Source: Thiocystis minor (lineage in GTDB: Bacteria; Pseudomonadota; Gammaproteobacteria; Chromatiales; Chromatiaceae). Taken from it: DNA of 52,037 bases. Where the stretch lies: contig NZ_NHSQ01000026.1 in assembly GCF_016653465.1 (NCBI RefSeq), positions 1 to 52,037 on the forward strand, in the 5' to 3' direction. The translations under genes were made by a program, and so were the position numbers. The notes below the pieces were generated by a model that had not been told where the DNA came from, did no database searches, and saw nothing but the letters and a program-made list of their open reading frames with translations. Below, in pieces: positions 1-52,037 of this stretch. Each line of letters begins with the position of its first letter. Position 1 is the stretch's first letter.

Positions 1-132
1 GACCGGGGACTGAAGAAGATCCAGGCGATCTGCGCCGTCATGCGTAAGCTCCTGCACGCCATCCATGGCATGCTTAAGACCGGAAAACCGTTCGACGGGC
101 AACGCTTCTATGTCCTTCCACAAGCGGCATGA
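1..132 (+). pseudogene. IS110-family transposase, C-terminal end (cut by window edge)
   Basis: Frame 1 is open from the first base to a TGA at 130-132 and gives about 43 residues, including LKKIQAICAVMRKLLH and GKPFDGQRFY. These resemble the extreme C-terminus of IS110/IS116/IS902 transposases, after the transposase-20 domain. The rest lies outside the window, so it cannot be told whether the element is intact. It belongs to the same mobile-DNA patch as the next gene. Confidence 0.7.
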
Positions 133-264
133 CTCATTCATGAATTTGATGGACAGGAGGCAAACAGGACTTGCGTCGGAACAGAGTATCTACAACAAAT
201 TGTGGCTCATCCGCTGGTTGAGGACTTATGGTATCCGCCGTGATAATTTACCTGGAATCCGGCC

Positions 265-792
265 ATGCGTTATCGCCGTGCCTACCACGCTGGGGCGACC
301 TATTTCTTCACGGTCAATCTGGCCGATCGCTCGCTCCGCCTTCTGGTCGACCACATCGACGCTCTGCGCGATGCGGTCCGGCATGTGCGCCGTGACCATC
401 CGTTTAAAATCATCGCCTGGGTGGTGTTACCTGATCATCTGCACGCCCTCTGGCAGTTGCCCGATGGCGACGCCGACTTTTCGACCCGCTGGGCGCTGAT
501 CAAGGCGAACTTCTCTCGCCGCGTTCCGACGGGCGAACGGATCCGCGACAGCCGTCGCCAGAAAGGCGAACGAGGCATTTGGCAACGACGCTTCTGGGAG
601 CACCTGATCCGTGATGATCGGGATTTACAAATCCATGTCGACTACATCCATTTCAATCCGGTGAAACATGGTCATGCGCGCCGCGTCATCGACTGGGAGT
701 ATTCAACCTTTCATCATTATGTCCGTCTGGGCTGGGTGACGGCGGATTGGGGATGCGATGATGGGTTCGACGGCGATTTCGGCGAACGCTAG
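265..792 (+). CDS. REP-associated tyrosine transposase (RAYT, Y1_Tnp family)
   Basis: A 175-aa protein of the IS200-like Y1 family that is associated with REP hairpins. The HUH motif is PDHLHAL (His58 and His60) and the likely nucleophile is Tyr127 in VDYIHFNPVKHG. Family members nick single-stranded palindromic repeats. The reading frame is intact and of usual length. The start ATG follows no strong Shine-Dalgarno. Hairpin-forming intergenic repeats at 903-932, 5171-5268 and 5802-5851 are possible substrates, but no link is shown by sequence alone. Confidence 0.85.
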   Translation: MRYRRAYHAGATYFFTVNLADRSLRLLVDHIDALRDAVRHVRRDHPFKIIAWVVLPDHLHALWQLPDGDADFSTRWALIKANFSRRVPTGERIRDSRRQKGERGIWQRRFWEHLIRDDRDLQIHVDYIHFNPVKHGHARRVIDWEYSTFHHYVRLGWVTADWGCDDGFDGDFGER

Positions 793-902
793 GCGCGCCA
801 ACGCTTGACCAGAACACCCCCGCGACATCAGGGCGTTTTGCGTTGCGCGGTTCCGAGGCGTCGGCGTGGGGTTCGATGGGTTTCGCTACCCCACCTATCC
901 CC

Positions 903-932
903 GTTGTCGTGTTCGTGTTCGACAACGACAAC
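903..932. repeat. Inverted repeat in the RAYT-iorA gap
   Basis: The arms GTTGTCGT (903-910) and ACGACAAC (925-932) are perfect inverse complements around a 14-nt loop. The gap of about 285 bp between the RAYT gene and iorA holds no supported gene. The short GTT/GAC-rich tract resembles low-complexity intergenic repeats and could be a REP-like hairpin or part of the iorA leader. Confidence 0.4.
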
Positions 933-1077
933 GATAATGGGATAGCCCGCGTAGGCATTGCAGGCCACAGGGTATCGGCGAAGCACGGTGTGTCAAATCG
1001 ACTCGGGTTGCCGCGACTCAACCCTGAGGCGGATAATGCCCCCCGCGATATCCTGAAAGCGAGAGCAATCCAAGACG

Positions 1078-2709
1078 ATGACTGGCGAACGGCAATTACT
1101 GAGCGGCGACGAGGCGGTCGCGCTGGCGGCACTGCACGCGGGGGTGCGATTGGGCACGGGCTATCCCGGCACCCCGTCCACCGAAATCCTTGAAACCTTC
1201 GACCAACTCGGCGGCCACGCGCAGTGGTCCCCGAACGAGAAGGTCGCCCTGGAGGTCGGGCTTGGCGCGGCCTTCGGCGGGGCGCGGACCCTGGTCACCA
1301 TGAAGCATGTCGGTCTGAACGTGGCCGCCGACCCCCTGTTCACCGCCGCCTACACGGACATCGAAGGCGGTCTGATCGTAATCTCCGCCGACGACCCCGG
1401 TCTGGCCTCCAGCCAGAACGAGCAAGACAACCGCCATTATGCGCGCGCCGCCGCGCTGCCCATGCTCGAACCCGTCGATTCGCAGCAAGCCTACGATTTC
1501 ACCTGGCTCGCCTTCGAGATCTCGGAACGCTGGAAAATCCCGGTGATCCTGCGTCTGACCACGCGCGTCTGTCATGCCAAGACGGTGGTGCATCCGCGCG
1601 CGGCCGTGTCCGATACCCCCGAGCCGAGCTTCGCGCGCAACATTCCGGCGCGGGTGATGATTCCGGCCTATGCCAAGCCCGCACACCAGCGGCTGCGCCA
1701 GAAACTGGCCGAGATCGCGGCTTGGAACGACGCCGAGGGGCCGATCCGACTCGACACAGGAAGTGCCGACCTCGGTATCGTCGCCACCGGCATCGCGGCG
1801 GTCCATGCCCGCGAGGCCGCGCCCAAGGCCAGTCAACTGACCATTGGACTGACCTACCCGCTCCCGCTCGGACGTATCCGCACCTTCGCCATGGGCGTGG
1901 AGCGTCTGGTGGCGATCGAGGAAGGCGATCCGATCCTGGCCGACTCGCTGCGCGCGGCCGGTATCCCTGTCGAGTGCAAACCGGAGATGTACCGCTTCGG
2001 CGAACTCAATGTGGCGCGAGTGCGCCGCATCCTGGCCGGCGATACCAGCCCCGAGCCGGTCCCGCCCAAGGGCAAGCCGCCGGAACTCTGCCAGGGCTGC
2101 TCGCACCGGGGCGTGTTCGAGGCGCTGCGCGACCTTGGCTGCATCGTGGCGGGCGACATCGGCTGCTACACGCTCGGCGTGCTGCCGCCCTTCTCGGCCA
2201 TGGATACCTGCGTCTGCATGGGCGCGAGCATCGGGGTCGGGCTCGGGTTGCGGCATGTGCTGCCGGAGGCTCAGGCGCGGCGCGTGGTGAGCGTGATCGG
2301 GGATTCGACCTTCGTCCATTCCGGGATCACCGGTATCGCCGAGATGGTCTATAACCCCCCCGCCACCGGCCATGTGGTGCTGATTCTGGACAACGGGACC
2401 ACCGCCATGACCGGCCAGCAGGAACATCCGGGCACCGGGCGTCTGCTCGATCATTCGCCGACCGGCAAGATCAGCTTCGAGGCGTTGGGGCGTGCGATGG
2501 GGGTCCAGAATGTCCATGTGGTGAACGCCCAGGACAAGGATCAGTCGCTCCAGGATCTGGTCGAAAGCCTGCTCACCAAATCCGAAACCTCGCTGGTGAT
2601 CGCCCGTCAGCCCTGCGTGCTAGCCGCGCCCAAGATCCGCTTCTATGAAAAGGCCGCGGCCGAACGGATCTCTCCCTCAAGCTGCGCGGCGGATGGAGCG
2701 GGTCAATGA
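1078..2709 (+). CDS. iorA: Indolepyruvate ferredoxin oxidoreductase, alpha subunit (no C-terminal Fe-S domain)
   Basis: 543 aa. The family oxidatively decarboxylates aryl-pyruvates to aryl-acetyl-CoA with ferredoxin, or runs in reverse in anaerobes, in the cytoplasm. The N-terminal pyrimidine-binding domain carries GTGYPGTPSTEI and the C-terminal TPP domain carries CQGCSHRG (about residue 338), GDIGCYTLG, GDSTFVHSG and DNGTTAMTG. Most IorA proteins end with an 8Fe ferredoxin domain. Here the chain stops about 35 residues after the TPP domain with no CxxCxxC run, so electrons must leave by a separate carrier or the protein is shortened. The stop overlaps the iorB start (ATGA). Confidence 0.9.
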   Translation: MTGERQLLSGDEAVALAALHAGVRLGTGYPGTPSTEILETFDQLGGHAQWSPNEKVALEVGLGAAFGGARTLVTMKHVGLNVAADPLFTAAYTDIEGGLIVISADDPGLASSQNEQDNRHYARAAALPMLEPVDSQQAYDFTWLAFEISERWKIPVILRLTTRVCHAKTVVHPRAAVSDTPEPSFARNIPARVMIPAYAKPAHQRLRQKLAEIAAWNDAEGPIRLDTGSADLGIVATGIAAVHAREAAPKASQLTIGLTYPLPLGRIRTFAMGVERLVAIEEGDPILADSLRAAGIPVECKPEMYRFGELNVARVRRILAGDTSPEPVPPKGKPPELCQGCSHRGVFEALRDLGCIVAGDIGCYTLGVLPPFSAMDTCVCMGASIGVGLGLRHVLPEAQARRVVSVIGDSTFVHSGITGIAEMVYNPPATGHVVLILDNGTTAMTGQQEHPGTGRLLDHSPTGKISFEALGRAMGVQNVHVVNAQDKDQSLQDLVESLLTKSETSLVIARQPCVLAAPKIRFYEKAAAERISPSSCAADGAGQ

Positions 2710-3197
2710 AGGTTAAAAATATCGTCATCGCCGGACTCGGCGGTCAGGGTGTGCTCAAGGCATCCGACATCCTCGCCGACGCGGCCTTTCGCGCCGGGTT
2801 CGATGTCAAGAAAAGCGAGCTGCACGGCATGAGCCAGCGCGGCGGGTCGGTGAGCAGCGACGTGCGCTACGGCGATGCCGTCCTCAGCCCCATGGTGCCG
2901 CCGGGCGAGGCCGATGTGCTGGTGGTGCTGGAAGAGACTCAGGTCGAGATCAACCGCCCGACGCTACGCGCGGGCGGCGTCCTGATCGGGCCGGACCTGC
3001 TCGATCCCGCCGCGCTCAAAAACAAGAAAAGCCTCAATGTCGCGCTGCTCGGCGCGGCCTCGACGGTGCTGGAGATTCCGCAAGAGCACTGGCTGGCCGC
3101 CATGCACGCCAATCTGGCCGAAAAACTCCATACGCTCAACGAACAGTCCTTCGCGCACGGACGCGCGGCGGCGCTGGCGCGGTCATCGACACAGTGA
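2706..3197 (+). CDS. iorB: Indolepyruvate ferredoxin oxidoreductase, beta subunit
   Basis: 163 aa, the gamma-type (POR_N-like) subunit that pairs with IorA. It shows the nucleotide-fold start GLGGQGVLKASDIL and the conserved KKSELHGMSQRGGSV segment. The start codon overlaps the iorA stop by four bases, so the two are translationally coupled as expected for a 1:1 complex. It is a little shorter than many IorB proteins (around 190 aa). The set iorAB, phenylacetate-CoA ligase and ACT protein recurs in anaerobes that handle aryl acids. Confidence 0.88.
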   Translation: MKVKNIVIAGLGGQGVLKASDILADAAFRAGFDVKKSELHGMSQRGGSVSSDVRYGDAVLSPMVPPGEADVLVVLEETQVEINRPTLRAGGVLIGPDLLDPAALKNKKSLNVALLGAASTVLEIPQEHWLAAMHANLAEKLHTLNEQSFAHGRAAALARSSTQ

Positions 3198-3207
3198 CTT
3201 TGGCCGC

Positions 3208-3683
3208 ATGAGCCACGATCAGAACTTCAAAAATCTGATCCTCGACTACCCGCGCGAGGCGATCGCCTTCTTTGCCGCCAGCGAAGCCGCCGCGTTGGAT
3301 CGATCGGTGCGCATCCTGCCCGTTCGTCAGGAGCAATTGAAGGAACGTCTCGGCGAGCGGTTTCGCGAACTCGACGTCTCGATAAAAATGAACAGATCAT
3401 TTATCAACAACGCTACGCGCAAGAGGCCGACACCATGAGCGGATTCGCAGAGAGATTCATCCAGCAGGGTGTTCAAGAAGGCGTTCAACAAGGCGTTCAA
3501 CAGGGCATCCAACAAGGCGTTCAGCAAGGCGAGGCACGCCTGCTGCGGCGGTTATTAGCCAGCCGCTTTGGCGAGCTTCCGGAAGCGACCCTCCGGGCGA
3601 TCGAGGTCGCCGATCCCGATACCCTACTGCAATGGTCGGATCGGGTATTGACCGCTCGCACCCTGGAAGACGTCGTGCATTGA
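3208..3683 (+). pseudogene. Rpn/DUF4351-like nuclease-family gene with internal deletion
   Basis: The first 57 codons (MSHDQNFKNLILDYPREAI to RFRELDV) match the N-terminus of a widespread 'Rpn family putative transposase' protein of about 300 aa. Around 3380 the sequence jumps to the C-terminal part in another frame (LDKNEQIIYQQRYAQEADT, then MSGFAERFIQQG with QQGVQ repeats and a DUF4351-type tail ending LEDVVH at 3683). The middle of the nuclease domain is missing and the halves are out of frame. The tail alone is open from ATG 3435 (82 aa), but that is probably a relic. It sits between iorB and paaK without obvious relation to them. Confidence 0.75.
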
Positions 3684-3730
3684 GCAGACAAGCACATCAT
3701 TTTTCCCCAAGCGCCTTGCCCATCGACAGC

Positions 3731-3758
3731 CTGACCACTGACCACTGACCACTGACAA
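3731..3758. repeat. Four 7-bp tandem repeats (CTGACCA type)
   Basis: Three copies of CTGACCA followed by one CTGACAA lie 19 bp upstream of the first paaK start. The unit resembles the TTGGCAG/AACTGAA repeats at 28658-28813 and the CCAGCC-rich arms at 8224-8382, so it is probably one member of a dispersed intergenic repeat family. Confidence 0.5.
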
Positions 3759-3776
3759 CTCGATCATGAGGACAGC

Positions 3777-5117
3777 ATGCTGACAGAGCTTTGGAACGAC
3801 GCCGAAGGCGGTTTCCACCCCGCCAGCGCCCCGGATTTCCTGCCCGCAACGGCGCTCAAAGAGGTCCAACTGCGCCGGCTGCGCGCGGTCGTGGCGCGTG
3901 CTTACAAGAATGTCGCGCTGTTCCGCACGCGCATGGAGGAACGCCGCCTGACGCCGGACGCGATCCACAGCCTCGCGGATATCCAGCGCCTGCCCTTCAC
4001 GGTCAAGACCGATCTGCGCGACACCTATCCTTTCGGTCTGTTCGCCAGCCCCATGAGCGACGTGGTCCGTCTGCATGCCTCCTCCGGCACCACCGGCAAG
4101 CCAATCGTGGTCGCCTACACGCGCGAGGATATCGAGGTCTGGGCCGAAGTCATGGCGCGCACCTTCGCCGCCTGCGGACTGCATCGCGGGGACATCCTGC
4201 AGAACGCCTTTGGCTATGGACTCTTCACCGGCGGACTCGGCGCGCACTATGGCGGCGAGGCGCTGGGCGCGACTGTGATCCCGATCTCGGGCGGCAACAC
4301 CGACCGTCAGATTATGCTGATCCGCGACTTTGGCGTATCGGCGCTCTGCTGCACGCCAAGCTATTTCACCCACATGATCGAGCGTGCCCGCGAACTGGGC
4401 GTCGATCTGCGCGATCTGCCGCTGCGCGTCGGCATCTTCGGCGCCGAGCCCTGGACCGACGGCATGCGCCGGCACATCGAGACCGAGGCCGGGATCAAGG
4501 CGTATGACATCTATGGTCTCTCCGAGATCATCGGCCCCGGCGTCGCAAGCGAATGTTCGGCCCAGGAAGGATTGCACCTCTTCGAGGATCATTTTTATCC
4601 CGAGATCATCGATCCCGAAACCGGCGAGGCACTGCCTGACGGCCAGGAAGGCGAGCTGGTGCTCACCACCCTGAGCAAGAAGGCGATGCCGATGATCCGC
4701 TATCGCACCCGCGACATCACATCGTTGATCACTGAGCCCTGCACTTGCGGACGTACGCTGAGACGCATGCGCCGCATCGGTCGGCGCTCCGACGATATGT
4801 TCATCATCCGCGGGGTCAACGTCTTTCCGTCGCAAGTGGAAGCGGCGCTGCTCGCGGTCGAGGGCACGCTGCCGCACTATCAGATCATTCTCACCCGCGA
4901 TCAGGGGCTAGACCGCATGGCGGTCGAGGTCGAGGTCACGCCGGAGGTCTTCAGCGACCGGATCGGCGCGCTGGAGAACGTCCGCACCCGTCTGGCCCAA
5001 GCCATCGAGCATATCCTTGGCATCCGCGTCGAATTGCGACTGGTGGAGCCGCGCAGTATCGCCCGCAGCGAGGGGAAGGCGAAGCGGGTGATCGATCGGC
5101 GCAACGAGGGGGGATAG
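3777..5117 (+). CDS. paaK: Phenylacetate-CoA ligase (first paralog)
   Basis: 446 aa, an ATP-dependent arylacetate:CoA ligase of the AMP-forming (ANL) superfamily. The P-loop-like HASSGTTGKP is near residue 101. IYGLSEIIGPG, the YRTRDI segment, and the C-terminal DDMFIIRGVNVFPSQVE hinge with EGKAKRV follow in the usual order and the length is normal. AGGAC lies six bases before the ATG. The upstream iorAB suggests it makes the CoA ester that IOR produces or consumes (phenylacetate, indoleacetate or 4-hydroxyphenylacetate). The substrate cannot be told from sequence. Confidence 0.9.
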   Translation: MLTELWNDAEGGFHPASAPDFLPATALKEVQLRRLRAVVARAYKNVALFRTRMEERRLTPDAIHSLADIQRLPFTVKTDLRDTYPFGLFASPMSDVVRLHASSGTTGKPIVVAYTREDIEVWAEVMARTFAACGLHRGDILQNAFGYGLFTGGLGAHYGGEALGATVIPISGGNTDRQIMLIRDFGVSALCCTPSYFTHMIERARELGVDLRDLPLRVGIFGAEPWTDGMRRHIETEAGIKAYDIYGLSEIIGPGVASECSAQEGLHLFEDHFYPEIIDPETGEALPDGQEGELVLTTLSKKAMPMIRYRTRDITSLITEPCTCGRTLRRMRRIGRRSDDMFIIRGVNVFPSQVEAALLAVEGTLPHYQIILTRDQGLDRMAVEVEVTPEVFSDRIGALENVRTRLAQAIEHILGIRVELRLVEPRSIARSEGKAKRVIDRRNEGG

Positions 5118-5170
5118 CGGGCAACTTAAGGTGATTTCCTGGAAACCGGATACCCACTGAAAGGCTGTCA

Positions 5171-5268
5171 ATGGACAGGATTAACAGGATTTTTCAAGAT
5201 TAACAGGATTACAAATAGTGATTGATAGAATCCTGTCCATCCTGCGAAACCCTGTTAATCCTGTCCAT
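5171..5268. repeat. Long perfect inverted repeat (AGGATTAACAGG family)
   Basis: The arms 5171-5188 (ATGGACAGGATTAACAGG) and 5251-5268 are perfect 18-bp inverse complements. The left arm is followed by a second copy of AGATTAACAGGATT and the right arm is preceded by AATCCTGTCCATCCTG, so the hairpin is internally repetitive. It fills the gap between paaK and the ACT gene. A smaller copy lies at 5802-5851. Such elements are common intergenic repeats; here they could be RAYT substrates or mRNA hairpins. Confidence 0.75.
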
Positions 5269-5320
5269 TCTTCAACTGTGCGCTCGCGGTTCAAACACGA
5301 TTTAATGAGAATTCAGGATC

Positions 5321-5761
5321 ATGAAACTGCAACAACTCTCGCTTTTCCTCGAAAATCGTCCCGGACGGCTCGATGCGCCGCTGGAGGCCATCGCCGCCGA
5401 GGGGATCAATATCCTCACGCTCTCCCTGGCCGATACCGCGCAGTTCGGCATCCTGCGTCTGATCGTGCGCGAATGGGACAAGGCCAAGCGCGTGCTGGAA
5501 CAAGCAGGCTGGGTCGTGAATCTGACCGAGGTGGTGGCGGTCGATGTTTTGGATCGCCCCGGCGGACTGGCGACAGTGCTTAAGATTCTCGATGGGGCCG
5601 GACTGAATATCGAATACATGTACGCCTACTCGCTGCGCCGTGGCGACAAGGCCATCCTCATCTTCCGTTTCGAGGATCCGGACCGGGCGATTCAGGTACT
5701 GCTCGACCAGGGGCTGCATGTCGTCGATGGCGACGAGCTGATGAGCGTCGCCGCAGCTTAG
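5321..5761 (+). CDS. ACT-domain regulatory protein linked to phenylacetate-CoA ligase
   Basis: 146 aa made of two ACT-like halves: residues 1-70 (LSLFLENRPGRLDAPLEAIAAEGINI) and 71-146 (VDVLDRPGGLATVLKILDGAGLNIEYMYAY). ACT domains bind amino acids and usually tune enzymes of amino-acid metabolism. Lying between two paaK genes and downstream of iorAB, it probably senses an aromatic amino acid and controls the ligase or IOR. No catalytic domain is present. Start chosen at ATG 5321 after CAGGA. Similar stand-alone proteins are often called amino acid-binding ACT proteins. Confidence 0.85.
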   Translation: MKLQQLSLFLENRPGRLDAPLEAIAAEGINILTLSLADTAQFGILRLIVREWDKAKRVLEQAGWVVNLTEVVAVDVLDRPGGLATVLKILDGAGLNIEYMYAYSLRRGDKAILIFRFEDPDRAIQVLLDQGLHVVDGDELMSVAAA

Positions 5762-5801
5762 ATGAGTTCCTGAAAACACCCTACCCATAGAGAGGCGGTT
5801 C

Positions 5802-5851
5802 ATGGACAGGATGAACAGGATATAAGCCATTGTGTTCTAAATCCTGTCCAT
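5802..5851. repeat. Second copy of the AGGATxAACAGG inverted repeat
   Basis: ATGGACAGGAT (5802-5812) pairs perfectly with ATCCTGTCCAT (5841-5851). The arm sequence is shared with the larger repeat at 5171-5268, so the ACT gene is flanked by two copies of the same repeat family. It lies between the ACT gene and the second paaK. Confidence 0.65.
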
Positions 5852-6005
5852 TTACGGCGTTAATTTTTTTAGAAATATGCCCGGAAACCACCTTTAACCG
5901 CACACCGAATGAAGCGCGTCGTTGCAAGCGTCCGACGGGCGGCAGGCGTCTGCCGCCGTCGGAACGGACGCGGTTTCCCTGAAACACGAATCACGACCCT
6001 GGATC

Positions 6006-7370
6006 ATGCCCGTACCCAACCCTAGCCCCGACCCAAGCCCCGACTGGTCAAGCGAACACCCCATCTGGAATCCGACGGCGGAGACCCTGCCGCGCGCCGC
6101 ACGCGAGGCGCTGCAACTCGAACGTCTGCGCGCGCTGGTGGGCCGGGTCGCCCGCGTCCCCTTCTACCGCGATCTGTTCGCCCACCGCGAGATCGGACCG
6201 CACAGCATCCGCTCGCTGGCCGACCTCCGGCGGCTGCCCTTCACGACCAAGGACGACATGCGCCGTCAGCATCCGCTCGGCTTTCTCGCCGTGCCGCGCC
6301 GGGATCTGGCCCGCATTCACGGCTCGTCCGGCACTACCGGCAAGCCGACCTTCGTCGCCTACACCGCCGGGGATCTGCGCATCTGGTCCGAACTGTGCGC
6401 GCGGTTCCTGGTGGCCGGCGGACTGCGACCCGAACACACGACTCAGGTCGCCTTCGGCTACGGGCTCTTCACCGGCGGCTTCGGGCTGCACTATGGGATC
6501 GAGCGGGTCGGCGCGACCGTGATCCCGGCGGCGGCCGGCAACACCCGGCGTCAGATCGAGATCATGCGCGACCTGGACCCGGAGGTGCTAATCTGCACCC
6601 CGAGTTATGCCCTGACCATCGCCGACGCGGCGCGCGAACTCGGCATGGATCCGCGCGCCCTGCCGATCCGTTTCGGACACTTCGGCGGCGAGCCCTGGAC
6701 CGAGGACATGCGTCGCGAGATCGAGGATCAGCTCGACATCGCCGCCTTCAACAATTACGGGCTGTCGGAGGTCATCGGGCCTGGGGTGAGCGGCGAATGC
6801 GCGGCGCGCACCGGGATGCATCTTCAGGAAGATCACTTTCTCGTCGAGTGCCTGGACCCGGAAACCCTGGAACCGGTCCCCGAGGGCGAACCCGGCGAAC
6901 TGGTCATCACCACCCTGACCCGCGAGGCGATGCCGATGATCCGCTACCGCACGCGCGACATCGCACGACTGTACCGCGAACCCTGTCCCTGTGGACGCAC
7001 CACCACCCGCATGAGCCGGGTTGCCGGGCGCACCGACGATATGCTGATCATCCGCGGCGTCAACGTTTTCCCGTCGCAGATCGAGGAGGCGCTGCTGCGG
7101 GTGGAGGGAACGACGCCCCATTATTTGATCGAAGTGAGCCGTCCAGGTACGCTGGACGAAGTTCACGTCAAGGTCGAAATCCATCCGGAAATCTTCTCCG
7201 ACCGCATGGATCGCATGCAAGCCGTGTGCGAGCGCATCAGCCGCGAGATTCAGACCGTCGCCGGCATCCGCGCCCATGTCGATCTGGTCGAACCGCGCAG
7301 CATCGAGCGTTTCGTCGGCAAGGCGCGACGGGTTCTCGATACACGCGGCCTGAGCGAGCGGGACTCCTGA
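6006..7370 (+). CDS. paaK: Phenylacetate-CoA ligase (second paralog)
   Basis: 454 aa, a second ANL-superfamily arylacetate-CoA ligase with the same motifs: HGSSGTTGKP near residue 108, NYGLSEVIGPG, YRTRDIA and DDMLIIRGVNVFPSQIE. It is clearly paralogous to the 3777-5117 gene but diverged, especially in the N-terminus and around the acyl pocket, which suggests a different aryl acid. The start is taken at ATG 6006 (MPVPNPSP); the frame runs open upstream to 5922 but that stretch looks non-coding. The DUF4412 gene follows after 35 bp. Confidence 0.88.
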   Translation: MPVPNPSPDPSPDWSSEHPIWNPTAETLPRAAREALQLERLRALVGRVARVPFYRDLFAHREIGPHSIRSLADLRRLPFTTKDDMRRQHPLGFLAVPRRDLARIHGSSGTTGKPTFVAYTAGDLRIWSELCARFLVAGGLRPEHTTQVAFGYGLFTGGFGLHYGIERVGATVIPAAAGNTRRQIEIMRDLDPEVLICTPSYALTIADAARELGMDPRALPIRFGHFGGEPWTEDMRREIEDQLDIAAFNNYGLSEVIGPGVSGECAARTGMHLQEDHFLVECLDPETLEPVPEGEPGELVITTLTREAMPMIRYRTRDIARLYREPCPCGRTTTRMSRVAGRTDDMLIIRGVNVFPSQIEEALLRVEGTTPHYLIEVSRPGTLDEVHVKVEIHPEIFSDRMDRMQAVCERISREIQTVAGIRAHVDLVEPRSIERFVGKARRVLDTRGLSERDS

Positions 7371-7405
7371 ATCGTCACTCTTCACCACACTCACGAGGAA
7401 TCACC

Positions 7406-8218
7406 ATGACCACCCGCTTTTCTGGCTCCACGAACGCGTATTCGCGCATTCGGGGCATGCGACTGACCCTGGCGGTCCTGCTCGCCTCACTCCTGAACCT
7501 GTCCGCCGTCCTGGCCAGCGACGAGGGCGTCTATCTTGAGACGCTCAATCGCAGCACCGGACTGATGGGCGAGGCGCCCCAGGAGGAATTAAGCAAGACC
7601 TACCTGGCCCACGACAAGATGAAAGTGGCCAGTTCAGAGACCGAAGGGACCGACATGATTCTGGATCCGGCGACCGGCACCATGACCTTCATCAATCATG
7701 CCGCCAAGCAGTATTACACAATCAATATCGCCAGCGTGAAGGAAGGCATGTCCCAGCCGGGCATGGAGCAGATGCGCGCCATGGTCGCGGAAACCAAAAT
7801 CACGGTTCAGGACACCGGAGAAACCAAGAAAATTGGCGACTGGCACTGTCGGAAATACCTGGTTTCCAAGACCGGCATGATGGGCATCGAGCAAGAGGTC
7901 TGGGCGACCGAGGAGGTCGATTTCGACGTGAACCGTTTCACCGACATGATGAGCCTGTCGGGTCCGGACGGACTGCTAGCGAACTCGCCCGAGGGCGCCG
8001 CCCAACAGGCCGAGATGGCGAAGATCAAGGGCTATCCCATCCTGACTAAGACCAAGATGCAGATGATGGGTTCGTCGATGGAATCCGAAAGCGAGGTCAA
8101 GGTTATTCGCAAGGAGGCCATGCCGACCTCGCTGTTTGACATTCCCGAAGGTTATACCGAACGGGAAATGGGCAAGGGAATGGGGGCGGCAATGCCCGGC
8201 CCCGCCGCGCATCCCTAA
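7406..8218 (+). CDS. Secreted DUF4412-type protein
   Basis: 270 aa. Residues 18-38 (MRLTLAVLLASLLNLSAVLA) form a typical signal peptide with likely cleavage before SDEGVY, preceded by an 18-residue extension. The start ATG 7406 has a good GAGGA Shine-Dalgarno; Met18 at 7457 is the alternative. The mature part has the DUF4412-like pattern (TMTFINHAAKQYYTI, GDWHCRKYLVSKTG, and a Met-rich C-terminal half). Function unknown; probably periplasmic. It is last in the forward cluster and may be co-transcribed with paaK. Confidence 0.7.
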   Translation: MTTRFSGSTNAYSRIRGMRLTLAVLLASLLNLSAVLASDEGVYLETLNRSTGLMGEAPQEELSKTYLAHDKMKVASSETEGTDMILDPATGTMTFINHAAKQYYTINIASVKEGMSQPGMEQMRAMVAETKITVQDTGETKKIGDWHCRKYLVSKTGMMGIEQEVWATEEVDFDVNRFTDMMSLSGPDGLLANSPEGAAQQAEMAKIKGYPILTKTKMQMMGSSMESESEVKVIRKEAMPTSLFDIPEGYTEREMGKGMGAAMPGPAAHP

Positions 8219-8223
8219 TCTTG

Positions 8224-8382
8224 AAAAGAGCAGTTAGCCACCAGCCGCCAGCCGTTGTTTTATCGATGTTTTCGCTGATCAAGCCCTTCCCCCGATGGGT
8301 GAAATCTGACAAGCGAGGCGCGATGGCCAAACGTCTGATTCAAAAAAGCTGGCCGCTGGAGGCTGGAAGCTGACAGCTCTTT
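8224..8382. repeat. Imperfect inverted repeat between convergent genes
   Basis: The left arm around 8224-8256 (AAAAGAGC..GT..AGC..CCAGCC) and right arm around 8348-8382 (its inverse complement, ending AGCTCTTTTT) match at most positions over about 33 bp. The structure lies between the convergent DUF4412 gene and menE. The T tract on one side and A tract on the other make a bidirectional terminator possible. The arms recall the 7-bp repeat family at 3731 and 28658. Confidence 0.5.
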
Positions 8383-9768
8383 TTAGATAAGCCCCTGGCG
8401 CGCGATGGATTCAAGTTGCAGCCGATCGTATTTTCCCGAGGGAAGCAACGGCAGCCGCTCCAGCCGACGAAACTCCCGAGGGCGTTCGGAACCGGACAAC
8501 CGCTGACCGCACCAGCGTTCAAGACTGGATTCGTCGATCTCGCCGCGATAGAGCGCGACCAGCCGATGCCCCCAGACGTCGTCATCCAGACCCACCACGA
8601 CGACTTCACTGACACCCTCCGCCTCGTGCAGTACCGCTTCGACGCGGGCCAGCGAGACATTGTTGCCGCCGATCACCCGAAGATCGTCCGCGCGGCCCAA
8701 CACCTTCAGTTGACCATCGTCGGCCAGGCAGGCGAGATCGGCGGTCTCGAACCAACCATCCTCCAGACCCTGCCCCGGTTGACGATCCGGATTCGCATAG
8801 CCGGCCATCACCATGGCCCCGCGAATCCGCAGACGCGCGGGCGGCGACGCGCAATCCGGCGCCGCGACCTGAATCCCCGGCAGCAACCGACCCACCAGCC
8901 CGGACTCCGGCGCCGTGCCGGTCAGACGCTCGGTCGTGGCGATCTGGGTCGCGGTCTCGGTCATGCCATAGGTGAGATGAATCGGCCAGCCCGCGTCCAG
9001 CGTGCGCTGGACCAGGGACCGACTGGTCGCCTGCCCTCCCACCAGGAGCACGCGCAGTTGGGGCGGCGGGGTCGGATCGAGATCCAGCAGACGCGCCAGC
9101 ATCGGCGGCACCAGCGAGAGATGGGTGACGGGACGCGCGCGCAGATCGGCCATCACCGCTGGTGCCGCGAATCCCTCGTGTAGCAAGAGGGTCGCGCCAG
9201 CCAGCGCGCAGCGATAGCCGATGGAGAGGCCGCCGACATGACTCAGACGCAGACAGGTTAGCCAGAGATCGCCCGGCGCCAGACCCAGTTGCGCGTTGAC
9301 CGCCAGCGCCGAGGCGAGAAGATTGTCGGCGGACAGCATCGCGACCTTGGGCAATCCGCTGCTTCCGCTGGTCTTGATCAGGAGCGCGATGGAGTCAGCC
9401 GCATCGCCAGATCTGGCCGTGCCGCAACCGGTCGGAAGCAGTCGCTCCGAGTCCGGATGCCAGCGCCACTCGGTCCCGGTCATGCCGGCGAGTGTCCGCC
9501 ATTCGGTCTCGGCGGTTCCGGTTCGATAGGGAAAGATCGCGGCCCCGATACGAGCAAGCGCGAGTTGCATCAGGAGCAGATCCAGACCCGGCGAGTCGGG
9601 GGCCAGCACCGCCTGATTCGCGCCCAAGCCTTGAGCCCGCAGCGTGTCGACGCGGCGCGCCAGACGCGTGGAGAGTTCCAGATTGTCCCAGGCGTCGGCG
9701 CCCCGGAGGAAGGCGATCCCAGGTCCGGAACGCCAGGGCACATCCGCGAAGTCGGAAACGGCGATCAT
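8383..9768 (-). CDS. menE: o-Succinylbenzoate-CoA ligase-like AMP-forming ligase
   Basis: 461 aa, ANL superfamily. MenE activates o-succinylbenzoate in menaquinone synthesis. The adenylate loop is IKTSGSSGLPKVAML, followed by LRLSHVGGL, the HLTYGMTETATQ aromatic/acid motif and the C-terminal GRADDLRVIGGNNVS hinge with PSGKYDR. Length and order match MenE rather than a long-chain acyl-CoA ligase. Purple sulfur bacteria make menaquinone, so the call is reasonable, but no other men gene is in the window. It lies 87 bp downstream of bchJ on the same strand and may belong to the bchE transcript. Confidence 0.75.
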   Translation of the reverse strand: MIAVSDFADVPWRSGPGIAFLRGADAWDNLELSTRLARRVDTLRAQGLGANQAVLAPDSPGLDLLLMQLALARIGAAIFPYRTGTAETEWRTLAGMTGTEWRWHPDSERLLPTGCGTARSGDAADSIALLIKTSGSSGLPKVAMLSADNLLASALAVNAQLGLAPGDLWLTCLRLSHVGGLSIGYRCALAGATLLLHEGFAAPAVMADLRARPVTHLSLVPPMLARLLDLDPTPPPQLRVLLVGGQATSRSLVQRTLDAGWPIHLTYGMTETATQIATTERLTGTAPESGLVGRLLPGIQVAAPDCASPPARLRIRGAMVMAGYANPDRQPGQGLEDGWFETADLACLADDGQLKVLGRADDLRVIGGNNVSLARVEAVLHEAEGVSEVVVVGLDDDVWGHRLVALYRGEIDESSLERWCGQRLSGSERPREFRRLERLPLLPSGKYDRLQLESIARQGLI

Positions 9769-9855
9769 GCGAGGCGACCATCCGTACTGAGGTTCGGATC
9801 AAGATTGGTGCCATGCGACAAATCGCCGCCAACCGATCCGATCCGGGACACTTGA

Positions 9856-10452
9856 CTACCAGCGCACCTCGAAGACGCAGCGATGCGCATGATTGGCCTG
9901 GCAGGCGATTTCCGTGACAACGGCTTTGCGATGGACCAAGCTGCGAAACAGCCGCTCGAAGGTTCCGGCGTAATAATCGCAGAGCGGCTCGGTAGCCGTG
10001 GCGCCTCGGCAGATCGGGGAGTTGGTGACTAAAAGCCTGGGTGGATATTTTGGGTCGGCGTCGAAAACCCCGGTTCCGACGAAGGTCCAGGAGTTACGGC
10101 GAATCGCCTTGACCAGCGCCGGACAGGCCATGCCTGCCGGCAGAATGGCGAGCAGTCTCTGGACGGAACGAGGAATGCGATTGGCAAGCAGATAATCGCC
10201 GGTGCGCAGCCCCGCATCGCGCGAGACGGAACGCGCCATGGGGATGCCGAACTGCTCGCGCAGCGCACTCTGCAAGGCGACCACTTCGCCTTCATCGATC
10301 ATCTCGGTCGGCATCGCGTCGAGATAGCGGGCAAGCCCGGCCGCGGTGAAAAGTTCCGTCACGGCCCCTTGGCCCTGAGATTCCCGCATGGCCTCGGCAA
10401 CGCGGATGATGGCGTTTGGACCGATGCGTCCCTGATGCGCGGCAGCGATCAT
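9856..10452 (-). CDS. bchJ: BchJ, V4R-domain protein of bacteriochlorophyll synthesis
   Basis: 198 aa. The V4R domain carries GRIGPNAIIRVAEAM at the N-terminus and a Cys-containing C-terminal part (CRGATATEPLCDYY, EIACQANHAHRCVFEVRW). BchJ was first called a 4-vinyl reductase; mutant work points instead to a substrate-handling or accessory role. The ATG at 10452 overlaps the hemN stop in ATGA, which fixes the start; the frame also opens 12 codons earlier. Its place after bchE and hemN matches photosynthesis clusters elsewhere. Confidence 0.85.
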   Translation of the reverse strand: MIAAAHQGRIGPNAIIRVAEAMRESQGQGAVTELFTAAGLARYLDAMPTEMIDEGEVVALQSALREQFGIPMARSVSRDAGLRTGDYLLANRIPRSVQRLLAILPAGMACPALVKAIRRNSWTFVGTGVFDADPKYPPRLLVTNSPICRGATATEPLCDYYAGTFERLFRSLVHRKAVVTEIACQANHAHRCVFEVRW

Positions 10453-11810
10453 GACGGCAACCTGAAGCGCCACTGGCAGCTTCCCCATTCGAGGAAGGCG
10501 TCCTGTTCCGCGCAGAGACCGCGCAGCAGATAGCGACCTTCGGGGGTCACCCGAATGCCATCCGGGGAAACCTCGACGAGACCATATCCGGCATTGTCGC
10601 AGAGACGATCATAGTCCTGTTCAAGATCCGCCGCCGAACTGGCGGGTAGTTGCAGATTACACATGAGATAGAGAACCGCCTCCCGACGACGCCGATCCGA
10701 GTCACTTAGCCGGCGCCCCCAGGCGACCGGAAACCGGTGATTATTTAACTGACTGTGCCACTCCTTGAGATCCGATTCGTTCTGGACCAGGGCACCGCCG
10801 ATCTCTCCGATGCCACTCGGTCCAAAGGCCAGAACCTGTTTTGCCGGCATCGGAGTATAGCCGATCGCATTGCGGTGCAGACGCCCCTCGGCTTGCGCAT
10901 TGGCCAACTCGTCGGTCTCGCGCACGAAGACATCCAGACCGACCCAGCGATAACCCGCCTCGGTGAACGAGTGGACAGCATCATGAAAAAGCGCCAGCTT
11001 TTCAGCGGCGCTCGGGAGATGATCGGCATTGATGGCATGTTGATGCGGCCGCCGCGAAGGGTCATGCGCATAGCTGAAGCAGGCGACCCGATCCGGGCTC
11101 AGATCGAGAATCTGATCCAGGGTCGACTGAAAACCCTTCGGGGTTTGAAAAGGCAGGCCGTAGACCAGATCGAGGTTGATACTCTGAAATCCGGTTTCGC
11201 GCGCGGTCTGGAAGACATCCCGCACCATACTGAGCGACTGCACCCGACCGATCGCGCGCTGCACGTCGGCATTGAGGTCTTGCACGCCGAAGCTGATCCG
11301 GCGAAAGCCCAACCCGTACAACAGTTCCAATTGACCGGCGGAGGAACGCCGCGGATTGCACTCGATCGAGGTACAGGCATTGGGAGCGATCGTGAAGTGA
11401 CGCTCCACGATCTCCATCAAACGGGCCAGTTGAGGCTCGTTGAGATGATTTGGCGTGCCTCCGCCAACATGCAACTGATTGATTTTTCGACCTCGACCGA
11501 TGAGATCGGTCACCATGGCCATCTCGAACTCAAGCGCGTCGAGATAGCGATCGACCTTCTCCAGGCTATGCGTGACCGTGGTATCGCAGGCGCAATAGAG
11601 ACATCGCACATGACAGAAGGGGACATGCACATAGACGGCAAGCTGTTCCTCCGGCCGTTGCCGGAGGTCGCTCAGCACTTCCCGATACTGCGCATCGCTG
11701 AAGGCGTTGTCTCCGAGGAGATCCGACGCCGACAAGGTGCACCCAAGAGGCGAATGGCCATACCGCTCAAGGAGCTCAAGCGGAAGACTGGAAGGTAGGG
11801 GAGGCGCCAT
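10449..11810 (-). CDS. hemN: Oxygen-independent coproporphyrinogen III oxidase-like radical SAM protein
   Basis: 453 aa. HemN converts coproporphyrinogen III to protoporphyrinogen IX without oxygen. The radical SAM motif is CHVRCLYCAC (CxxxCxxCxC of true HemN), followed by HVGGGTPN, IECNPRR, FGVQDL and LDLVYGLPFQT, and a HemN_C domain. The extreme N-terminus (LLERYGHSPLGCTLS) lacks the GPRYTSYPTA segment of E. coli-type HemN. It is 13 bp after bchE and coupled to bchJ, so it supplies protoporphyrin for the same anaerobic pathway. Confidence 0.85.
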   Translation of the reverse strand: MAPPLPSSLPLELLERYGHSPLGCTLSASDLLGDNAFSDAQYREVLSDLRQRPEEQLAVYVHVPFCHVRCLYCACDTTVTHSLEKVDRYLDALEFEMAMVTDLIGRGRKINQLHVGGGTPNHLNEPQLARLMEIVERHFTIAPNACTSIECNPRRSSAGQLELLYGLGFRRISFGVQDLNADVQRAIGRVQSLSMVRDVFQTARETGFQSINLDLVYGLPFQTPKGFQSTLDQILDLSPDRVACFSYAHDPSRRPHQHAINADHLPSAAEKLALFHDAVHSFTEAGYRWVGLDVFVRETDELANAQAEGRLHRNAIGYTPMPAKQVLAFGPSGIGEIGGALVQNESDLKEWHSQLNNHRFPVAWGRRLSDSDRRRREAVLYLMCNLQLPASSAADLEQDYDRLCDNAGYGLVEVSPDGIRVTPEGRYLLRGLCAEQDAFLEWGSCQWRFRLPS

Positions 11811-11823
11811 GGTCGAAACCCGC

Positions 11824-13497
11824 TTAGTCAGGTTGTACCGCTGTCATCTTCGGCATGGTCACGGTCCTGCAAACCGGGACCGAAGCGACACCGCTCAGTT
11901 CGGACTCGTCGACCCGCAGATCGTCGGGCGCACCGCAGACGGCGAGTTTGACCGGAGTGCCCCTGGAGTTCATGTCCGCCGCAAGATCCGGGCGATCCCG
12001 CTTCAATTGCGCGATTTCATCCATCGTCAAGACCTTGGAGGCATCGAATCCGAGATCGACCTCGGCGGACATCCCGTTCATCTTGAGTCTTCCAAGATCG
12101 TAGAATTTCTTCGATGCCGTCGTCTTCGCGAACGCCTTGAGACAGCCCAGCATATAGCGCCGCTTGAACTTGTCCTTGATCCAAGGGTAGCTGAGGAAGC
12201 TCTTGAGCATGTAAAACCGGGCGTAATTTTTCAGCACGCCCTTCAGTACCTGCTCGCGCGTCATGAATTCCGGCTTCATGATCGGTGTCACGAAATTATA
12301 CTTCGAGAAATCGCGAACCTCCACCTTGTCGCCAAGTTCCTCGAAGAGTTCGGCGAATGGCCAGGGCGTGAACATGTTCCAGTTGGCCATGTCGGCCTTC
12401 CAGTCCTGGGCCAGTTGGTAGGTTTCCTCGATGGTTTCCGGGGTCTCGTTTTCGAGGCCCATGATGAACTGCACCTCGGCCACAATCCCCGCATCCTTGA
12501 GCAGTTTGACGGCAAGCTTGTTTTGCTCGACGGTCGTCTGCTTGCGGAAGGTATCCAGATTCAACTGTGAGACCGCCTCGGTTCCCAACGAGACATGGAC
12601 CAGTCCTGCCTTGCGATAGAAGGGGAGCAGGTCGCGATCGCGCATGATGTCGGTCACGCGGGTATTGATGCCCCAATAGAGCGGTAAATCACGCTTGATC
12701 AGTTCGTCGCACAGGGCGATGAACTTTTTCTGGAAAATGGTGGGCTCCTCGTCGGCGAGGATCATGAAGCCGACATTGTAGTCGCGCACCAGGGTTTCGA
12801 CCTCGTCGACGAATTTTCTGGGGTCGCGATGACGGTATTTGCGCCAGAATTTCCATTGCGAACAGAAGCGGCAGGTAAAAGGACAGCCGCGCGCGAAGTT
12901 CGGTACGGCCACGCGGCAATTCAGCGGGGTATAGATATAGCGGTCCCAGTTCAGCAGGGACCAGTCCGGCGTCAGGGTATCGAGATCCTCGATCACCGGA
13001 TGCGCGGGCGTGGCGACCACCTGTCCTTCGTCATCGATGAAAGAGATCCCCCAGATCTTGTGACGCGCCTCGCGGTGCGTGCCGTCTTCGATCGCCTTCA
13101 GCAGCGCAACCGCGATCTCCTCGCCCTCGCCGCGGACGATATAGTCGATCCAGGGCGCCTCGCCCAGCACCTGCGTATACATGAAAGTCGCATGGATGCC
13201 GCCGAGCACGGTGATCGTGTCCGGATTCACCTCTTTGGCGAGTTGCAGCGTGGTTTGAGCCTTGTAGATCTGAGGCGTGATGGCGGTGGCCAGGACGATA
13301 TCGGGTTTATTGGCGCGGATAATCTCGCGCAGCTTGTCGTCGGGGATATCGTCGGTCATGGCGTCGACGAAGCGAACATTATCCATGCCCGCCTGTTTCA
13401 ATGCACCGCCGATGTAGGCCACCCAGCCAGGGGGCCAGTTTCCCGCAATCTCCGCGCCACCGCAGTGATAGTTGGGCTGGATCATCAATATACGCAT
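11824..13497 (-). CDS. bchE: Anaerobic Mg-protoporphyrin IX monomethyl ester cyclase (BchE)
   Basis: 557 aa. BchE makes the isocyclic E ring with water-derived oxygen using cobalamin and radical SAM chemistry. The N-terminal B12-binding domain carries CGGAEIAGNWPPGWVAYIGG and TVLGGIHATF; the radical SAM CxxxCxxC is RGCPFTCRFCSQWKFW near residue 203. Length is normal. No aerobic cyclase (acsF) is in the window, so ring closure appears to be anaerobic, as fits an anoxic phototroph. First gene of a bchE-hemN-bchJ(-menE) unit with a 377-bp upstream gap. Confidence 0.95.
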   Translation of the reverse strand: MRILMIQPNYHCGGAEIAGNWPPGWVAYIGGALKQAGMDNVRFVDAMTDDIPDDKLREIIRANKPDIVLATAITPQIYKAQTTLQLAKEVNPDTITVLGGIHATFMYTQVLGEAPWIDYIVRGEGEEIAVALLKAIEDGTHREARHKIWGISFIDDEGQVVATPAHPVIEDLDTLTPDWSLLNWDRYIYTPLNCRVAVPNFARGCPFTCRFCSQWKFWRKYRHRDPRKFVDEVETLVRDYNVGFMILADEEPTIFQKKFIALCDELIKRDLPLYWGINTRVTDIMRDRDLLPFYRKAGLVHVSLGTEAVSQLNLDTFRKQTTVEQNKLAVKLLKDAGIVAEVQFIMGLENETPETIEETYQLAQDWKADMANWNMFTPWPFAELFEELGDKVEVRDFSKYNFVTPIMKPEFMTREQVLKGVLKNYARFYMLKSFLSYPWIKDKFKRRYMLGCLKAFAKTTASKKFYDLGRLKMNGMSAEVDLGFDASKVLTMDEIAQLKRDRPDLAADMNSRGTPVKLAVCGAPDDLRVDESELSGVASVPVCRTVTMPKMTAVQPD

Positions 13498-13874
13498 GGC
13501 TATACCTCAGGAACGGGTCAAACGGGATGCGGAGCGGTTCGGCATTGGCAACCATGAACGGCAGGCTGATTCAAGGCCGGTACGGACTTGTCTTATCAGG
13601 CCCAGAGCCGCTGTGACAGAGGCCAGGGCTCGTCCGGCGATGCTTCGAAGGCGATCGTACTCCGCGGATCACTCATGAGTTGGCCGGGAGACGGCGGCCG
13701 CCAATCTAGGCGAGACGGTAGCCGATTCCCGAGCAAGCTTATATGATTAAGGTCAAGGTGGCCGTGAATTCGGCAGTCAACAGCGCCTATCATGACCCGG
13801 AAGTGGGCCTGAAGGATAGTGCCAAGGTTCGGTTTGCGAGCGTCGATGACTGGAAAAACGCCGCCGAATACCCC
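13498..13874. other. Intergenic region upstream of bchE
   Basis: 377 bp between puhE and bchE, both on the minus strand. Open frames here have no recognisable product. No TGT-N12-ACA PpsR site was found. The one regulatory candidate is a weak FNR-like dyad at 13743-13756. Confidence 0.5.
13743..13756. promoter_or_regulatory. Possible FNR-type site upstream of bchE
   Basis: ATGAT-TAAG-GTCAA matches eight of ten defined positions of the FNR consensus TTGAT-N4-ATCAA. It lies about 246 bp upstream of bchE, which is activated by FnrL in Rhodobacter. The distance is long for a class II site and no convincing promoter was identified next to it, so this is only a candidate. Confidence 0.3.
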
Positions 13875-14795
13875 TCACGCTCCAGTCGCCATCCCAATAC
13901 GGCTGCGTTTAATTCGCTGGCGCGTTTGCGGCAACGTCGTCTTGGTCCTCGTCGTGGCGCAGTGCGAGAGGGTTGCGCATACCTCGTTCTCGCCAGGATC
14001 GCTGGGCGGACGTCCCGAATCCCGCGCGTCGGGTGGCTCGCGCGGCGGCAACGCCCAGGCCCAGAGCGCCTCGTCGGGCAGCGGCAACACGAGTAGCCAG
14101 TGCTCCAGAATCGCCAGCGCCAGCAGAGTCGCCACCAGAGTCAGGCCGACAACCTCGGAACCGTCCCCATCGGGGGCGGACACCCTGAGCACGATCAAAA
14201 CGACCAGAATCGTCGGCAAGGTCACGGAGACCGGAAACAGCAGATTCATCCCGCGCTTTGACATATAGGTCTTCAGATAGCGAAGGTGTTCGGGGAGCCA
14301 GTTCTCATTCAGGTTGGGAACGCCCAGGAACAGATTCAATTTCGCGCTCCAGCGCATCAGCCAGAGCACGACAAAGGTCCAGGCGCCAACCTGATTAGGT
14401 TCGCCCCAGGAGATTGCGATCAGGATCAAGCCCGTCGTCATGATGGCCAGTTCATGATACAGACTGGTCATGATGGCCAGCCTGAAACGCCGCCATGGAG
14501 TGCAGCCTTCCGGACAGGGAATTTTGCGCGGACCCGTTGCGTAGCCGGTGAAATAACTCATTTCGAGCACGCCCCAGATGACCAGTCCGCAGGTGAAGGC
14601 GAGATAATTCATGGCGATGCTCGTGGAGGTGCTACTCACGAACAGACCGAAGATCGCGACTGCCAGGACCGCCGATCCACCCAGCAGGGTCCAGCGAAAG
14701 GTTCGTCCAGGCAGATTATCGAGATAGAGCACGACACCGGTGCTGAACCACCAGAGACCCAGCGCATAGAGGATCGGGAAACCGACGTCAGACAT
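13875..14795 (-). CDS. puhE: Photosynthetic complex assembly protein PuhE
   Basis: 306 aa integral membrane protein of the PuhE (DUF3623) family. At least six hydrophobic stretches are visible, with the conserved YFTGYATGPRK, SLYHELAIM and WSAKLNLFLGVPNLNE segments. PuhE is found only in phototrophic proteobacteria and affects assembly of the reaction centre-LH1 core. The C-terminal 60 residues are polar and poorly conserved in appearance. A 143-bp gap with GGGTTC-type repeats separates it from puhC. Next gene downstream is bchE; acsF, often found near here, is missing. Confidence 0.88.
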   Translation of the reverse strand: MSDVGFPILYALGLWWFSTGVVLYLDNLPGRTFRWTLLGGSAVLAVAIFGLFVSSTSTSIAMNYLAFTCGLVIWGVLEMSYFTGYATGPRKIPCPEGCTPWRRFRLAIMTSLYHELAIMTTGLILIAISWGEPNQVGAWTFVVLWLMRWSAKLNLFLGVPNLNENWLPEHLRYLKTYMSKRGMNLLFPVSVTLPTILVVLIVLRVSAPDGDGSEVVGLTLVATLLALAILEHWLLVLPLPDEALWAWALPPREPPDARDSGRPPSDPGENEVCATLSHCATTRTKTTLPQTRQRIKRSRIGMATGA

Positions 14796-14938
14796 GGATT
14801 AGGCCCAATGCTGGTATTGCTTCGGACCCGAACCCGAACCCGCGCGAGCCGATGGAATAAATCGTCATCGTCAACCGTCGTTGTCTCTTAGGTTTGCACG
14901 CGCGAGCGGACTTTCGCCGGCGTCGAATCAATGAAAAG

Positions 14939-15400
14939 TCAGCGGGGTGGAGCGGGAAGCGCTGGCAGGAGCGGTTCAAATGCGGCCTGATTGGTGGCGC
15001 CATAGGCCTTCAGTTCGAGTTGAATGCCGGTAATCGGATCCTTCAGAGTCAGATCGCCGCTTTCTCGACGCGCCAGATGAAAGGGTTCCGAGAGATCGGC
15101 CTGATAGCCTTTGCGTTGACGCTCCATGCTTCTCAAAACGCCCCGAATGAAACCGCCCTCCCCTGGCGGCAGGGTTTGGACCAGAACGTCGGTCTCGACA
15201 TCGTAGACCGCGAGCCCTCCGTCGGCGAGATCCAGAAACTTAATCTCGCGCACCTGCGCCTCGGGCGTGAGCGGCGCCAGTTCCATTTTCGTGCCCGTGA
15301 GGCGCGCAATACCGATCATCAGGATAATGAAACCCAACATGGCCGCCATGGCGATCAGCACCCCCTTGGGGAAAGGGCGATTACTAAATGCATCACTCAA
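14939..15400 (-). CDS. puhC: Photosynthetic complex assembly protein PuhC
   Basis: 153 aa with one N-terminal membrane anchor (VLIAMAAMLGFIILMIGIA, about residues 14-32) and a periplasmic domain with FLDLADGGLAVYD and GEGGFIRGVLRSMERQR, typical of PuhC. It helps organise the RC-LH1 core. It starts 12 bp after puhB ends, in the order puhA-puhB-puhC conserved in purple bacteria. Confidence 0.88.
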   Translation of the reverse strand: MSDAFSNRPFPKGVLIAMAAMLGFIILMIGIARLTGTKMELAPLTPEAQVREIKFLDLADGGLAVYDVETDVLVQTLPPGEGGFIRGVLRSMERQRKGYQADLSEPFHLARRESGDLTLKDPITGIQLELKAYGATNQAAFEPLLPALPAPPR

Positions 15401-15412
15401 TGTCAGACCTCG

Positions 15413-16090
15413 TCAGGATACGGTTTCGCGTTGAGAGATTAGCGGAGGGCCTGACAAATCCTCGTCATCGTTCTCGCTTCGAGCAGACTCAGTGGACTGT
15501 TCCGAGTACGCATTCAGCGCATCCGCCAGAATCACCGCGACCTTGTCCGCGTCCGGAATCGCTCGGAGCATGGGCTGAGGTGGAGAAAAATGCCAGGGGC
15601 GCACATGCGGCCAGAAGATAATGTAGGACGGATGCGCCGTTTTTGCCAGGAGCAAGGGGATATCGCCCGTGCCATCCCGATAGAGCTTCAGATCGGCCGA
15701 ACGAATCTGCTTGAAGGGAAGATTCATGATCACCTGAAGCGCGACGCCGACCCGCATCACAACGCGTTGGTTCGTAATGGTATAGACGGTCGCGCGACTC
15801 ATCGCCCAGCCGAGAAACGCCAACGCGCCCACGGCAAGCAAGCCTAACACCAGAATCCAGAGCACGCCCATCAGGGCACTCGCCGCGGACGAGTCCGCAG
15901 ACCAGTCTTCGGCGATACGCCAGACCGCGAGCACCACAAAATAAATCGCGACGATCCGAAGATGAAAGACACTCCGCGCCAGAGCAGTCCAGCGCGGAGC
16001 ACCCTGCCAAAGCATCTTCTCACCAGCCGGAAGATGCTCGGGCAAACCTCGAACGGGCTCGAAGTCGTGTTCCTTTACCGCTTCCTTCAC
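15413..16090 (-). CDS. puhB: Photosynthetic complex assembly protein PuhB (bacterial PH domain)
   Basis: 225 aa. An N-terminal [15 protein letters not shown] segment precedes two or three transmembrane helices and a bPH2-type domain ([25 protein letters not shown]). PuhB promotes reaction-centre assembly in Rhodobacter. It begins with GTG overlapping the puhA stop (GTGA), implying coupled translation with the H subunit. Confidence 0.88.
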
Positions 16091-16869
16091 AGTAAGGGCT
16101 CAATACGTTCCGGTGTTGCATACAGTTTGCCAGCGCCGTAATAGGCACACACTTTATCTTCATCATAGAGTGTGATGTGGTCCGGATTGGACAGGGACGG
16201 GACATTGGCAAAATGGGCGGCGCGAAGCGCAAGAACCTTGATTTTACGAGCCTTTTTGTCGAACTTACAGAAGTTGATCGGCAACAGCGCCTGTTTTCCG
16301 CCCTGCGCGACCTTCATTTCGAGATAGCGGATCTGCGGCTCGGAGCGATCGACCCAGACATCGGTCACGGTGCCGCCAACCTCGCCGTCAAGCCCGATGA
16401 CCGTCATGCCGCGCGGATCCGGCTCGCCTTCCGCGATGGAGAAATCCTTCGCAACGCGCAAGGGCACAATCTTTTTCTCGCCTTCGTGGGTCAGATCCGG
16501 ATGTTTTTCACGATTCGGAGAAGAGCCAGGTCCAACTTGGGCCAGCATTGGATCGCCGATGGGATCCAGCGGAGCACCTGGGAAGGGGGCGGAGGGCTTC
16601 GCCTTGATATCGGTATCCAGGGGCTCTGGACGGGGCGCCAGGACGGAGCCTCCGTTATGCGGAAGCACGAAGGTCTTGGGACTCGGGATGTCAGGAAAAC
16701 CGACAACCTTGACCCGTCCGCCAGAACGATCGGTCCGGCTGGACTCCAGCGGATAGCCCTCGCGCTTGTCCTCGGCGTGGAGATAAATGACAAGTGCGGC
16801 AAAAAAGAACCAGAACACCCAGATCGAGAGTTGGGCAACGTCGATATATTCAGTGATGGCAGCAGACAT
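16087..16869 (-). CDS. puhA: Photosynthetic reaction centre H subunit
   Basis: 260 aa, normal for PuhA. A single N-terminal helix ([17 protein letters not shown], about residues 14-30) is followed by the cytoplasmic PRC-barrel domain with [17 protein letters not shown] and [11 protein letters not shown]. The H subunit caps the L/M subunits and shapes proton transfer to QB. A very strong Shine-Dalgarno (ACGGAGG) stands just before the ATG, as expected for an abundant protein, and a short hairpin lies upstream at 16896-16915. The gene before it is a 31-codon ORF instead of the usual lhaA. Confidence 0.96.
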
Positions 16870-16895
16870 GATGTAAACCTCCGTAGGACGAATGA

Positions 16896-16915
16896 CTAGC
16901 CTTGAAAACGGCTAG
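16896..16915 (-). other. Short hairpin between the 31-codon ORF and puhA
   Basis: On the minus strand CTAGCC-GTTTTCAA-GGCTAG forms a 6-bp perfect stem across the stop codon of the small ORF, about 28 bases before the puhA start. It could be an mRNA processing or stabilising element that sets puhA apart from the bch genes upstream. Only the dyad itself is seen. Confidence 0.4.
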
Positions 16916-17007
16916 GCCGAAGCGCGTTGAGCGCCTTGGTCCGGGGTTTCCAATAAACCCGCGAAAGAACCAAAAACGACCAACATGACGAAAAACAACC
17001 GTCTCAT
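16912..17007 (-). CDS. 31-residue membrane peptide ORF in the lhaA position
   Basis: ATG overlaps the bchM stop in ATGA, and the ORF ends with TAG 43 bases before puhA. The peptide is Arg-Arg followed by a hydrophobic stretch (LFFVMLVVFGSFAGLL) and a polar tail ending RASA, like a single-pass micropeptide. In most purple bacteria this slot holds lhaA, a PucC-family protein of about 470 aa. No resemblance to LhaA is evident, so it is not an obvious relic. It could be a true small protein or a leftover reading frame that keeps translational coupling to puhA. Confidence 0.4.
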   Translation of the reverse strand: MRRLFFVMLVVFGSFAGLLETPDQGAQRASA

Positions 17008-17704
17008 GCCTGGACCAGTTCCAATGCCTGAGACATGTAAAACCCGAGCACGATGCGCCGCGTGCGCTGAGGCTTCCAACCGCGTAACAGCGGCTCCGCG
17101 GCCAGGAGTTGACGCAAGCCTCCTTCGCTGACCGGCTCGATCGCCGGCGACCGGTCGCTACGCGGAAACAGCCGCCCGACCGCGAGCATGAGCGTCAGCG
17201 GCAGCGTCCGCGGGGCAAACGTGAAGATCATCGAGCCGCTGGTACGCTCGGCAAGTCCCGCCAGAACCTTCACCGCGTCGGCGGGGCGATAATGGATCAG
17301 GGAGTCCATGGCGACCACATAATCGAAGCGACCGTGCGCCGGATCGAGCATATCGCCCGCCTCGAACCGCACCGAGCCCGCGCCCAGATCCTGCGGCACG
17401 CGCTCGCGCGCGATCTCGATCAGGGTCGGCGCCACATCGATCGCGACCACTTCCGCGCCCCGGCGCGCCGCCTCGACCGCCAGCGCCCCGGTCCCGCAAC
17501 CCGCATCGAGCAACCGTTTGCCGGTGAGATCCGCCGGCAGCCAGTCGAGCAGAGTACTGCGCATGTCATCGCGACCGGCCCGCACCGTCGCACGGATGCG
17601 GCTGACCTTGGCGTCCGAGGTCAGTTTTGACCATGCATCGGCGGCCGTGCGATCAAAATAGGTTTTGATCTTGGCCTGCCGTTCTTGGTAAGAAGCCTTG
17701 GCCA

Positions 17705-17705
<1 letters not shown>
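17004..17705 (-). CDS. bchM: Mg-protoporphyrin IX O-methyltransferase
   Basis: 233 aa. BchM methylates the C13 propionate of Mg-protoporphyrin IX using SAM. The SAM site is LLDAGCGTGALAVEAARRG, followed by VAIDVAP, DYVVAMDSLIHY and a C-terminal region ending FYMSQALELV, typical of BchM. The ATG at 17705 shares its A with the TGA of bchL (TGATG); a TTG one codon earlier is possible. Substrate comes from the BchH-containing chelatase encoded next door and product goes to BchE. Confidence 0.94.
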
Positions 17706-22318
<4,613 letters not shown>

Positions 22319-22344
<26 letters not shown>

Positions 22345-23908
22345 CGTAGAGCGTCTCCACAGTAATGGTTAGGATCCCTCGTTCTTGCGCGAAGCGCTCG
22401 GTATTGCGCCGCGCCTTCCCACGCACGAAAAAGGGGATCTTTTTCAGTTCCTGCTCGGCTTCCGATGTCCAAGCCATGATGTTTTCGTCGGTCGCGGCAG
22501 CCGTCTCCGCCGTGGATCCGGTGTCCAGCGAGCGTTCCTGGCTAGGATGAGCGGTTCGGGCGCCCGGCCCCAGATGCGAGGGCGTCGCGCCGTCGTGAAA
22601 CTCGAAATCCTCCCGGAACATGGTGATCAAGTGCTCTTCGAGCCCCATCATCAAGGGATGGACCCAGGTGTCGAAGATGACATTCGCACCCTCGAACCCC
22701 ATCTGCGGCGCATAGCGGGCCGGGAAGTCCTGAATGTGCACCGGCGCCGAAACGACCGCGCAGGGAATGCCGAGCCGCTTGGCGATATGGCGTTCCATCT
22801 GGGTACCCAGCACCAATTCGGGATGCGCCTCGGCAACACGCGCCTCGACGTCCAGATAATCGTCGGTAATCAGCGGTTCCACGCCATAGCGCTTGGCCGC
22901 CTCACGCACCTCGCGGGCGAATTCGCGGGCATAGGTTCCCAACCCCACGACCGTGAAACCGAGTTCTTCCGTCGCGATCCGCGCGGCGGCGACCACATGC
23001 GTCGCGTCGCCAAAGATAAACACGCGCTTGCCGGTCAGATAGGTCGAATCGACCGAGCGCGAGTACCACGGCATTCTAGACCAGATCGGTTCCTTCGTGG
23101 CACTGACATCGATGCCGGCGACACGCCCGACCTCAGCGATGAAATCCCGAGTCGCGCCGATCCCGATCGGTACCGTCTTGACAGTCCGCTGGCCGAACAT
23201 ACGCTCCAGCCAGAGACAGGTCTGATCGGCCAGCTCGGGATAGAGACAAACGTTGAAGTCGGCCTCGGGAAGACGCAACAGATCCTCGGGGCTCGCGCCA
23301 AGCGGGGCCACCACATTCACATCGACCCCGAGCGAATCCAGCAGCCGGGTGACTTCCACGACATCGTCGCGACAGCGAAATCCCAGCGCGGACGGCCCAA
23401 GCAGGTTCGCCAGCGGACGCGCACCCGCCTTCCGCAGCTCGCGCTCGGCGCCGGGCGCGGGCACCCGACTCTTGAGCAGGCCGCGAACCAATTGATAGAA
23501 GGTCTCGTTGGCACCCCAGTTTTCCTTGCGCGTATAGGCCGGCAGTTCGAGCGACAAAACCGGGATCGGCAGGCCCATCCCCTGCGCGAGCGCGCCCGGC
23601 TGATCCTGGATCAGCTCGGCGGTGCAGGACTCGCCGATCAGGAGCACACGGGGCGCGAAACGATCGCAGGCCGCCTGGATCGTGCTCTTTACCAGTTCGG
23701 CGGTATCGCTGCCCAGTTCGCGCGCCTGAAAGCTGGTATAGCTCACCGGCGGGCGCTGCCCGCGCCGCTCGATCATGGTAAAGAGCAGATCGGCGTAGGT
23801 ATCGCCCTGAGGCGCGTGCAGGACGAGATGGACCCCTTCCATCGAGGCGGCGATGCGCATCGCGCCGATATGGGGTGGTCCTTCGTAGCTCCAGAGCGTC
23901 AACTGCAT
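22319..23908 (-). CDS. bchB: Dark-operative protochlorophyllide reductase, subunit B
   Basis: 529 aa, NifK-like partner of BchN in the DPOR NB-protein. It starts [20 protein letters not shown] and has the GDTYADLLF segment whose Asp is the unusual fourth ligand of the NB cluster, then GESCTAEL and a C-terminal helix pair ([21 protein letters not shown]). The start ATG 23908 is four bases after the bchN stop; the frame stays open upstream to 24124 but that lies inside bchN. Length and context are standard. Confidence 0.96.
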
Positions 23909-23912
23909 GAGA

Positions 23913-25822
<1,910 letters not shown>

Positions 25823-25827
<5 letters not shown>

Positions 25828-25850
25828 AACTCCGCGCAAGCCACCACAAT
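25823..25850 (+). promoter_or_regulatory. Candidate promoter for ppsR1
   Basis: TTGACA (25823-25828) is followed after 16 bp by CACAAT (25845-25850). The -35 box is the right arm of the dyad. The leader to the GTG start would be about 230 nt, which is long, so a second promoter nearer the gene is possible. Confidence 0.35.
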
Positions 25851-26086
25851 AGGCCTTACGAGTCCGCATGGCGGCGATATCGCAGCGCGATGGTCCAGTC
25901 TCCGTGCCGTTCGGCCGGGCGATCCCATAAAGATCGAAAAGAACCCATGCCGAGACACGCTTTCACCCAAAACAGCGCGTTTTGCCGTTTCTGGGTTTTT
26001 CAGGATTAATCCGGCGAGTCCGCCGCTGCTGTCCCTGAGTTGGGTCCACGGGGCACGCCTAGAAGGCACTGGAGGGTCTGGTCGCC

Positions 26087-27526
26087 GTGAGTCCGTTCAG
26101 AGCCCCGCGGGAATCCATTGGCAATCTTGACGCCGAAACGGCGGCCGCCTTGATCGAGGGCACCGCGGACATTGCCGTGGTGATCGATCCTAAAGGGATT
26201 GTCAGCGATATTGCCTTTAGCAGCGACGACCTGTTGTCGGACTTCAACGCCGACTGGGTCGGGCAGCCCTGGCTCTCGACGGTCCTGCCGGAGAGCCGGC
26301 CGAATCTTGAAGCGCTCCTCGAAGAATCCAATCATCACAGCGTCACGCGCTGGCGGCAAGTCAGCCATCCGTCCTCGCGCGGGGCCGATATCCCCATTCA
26401 GTACCGTGCGCTGCGCATCCGGGAGAAGGGTTCCGTCGTGGCTGTGGGAAGGAACCTGCAGGGCATGGCAGCCCTTCAGCAGCAACTAGTCGACGCCCAG
26501 CAGGCGCTGGAGCGCGACTATTGGCGCTTCCGTCAGGTCGAAACCCGCTACCGACTTCTGTTTCGGATGGTCTCGGAGGCCATCCTCATCATCGACGCGC
26601 CCACGCAACGCGTGGTCGAAGCCAATCCGGCCGCGGGCCAACTCCTCGGCGAAACGCCGACCCGCGTCATCGGCCGGCCTTTTCCCGAAGGCTTCGATCC
26701 CGAGAGCACGCAAGCCATCAACAGCCTGCTGGCCGGCGTGCGCGCCGCCGGTCGCGCCGACGATGTGCGGGCGCGTCTCATCGACAGCCTGCAGGAATTT
26801 CTCGTCTCGGCGTCCCTGCTACGTCAGGAAAATGTGACCTTTCTGCTAGTGCGATTGTCGCCGCTCCTGGTCGACACCGCCGTCGCCATGCCCGAAGCCA
26901 AGGCCCGCTATCTGCGGGTACTCGAAAACGCGCCCGACTGCCTGGTCATCACCGACTCGGACGGCCGCATTCTGACCGCCAACAGCACCTTTCTCAGCCT
27001 CGCCGAAATCGCCACCGAGCAACAGGCCAGGGGCGAATCGCTCGACCGCTGGCTGGGCCGACCGGGGGTTGACCTCAACGTGCTGATGGCCAATCTGCGC
27101 CAGCATTCGACCGTCCGACTCTTCGCGACCATGCTCCGCGGCGAGTACGGCTCCACGACCGAGGTGGAGATCTCCGCCGCCGCGGTTCGCAATGGCGAAC
27201 GCCCCTATTTCGGCTTCTTCATCCGCGACGTGGGACGGCGCCTGAGCACCGAGCAGCCCCCCAGCCCCGAGCAGACCCGCTGGCTGGACCAATTGACCGA
27301 TCGGGTCGGACGGGTGCCGCTGAAGGAACTGGTCCGCGAATCCACCGATACCATCGAGCGACTCTGTATCGAAGCGGCGCTGAAATTGACCGGCGACAAT
27401 CGCGCCTCGGCCGCCGAGCTGCTGGGCTTGAGTCGGCAAAGCCTGTACGTCAAAATCGATCGTTATGGCATTGCGGCCGATCACACGTCCGAGTTGCGCG
27501 CACCCGACAAAAATGATCGCCTCTAA
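26087..27526 (+). CDS. ppsR: PpsR/CrtJ redox-responsive transcriptional regulator (PpsR1)
   Basis: 479 aa. Order: N-terminal PAS (about 15-130), Q-linker helix (VDAQQALERDYWRFRQVETRYRLL begins near residue 131), PAS1 (about 150-265), PAS2 (about 275-395) and a Fis-type HTH (NRASAAELLGLSRQSLYVK). Cys427 in ERLCIEAAL matches the redox-active HTH cysteine of Rhodobacter PpsR/CrtJ. The family represses bch, crt and puc genes under oxygen. GTG start after GGAGGG. It is divergent from bchF across the dyad and upstream of bchG. Confidence 0.93.
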   Translation: MSPFRAPRESIGNLDAETAAALIEGTADIAVVIDPKGIVSDIAFSSDDLLSDFNADWVGQPWLSTVLPESRPNLEALLEESNHHSVTRWRQVSHPSSRGADIPIQYRALRIREKGSVVAVGRNLQGMAALQQQLVDAQQALERDYWRFRQVETRYRLLFRMVSEAILIIDAPTQRVVEANPAAGQLLGETPTRVIGRPFPEGFDPESTQAINSLLAGVRAAGRADDVRARLIDSLQEFLVSASLLRQENVTFLLVRLSPLLVDTAVAMPEAKARYLRVLENAPDCLVITDSDGRILTANSTFLSLAEIATEQQARGESLDRWLGRPGVDLNVLMANLRQHSTVRLFATMLRGEYGSTTEVEISAAAVRNGERPYFGFFIRDVGRRLSTEQPPSPEQTRWLDQLTDRVGRVPLKELVRESTDTIERLCIEAALKLTGDNRASAAELLGLSRQSLYVKIDRYGIAADHTSELRAPDKNDRL

Positions 27527-27612
27527 ACCACAGTCGGAATGATCTTCACTGTTGCACGCGCCCCAACCTCGTGGTCGCCAATGAGCCAGCGGCGGAACGC
27601 GGTTCAAATGCC

Positions 27613-27732
27613 ATGAACAAGACACCACAGGAAACCGCGTCAACTCCGACGCCGATTGGTTCGGACGAAGCCGATCCAACGTACCCACAACGCATGCCGC
27701 GCCACCCGCGGTCGAACAGGTTTTCGGAATGA
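27613..27732 (+). CDS. 39-codon ORF overlapping the bchG start
   Basis: ATG 27613 opens a Pro/Thr/Arg-rich, hydrophilic frame of 39 codons whose TGA overlaps the bchG ATG (ATGA at 27729-27732). There is no clear Shine-Dalgarno and no recognised domain. The overlap suggests a leader peptide that could couple translation to bchG, but chance is not excluded. The rest of the 202-bp ppsR1-bchG gap shows nothing else. Confidence 0.3.
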   Translation: MNKTPQETASTPTPIGSDEADPTYPQRMPRHPRSNRFSE

Positions 27733-28631
27733 ATCAACAGACGCTGTCAGCGCCCCTACGCTATCCATCCCCGTCGGCGATCCTAGAGGTTCTTCACCCG
27801 ATTACCTGGTTTCCGCCCATGTGGGCCTTCGGATGCGGCGTGGTCTCCTCCGGCGAGCCGATTTTCGAACAATGGCTGCTGGTTCTGGTCGGTATCTTTT
27901 TCGCGGGACCGCTGATGTGCGGAACTAGCCAAGTCGTCAACGACTGGTATGACCGCCATGTTGACGCCATCAACGAGCCGAATCGTCCCATCCCCTCGGG
28001 ACGCATCCCCGGACGCTGGGGCCTGTATCTCTCGCTGATCTGGACCACCGTCTCGCTGCTCCTGGCCTATGTCCTCGGTCCTTGGGTATTTGGTGCCGCT
28101 CTACTCGGCATGGCGATTGCGTGGGCCTACAGCGCGCCGCCGTTCCGTTTCAAGGGGAATGGCTGGTGGGGTAACCTGGCCGCCGGCATTTCCTATGAGG
28201 GACTGGCCTGGTTCACTGGCGCCACCATCATGATTGGCGGCGCCATGCCCGAGTGGCCGATTCTGGCCCTGGCTCTGCTCTACAGCATCGGCGCCCACGG
28301 CATCATGACTCTGAACGACTTCAAGGCGATCGAGGGCGACGTTCAGATGAATGTCCGCTCGCTGCCGGTTCAGCTCGGCGTCGACGGCGCCGCCCGCGTG
28401 GCCTGTCTGGTGATGGGCCTGCCGCAGGCCGTGGTCATTGCCATGCTCTACTCCTGGGACAAACCGGCCCATGCCATCGCCGTCGGCGTGGTGCTGCTGA
28501 TCCAGATCGGACTCATGATCCGCTTCCTCGGCAGCCCGCGCGAACGGGCGACCTGGTTCAGCGGGCTGGGCGTCAGCGTCTATGTCACCGGCATGATGAT
28601 AAGCGCCTTTGCCGTGCGTTCGCTGGGCTAG
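27729..28631 (+). CDS. bchG: Bacteriochlorophyll synthase
   Basis: 300 aa, UbiA-type prenyltransferase that esterifies bacteriochlorophyllide a with geranylgeranyl diphosphate. The first Asp-rich motif is NDWYDRHVDAINEPNRPIPSG, the second is in LNDFKAIEGD, and about eight membrane helices are visible. The N-terminal LEVLHPITWFPPMWAFGCG is typical of BchG. It stands downstream of ppsR1 and upstream of bchP, but the PucC-family gene found between bchG and bchP in Rhodobacter is missing. Confidence 0.95.
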   Translation: MNQQTLSAPLRYPSPSAILEVLHPITWFPPMWAFGCGVVSSGEPIFEQWLLVLVGIFFAGPLMCGTSQVVNDWYDRHVDAINEPNRPIPSGRIPGRWGLYLSLIWTTVSLLLAYVLGPWVFGAALLGMAIAWAYSAPPFRFKGNGWWGNLAAGISYEGLAWFTGATIMIGGAMPEWPILALALLYSIGAHGIMTLNDFKAIEGDVQMNVRSLPVQLGVDGAARVACLVMGLPQAVVIAMLYSWDKPAHAIAVGVVLLIQIGLMIRFLGSPRERATWFSGLGVSVYVTGMMISAFAVRSLG

Positions 28632-28657
28632 ACCAGTTTTTAGTTCTCAGATTTCTG

Positions 28658-28720
28658 TTGGCAGTTGGCAGTTGGCAGTTGGCAGTTGGCAGTTGGCAGT
28701 TGGCAGTTGGCAGTTGGCAG
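28658..28720. repeat. Nine perfect 7-bp tandem repeats (TTGGCAG)
   Basis: TTGGCAG occurs nine times head to tail, then a partial TTG. At 28788-28813 AACTGAA-type units ending AACTGCCAA form the inverse complement of the left edge, so the two sides can pair as arms around a unique centre of about 65 bp. Copy number is likely to vary by slippage. The array fills most of the bchG-bchP gap. Confidence 0.85.
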
Positions 28721-28855
28721 TTGTTGGATGCTCAAACTTGAAAAGTTCCTGAATATCTTCTCTGACGAAAAAAATATCTGACACCTGCAAACTGAAAACT
28801 GAAAACTGCCAACCCTAAATCACGCGCGCATCTCTAACCACCAACGGGATCTTCC

Positions 28856-30097
28856 ATGGCAAACCTCGAAACCTTTGATGCCGTCGTGATTGGCGGCGGC
28901 CCGTCCGGCGCGACCGCGGCGACCGATCTGGCCAAACTTGGCCGTTCCGTGCTCCTGCTCGATCGCGCCGGACGCATCAAGCCTTGCGGCGGGGCCATCC
29001 CGCCCCAGGCGATGCGGGATTTCGACATCCCCGAATCCATGCTGGCGAATCAGGTGAATTCGGCCCGCATGGTCTCGCCCACCGACCGCACGGTCGACAT
29101 GCCCATCCACTGCGGCTATGTCGGCATGGTCGATCGCGAGCACTTCGACGAATGGCTGCGCGAACGCGCCGCCGCCGCCGGCGCCGTGCGCCGCGTCGGC
29201 ACCTTCGAGCGGATCGAGCGCGACAGCGACGGCGCCGCGCTGGTCTGTTATCGCCCCGGACAGGGACGCAACGACAGCCCAGCCGAACAGGTGCGCGCCC
29301 GTGCCGTGATTGGCGCGGACGGGGCGCATTCGTCGGTCGCCAAGCAATGCATTCCCGGCTCGGAGGGGATGAAATTCGTCTCCGCCTACCATGAAATCGT
29401 CCGCACCCCGCCCAACGGCGGCACGGCCGATTTCGACGGTACCCGCTGCGATGTCTACTATCAGGGCGACATTTCTCCCGACTTCTACGGCTGGGTCTTC
29501 CCGCACGGCGACACCACCAGCGTGGGCGTCGGCACTGCGGTCGAGGGCTTCTCGCTGCGCTCGGCCTGCACCGAACTGCGCCGCCGCTCCGGGCTCGCCG
29601 AGGCCGAAACACTGCGTCGCGAAGGCGCGCCGATTCCGCTCGAACCGCTGCGTTGCTGGGACAACGGACGCGACATCGTGCTGGCTGGCGACGCCTCCGG
29701 CGTGGTCGCCCCCGCCTCAGGCGAAGGCATCTATTACGCGCTGGTCGGTGGACGCCTGGCCGCCGAGGCGGTCGCCGAGTTCCTGACCACCGGCAAGGCC
29801 AGCGCGCTCAAAAACGCCCGCAAACGCTTCATGAAGGCGCACGGCAAGGTGTTCTGGGTGTTGGGCATCATGCAGCGGTTCTGGTACGCCAGCGACAAGC
29901 GGCGCGAGCGTTTCGTGAGCCTCTGCGCGGACCCGGACATCCAGTACCTGACCTGGGAGGCGTACATGAACAAGCGCTTGGTCAAGGCCCGACCCGGCGC
30001 GCATCTGCGCATCTTCTTCAAGGACATGGCGCACCTGCTCGGCATCGTCTCGCCGGTGTCCGGTCAACCGTCCAAAAGCCCCGCGCGCAATGGCTGA
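28856..30097 (+). CDS. bchP: Geranylgeranyl reductase of bacteriochlorophyll synthesis
   Basis: 413 aa FAD/NAD(P)H-dependent flavoprotein that reduces the geranylgeranyl tail to phytyl. The FAD fingerprint is DAVVIGGGPSGATAATDLAK, followed by KPCGGAIPPQAM, GADGAHSSVAKQ, LAGDASGVVAPASGEGI and the BchP C-terminal WVLGIMQRFWY. Its end overlaps the start of the next small membrane protein by eight bases. Confidence 0.94.
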   Translation: MANLETFDAVVIGGGPSGATAATDLAKLGRSVLLLDRAGRIKPCGGAIPPQAMRDFDIPESMLANQVNSARMVSPTDRTVDMPIHCGYVGMVDREHFDEWLRERAAAAGAVRRVGTFERIERDSDGAALVCYRPGQGRNDSPAEQVRARAVIGADGAHSSVAKQCIPGSEGMKFVSAYHEIVRTPPNGGTADFDGTRCDVYYQGDISPDFYGWVFPHGDTTSVGVGTAVEGFSLRSACTELRRRSGLAEAETLRREGAPIPLEPLRCWDNGRDIVLAGDASGVVAPASGEGIYYALVGGRLAAEAVAEFLTTGKASALKNARKRFMKAHGKVFWVLGIMQRFWYASDKRRERFVSLCADPDIQYLTWEAYMNKRLVKARPGAHLRIFFKDMAHLLGIVSPVSGQPSKSPARNG

Positions 30098-30362
30098 GTT
30101 CTTCGCCAGCGGCCGGGTGATCGACCTCATCCTGGTTTTACTCCTGGTCGAGGGCGTCTTGCTCGCCATCGTTCACCGCCGGACCGGGCGCGGCATCGCG
30201 CCCGCCGATCTGGCAGGTTTCCTGCTTTCCGGGCTGTTTCTGATGCTGGCGGTGCGCGCCGCGCTGGTCGGCGCCTGGTGGGGCTGGGTCAGCCTCTGTC
30301 TCACCGCCGCGCTCCTAACCCATCTGGCCGATCTTCGACATCGCTGGAAGCGACCAAATTAG
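30090..30362 (+). CDS. Small membrane protein coupled to bchP
   Basis: 90 aa with three hydrophobic stretches (VIDLILVLLLVEGVLLAIV, LAGFLLSGLFLMLAVRAALVG, WVSLCLTAALLTHLADL) and positive charges between them (HRRTGRG). It starts inside the last codons of bchP (overlap 30090-30097), so translation is coupled. Rhodobacter has an IPP isomerase in this place. I recognise no family with a known role. The context suggests a part in pigment or complex assembly. Confidence 0.7.
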   Translation: MAEFFASGRVIDLILVLLLVEGVLLAIVHRRTGRGIAPADLAGFLLSGLFLMLAVRAALVGAWWGWVSLCLTAALLTHLADLRHRWKRPN

Positions 30363-30424
30363 GCGATTTCCAAGAAACGTTATCCCATTGACGTGTCTTG
30401 GGCGACCTCGCGTTTCACTGGACA

Positions 30425-32635
30425 TCACCGTTCTTTCATCTGCCCCGCATACCACACGAGATGTTCCAGTAGCTCGGTCGCCCGCGAGACCGAGGTCTGG
30501 ACCCCATCGACCATTGCCGGAACACGGTCCGGATCGACGCCATCCGTGACTTCCAGCGCCGCAAGCTGGGCGTTGTTCACGAGGATGGAGAGCAAGTTTC
30601 GATACACGGGATCGGCGGTCGAATTCAAGGGCGTGCGCATGATCTTCTGCTGCTCCAGGATGCCCGCCTGAAACCGCTGCCGTGCCGCTTCCGCCGCCTT
30701 GCGGGCGGTCAGATCGGTGAGCAGAAACACGAATCCCAACACCCGTCCGGGCGAGGAGAACACCGGATCGGCCCGTAGCAAAAACCGTTGCTCGCCCTGA
30801 TCGCGGGTCGCCAGACAGACCTCGCCGCGCCAGGGACGATGGTGATGCATCAGATCCCTCACCCGCTGCTCCCGATCGAGCGGCTCCGTCAGGCGCTTTA
30901 ACAGATCGTCGAGACACTCGGGCGGCGCGCGCTCCGACCCCAGAAGCCGCTCCAGCGACTCGGTCGCCAGCAGAATCGCCCCATCGGGCGCGGCGATCAG
31001 AATCGGTTGATCCGCCACCTGGATCTGCGAACGAACCTGGGCAAGCTGCGCCTGGGCGATCAGCACCCGCACCGACCGGAACTGCTGGATGACATCCGCG
31101 ACCGACTCGCCGATCAGACGCGCCGTGGTCCGATTGGCCGAGGTCCAGGGGCTGGAGGTTCCCTCGACCACCTGATGCCATTGGCTGAAGGAACGCCGGG
31201 GGGACAATTCAGCCGGATCGTCCCCCGCCGCAAGCGGCTTAAATGGATTCCCCGCCCAGGTTACGGTCCGGACGCGCTCGGGACGGAACCAGAGCAGATA
31301 CTCGCCGGCGCCTTTGGAGATCGGGGTGGCCAGCACCCCGCTCGCGACCGACTTCACGGCGGCCAGCCGCGGTTCATCCCGCCCCAGCGCGGCCGTCGCC
31401 ATCACCGGCGCGCTCGGCTGTCCATCCAGCCAGGCGGCAATCTCGCGCAGTTCCAGCGTGCCCGGCACCTCGCCGGTGGTGAGTACCCGGCCATCGTAGA
31501 AGAGCGCGGCGCCGGCGGCCTCCACCGGTTGCAGCAGCGACTGCGGATGATCGAAGAGGGCCGAGGTCCAATCGCCCTCGCGCGCGATCCCCTCGATCAT
31601 GCGCTGCTCCAGTCGCCGCACCGAGAGTTCGGCCTGCGCCTGGACAAAGCTCTCCAAGGCCGCGATCCGGGTCGCAATCGCCTCCGAGAGCAACTCGCAC
31701 GCGGCGCGGATCTCGTATTGCACGGGCCGGGACGTCCGATGATGGCAGGCCACCATGCCCCACAGCCGCCCCCCGACCAGCAGCGAAGCCACCAGGGTTG
31801 CCTTCACGCCCATGTTGCGGAGGTACTGAAGATGGATCGGCGACAGACTGCGCAGCGCGCACAGCGACATATCCAGATCCTCGCCCGTCAGGGGCGAGAG
31901 CCTCGGCAGAAGCGGAATCGGGGCATCGTCCACGTCGACCAGGAGACGGATGCGATTGCGCTCATAGAGACGGCGCGCGATCTGGGGAATATCCGAGTCC
32001 GGATAGCGGTTCCCGAGATACGGCTCCTGCTCGGGTTCGCAGCGTTCGGCAAAGACCTCGCCATGACCTTCATCGTCGAACCGATAGACCATGACCCGAT
32101 CATAACCGGCGAGTCCCTTGAAGATGCGCGCTGTCTCGTCGCAGAGCGCGGGGAGCGAAGGGGCATCCATGATGGCCTGTAACGCCCCCTGGACCGGTCC
32201 AAACAACGCCGCCGCCGGCCCGGCGGGCTCGAACTCGATCACCAGTCCGCCGGCCGGAGGGCGATGCAGCAGGATGTCGAACGTCTGTCGCGCGTGCCCA
32301 ACAGCACCGCGCAACACCAAGGGAATGACATTCAGCGGATGCTTGAGATGCGGCCGGACACGCTGCTCCAGACCGCCGCCCAGATCGTCGAGTGACCAGC
32401 CGAGCAGACTCTCCGCGAAACCGAACACCTCGCCCGCGTTGGCGCTTGTCTGCACGATGTCCAACCTGGGCTCGCGCACCACCAGCAACACGCCGCGCGG
32501 CTGAATGGAGGCGGCATGCTGAATCTGTTCGCGCTCGCAATTCGACAGGCTGGCCTGTCCGAAGGCGGGAGAAGACGCTACAACAGGGATCAAGTGAACA
32601 GGGCTCCCATCATTCGGTATTGCCAGGCGCGGCAC
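30425..32635 (-). CDS. bphP: Bacteriophytochrome without kinase domain (BphP1-like)
   Basis: 736 aa. PAS domain with the biliverdin cysteine Cys33 (SNCEREQIQ) and SIQPRG where most have SIQPHG; GAF with SDIPQIAR (Asp near 212), HLQYLRNMG and GMVACHH; PHY with SPRRSF (near 478) for the tongue. Then a PAS (about 525-640) and a helical end that lacks the N, G1 and G2 boxes of a histidine kinase. Length and plan resemble R. palustris BphP1, which signals by binding PpsR2. GTG start at 32635 overlaps the end of ppsR2 by 26 bases; the start is the least certain point. Confidence 0.9.
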   Translation of the reverse strand: MPRLAIPNDGSPVHLIPVVASSPAFGQASLSNCEREQIQHAASIQPRGVLLVVREPRLDIVQTSANAGEVFGFAESLLGWSLDDLGGGLEQRVRPHLKHPLNVIPLVLRGAVGHARQTFDILLHRPPAGGLVIEFEPAGPAAALFGPVQGALQAIMDAPSLPALCDETARIFKGLAGYDRVMVYRFDDEGHGEVFAERCEPEQEPYLGNRYPDSDIPQIARRLYERNRIRLLVDVDDAPIPLLPRLSPLTGEDLDMSLCALRSLSPIHLQYLRNMGVKATLVASLLVGGRLWGMVACHHRTSRPVQYEIRAACELLSEAIATRIAALESFVQAQAELSVRRLEQRMIEGIAREGDWTSALFDHPQSLLQPVEAAGAALFYDGRVLTTGEVPGTLELREIAAWLDGQPSAPVMATAALGRDEPRLAAVKSVASGVLATPISKGAGEYLLWFRPERVRTVTWAGNPFKPLAAGDDPAELSPRRSFSQWHQVVEGTSSPWTSANRTTARLIGESVADVIQQFRSVRVLIAQAQLAQVRSQIQVADQPILIAAPDGAILLATESLERLLGSERAPPECLDDLLKRLTEPLDREQRVRDLMHHHRPWRGEVCLATRDQGEQRFLLRADPVFSSPGRVLGFVFLLTDLTARKAAEAARQRFQAGILEQQKIMRTPLNSTADPVYRNLLSILVNNAQLAALEVTDGVDPDRVPAMVDGVQTSVSRATELLEHLVWYAGQMKER

Positions 32636-33992
32636 GCGCGGACTCGGTATCCAACCCGTAACGATTCAGCTTGACATAGAGGCTTTGGCGGCTCAATCCA
32701 AGCAGTTCGGCGGTGGCCGTCCGGTTGCCTCGGGTCGCTTCCAGCGCCTCCTCGATATAATAACGCTCCACCACGCCCACGGTCTCCTCCACCAACGTGC
32801 GCAGCGAATGCTTGCCGATCTGTCCGGTCAAGGCGCCCAGGCGATCATTCAAGCGATCGGCGTGGCGCGGCGGCGACAGCCGGCGGCCCACGGCGCGGAT
32901 CAAGACGACGACGAACTCCGGATCGGTCTCCCGATTCCCCGCCGCGGAAATCTCGACATCCGTCTCGGTGCCCAGTTCGCCATGCAGAACGGTCGCGAAC
33001 ATCCGCACCGCGCCCAAGCGCTGCACATTCGCCAGCAGCACCGTCAGATCGGCGCCCGGATGGCCGAGCCAGCGTCCGAGTGTCTCATGAATCACCGAAC
33101 TCTCGGTCGGCATCTGCAGCAGGTCGAGACAGCCTTGATTCGCGCGCTGGATCAAGCCCAACCGATCGGTGATCGCGAAGCCATCCGGCAGGCGCTCCAG
33201 CAACTCCTCCAGCGGCGGCGTTCGCGCCAGTTTGGCGTGCGCCTCCGCCACGCCCGCGACCGCCTCGGTCGGAGACAACTGCAAGAGATACACGGCGCCG
33301 GACTCCGACGACAGGAGCGAGGCGCGCACCATCCAGGCCACGCGCGGCGTCCCGATCTGAAGCAAAATTCCTGGCGCCTGCCCCTGCTCCGCCACCCGAT
33401 TCAACATCGCTTGCAAGGCATCCCGCTCGGCGGGCAGCAGTGCCGCCAGAAACTCCTGCCCGGCGGCGGTCACTGGCGGCGTCAGGCCCAAGGCCGCGGC
33501 GGCGACCGGATTCGCCTCGACGATCCCGAGCGTACTGGCGCGCAGCAGCAACACGGCATCGGTCGAGGAGCGAAACAGCAACCGATAGCGCGTCTCGACC
33601 TCGCGCAGCTTCCAGTAATCGCGCTCCATCGTCTGTTGCGCCTCGACGAGTCGCGACTGAAGCTCGGTCACGGCCTGAAGGCTGCGGCCGATCGCCACCA
33701 GACCGGCCTGTCCGCCGAGACGCACCGCCGTATATTCGATCGGCAACGCGCGCCCGCTCGGAAAGCGCTGCGTCACCTGTCGAAAGGCCGACACCCCGCT
33801 AACCGCGGCATCCTCGACCAATTGGCGCAGGCTCTCGCCGCCACCCGGCTCGACGGTCTCGGACCAGGGACGCCCCACCCAGGCATCCAAGCCCTCGTCG
33901 GGGAGGCTCGTCGACAGCGCGGCGCGACGAATCACCCCCTCGTGATCAAGAAATAGCGTCACATCTGGTTGAGGAAGGTTTTGGATCGTCAT
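32610..33992 (-). CDS. ppsR: PpsR paralog paired with bacteriophytochrome (PpsR2)
   Basis: 460 aa with the PpsR plan: N-terminal PAS, Q-linker helix (VEAQQTMERDYWKLREVETRYR), PAS1, PAS2 and a Fis-type HTH (NRTATAELLGLSRQSLYVK). The HTH-proximal cysteine of PpsR1 is replaced by Tyr412 (ERYYIEEAL), so the classic thiol switch is absent. It overlaps bphP by 26 bases on the same strand, which supports a light-controlled pair in which BphP sequesters PpsR2. Targets are likely to include the same TGT-N12-ACA-like sites. Confidence 0.9.
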   Translation of the reverse strand: MTIQNLPQPDVTLFLDHEGVIRRAALSTSLPDEGLDAWVGRPWSETVEPGGGESLRQLVEDAAVSGVSAFRQVTQRFPSGRALPIEYTAVRLGGQAGLVAIGRSLQAVTELQSRLVEAQQTMERDYWKLREVETRYRLLFRSSTDAVLLLRASTLGIVEANPVAAAALGLTPPVTAAGQEFLAALLPAERDALQAMLNRVAEQGQAPGILLQIGTPRVAWMVRASLLSSESGAVYLLQLSPTEAVAGVAEAHAKLARTPPLEELLERLPDGFAITDRLGLIQRANQGCLDLLQMPTESSVIHETLGRWLGHPGADLTVLLANVQRLGAVRMFATVLHGELGTETDVEISAAGNRETDPEFVVVLIRAVGRRLSPPRHADRLNDRLGALTGQIGKHSLRTLVEETVGVVERYYIEEALEATRGNRTATAELLGLSRQSLYVKLNRYGLDTESARAAPGNTE

Positions 33993-34197
33993 GGCGTTTC
34001 AAGATTCGGCGTCAATGGATTGGATGGTGCGGCGCACCAATGCCCTGACCGCTTGGAGTCGAACCCAGCCCAAATCGTTCACTTCGCGACGAATTTTATC
34101 GACCATCAATTCCGCTCGGGACATAGCCCTTGGGGATCGCCTGCGATAAACTGTCAATCTCACCAGGGTTCGATGCGACCCAAGATCTCGTCACAAC

Positions 34198-34274
34198 GCC
34201 CTCGTAGCTCAGTTGGATAGAGCGATCGCCTCCTAAGCGGTAGGTCACAGGTTCAATTCCTGTCGAGGGCGCCA
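34198..34274 (+). tRNA. tRNA-Arg (anticodon CCT)
   Basis: A 77-nt cloverleaf: acceptor arms GCCCTCG and CGAGGGC, D-loop AGCTCAGTTGGATAGAGC, anticodon loop CTCCTAA with CCT reading AGG, T-arm GTTCAATTC, and an encoded CCA. A P4-type integrase starts 165 bp downstream, so the 3' half probably served as the attachment site of the island. No second copy of the tRNA 3' end was found in the window, so the other junction lies beyond it. Confidence 0.96.
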
Positions 34275-34297
34275 TTAACCCATCCCAGGCCGTCCGA

Positions 34298-34336
34298 AGA
34301 AGCCCGACACACCAGCCTAAGTGCGGGTTTTTTCTT
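34298..34336 (+). terminator. Intrinsic terminator of tRNA-Arg
   Basis: AAGCCCG-a-CAC pairs with GTG-CGGGTTT around the loop ACCAGCCTAA and is followed by a run of six T, a standard rho-independent signal 24 bases after the tRNA. Confidence 0.7.
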
Positions 34337-34439
34337 GTCTATTCGTCCAACGACGTTCGATAAAGCCCGTTGACATCCGGTATCAAGTCGGGGCAGGATT
34401 GCGGGGCAATAGCCGCACACAGAAAAGAGATGCCCCTTT

Positions 34440-35628
34440 ATGCCCCTGACGGATGTCAAGGTCCGCACCGCCAAGCCCCGGGCAAAAACCGTGAAGCTCC
34501 ATGACGAGCGCGGTCTTTACCTGGAACTTGCCCCCAGCGGCGGCAAGTGGTGGCGCTTTAAATTCCGGTTCGCGGGCAAGGAGAACCGCCTGAGTCTTGG
34601 CGTCTATCCCGATGTGAGCCTGAAGCAGGCCCGCGAGCGCCGCGACGAAGCCCGGAAGATCCTGGCCGCCGGCGTCGACCCGGCCGCGCGCCGCAAAGCG
34701 GAAAAAGCCGCCGGCGCCGAACGCGCGGGAAACACCTTCGAGGTGATCGCGCGCGAATGGTTCGCCCGCCACTCCCCCGGCTGGGCAGAGTCCTACCGGA
34801 TCAAAATCACCAACAGCCTGGCCAATGACCTGTTCCCCTGGCTGGGGAGTCGTCCGATTGCCGAGATCGGCGCCCCCGAGTTGCTGGCGACCGCGCGCCG
34901 CGTGGAGGCCCGCGGGTCGCTCTACAGCGCGCACCGCACCATCGGCACCACTGGGCAGATTTTCCGCTATGGCATCGCCACCGGCCGCACCTATCGCGAC
35001 CCGTCCGGCGACTTGCGCGGGGCGTTGCCCCCAGCCAAGGGCAAGCACTTCGCGGCCGTGACCGACCCGGCCCGTGTCGGCGACCTGCTACGGATGCTCG
35101 ACGGCTATCGTGGGACCGTGACCGTCTGCGCGGCCCTGAAGCTGGCGCCGTTGGTGTTCGTTCGCCCTGGCGAGTTACGCAAAGCCGAGTGGTCCGACTT
35201 CGATCTTGACTCCGCGGAGCGGCGCTATCGCTCCACGAAGACCGACACCGCGCATATCGTGCCCCTGCCCCGCCAAGCCGTCGCGATCCTGCGCGACCTG
35301 CCCCCCCGTGACTGGTCGCGAGCGTTATGTCTTTCCAGGGGCACGCACCGCCGAACGGCCGATGTCGGAAAACGCCGTCCTGGCTGCCCGGCGCCGGATG
35401 GGGATCGAGAAGGATGACATGAGCGGGCACGGCTTTCGGGCGATGGCGCGCACCATCCTGGATGAGGTGTTGGGGTTCCGGCCCGATTTCATCGAGCACC
35501 AATTAGGGCACGCGGTCCGCGACCCGAACGGCCGCGCCTACAACCGCACCGCCCACCTGGACGCGCGTCGGAGCATGTTGCAGACGTAGGCGGATTATTT
35601 GGACGGTTTGAAAGTTGCTGGGTCTTGA
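34440..35628 (+). pseudogene. P4-type tyrosine integrase, disrupted
   Basis: The first 290 residues are a normal integrase: Arm-binding DUF4102 domain (MPLTDVKVRTAKP, KWWRFKFRFAGKENRLSLG), core-binding domain and catalytic FVRPGELRKAEWSDFD (first Arg). At the C7 run 35301-35307 the frame shifts. The other frame continues with YVFPGARTAERPMSENAV, SGHGFRAMARTIL and FIEHQLGHAV (the HxxR and H box) to a TAG at 35587, after which ADYLDGLK still reads in frame to 35628. So one frameshift and one nonsense change separate it from an intact enzyme. The shift sits on a homopolymer and could be a sequencing error; the stop less so. Confidence 0.85.
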
Positions 35629-35662
35629 TTCAAAACTAAGGTTTTGTTTTGATTAAGGTATA

Positions 35663-36721
35663 GGCTCTTTCTGCGTTTCAGGCGGCTGCTAATTTTTTGT
35701 AATGTATTAACAATAGGCTTATCGTTACGAACCGCCAAGTAGGCTTGCAGGTCTCGGAGTTAGGCTGATGATCCCCCTTACAACGCTGCTGGACGACGTT
35801 AAGTGTTACGAAGTCCTGCGTGGTTTGCACTGGCCCGAAGGCGTGAGGTGCCCACACTGCCAGTCGTCGCAAGTGAGCAAACAAGGACGAGACACCACCC
35901 AGCCAGCACGCCAGAAGTATCGTTGTGGGGGCTGTGGGCGCCGCTTTGACGACGTGACGGGGACGATCTTCGCCGGTCGGCATCAGTCGTTGATGGTTTG
36001 GATCGGCTGTCTGTACCTGATGGGCTTGAACCTCTCCAACCTTCAGATTGCCCACGAGTTGGGTCTGAACGAGGATGACACGCAGCGGATGACCGAGCAA
36101 CTGCGCGCGGGGATCGTCGCCAGCCAGCCGACGCCGATGTTGTCGGGCGAGGTCGAGTGTGACGAGGTGTACGTGGTCGCCGGCCACAAAGGCCATCCTG
36201 AGGCCGTGAAAAAAAAGGGCGCCAGGGGCGCTGCCGTCGGCTGAAGGGAGCGCCCGGTCGCGGGACGCTGGAAAAAGAGAAGCCACCGATCTTTGGCATG
36301 ATCCAACGTGGTGGCCAGGTGGTGATTCGGATGCTGGAGAATGTTCAGCAACAGACCATCCGTCCGTTGATGTTGGCGGTGATTGCCCCGGGCACACAGG
36401 TCTACACCGACGAGTACAACATCTATGCCCGACTGACGGAGTGGGGTTATGGTCATAAAACGGTCTGTCACAGCCTGGGCGAATACGCCTCGTGATGAGG
36501 ACGGCGACGGCTTCCACGAGGTCCATGTCAACACCATGGAGGGCTTCTGGTCACTGTCGCGCTCCTGGCTGCGTCCTCCTCGCGGGATCTCCCAGGAGAA
36601 ATTGCCGCTCTACCTGGGGTTCTTTCAGTTCACTCACAACGTCCGCAGGCGCGGTCGGGGGCTGCTCCAGCCCATGCTCTCGGCCTTGCTGACCAGAGCC
36701 GCCTGAAAGACAGGAAGAGCT
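35663..36721 (+). mobile_element. IS1595-type insertion sequence (degenerate)
   Basis: Terminal inverted repeats at 35663-35687 (GGCTCTTTCTGCGTTTCAGG..) and 36697-36721 (inverse of AGCTCTTCCTGTCTTTCAGG..) match at about 21 of 25 positions and bracket one transposase frame. The eight bases outside the two ends do not match, so no target duplication is visible. The right end lies four bases from the start codon of the LpxB-like gene. Confidence 0.8.
35768..36706 (+). pseudogene. IS1595-family transposase with two frameshifts
   Basis: Over the full span (312 codons) an ISXO2-like transposase can be read: zinc ribbon CPHCQSS...YRCGGCGRRFDD, then GEVECDEVYVVAGHKGH (first catalytic Asp region), YTDEYNIYARL and the C-terminal VNTMEGFWSLSRSWLRP. 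The frame changes at the A8 run 36209-36216 and changes back near 36490, so the ends are in register. Programmed slippage at A8 is imaginable but would not explain the second shift. Taken as inactive unless the assembly is wrong. Confidence 0.8.
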
Positions 36722-36724
36722 ATT

Positions 36725-37945
36725 ATGGATAATTACTTGGCCTCTAGGCTGATCATTTGTGGCTGCGGCCCCGGCGAACTCGTCGCCTGGGTGCGTCCAT
36801 TGCTGGCTGCCCTGGCGCAGACCGAGCGGCGCTGGCAGACCACGCTAGTCTTGTGGCCACGCCTCTTTCTCAGCGGGCATGAGGCCGAGACTGCTCGCCA
36901 ACTGCCGGGCGTAGACCAAATTCTGAGTCCGGGCCGCTCGCTGGCTCTGCTGGCGGGCGCACCATTGCCCTGGTCTGATGCCGGCCCTCGGTCGAGTGTC
37001 TTGCTGCACATGGGTGGGGCCCCATTCTTGAGCCTGCGGCTCGGCAGGCGACTCGGCGCCCCGGTGCTGGCCTATTGCGAACAGCCGAACAGGCTCCCCT
37101 CCGGCTTCAACGCCATCTATTGCACGGACTCATGCAAGTCGATGGCCGCCGGAGTTACTCCGATTGGTAACCTATTGGTGGACGCGGTGTTTGCCTTGCG
37201 AGACCGACGGTTGGACCTCGATGCGGGCGATCCTGCTCTGATCCTCGGCTTGTTGCCGGGGAGTAGGGCCTTCCAGTTGCGACACTATCTGACCCGCGTC
37301 GGACCTGTGGCGGACGCACTTTCGCGTCGGGTGGACGCTTTGCAATTTCTGATCGCTCGCTCTCCACTAGTCGACGATGACATGGTGCGCGACGCGCTTG
37401 GGACGGGTGCGGGCGCGCGAATGGTGCAGGAACAGGATGTCACGGCCCTCATCACGGACCAGGGCCTGAGAATCCCCTTGGTCGATCCAGCGGAGGTGCT
37501 TTGCAGGGCGCATTGCCTACTCAGTACGCCAGGAACCAACACCGGGGAGGCTGCCGCCTTGGGTATCCCGCATCTGGTGGTCGCTCCGTTCGATCCGAGC
37601 TTCAAGATGTTCTCCGGGATGCTGGGGTTGATCGAGCGCAGCCACTGGCTGGGCAGGCCGCTCAAGCGTTGGGCATTGCGCTATCTGACCGGGGATGGTG
37701 CCTACTATGCACAGGCCAACGCGCGCGCGGGCCACGAGATCGTCCCTGAGCTTCAGGGGCCACTGGACATCGAGCGAGTGACCGACTGTCTAGCAAACTT
37801 GCTGCTGGATGCTCACCGCCGCAAGCGCATCAGCAGCGAGCTGTCAGGCGTCATGGGGCCACCGGGCGCGGCCAGTCGACTGGTTTCGGAACTGGAGCGC
37901 AAAGTCGTCGAGTCGGCCCACAACCCCACGTCGAACAGGCTATAG
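36725..37945 (+). CDS. LpxB-like glycosyltransferase-fold protein
   Basis: 406 aa, resembling the lipid-A-disaccharide synthase-related family (GT-B fold). N-terminal half: CGCGPGELVAWVRPLL in place of the LpxB GEVSGD. C-terminal half: LGLLPGSRAFQLRHYL, LSTPGTNTGEAAALGIPHLVV and an inserted stretch before LEGPLDIE-type end. It differs clearly from the canonical LpxB at 41255, so it may use another acyl-sugar. Its ribosome site (AGGAAGAG) lies within the right end of the IS1595 element, so expression may have been taken over. The stop at 37945 is followed by 532 bp without an intact gene. Confidence 0.6.
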   Translation: MDNYLASRLIICGCGPGELVAWVRPLLAALAQTERRWQTTLVLWPRLFLSGHEAETARQLPGVDQILSPGRSLALLAGAPLPWSDAGPRSSVLLHMGGAPFLSLRLGRRLGAPVLAYCEQPNRLPSGFNAIYCTDSCKSMAAGVTPIGNLLVDAVFALRDRRLDLDAGDPALILGLLPGSRAFQLRHYLTRVGPVADALSRRVDALQFLIARSPLVDDDMVRDALGTGAGARMVQEQDVTALITDQGLRIPLVDPAEVLCRAHCLLSTPGTNTGEAAALGIPHLVVAPFDPSFKMFSGMLGLIERSHWLGRPLKRWALRYLTGDGAYYAQANARAGHEIVPELQGPLDIERVTDCLANLLLDAHRRKRISSELSGVMGPPGAASRLVSELERKVVESAHNPTSNRL

Positions 37946-38477
37946 TGGTCGTTCTTGGCGCGGCACGGATCGTTGAGTTTGGAAACGTGCGGCGAATTGT
38001 CGTGATCTCAGCTAAGATCATGGGGTCGTATCCAAAGGGAACACTCAAAATCTCATGTAAGTTCGGAAGGCAAAGTCATAGCTTTTGTCGTTTAGGTCAA
38101 AATGAGAATTGCAGGTAGCATGGGGCGCTACCAGTGTTTTATACCAGATCTTGCGCGAAAAGCCCCGCCGGGATGGAGAGCGCCCGCCGTCGTCGGATCT
38201 TCCGCCTAGCGTGGTGTTTGCTGCTGTCTGATGTAGTGGTACACGATAGCAGTCGGCGCGCCCCCGCAGGAGGCGGCGAATTAGGAGGGCGATCAGAGCA
38301 CGCCCTTCCAGTCGCGCTGCTGGATGTCCGTCCGCTCCTGGCGCAGAAACCGGCTGGAAACGCCCTTGAGGCTGTTCACCAGAGCCAAGACCGCCACCTT
38401 GGGCGGGTACTCGACCAGCAGGTGAACATGATCGTCCTCGCCATCCATCTCCACCAAACACAGTAAATAGGCTATCC
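37946..38477. other. Gap between the LpxB-like gene and lpxD
   Basis: 532 bp without an intact gene. The right half holds an IS200 transposase relic (38206-38469, minus). The left half, with several short frames and the inverted-looking AT-richer stretch around 38030-38150, shows nothing I can name. Promoter elements for lpxD must be in the relic or just after it. Confidence 0.5.
38206..38469 (-). pseudogene. IS200/IS605-family TnpA relic
   Basis: The minus strand reads MDGEDDHVHLLVEYPPK (HUH motif His-Val-His), VNSLKGVSSRFLRQER, DIQQRDWKGVL and then AASCGGAP..IVYHYIRQQQTPR, a typical Y1 transposase C-terminal two-thirds. In-frame stops lie after KGVL and shortly beyond, and the N-terminus is missing. 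It ends at TAG 38206-38208. Dead element inside the lipid island. Confidence 0.8.
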
Positions 38478-39593
38478 ATGCACGAATCCTATTCCTCGCC
38501 GCAGCCGCCTGTCCTGACGCTTGCCGCGATAGCCCGAGCAGTCGATGGCAGTCTCAAGGGTGACGGTGCTCTTGCGGTGTGGAGGGTCGTGCGGCCGGAC
38601 CAGGTGGCTGCGGAGGCCGATCTGGTGCTGCTACTCGATGCGCAGGGGCTGCGAAGCCTGCGGCCCTCCGATGCCTGCTGCGCATTGATCGCGGCCGACC
38701 TGGAGCTGCCGTCCGGGATTCCTTGGCGTGGCTGGATCAGCGTAGAGCAACCCCGTTTGGCCTTGGCACGATTGCTCCCGCTGTTCGCGGCCAAACCCCG
38801 TCAGGCCGCGGGAGTTCATCCAAACGCCGTGGTGGAGCCCTCGGCCCGAATCGCAGCGGATGCCTTCGTGGGCCCCCTGAGCTATGTGGGCGAGAATGTC
38901 GAGATCGGCGCAGGTGTGTGCGTGCTCTCCAACTGCACCCTGGGCGCCAATTGCAGGATTGGCGACGGCAGCCTTCTGTACCCTGGGGTGCGGATCGGCG
39001 AGCGTGTCACCGTCGGCCGCCGTGCCATCATCCACGGCAATGCCTGCATCGGGGCGGACGGCTTCAGCTTTGCGCCGATCGGCGGTGCGGACGGCGGCAA
39101 TTCCATGGGCAGCGAGGCATGGGAGCCCGCCAGGATTCCGTCCCTCGGGTCGGTTATGATTGAGGATGACGTGGAGATCGGCGCTTGTGCCACCATCGAT
39201 CGTGGTACCCTGGGAGATACTCTTATTCGGCGAGGTACCAAGATCGACAATCTGGTGATGGTGGGACACAACAGCCGCATCGGCGAGTGCTGCCTGCTGG
39301 CGGGCCAGAGCGGCATCGCCGGCAGTTGCGAGCTGGAAGATCGGGTCGTGATGGGCGGACAATCCGGTATCGCCGACCATCTGCACATCGGCTCGCATGC
39401 AGTCATTGCGGCCAGTGCCGGCGTCTCGCAGCATGTGCCTGCGCACGCGGTCTTCATCGATAATCCAGCGGTTCCCTATGCGCGCTGGCAGGAGCGTTGG
39501 CGCAGCGTCGCACGCCTCAAGCGCATGTTCGGCGAACTCGAGCGGCTGAAACAGCGGCTCGTACAGGTCGAGCGCAGCCTGGGGAAGGGCTGA
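38478..39593 (+). CDS. lpxD: UDP-3-O-acylglucosamine N-acyltransferase (LpxD)
   Basis: 371 aa. LpxD adds the second 3-hydroxyacyl chain to UDP-acyl-GlcN from acyl-ACP in lipid A synthesis. N-terminal uridine-binding domain (LTLAAIARAVDGSLKGDG), left-handed beta-helix of hexapeptide repeats (about 110-330) with the catalytic His region MVGHNSRIG and NLVMVGHN, and a C-terminal helix (ARLKRMFGELERLKQRL). It is complete but lies away from the usual bamA-lpxD-fabZ-lpxA operon, which suggests an extra copy dedicated to this island. Confidence 0.92.
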   Translation: MHESYSSPQPPVLTLAAIARAVDGSLKGDGALAVWRVVRPDQVAAEADLVLLLDAQGLRSLRPSDACCALIAADLELPSGIPWRGWISVEQPRLALARLLPLFAAKPRQAAGVHPNAVVEPSARIAADAFVGPLSYVGENVEIGAGVCVLSNCTLGANCRIGDGSLLYPGVRIGERVTVGRRAIIHGNACIGADGFSFAPIGGADGGNSMGSEAWEPARIPSLGSVMIEDDVEIGACATIDRGTLGDTLIRRGTKIDNLVMVGHNSRIGECCLLAGQSGIAGSCELEDRVVMGGQSGIADHLHIGSHAVIAASAGVSQHVPAHAVFIDNPAVPYARWQERWRSVARLKRMFGELERLKQRLVQVERSLGKG

Positions 39594-39650
39594 CGTATCC
39601 AGCGTGACCTGCGCCAAGTCAATCGCCCCAGGGATGGAGCGAATCATCTC

Positions 39651-39670
39651 TCCTTGGCGACAGCCAAGGA
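39651..39670. other. Perfect hairpin after lpxD
   Basis: TCCTTGGC-GACA-GCCAAGGA forms an 8-bp stem with a 4-nt loop 58 bases after the lpxD stop. There is no following T run, so it is either a weak terminator or an mRNA processing hairpin that separates lpxD from the acp-KAS-lpxB genes. Confidence 0.45.
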
Positions 39671-39801
39671 TGGGGCTGGGAAACCGGGCTCAGCGTGTTG
39701 CCATGCGGGACAGAGATGCCCCGGCATTTTCAGGCGCTCAGTGCTTGAAGAATGGGGCGACTCAAAAGCCGTGCATCCAAGTTCTTTGGTATTCCAACAT
39801 C

Positions 39802-40047
39802 ATGACCCAAAACATTGAAAGTAGACTCATCGACATCATCGCCAAGGAAGCCCAGATCGAGCGGGACTGGCTGAAGCCCGAATCCACCATGGACGATTTC
39901 GGCGTGCCTTCGATCACGCAGCTTGAGGTGCTCTTCGCCATCGAGGAGTCCTTCGGTATCGAATTACCCGACAAGCCCGTCGATCTGACCCTCGCCGGCC
40001 TAGTTCGGCAGGTGGCGTCGATGGTCGAGCCGGGGAAGGACGCCTGA
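39802..40047 (+). CDS. AcpXL-like acyl carrier protein
   Basis: 81 aa. The pattern IDIIAKEAQIERDWLKPEST..MDDFG..LEVLFAIEESFGIELP is close to rhizobial AcpXL, the carrier for very-long-chain acyl groups of lipid A, and more distant from housekeeping AcpP. The phosphopantetheine serine is kept, but the usual DSL is PSI (GVPSITQL), so the transferase site is altered. Start taken at ATG 39802 although the frame opens earlier. The stop overlaps the next start (TGATG), coupling it to the ketoacyl synthase. Confidence 0.8.
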   Translation: MTQNIESRLIDIIAKEAQIERDWLKPESTMDDFGVPSITQLEVLFAIEESFGIELPDKPVDLTLAGLVRQVASMVEPGKDA

Positions 40048-41258
40048 TGCGACGGGTCGCCGTGACCGGCTTGGGCTGCATCTGCTCCCAGGGTCGCGAT
40101 GTGGATGAATTCTCCCAGGCCCTCAGCTCTGGCACCAGCGGGATCGGCGCACTGACGATCGTCCCCACCGAGCGGACGGTCTGCAAAGTGGCGGCCGAGG
40201 TGCACGGATATGATCCGGACGATTGGCTTATGCCCCAAGAGTCACAGCGCCTGGATCGATTCGCTCAGTTCGCGGTCATTGCCGGTCGTGAGGCAATGCG
40301 GGCCGCCGGCTTCGTTCCCAGCCGCGAGCAAGGCCTGCGCAGCGCGGTCGTCATGGGCAGCGGCATCGGCGGGCTGAGCACCTTGGACATCGGCTTCCAG
40401 CGTCTCTACGTCGAGGGACACAACAAGGTCTACCCGCTGAGCGTCCCCAAGGTGATGCTGAACGCCGGAGTCAGTGCCCTGTCGATGCAGTTTGGCATCC
40501 TTGGGCCCTGTTACGCTGTTTCGAGCGCCTGCTCATCCGCCAATCACGCCATTTCCCTGGCCTTCGCCATGGTCCGCAGCGGCCAGGCGGACCTGGCGCT
40601 CACCGGTGGCAGCGAGGCATGTTTGACTTTCGGCATGGTCAAGGCGTGGGAGGCTCTGCGGGTGTTGGCGCCCGATACCTGCCGCCCCTTCAGCAAGGGC
40701 CGCCAAGGTATCGTGCTTGGAGAGGGCGCTGGCGCCCTAATCCTGGAGCCCCTGGATCTGGCACTGGCGCGCGGCGCCACCATCCATGCGGAGCTGGTGG
40801 GATGCGGCCTGTCCTCGGACGCAAGCGACCTTACCCTGCCGGATCCCGACGGTGCCGCTCGTGCCATGCAGGCGGCCCTCTTGGATGCGGGTCTCGCGCC
40901 TGAGCAGGTCAACTACATCAACGCGCACGGCACTGGAACCCCGGCGAACGACGCGAGCGAAACCCGTGCCATCCGTGCGGTATTCGGTGCCCATGCCGGA
41001 CGACTTGCGGTCTCCTCCACTAAGTCCATGCACGGGCATGCCTTGGGCGCGGCTGGCGCCTTGGAGGCAGTCGCGACCATCCAGGCCCTGAAAACCCAGA
41101 TAGCGCCGCCGACCATCAACTATCTGGAGCCCGATCCGGACTGCGATCTAGACTATGTGGCCAACCAGGCCCGTCCCATGCCAATCGAGGTCGCCCTGTC
41201 CAACTCATTCGCCTTCGGTGGCCTCAATGCCGTGGTGGCCTTCCGCCGCTACCCGTGA
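40047..41258 (+). CDS. Beta-ketoacyl-ACP synthase (KAS II/NodE-FabF type)
   Basis: 403 aa condensing enzyme. Catalytic triad: Cys in SSACSSANHAI, His in NAHGTGTPAND and His in STKSMHGHALGAAG; Lys of TKS is present. The C-terminal NSFAFGGLNA is typical. It would extend acyl chains on the ACP encoded just upstream (TGATG overlap). Together they resemble the acpXL-fabF or nodF-nodE pairs that make special acyl chains. The GTG start of lpxB overlaps its stop. Confidence 0.9.
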   Translation: MRRVAVTGLGCICSQGRDVDEFSQALSSGTSGIGALTIVPTERTVCKVAAEVHGYDPDDWLMPQESQRLDRFAQFAVIAGREAMRAAGFVPSREQGLRSAVVMGSGIGGLSTLDIGFQRLYVEGHNKVYPLSVPKVMLNAGVSALSMQFGILGPCYAVSSACSSANHAISLAFAMVRSGQADLALTGGSEACLTFGMVKAWEALRVLAPDTCRPFSKGRQGIVLGEGAGALILEPLDLALARGATIHAELVGCGLSSDASDLTLPDPDGAARAMQAALLDAGLAPEQVNYINAHGTGTPANDASETRAIRAVFGAHAGRLAVSSTKSMHGHALGAAGALEAVATIQALKTQIAPPTINYLEPDPDCDLDYVANQARPMPIEVALSNSFAFGGLNAVVAFRRYP

Positions 41259-42487
41259 GCAGCCCCCTGCGGATTCTAATCAGCGCCGGCGAGGTGTCCG
41301 GAGACCTCTACGCAGCCCAGCTGGTCCGGGCCTTAATGGCAGCCGCTGGCCCGCCGGATTCGCTGGAGATCAAGGCGGTAGCCGGCGAGCGGACCCGCCA
41401 GGCGGGGGCCGCATTGCTAGCGATCTCATCCAGCCGCGCCGCACTTGGCTTCGTCGCGCCGCTGCGGCATCTCGGTCCGGCGCTAACCACGGCGCTGCGA
41501 ATCCGGCATGAGCTCACGCGCTGGCGCCCCCAGGTATGCGTACTGCTGGACTACCCCGGCTTCAACATCCCTCTGTCCGGCATCATCCGGCGAGTCAGTG
41601 CCGCGCCGATCCTCTATTACCTGCCCCCGGAGGAGTGGATCTGGGCGGCCCAGGGCAATCGGCGATTGAACAGGACCGCGCGGGTGGTCGCTAACTGCGA
41701 CTGCCTGCTAACCACGCACGGGATCGATACCGCCTTCTACACAGCCGCCGGCGCTAAGGTGCGCCGCGTCGGTCATCCACTGCTGGAGCTAGTCGACGAG
41801 GAGGGGCTGCGACAGCGTGACATGGCGTCGGACAAAGCCAATTGCGTTGCCCTGCTACCGGCATCCAGACGCCAAGAGCTGGGGCTGCTCTGGCCGGCAT
41901 TGGCGCGGGCTGCGGCCTTGATGGCGCGCGCACGCCCGGAGCTGAAGTTTCTGGTGCCGTTGGCCGCAGCCCACCTGCGACCGGAACTTGTGTGGGCATG
42001 CGCGTCCGCGCAGCGCCGACATCCCGAGCTGGCAGGCCGCTTGTGCCTCGTCGAGCCTACGCCCGAAATCCCCTATCCCACCCTCGCCGTCGCTTGGCGT
42101 GCCGGAGCGGCGCTGAGCAAATCCGGCAGTGTCAGCCTGGAGCTAGCCCTGGCCGGCGTACCGCATCTGGTGGCTTTGCGGATTGATCGAATGACCGAAT
42201 GGGTAGGGCGGCACTTTCTGAAGCTCTCGGAGCAGGATTTCCCCCATGTGGCGCTGCCCAACCTCATCCTCGGCCGCGAGCTGGTGCCCGAGTTCAAGCT
42301 GCACGCGATCGATCCAGTGCGGATGGCCGCTACGGGTCTCGCGCTGCTCGATCCGGCAAGCTCGGCCCGGGCGGCCCAGCTCAGTGGCTTCGACGAACTG
42401 CGGACGGCCTTGGGTGGCGCGGGTGCCGCCGCACGCAGCGCCCGCATCATCCTGGAGATGGCTCAGGGCAGTGCCTCAGCAGCGTGA
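41255..42487 (+). CDS. lpxB: Lipid-A-disaccharide synthase (LpxB)
   Basis: 410 aa, GT19. LpxB joins UDP-diacyl-GlcN and lipid X at the inner membrane. Motifs: ISAGEVSGDLYAAQL, DYPGFNIPL, GHPLLELV, LLPASRRQEL, SGSVSLELALAGVPHLV and PNLILGRELVPEF. The segment PPEEWIWA replaces the common SPSVWAWR, a difference near the acceptor site. A GTG start overlaps the KAS stop. Translational coupling of ACP, KAS and LpxB argues that the acyl chain made here ends up on an LpxB product. Its 3' end overlaps a P450 relic by 12 bases. Confidence 0.9.
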   Translation: MSSPLRILISAGEVSGDLYAAQLVRALMAAAGPPDSLEIKAVAGERTRQAGAALLAISSSRAALGFVAPLRHLGPALTTALRIRHELTRWRPQVCVLLDYPGFNIPLSGIIRRVSAAPILYYLPPEEWIWAAQGNRRLNRTARVVANCDCLLTTHGIDTAFYTAAGAKVRRVGHPLLELVDEEGLRQRDMASDKANCVALLPASRRQELGLLWPALARAAALMARARPELKFLVPLAAAHLRPELVWACASAQRRHPELAGRLCLVEPTPEIPYPTLAVAWRAGAALSKSGSVSLELALAGVPHLVALRIDRMTEWVGRHFLKLSEQDFPHVALPNLILGRELVPEFKLHAIDPVRMAATGLALLDPASSARAAQLSGFDELRTALGGAGAAARSARIILEMAQGSASAA

Positions 42488-42741
42488 CAGAAGCATCGGC
42501 AGCCCGTAGCGGGGACGCAGAGTCAGGCGCTTCAAGGGCTCTACCACCGCGCCGGGTCGCAGGTCCAGGCGAAAACGCTGGGCGCTCATCGCCAGGGCGC
42601 GGACCAGCTCTTGCGTGGCGAAACCGGCGCAGGGACAGACCCGCAGTCCCGCGCCAAAGGGGATGTAAACACTGGTTGCTGTGGTTGCTGTGCGGTTCGC
42701 CGGCATCAAGGAAGCGCTCCGGCCGGAAGGTGATTGGTTTT
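42476..42741 (-). pseudogene. Cytochrome P450 C-terminal fragment (inverted copy)
   Basis: The minus strand reads KPITFRPERFLDAG, then after a 1-bp insertion near 42663 YIPFGAGLRVCPCAGF and on to LTLRPRYGLPMLLSRC. This is nearly the same as the last 85 residues of the intact P450 at 47339-48688, and the DNA matches at roughly nine of ten positions. The glycine after the heme-ligand Cys-Pro has become Cys. The 5' four-fifths are missing. It lies in the upstream region of the GT39 gene, opposite strand. Confidence 0.88.
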
Positions 42742-42769
42742 GTACTGTACTGAGCGTCGCGACAAAGAC

Positions 42770-44470
42770 ATGACACGTATCACAGGTGCAGACCCCATTG
42801 TTTATTTCGCCCCCTGGGCGCTGCTTCTCGTCGCCTTAGCGCTTGCTGATTCTACGCAGTTGTGGGACCGTGACGAAGCCTACTACGCCCGCACCGCTGT
42901 GGAGATGCTGCATGGAGGCGATTGGCTCATTCCCCACTTCAACAGTGAAACCTTTGCCCACAAGCCCCCACTGGGGTATTGGCTGATATCACTCTCCATG
43001 GTCGCGCTCGGCGAGAGCGAGCTTGCCGCGAGGCTTTGCTCGGCCTTAGCGCTACTGGCCACCGCGCTTCTCACCCGACGAATTGCGGCCAGACTCTTCG
43101 ACGCGGAAACGGGGCGGTGGTCCGCCGTCATCCTGATGACCGCTATCTTGCCGCTGATCCTTGGATCGCTGGCCATGCTTGACATGGTCCTGCTGATGTT
43201 CATCACGCTGGGCATTTGGGCCTTCGTGGAGCAAATCCATCAGCCAAAACCTTGGTGGCGGTCTGGACTCTGGATGACAGTGGCCATGGGCGGGTCGATG
43301 CTGACCAAGTTTCCGATCGGACCAGTCGTGCTCATGTCAATGGTTCTGACCTCGTTGGCGATCGGGCGCCGGTCTGTCTGGGCAGGGCCGCTGCCACTCT
43401 TGGCGACAGCGGCGGCCATGATCCTTGGGCTAGCGATCTTCCTCGCTTGGGCGATTCCCGCGGACTTGGCCTCGGGAGGGAAGATGCTCGAGGTGGGACT
43501 GGTACAGCAAGTATTGTCAAAGGTGGTGCATCCCATGGAAGGCCATGGTGCGAGCAGCCTGGGCGGTTACCTTGCCTTGCTGCCGGTCTATGCCCCGGTG
43601 CTGGTCATCGGTTTCTTCCCCTGGGCAATCCATCTTCCGGCGAGTCTAGCGGCGCTGCTATACAGGGACATCGGTGGAGTCCGAGCAAGGGCTATCCTCT
43701 GGGGATGGATTGCTCCGACCTTCGTGATGTTCAGCCTGGCTGCAACGAAGTTGCCTCACTACATCCTTCCCCTGTTTCCGGCGGTGGCAATTTTGGTTGC
43801 CGCGACGCTGACCGCCCACAGGCACGGACAGCTATCGGACGGAAGCCGTGCCTGGCTGCGGGGTGGGGCCTATCTGTTCGGCGTCATGGCGGCAATCTCC
43901 ATGGCGGCCCTGCCTGTCATTGGCTGGGTCAGCGGCGGAGCCCAGACCTTGGCTCAAGCCTTGGTGCCGGCAATCGCCCTGGCACTGAGCGCCGCCGCAG
44001 TCATCCGCTGGCAGCTTCGCGAACAGCTCCAGCCCGTCAACCTCATGCTCATGATCGCGACGCCACTCATCCTGTTCGCGTCGGTCTATCTGGTGGTCCT
44101 GCCATTGGAGTCGCGGATCAAGCCCGGCCCCGCCATCGCTAGCCTGCTGACGCCGCGAATCGATCCCGGCACGCTGGTGTATGCGCACGGCTACCGTGAG
44201 CCAGGCCTGGTTTTCTACCTGCGTCGCCCCGTGGAAAACCCAATCCGCGAGCTGCCCGAATCGGCCCAGGCTATCGCCGCTTGGTCTAAGGAGTCCACGC
44301 CGGCGATGCTCATCGTTCCAGAGCAGGAACTGGCCACCATCGAGGCCCAAACGGGTCCCCTCGATCTCGCGCGGCTCGGCTCGGTGACGACGGTCAATTT
44401 CAACGATCACGCCCGCGAATCCCGCCTGCTCCTTGTGGCGCGCCGGCTGCCGGCCGTCATGTCGCCTTGA
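42770..44470 (+). CDS. GT39-family (ArnT-like) membrane glycosyltransferase
   Basis: 566 aa with about twelve hydrophobic helices. The first loop has the catalytic acid pair of the family (LWDRDEAYYARTAVEMLHGGDWLIPHFN), and HKPPLGYWL and KLPHYILPLFPA are typical of ArnT/PMT_2. ArnT enzymes move a sugar from undecaprenyl phosphate to lipid A on the periplasmic side. The C-terminal domain is soluble. Start at ATG 42770; GTG/ATG codons upstream lie in the P450 relic. The sugar is unknown; no arnABCD genes are present. Confidence 0.85.
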   Translation: MTRITGADPIVYFAPWALLLVALALADSTQLWDRDEAYYARTAVEMLHGGDWLIPHFNSETFAHKPPLGYWLISLSMVALGESELAARLCSALALLATALLTRRIAARLFDAETGRWSAVILMTAILPLILGSLAMLDMVLLMFITLGIWAFVEQIHQPKPWWRSGLWMTVAMGGSMLTKFPIGPVVLMSMVLTSLAIGRRSVWAGPLPLLATAAAMILGLAIFLAWAIPADLASGGKMLEVGLVQQVLSKVVHPMEGHGASSLGGYLALLPVYAPVLVIGFFPWAIHLPASLAALLYRDIGGVRARAILWGWIAPTFVMFSLAATKLPHYILPLFPAVAILVAATLTAHRHGQLSDGSRAWLRGGAYLFGVMAAISMAALPVIGWVSGGAQTLAQALVPAIALALSAAAVIRWQLREQLQPVNLMLMIATPLILFASVYLVVLPLESRIKPGPAIASLLTPRIDPGTLVYAHGYREPGLVFYLRRPVENPIRELPESAQAIAAWSKESTPAMLIVPEQELATIEAQTGPLDLARLGSVTTVNFNDHARESRLLLVARRLPAVMSP

Positions 44471-44483
44471 GGGATCAAGGCCG

Positions 44484-45323
44484 CTATGGCGAATCAGCCG
44501 GCACTTGCCGGCGTAAAAGGATCTTGGCGTAGCGCAGAAAGAAGTAGAAGCCCGACATGCCGCAGCCGATCAGACCCTTCGAGCCATCCAGAAACCCCAG
44601 TTGCACCAGATAGCGGTGCAGAAACACCAGCCAGGGCTCCAGGCTCACGCCAAACAGGACTCGCAACAGGGGCGTGTCGGCGTCCCTGGCGGCAATGAGG
44701 TCCGTATAGCGGTCCAGCTTGGCCAGTTGATGACTCAGGCTGTCGTAGGGGCGGTGCAGGATGCAACCGTCCAAGTGACCCGCTCGGCCCCGGATCAGGC
44801 GCAGGGATTCATGTATGCAGTCCGCGTCCCAGCGGGCCCGATTACGGCGCACCAGGCGCAGCTTGCGCTCACCCAGCCAGGGACCATAGTTCACCCAACG
44901 CCCCAGATAGAGTGTGACGCGGCGCAACCAGAAACCATCGGGGGACGGATCGTCGCCGTGAGCCAGCAGATGCCGAATGCCGTCCCACGCAATCGGATCC
45001 AGCCATTCGTCCGCATCAAGACAGAGCAGCCACTCGCCCCGCGCCTGCTCAAGTGCGAACTGCTTCTGCGAGCCGTAGCCGTCAAAATCGCGGTGCAGTG
45101 TCCTGGCGCCAGCTACCCGGGCGATCTCCAGAGTCCCATCGGTGCTGCCCGAATCCACCAGCAGGATCTCGTCCGCGAGACCTTCAACCGATTCCAGACA
45201 GCGCGACAGGCTGGACGCCGCGTTGAGGGTGATCAGCACAAGCGATAGTCTCACCCCTTGGCGGTCGGGAGTCTCGCCGGAGGGGATGGAGACCGAAGAT
45301 TGAAAGTGGGCGAGAGCGGACAT
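44484..45323 (-). CDS. GT2-family glycosyltransferase (WaaE/KdtX-like)
   Basis: 279 aa. GT-A fold with SLVLITLNAASSLSRCLES, LVDSGSTDGTLEIA, DGYGSQKQFAL and LCLDADEW (DXD-like), then FWLRRVTLYLGRWVNYG and a C-terminal basic, membrane-associated part. Members such as WaaE add a beta-glucose to the LPS inner core. It converges on the GT39 gene (14-bp gap) and is divergent from the IPTL-CTERM gene. There is no good Shine-Dalgarno at ATG 45323. Confidence 0.85.
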   Translation of the reverse strand: MSALAHFQSSVSIPSGETPDRQGVRLSLVLITLNAASSLSRCLESVEGLADEILLVDSGSTDGTLEIARVAGARTLHRDFDGYGSQKQFALEQARGEWLLCLDADEWLDPIAWDGIRHLLAHGDDPSPDGFWLRRVTLYLGRWVNYGPWLGERKLRLVRRNRARWDADCIHESLRLIRGRAGHLDGCILHRPYDSLSHQLAKLDRYTDLIAARDADTPLLRVLFGVSLEPWLVFLHRYLVQLGFLDGSKGLIGCGMSGFYFFLRYAKILLRRQVPADSP

Positions 45324-45466
45324 AGGGAAAAGGTGCCAATATGACGGACGATGAAAAGCTTGAGTATTTTTTCGTCCGATCCAGGTGATAATGGCTAGCC
45401 AAAGATGCTAGATTAAACGCCCATGCGGTTACCCTCTACGGTATAACTCTTCAGAGGAAGGTTAAA

Positions 45467-46225
45467 GTGAAGTCAAATTCATCTGCTGTGATCAGATTCC
45501 TCGCCATTGCCACCCTCTCGGCCGGTTCTGGCTCTGGATTGGCTCAAGTCGACTGCACCGTCTCGGGTGGGGATGGGGTGACCCAATCCGCTAGGGGTCC
45601 TGACACCGGTGTTACCTGGAAACTTCGCTATAGTCCCAGTCAAGGAGGAGGATTTGCGCAGATCCTGACTGGGACAGACGGGTTCGTCTGCCAGAGTTCG
45701 GTTACCTTGACCGACACCAGTCTGGAGCTGCCTGATTGTGGCCTGAGTTTTTCGAGGAGGAGCGGCAGCGATCTGTTCCATTCCGGCAGTTTCACCAACG
45801 GGCATGGGACCGGATCGGGCTATCTGGTGGACACGAACGGAGACGGGCTGGCGGACACTCTGGCGCTGCGGCTGGCCTACCCGGGCGCACCGGATTTGCG
45901 TATGGATATCCCCCTGAAATACTATCCGGACGCACGTACCCCCACCCACTGGCTGTTGCCGCTCCAGCTCCCCTATGGCGGCGGACGGACCTTCAACATC
46001 GGCTTCAACTATTACACGCCGGTCGACGCCCAAAATCAGAGAATCGATATTGAGTGCCCCGGCGGCCCGACCGTCTCGACGGGGCTGGCCGCAGCCATCA
46101 GTCCCAGCGGCATCCCCACACTGTCCTTCTGGGGATACGCCGTCATGATCCTGCTCCTGGCGTTCGCTGGCATCGGCGTGCTGCGCAATCGCGGCTTCGG
46201 CGACGATCTCCATCTGCGCGCTTGA
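45467..46225 (+). CDS. IPTL-CTERM sorting-signal protein
   Basis: 252 aa. Signal peptide (IRFLAIATLSAGSGSGLAQ, cleavage near residue 27), a central domain without known match containing paired Cys (DCTVSGG, ELPDCGLSF), and at the C-terminus the tripartite IPTLSFWG motif, hydrophobic helix (YAVMILLLAFAGIGVL) and basic RNRGF. IPTL-CTERM proteins are thought to be processed by exosortase-type enzymes and displayed on the surface. GTG start behind AGAGGAAGG. No exosortase gene is in the window. Confidence 0.85.
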   Translation: MKSNSSAVIRFLAIATLSAGSGSGLAQVDCTVSGGDGVTQSARGPDTGVTWKLRYSPSQGGGFAQILTGTDGFVCQSSVTLTDTSLELPDCGLSFSRRSGSDLFHSGSFTNGHGTGSGYLVDTNGDGLADTLALRLAYPGAPDLRMDIPLKYYPDARTPTHWLLPLQLPYGGGRTFNIGFNYYTPVDAQNQRIDIECPGGPTVSTGLAAAISPSGIPTLSFWGYAVMILLLAFAGIGVLRNRGFGDDLHLRA

Positions 46226-46316
46226 CTTCCCAGGCGTCCGCGATTCTCTCTCCGATCTGGCGCGGCAGTTCCGCGCTGTCGATCGGAGCGGTTGCCCATC
46301 ACCGAGGAATACCCCT

Positions 46317-46535
46317 TTGAGCATCTTCTGGAAAGAATCCGTCGTCTTCCTGAAGCTATGGTTGCTGTTGCTGCTCACCTACCTCATGGGCGTGCTGGCA
46401 TTCGACTTGACCTTCTATGGGTGGATCGACCTGCGCCAGGACGCCATCGCCCGCCTCATCTACCTTCCGCTCGTGCAGACGGTCGCTTTTCAGCTTCTCA
46501 CCTACCCCAGGCGCCACAAGCCCCAGGTGCAATAG
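46317..46535 (+). CDS. Small two-helix membrane protein
   Basis: 72 aa from a TTG start with GAGGAA upstream. Two hydrophobic segments (VVFLKLWLLLLLTYLMGVLAF and ARLIYLPLVQTVAFQLL) flank a short polar loop (YGWIDLRQD); the tail is basic. No family recognised. It lies 91 bp after the IPTL-CTERM gene and could be co-transcribed with it. Confidence 0.5.
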   Translation: MSIFWKESVVFLKLWLLLLLTYLMGVLAFDLTFYGWIDLRQDAIARLIYLPLVQTVAFQLLTYPRRHKPQVQ

Positions 46536-46620
46536 TTCGGCAGGAATGAGCCTCGGTCCCGATCATGGGTCGCGCGGCAACGCCCTGGACTAGTCCATTC
46601 CCGTCGATTCAGTCCGGCGC

Positions 46621-47340
46621 TCAGCCGGACAGCGACGCTCCGGGACGCCCTGAGACAAGCCCCCGCAGCCGCTCCTCAAGTGCGTTCATCCGCTGCTCCA
46701 GCTCGCGCGCGAGCTGTTCCAGATCGGCCGGCCCGGCCTCGCGCGGTATCCACAGCGGCGCTCCGACCACCCCATCCACCCGCGAGAACGGCAGCGGAAG
46801 CACGAACCGATCCCAGTGGCTGCGCAGTCCTAGCCCCCAGTGAGCGATGCTTGCCGCCGGAACCAGGGGGCAACCCGTCAGCCGTGCCAGCGCCAGCGGG
46901 CCTTGTTTCATACGCCGCGCCGGGCCGCTCGGACCATCGGGAAAGAGCCCGAGCGAGCGGCCTTGCCGTAAGTGCCCGGCAAGCTGCCGCAGAGCGGCGA
47001 GGGACTGGTAGCGGCTGTCGCCGGTGATCGATTCGACGCCCAAGTGGCGCGCGACCGCGGCGCCGATCTGCCCATCCCGCGTCGGGCTGGCCAGGGTGAC
47101 GATGCCCTGCTCGGCGGCGGTCTGCACCGCCAGCAGTAATTGGGAATGCCAGATGACGAAGATGAAAGGCTGGCCGGCGTCGGCCAGGCGGATGAAGTGG
47201 TGTCGGTCGTGCAGTCTGACCCGCAGACTGCTGATCAGAGAGCGACCAAGCGGGGCCAACAGGGCGATAATAGCCTGGTCACCCCGGCGCAAACCGCCGA
47301 TCCGATCCGATTCAACCCGCTTGGAAGAGCCTTCGACCAT
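46621..47340 (-). CDS. DUF374 lysophospholipid/lipid A-type acyltransferase
   Basis: 239 aa of the DUF374 (LPLAT-like) family. FVIWHSQLLL holds the WH dyad that stands for the HxxxxD-type active site, with SPTRDGQIGAAVA, LGLFPDGPSGPAR and LVPAASIAHWGL following in family order. Such proteins are thought to acylate lipid A precursors or other glycolipids. The ATG shares two bases with the ATG of the P450 on the other strand (CATG at 47338-47341), so the genes are strictly divergent with no intergenic DNA. Confidence 0.82.
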   Translation of the reverse strand: MVEGSSKRVESDRIGGLRRGDQAIIALLAPLGRSLISSLRVRLHDRHHFIRLADAGQPFIFVIWHSQLLLAVQTAAEQGIVTLASPTRDGQIGAAVARHLGVESITGDSRYQSLAALRQLAGHLRQGRSLGLFPDGPSGPARRMKQGPLALARLTGCPLVPAASIAHWGLGLRSHWDRFVLPLPFSRVDGVVGAPLWIPREAGPADLEQLARELEQRMNALEERLRGLVSGRPGASLSG

Positions 47341-48688
47341 GTCTCACCCCTGTCCTGCTATGCCCGCTCGTCCACTCGCTCCCTGGCAATGGCTGACCGC
47401 CGCGCGCGACAACAGTCTTTCAATCTGGCACCAGGGGGCCTTCACTGAATTGCTCATGCACCGGCGACTGCCCGGCCGCGACCTTTGGGTGCTGAATAAC
47501 CCAGGCGACGTCCGTCAGGTGCTGGTACGCGAGGCAGAGTACTATATCAAGAGTGCCGAGACTTGGCGTCCGCTCCGACCGTTGCTGGGCAGATCGCTTT
47601 TCATCAGCGAGGATGAAGACTGGCGACTGCGTCGCCGGGCCATCGCCCCGCTGTTGACCGGCCACGAACGGCTGCATGCCTATGAGGGGTTGATGATCGA
47701 GGCGGTGGACGAGATGCTCTCCCGCTGGGAGATGCTGGAACAGGGTGCCGAGCTGGAGATGTCCTGGGAGTGCACCCGTCTGGCGGCAGAAGTGGTCAGC
47801 CGCGCCCTGTTCAGCTTCCGGTTGGAGGGGCACGCTCGCACCGTCTACGAGGCGCTCAATCGCTACCAGGACACCCTCGGCCGGCTGGACCTCATGAGCC
47901 TGCTGGGACTGCCGAGCTGGCTGCCCCGTCCGGGCGAGCGCGAAGCCCGGCGTGCGGTCGTTCGGCTGGAAGGGGTGGTCGAGACGATCCTGGAAGCGGT
48001 CCGCCGCCGCGGAGGCGGCGATCACCGGGACCTGCCTGGCCTGCTCATGAGAGCCGATACAAAGGGGCATGAGACCCTCAACTCCACCCAGGTGCGCGAC
48101 GAATTCATGCTCGCCCTGCTCGCGGGGCACGAGACCACCGCGAATGCCCTGTGTTGGGCCTACTACCTGCTAAGCCAGGACGAGAGGGTTCGCAGCGCCC
48201 TGGAGACCGAGGTCGACCGTGAGCTCGCCGGCGCAACCCCAACGCCGGGTGACCTGGCGCGGCTGCCCTACGTCAGCGCTGTGGTCAGCGAGGTTTTGCG
48301 CCTCTACCCGCCCATCTACCAGTTCACGCGCCAAGCGCGTGGCGAGAGCCGGCTCGGTCAACGCACCCTGGCCACCGGCTCGCTGTTGGTGATCTCTCCC
48401 TGGCTGCTGCACCGGCATCACCGGTTCTGGAAGCAGCCCCATGCTTTCCAGCCGGAACGCTTCCTTGATGCCGGCGGACGGCGCCGCAACCAGTGCTACA
48501 TTCCCTTTGGTGCGGGACCGCGGGTCTGTCCTGGCGCCGGTTTCGCCATGCAAGAGCTGGTCTGCGCCGTGGCGATGAGCGCTCAGCGTTTTCGCCTGGA
48601 CCTGCGACCCGGCGCGGTGGTGGAGCCCCTAGGGCGCCTGACCTTGCGTCCCCGCTACGGGCTGCCGATGCTTCTGTCTCGCCGCTGA
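47339..48688 (+). CDS. Cytochrome P450
   Basis: 449 aa. I-helix LLAGHETTANAL, K-helix EVLR with the ERR-type PERF, and heme loop FGAGPRVCPGAGFAMQEL with the Cys ligand are all present, so the enzyme looks active. The N-terminal WxxxR pattern in DWRLRRRAIAPLL fits the bacterial class close to CYP102/fatty-acid type enzymes. Redox partners are not encoded nearby. Given the context, a fatty-acyl hydroxylase is plausible but inferred. Start ATG 47339 after GGAAGAG; the frame is open upstream to 47024 on top of the DUF374 gene. Confidence 0.88.
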   Translation: MSHPCPAMPARPLAPWQWLTAARDNSLSIWHQGAFTELLMHRRLPGRDLWVLNNPGDVRQVLVREAEYYIKSAETWRPLRPLLGRSLFISEDEDWRLRRRAIAPLLTGHERLHAYEGLMIEAVDEMLSRWEMLEQGAELEMSWECTRLAAEVVSRALFSFRLEGHARTVYEALNRYQDTLGRLDLMSLLGLPSWLPRPGEREARRAVVRLEGVVETILEAVRRRGGGDHRDLPGLLMRADTKGHETLNSTQVRDEFMLALLAGHETTANALCWAYYLLSQDERVRSALETEVDRELAGATPTPGDLARLPYVSAVVSEVLRLYPPIYQFTRQARGESRLGQRTLATGSLLVISPWLLHRHHRFWKQPHAFQPERFLDAGGRRRNQCYIPFGAGPRVCPGAGFAMQELVCAVAMSAQRFRLDLRPGAVVEPLGRLTLRPRYGLPMLLSRR

Positions 48689-48953
48689 GGCGCTGTGTTG
48701 GCTCTCACTTTATTCAACCGGCCGTTTCTCAAATTATTTCCCGGCGGGTGCCGTCCACTTTCCCACACTGATCGCACCGGTGGATCAGCGTTGGCAGGCG
48801 GAACAGCACGGACATAGGTGATGACTGCATTGGTAGTCGCGGCATGTGGGGGGCAAAATGGAAGTAAGTCGTCGAAGTCGAACAGCTCAAGCTGAGTGTG
48901 GGTCGCTGGGGCTGGTGCGCACGCGAAGTGCTCGCGCAGCACCATGCACCGCG
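48689..48953. other. Gap between P450 and Tn3 relic
   Basis: 265 bp with no gene I can support. A minus-strand frame (HRCDQCGKVDGTRR) has a CxxC pair but no recognisable family. It is probably transposon debris. Confidence 0.4.
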
Positions 48954-49364
48954 AGCCGCAAGAACAAACTCGACTATGCCTTTCGAGAATTCGGCCGCGT
49001 GGTTCGCACGGTCTTCCTGCTCGACGACATCAGCAATCCCGAACTCCGGCGCCTGATTTAGGCCGCCCAGAACAAATGCGAAGGTTTCAACCAATTCGCC
49101 CAGTGGGTTTACTTCGGCGCCGAGGCGAGCGAGGAGAATGTCCGGGAGAACCAGTTGAAGACCATCAAATACAACCACCTGATCGCCAACCGAGTGATTT
49201 TCCACAACTGCCACACAATGACTCAGGCACCGAAGGAACTGGAAGCCGAAGGACAGCCGCGGACGCCAAAACTGCTCGGTTGTTTCAATCCCTATCGAAC
49301 TCATCACCTCAACCGGTTTGGCTGCTATGTAGTGCCTGACCGACAACCCTGTTTAACTTATTGA
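48954..49364 (+). pseudogene. Tn3-family transposase C-terminal relic
   Basis: Frame reading KNKLDYAFREFGRVVRTVFLL, then TAG (49059-49061), then AAQNKCEGFNQFAQWVYFG, TIKYNHLIANRVIFHN, ELEAEGQPRTP and LGCFNPYRTHHLNRFG matches the end of Tn3 transposases. The N-terminal four-fifths are gone and one nonsense codon is present. It marks an old Tn3-type element at the right side of the lipid genes. Confidence 0.85.
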
Positions 49365-49535
49365 ACAATAGGTTACAATCAAGCCCCTTGGTCGAAGATT
49401 GCGTAAACTCACCATACAATGGGGCCAGAAATAGACTGTAACCCATTGATGATTTGTTTCGACCGCTGAAATTCCGGTCCATGGCTATCGTGCGACGGGC
49501 TGAATTGCAAAAAACTTCGTGCTCCGTTTCTCTCT

Positions 49536-51032
49536 ATGCGTCAGATTATCGACCCCCAATTCCAACTCGGCGAACAGGACATCGCGGCCATCGAACTCGA
49601 CCGCCAATCGCGTGACGATATCCCGCGCCTCCTGCGCGGATTGCAGTTCATTGATAACGAGACAGCGGTGCGCGAGCGGGTGTTCGCCATCCTCGCGGAG
49701 GTACTGCCTGATCGGGTCGATGACACCGGTACGGTCAGCGCGGTCAGCGCGGACACCGGCCGACCGGGCATGCCCCAGTGGCGCATCCTGGTGTTGGGTA
49801 CCCTGCGCCTGGGGCTGAATGCCGACGACGATCGGATCCAGGAACTGGCCAATCAGCATGCGACCATCCGCCAGATGCTTGGCCATGGCGATTGGGCGGA
49901 TGACACCCGTTATGCGTTGCAGACGCTGAAGGACAACCTGCGCCTGTTCACCCCTGAGGTGTTGGATCGCATCAACCAGGAGGTCGTCCGAGCCGGTCAC
50001 GTTTTGGTAAAAAAAAGTCCGGACGACGCCCTCGCGGTGCGCGTTGACTCCTTCGTGGTCGAGACCGACGTGCACTTTCCCACCGACCTCAACCTGCTGG
50101 CCGATGCCGTGCGCAAGGCGATCGAGACCAGTGCTGACCTGTGCGAACAGGCCTCCTTCAGCGACTGGCGCCAGAGCGCTTACAATCTGCGCGGCCTGAA
50201 CCAGGCGTATCGGCGGGTCCAGCAGCTCAAGCGCTCGACCTCCCAGGACGCGGCCAAGCGTGAGGCCCGTCAGGGCGAGATCCGGCAGGCCTGCAGTGAC
50301 TATCTGGCGCTCGCCGAGTCGTTCCTGGAGCGTGCGCGCCTGACCCGCCTCAAGCTGGCGGTCGAGGCCCATGTGCCCGAGGTTCAACTGGCCCCGTTGG
50401 ACGCCTATCTGGTCCACGGCGCGCGCCAGATCGTTCAGATCCGCCGTCGTCTCCTGGAGGGTGAGCGCATCCCGCATGGCGAGAAGGTCTTCTCCATCTT
50501 CCAGCCGCACACCGAATGGATCAGCAAAGGCAAGGCCGGGGTGGCGGTCGAGCTGGGGCTGCGGGTGGCGATTGGCGAAGATCAGCAGGGGTTCATCCTG
50601 CACCATCAGGTGATGGAACAGACGACTGACGATCAGATCGCCGTCCCCTTCGTGATGGCGATCCGCGCCCGCTTCCCCGAGACCCACAGCGTCAGCTTCG
50701 ACAAAGGCTTTCACAGCCCGGCCAATCAACGCCAACTGACCCAGATCGTGGCATTGCCGGTGCTGCCCAAAAAGGGCAAGTGCTCGGGCGCCGAGTGGGA
50801 GCGCGAGCACGACCCGCGCTTCATCCGCCTGCGCCACCGCCACAGCGCGGTGGAGTCGGCCATCAACGCCTTGGAGGCGCATGGGCTCGACCGTTGCCCC
50901 GACCACGGCCTCGACGGCTTTAAACGCTATGTGGCCATGGCGGTGGCGGCGCGTAATATTCACCGCCTTGGTGCCATCCTGTTGGCCGCTGAGGCTGAGC
51001 AGGAACGGCGTCGGCAACGGCGGGCCGCCTAA
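49536..51032 (+). CDS. ISNCY-type transposase
   Basis: 498 aa intact frame (MRQIIDPQFQLGEQDIAAIELD, LRGLQFID, PQWRILVLGTLRLGLN, VRVDSFVVETDVHFPTDLNLL, SFDKGFHSPANQ and RHRHSAVESAINALE). These fit the ISNCY group with DDE-type Asp in VDSFVVETDVHFPTD and FDKGFHS and Glu in SAVESAIN. It may be active. Neither flank (49365-49535, 51033-51222) shows clear terminal repeats by eye, so the element ends are not called. Confidence 0.8.
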   Translation: MRQIIDPQFQLGEQDIAAIELDRQSRDDIPRLLRGLQFIDNETAVRERVFAILAEVLPDRVDDTGTVSAVSADTGRPGMPQWRILVLGTLRLGLNADDDRIQELANQHATIRQMLGHGDWADDTRYALQTLKDNLRLFTPEVLDRINQEVVRAGHVLVKKSPDDALAVRVDSFVVETDVHFPTDLNLLADAVRKAIETSADLCEQASFSDWRQSAYNLRGLNQAYRRVQQLKRSTSQDAAKREARQGEIRQACSDYLALAESFLERARLTRLKLAVEAHVPEVQLAPLDAYLVHGARQIVQIRRRLLEGERIPHGEKVFSIFQPHTEWISKGKAGVAVELGLRVAIGEDQQGFILHHQVMEQTTDDQIAVPFVMAIRARFPETHSVSFDKGFHSPANQRQLTQIVALPVLPKKGKCSGAEWEREHDPRFIRLRHRHSAVESAINALEAHGLDRCPDHGLDGFKRYVAMAVAARNIHRLGAILLAAEAEQERRRQRRAA

Positions 51033-51222
51033 CCCCCTTGTTGGCGTGACGCGGCTGGTACTCAGGGAGGCGTGTGTCTGCGCGAGGGCCATGATGAGAC
51101 TTTTTCTCATCCGGCGCTGCGCGCGGCGTTCCAACCAGGACTGACTCAAGAAAAATGCCTCGCCGGGTGCGATCAATTGCCCCCGACTGGGGTCAAATTC
51201 AGAGTTTTCGGTCAGACACTAT

Positions 51223-51350
51223 GTAAGCGTCCGGCGAATTACCTTCTATACGAGCGGCGATGTTGTTTGCACCCTAGCGTCCTGTCACTGCAGCGAGAGG
51301 ACAAGACATGGGCGAGAAGCGACGCACGCCAGCGCAATGGCGCGAGCTAG
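51223..51350 (+). pseudogene. IS66 left end with start of the accessory ORF
   Basis: GTAAGCGTCCGG at 51223 looks like an IS66 terminal repeat. ATG 51308 begins MGEKRRTPAQWREL, the typical first residues of the IS66 TnpA-like accessory protein, but after 14 codons (about 51350) the sequence turns into the end of the neighbouring IS1182 element. Only this stub remains visible. Confidence 0.6.
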
Positions 51351-51460
51351 CAGCCTGTCGGACTTGGGCGTTCAGATTGGCTGGAAAAGACAATCAAGAG
51401 GTTATTTTCCTCGAAAATAGCCTTTTTCGGCCAAAAAGGCACTTTTCCTGCGAATTTCCC

Positions 51461-51798
51461 TTACTGCGGGCGCAAGACGGCCATGCGTTTGAGGTTCCAC
51501 GCCAGGCAAACCAGGGTCCACTCGTTGCGCACGTTGTCCAGACCGCGCGTGAGAAACTGACGAAATCCCATCACCGATTTGATGATGCCGAAGACTGGCT
51601 CGACGGTCTGTTTACGCAGGGCGTAGGTCGTCCGGCCCTTGGGGGTCTTGAGGCGATGGACCATCCGCTCGACCGGGGTCGCGTCGGATGGGGGAGGCGG
51701 CGGATTCGCGAAGCGCTCCGACCAATGGGGGTGGTGTTCCTCGCGTTTGATCGCGATCAGCGGTTCGATGCTGGCACTTTCGCAGGCGACCACTAAAG
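51461..51798 (-). pseudogene. IS1182-type transposase, C-terminal part
   Basis: The minus strand reads LVVACESASIEPLIAIKREEHHP, then RTTYALRKQTVEPVFGIIKSV, MGFRQFLTRGLDNVRNEW and LKRMAVL, matching the end of IS1182/IS4-like transposases with the catalytic Glu in VEPVFG. Its N-terminal half is cut off at 51799 by the IS3 element. GCAGCCTGTCGGACTT near 51350 is the likely outer end. Confidence 0.8.
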
Positions 51799-52037
51799 TG
51801 GACCCCGAAAACCGGACAGTCATTTAAGCTGTCAAGCCGGCACGAAAGGGTTGATTAAAATGGGTGAAGCAAAGCGTAAGACTTACGCGGCGGCGTTCAA
51901 AGCCAAGATGGGGTTGGAAGCCATTCGTGGGGTGAAAACCGTCAACGAGATTGGCCAAGAGCACGGTGTGCATCCGGTCCAAGTCGGGCAATGGAAGAAG
52001 GAGATCCTGGAGCAAGCCGGAACCTTGTTCGAGACCA
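51799..52037 (+). mobile_element. IS3-family element, left end
   Basis: TGGACCCCGAAAACCGGACAG at 51799 is a typical IS3-family terminal repeat and it interrupts the IS1182 transposase frame. It contains the start of OrfA and continues past the window. Confidence 0.8.
51860..52037 (+). CDS. IS3-family transposase OrfA (partial)
   Basis: ATG 51860 opens MGEAKRKTYAAAFKAKMGLEAIRG, an HTH (VNEIGQEHGVHPVQVGQW) and KKEILEQAG, the usual N-terminus of IS3 OrfA proteins, and runs off the window end at residue 59. The protein binds the element ends and is normally fused to OrfB by frameshifting. Confidence 0.85.
   Translation, partial: MGEAKRKTYAAAFKAKMGLEAIRGVKTVNEIGQEHGVHPVQVGQWKKEILEQAGTLFET

Follow-up and report, generated by a model that had tools for sequence, protein, structure and literature searches.

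An Lpx-type gene cluster with its own acyl carrier, ketoacyl synthase and cytochrome P450, additional to the normal lipid A genes of a purple sulfur bacterium

Among the described systems closest to the locus analysed here is the rhizobial VLCFA cluster, whose composition is given in the available parts of two sources as acpXL-fabZXL-fabF2XL-fabF1XL-(adh)-lpxXL (PMC5613085, PMC11901934). Characterised members of the LpxJ family acylate lipid A, and six residues of the R. typhi enzyme (W, H, D, D, W and D) are critical while His84 is not, according to the available part of PMC6148475. Further points of reference are LpxD and LpxB of the Raetz pathway and the family TIGR03492, 'lipid-A-disaccharide synthase-related protein'.

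The locus compared with these systems comprises about seven genes of a member of the Chromatiaceae. An earlier note on the window, i.e. the whole analysed stretch of 52,037 nucleotides, had named as its gene set an LpxB-like protein, LpxD, a carrier, a ketoacyl synthase, LpxB, GT39, GT2, DUF374 and P450, all of which are present. The core genes lie at the claimed positions and form a conserved unit, which recurs in the genome of Chromatiaceae bacterium isolate EFPC_118 (G014), a member of the same family and of another genus. The features are:

36725..37945, plus strand: LpxB-like1, an LpxB homologue predicted to lack the catalytic base
38478..39593, plus strand: accessory LpxD; over the TIGR01853 cut-off, both His conserved
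39802..40047, plus strand: acyl carrier protein (ACP); PF00550, PSI at the phosphopantetheine site, start taken from the G014 homologue
40047..41258, plus strand: ketoacyl-ACP synthase (KAS); Cys-His-His motifs, from domain scans and tree
41255..42487, plus strand: LpxB2, accessory lipid A disaccharide synthase; active-site residues mostly kept
42476..42709, minus strand: P450 3' fragment of 77 aa, tail to tail with LpxB2 as in G014; overlooked by the earlier note
42764..44470, plus strand: GT39 (ArnT/PMT type) membrane glycosyltransferase; PF13231, cluster membership not supported
44484..45323, minus strand: GT2 glycosyltransferase; PF00535, cluster membership not supported
46621..47340, minus strand: DUF374 acyltransferase, assigned to the LpxJ family; its N-terminal part adjoins the P450 in G014
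47339..48688, plus strand: full-length cytochrome P450; PF00067 226.6 bits, 62% identical to the G014 P450
48446..48695, no strand: inverted copy of 42469-42728 (P450 3' end and last lpxB2 codons), from repeat search and alignment

On a contig of 7.2 kb, G014 carries LpxB-like1, LpxD, ACP, KAS and LpxB2 in this order, followed by the convergent P450. Divergent from the latter is DUF374, of which 47 residues are left before the contig ends; Pfam did not detect the domain in this fragment. Because the identical gene order is found again in another genus, the cluster is more than chance. Between the two genomes, the six whole genes have protein identities from 45% (LpxB-like1) to 68% (KAS). These data support LpxB-like1, LpxD, ACP, KAS, LpxB2 and P450 as one unit across two genera, with DUF374 joined to it in both genomes. 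The claim of one cluster stands for these seven genes and is not supported for GT39 and GT2, which have only matches of 29-38% in G014; among 195 genomes, a close GT39 occurs solely in the window's own. Note that the G014 genome is 89% complete and its contig stops inside DUF374, so that the absence of GT39 and GT2 there is not demonstrated.

The search for co-occurrence, which the earlier note had suggested, yielded one further genome, and the known carriers number two; a homologue search across 210 genomes of the order found LpxB-like1 in two of them. G003 and G011 were rejected as carriers: their fetched stretches hold ACP-KAS pairs, with matches to ACP and KAS alone, in a comparison that used limited island query sets (e.g. 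LpxD, LpxB2, LpxB-like1, ACP). A supposed third carrier of LpxB2 (G568) turned out to be a housekeeping lpxD-fabZ-lpxA-lpxB locus. LpxB2 matches 34 plasmid records, and among the best 15 of these 34 the identity is at most 31.97% (best match 31.3%); LpxB-like1 has no plasmid match. A search of viral contigs with LpxB2 covered 25 stretches and found no relatives. As judged by titles and the beginnings of abstracts, the papers searched contained no description of such a gene combination, and title searches on Chromatiaceae lipid A with mannose, on AcpXL with a hydroxylase and on LpxB-like proteins revealed nothing on the cluster.

The ACP stop overlaps the KAS start (CTGATG) and the KAS stop overlaps the LpxB2 start (CCGTGA), as the earlier note had observed. 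A lipid A acyltransferase gene accompanied by a dedicated pair of ACP and KAS is a trait that the locus shares with the rhizobial cluster (PMC5613085, PMC11901934; available parts). As a model for the locus, however, the rhizobial cluster is not supported: the ten scanned proteins of the stretch include a single KAS and neither FabZ nor an LpxL-type domain, and LpxD, two LpxB homologues, LpxJ and P450 are present instead. The set acpXL, fabZXL, two fabFXL and lpxXL, as given in the available part of PMC5613085, is not the one found among these ten proteins. The designation of the carrier as 'AcpXL-like' was abandoned as well. NF005079/PRK06508, which we take to be the AcpXL model, is the best hit of the window ACP, but its 40.4 bits are below the cut-off of 83, and the G014 ACP has a different best hit. 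In a tree, KAS lies outside the housekeeping clade and clusters with stand-alone ACP-KAS pairs, not with FabF.

Accessory LpxD reaches 286.4 bits with TIGR01853 (cut-off 242.5), and its residues H264 and H301, presumably the catalytic histidines, are aligned in 12 of 12 rows. LpxB2 scores 172.8 versus 22.6 bits with the Pfam family LpxB (PF02684); with TIGR00215, the values of 174.8 (window) and 184.2 (G014) are both below the cut-off of 190.25. It keeps E15, S17, D98, P198, S200, R201 and E281 of E. coli LpxB, and has the changes G199A and T277S. The cluster resembles the Raetz pathway in the family and in most active-site residues of these two enzymes; it differs in their linkage to ACP-KAS and P450 and, as the earlier note had stated, in having no LpxA, LpxC, LpxH or LpxK domain among the ten stretch proteins scanned by Pfam, which also lack FabG.

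Elsewhere, the window genome contains a housekeeping lpxD-fabZ-lpxA-lpxB locus, a third lpxD and three LpxL-type genes. The earlier note had named a genome with no other lpxD and lpxB as a finding that would speak against it; this is not the case, for the accessory genes come in addition to housekeeping lpxD and lpxB. Accessory LpxD and LpxB2 share 32-33% identity with their housekeeping counterparts in this genome, and the phylogeny proposed as a check places accessory LpxD outside the housekeeping LpxD clade. Francisella is known to have a pair of LpxD enzymes that differ in chain specificity. By analogy, accessory LpxD, ACP and KAS might replace the housekeeping N-acyl step of ordinary lipid A under some condition, with LpxB2 following the substrate and no second glycolipid being made; housekeeping lpxA and the three LpxL-type genes could serve both. 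We regard this as rather unlikely, for it leaves unexplained why a diverged LpxB2 and an altered LpxB-like1 are linked in both genomes.

LpxB-like1 aligns with the LpxB profile over 339 columns (hhalign 98.5%, E 3.2e-15). According to its sequence it is a full-length LpxB homologue in which the nucleotide-binding residues are kept and the catalytic base is missing: PGSR, T277 and E281 are retained, whereas in both genomes the residues aligned with D98, E15 and S17 are G, C and P, so that LpxB-like1 lacks the catalytic base D98 together with E15 and S17. It matches TIGR03492 over residues 144-294, but with 34.9 bits (cut-off 219.2) it is not a member of that family. The best solved structure had an E-value of 0.25, and the predicted structure (mean pLDDT 44.8) was unusable. 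LpxB dimers are known to swap their C-terminal domains. A parallel pathway encoded on the island might produce a second disaccharide of lipid A type in which the P450 has oxidised an acyl chain, its synthase being a hetero-complex of active LpxB2 and dead LpxB-like1 formed by such a swap; we consider this elaborate version unlikely.

The DUF374 protein scores 56.7 versus 26.8 bits with PF04028 and, judged by its sequence, belongs to the LpxJ family. W64-H65, D89, D135 and W176-D177 lie at the critical residues of R. typhi LpxJ, a correspondence based on motifs with the R. typhi protein unaligned, and the place of His84 is taken by Thr (PMC6148475, available part). The gene also differs from LpxJ in its position, divergent from a P450 inside an Lpx cluster. 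DUF374 occurs in 8 of 204 genomes of the order, the window's own included and G014 not among them. None of the fetched stretches around the seven other loci contains the cluster; one has a nearby LpxD (32% identical), and in four a Kdo transferase adjoins DUF374.

By comparison with G014, the P450 starts better at 47339 than at 47024. Its nearest solved relatives include carotenoid hydroxylases, ahead of CYP102-type fatty-acid hydroxylases; the omega-1 hydroxylation and the very long chains proposed previously are guesses. P450s are typical tailoring enzymes, and the Lpx-type proteins might have been recruited to make a different acylated lipid based on an amino sugar, or a small natural product, tailored by the P450. 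In agreement with this idea, LpxD and KAS lie outside the housekeeping clades, LpxB2 is only about 32% identical to housekeeping LpxB, and the ten scanned proteins include neither an lpxK nor a Kdo gene product. Nevertheless it seems improbable, as LpxD exceeds the curated cut-off, the LpxB active site is largely preserved in LpxB2, and the LpxJ family consists of lipid A acyltransferases.

The earlier note had located the cluster behind a tRNA and an integrase. Both are present, but the coding sequence of the integrase is split between two frames (34440-35417 and 35206-35589). The region also contains insertion sequences:

34198..34274, plus strand: tRNA-Arg (CCT), found by ARAGORN; possible old integration site
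34440..35589, plus strand: tyrosine integrase in two frames; Phage_int_M, Arm-DNA-bind_3, C-terminal part in the other frame
35664..36720, plus strand: IS1595-type element; 24-bp inverted ends, Zn_ribbon_IS1595, transposase in pieces
38299..38457, minus strand: IS200-like transposase remnant between LpxB-like1 and LpxD; Pfam Y1_Tnp 5.6e-15

No 14-mer of 34235-34330 (tRNA end and following bases) is repeated elsewhere in the window as a second attachment site. Insertion sequences have cut into the cluster, and the P450 block looks as if it had been turned round via an inverted duplication. Owing to the IS200 remnant, the abutting IS1595-type element and the inverted P450 block, expression of the cluster in the window is uncertain. 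One could go further and regard the island as decaying and functionless in this strain, given the broken integrase, the IS1595-type element that ends 4 bp upstream of the LpxB-like1 start, the remnant inside the cluster and the partial P450 copy. This is very improbable: all seven genes are reading frames open over the expected length, and the six genes compared with G014 (DUF374 excluded) differ most at third codon positions (0.23-0.43, 0.20-0.32 and 0.43-0.65 for positions 1, 2 and 3), a pattern indicative of proteins under selective maintenance. New with respect to the earlier note are LpxB-like1 without its catalytic base, the LpxJ-family DUF374, the KAS grouping, the P450 inversion and the IS insertions.

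Gene families, conserved synteny, retained active-site motifs and distinctness from the housekeeping copies are observed, and with some reserve we lean towards an accessory branch of Raetz type that has an acyl chain of its own. In its favour are the closely packed block kept in two genera, with P450 and DUF374 joined to it in both, the housekeeping lpxD-fabZ-lpxA-lpxB locus, third lpxD and three LpxL-type genes present besides, the conserved motifs of LpxD, KAS, LpxB2 and DUF374, the Kdo transferases next to DUF374 at four of the seven other loci, and the codon-position pattern; the number of only two genomes, the sub-threshold TIGR00215 scores of LpxB2 in both, the DUF374 fragment of G014 that Pfam did not detect, the carotenoid hydroxylases among the P450 relatives, the lack of FabG and FabZ among the ten scanned proteins, and the insertions and P450 inversion in the window weigh against it. 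For such a branch, we infer the step order, chain length, P450 substrate, final product and role of LpxB-like1 as follows. UDP-3-O-acyl-glucosamine would come from housekeeping LpxA and LpxC. While bound to the dedicated ACP, an acyl chain would be extended or selected by the dedicated KAS, with the remaining fatty-acid enzymes being borrowed, and accessory LpxD would transfer this chain to the amine. LpxB2, perhaps in complex with the catalytically altered LpxB-like1, would make the disaccharide, LpxJ (DUF374) would attach a secondary acyl chain, and the P450 would oxidise one chain. The end product may be a subpopulation of lipid A with special acylation, or else a second glycolipid resembling lipid A.

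If this is true, outer-membrane lipid chemistry would be extendable by one compact cassette with its own N-acyltransferase, acyl supply, disaccharide synthase, late acyltransferase and oxidase. The cluster would then also offer a test case for a degenerate LpxB in the role of partner subunit and for the action of a P450 on chains of the lipid A type.

The gene cluster is located on contig C26 of the Thiocystis minor genome (5.3 Mb), where it is preceded by a group of photosynthesis genes:

Left of the cluster: magnesium-chelatase-type, NifH/frxC-type and protochlorophyllide-reductase-type proteins, the reaction-centre H chain and a phytochrome.

To the right of these genes stands a tRNA-Arg, followed by an integrase that is broken, then by an IS1595-type element and finally by the cluster; no clear step in G+C content was found across the island border. 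Two more transposase regions (DDE_Tnp_1, DDE_Tnp_1_6) occupy 49536-51823 at the right edge of the window, adjoining the contig end. Within the island, the protein encoded at 45467-46225 (+) matches midcut-by-XrtH weakly (24.9 versus a cut-off of 45 bits) and by eye carries an IPTL-type C-terminal signal, which makes it a possible exosortase substrate.

The core of the cluster recurs in G014, a MAG of the same family, where LpxB-like1, LpxD, ACP, KAS and LpxB2 are encoded on a single strand and are followed, tail to tail, by the P450. Identities between the window and G014 are 45% for LpxB-like1, 57% for LpxD, 54-57% for ACP, 68% for KAS, 52% for LpxB2 and 62% for the P450. At the contig end of G014, a stretch of 47 residues encoded divergently from the P450 can be aligned gap-free with positions 17-63 of the DUF374 protein in the window; the alignment score is 89, compared with 62 for the best of 2000 shuffles and 17-36 for the other window proteins. 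As Pfam alone did not detect DUF374 in this fragment, the link rests on the 47-residue alignment and the same placement.

Among the genomes searched, the gene combination is rare. Counting the window's own genome, LpxB-like1 is present in 2 of 194 family genomes, and a two-row profile found it in 2 of 210 order genomes and 1 of 398 genomes drawn from the phylum. A two-pattern scan of GTDB species genomes, the search that covered phyla beyond its own, returned 71 stretches with one relative, the G014 contig, with a sequence identical to that obtained before. At 1e-55, LpxB2 matched in 2 of 369 class genomes, namely the window's own and one with a housekeeping LpxB. The combination was not met in the literature searched; every step of the cluster relies on a known enzyme class.

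The island copies are additional to a housekeeping set, in which several gene names were assigned by reading translations. Contig C157 carries bamA-skp-lpxD-fabZ-lpxA-lpxB-rnhB and contig C63 a third LpxD; the genome has one other LpxB and three acyltransferases of LpxL type. The island LpxD shares 33% identity with the housekeeping LpxD; with the one on C63 it shares 38% across 293 residues. A tree of 12 rows places five housekeeping LpxD in one clade (100/99) and both island LpxD in a second (100/98); two further rows were flagged as long. The third LpxD (L014, 11854-12951, -) lies outside any lpx operon, with neighbours resembling MotA/MotB by eye.

Active sites were compared using the E. 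coli LpxB residues listed in PMC5785501, transferred via housekeeping LpxB motifs, as the E. coli protein was not an alignment row. LpxB2 keeps E15, S17, D98, P198, S200, R201 and E281, with the changes G199A and T277S. LpxB-like1 keeps P198, G199, S200, R201, T277 and E281; in both genomes D98, E15 and S17 are replaced by G, C and P. Hhalign matched LpxB-like1 to an LpxB profile at 98.5% (E 3.2e-15, 339 columns); it is a full-length LpxB homologue despite the altered D98, E15 and S17.

The KAS pair of the window and G014 groups with the ACP-KAS pairs of two other family genomes (L074, 9716-11169; L075, 9248-10701), split at 100/100 from 26 FabF-type rows. This tree comprises the 30 rows having loci among 50 matches listed, excludes the FabF genes of the two carriers and further paralogues, which had no locus, and drew a program warning of long branches meeting.

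LpxJ, formerly named DUF374, was shown in PMC6148475 to acylate lipid A, and all six critical residues named there were matched by motif in the window's protein. Four of the seven other DUF374 loci of the order adjoin a Kdo transferase and two an LssY_C protein; at the remaining locus, a single neighbouring frame was tested and gave no Pfam match. The DUF374-type genes of genus g47 (L033, 556-1326; L034, 2886-3665) lie beside an LssY_C-domain protein, whereas Kdo transferases are the neighbours elsewhere. Among solved structures, the P450 is closest to a putative P450 (7wzl), to carotene hydroxylases from plants and to enzymes of the CYP102 type. The gene set listed in the earlier note stands with corrections; of its proposed lipid A remodelling system, the core of accessory acyl and disaccharide genes of lipid A type is retained, and the AcpXL assignment, the roles of GT39 and GT2 and the very long omega-1-hydroxylated chains are not.

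In G014, lpxB2 and the P450 gene overlap tail to tail. The counterpart junction in the window holds a 77-residue 3' fragment of the P450, overlapping lpxB2 by 12 bp; the full-length P450 and DUF374 genes lie about 4 kb further on in opposite orientation. The segments at 42469-42728 and 48446-48695 match each other in inverted orientation (199 nt at 90% and 54 nt at 83%); they hold the last lpxB2 codons, with the stop lost in the far copy. On the simplest reading, an inference, the P450-DUF374 block was reversed by an inverted duplication, which also introduced or enclosed the GT39 and GT2 genes together with one for a possible secreted protein. Each repeat is about 250 bp long and the pair encloses 5.7 kb; if the two recombined, the P450, DUF374, GT2 and GT39 genes would be inverted.
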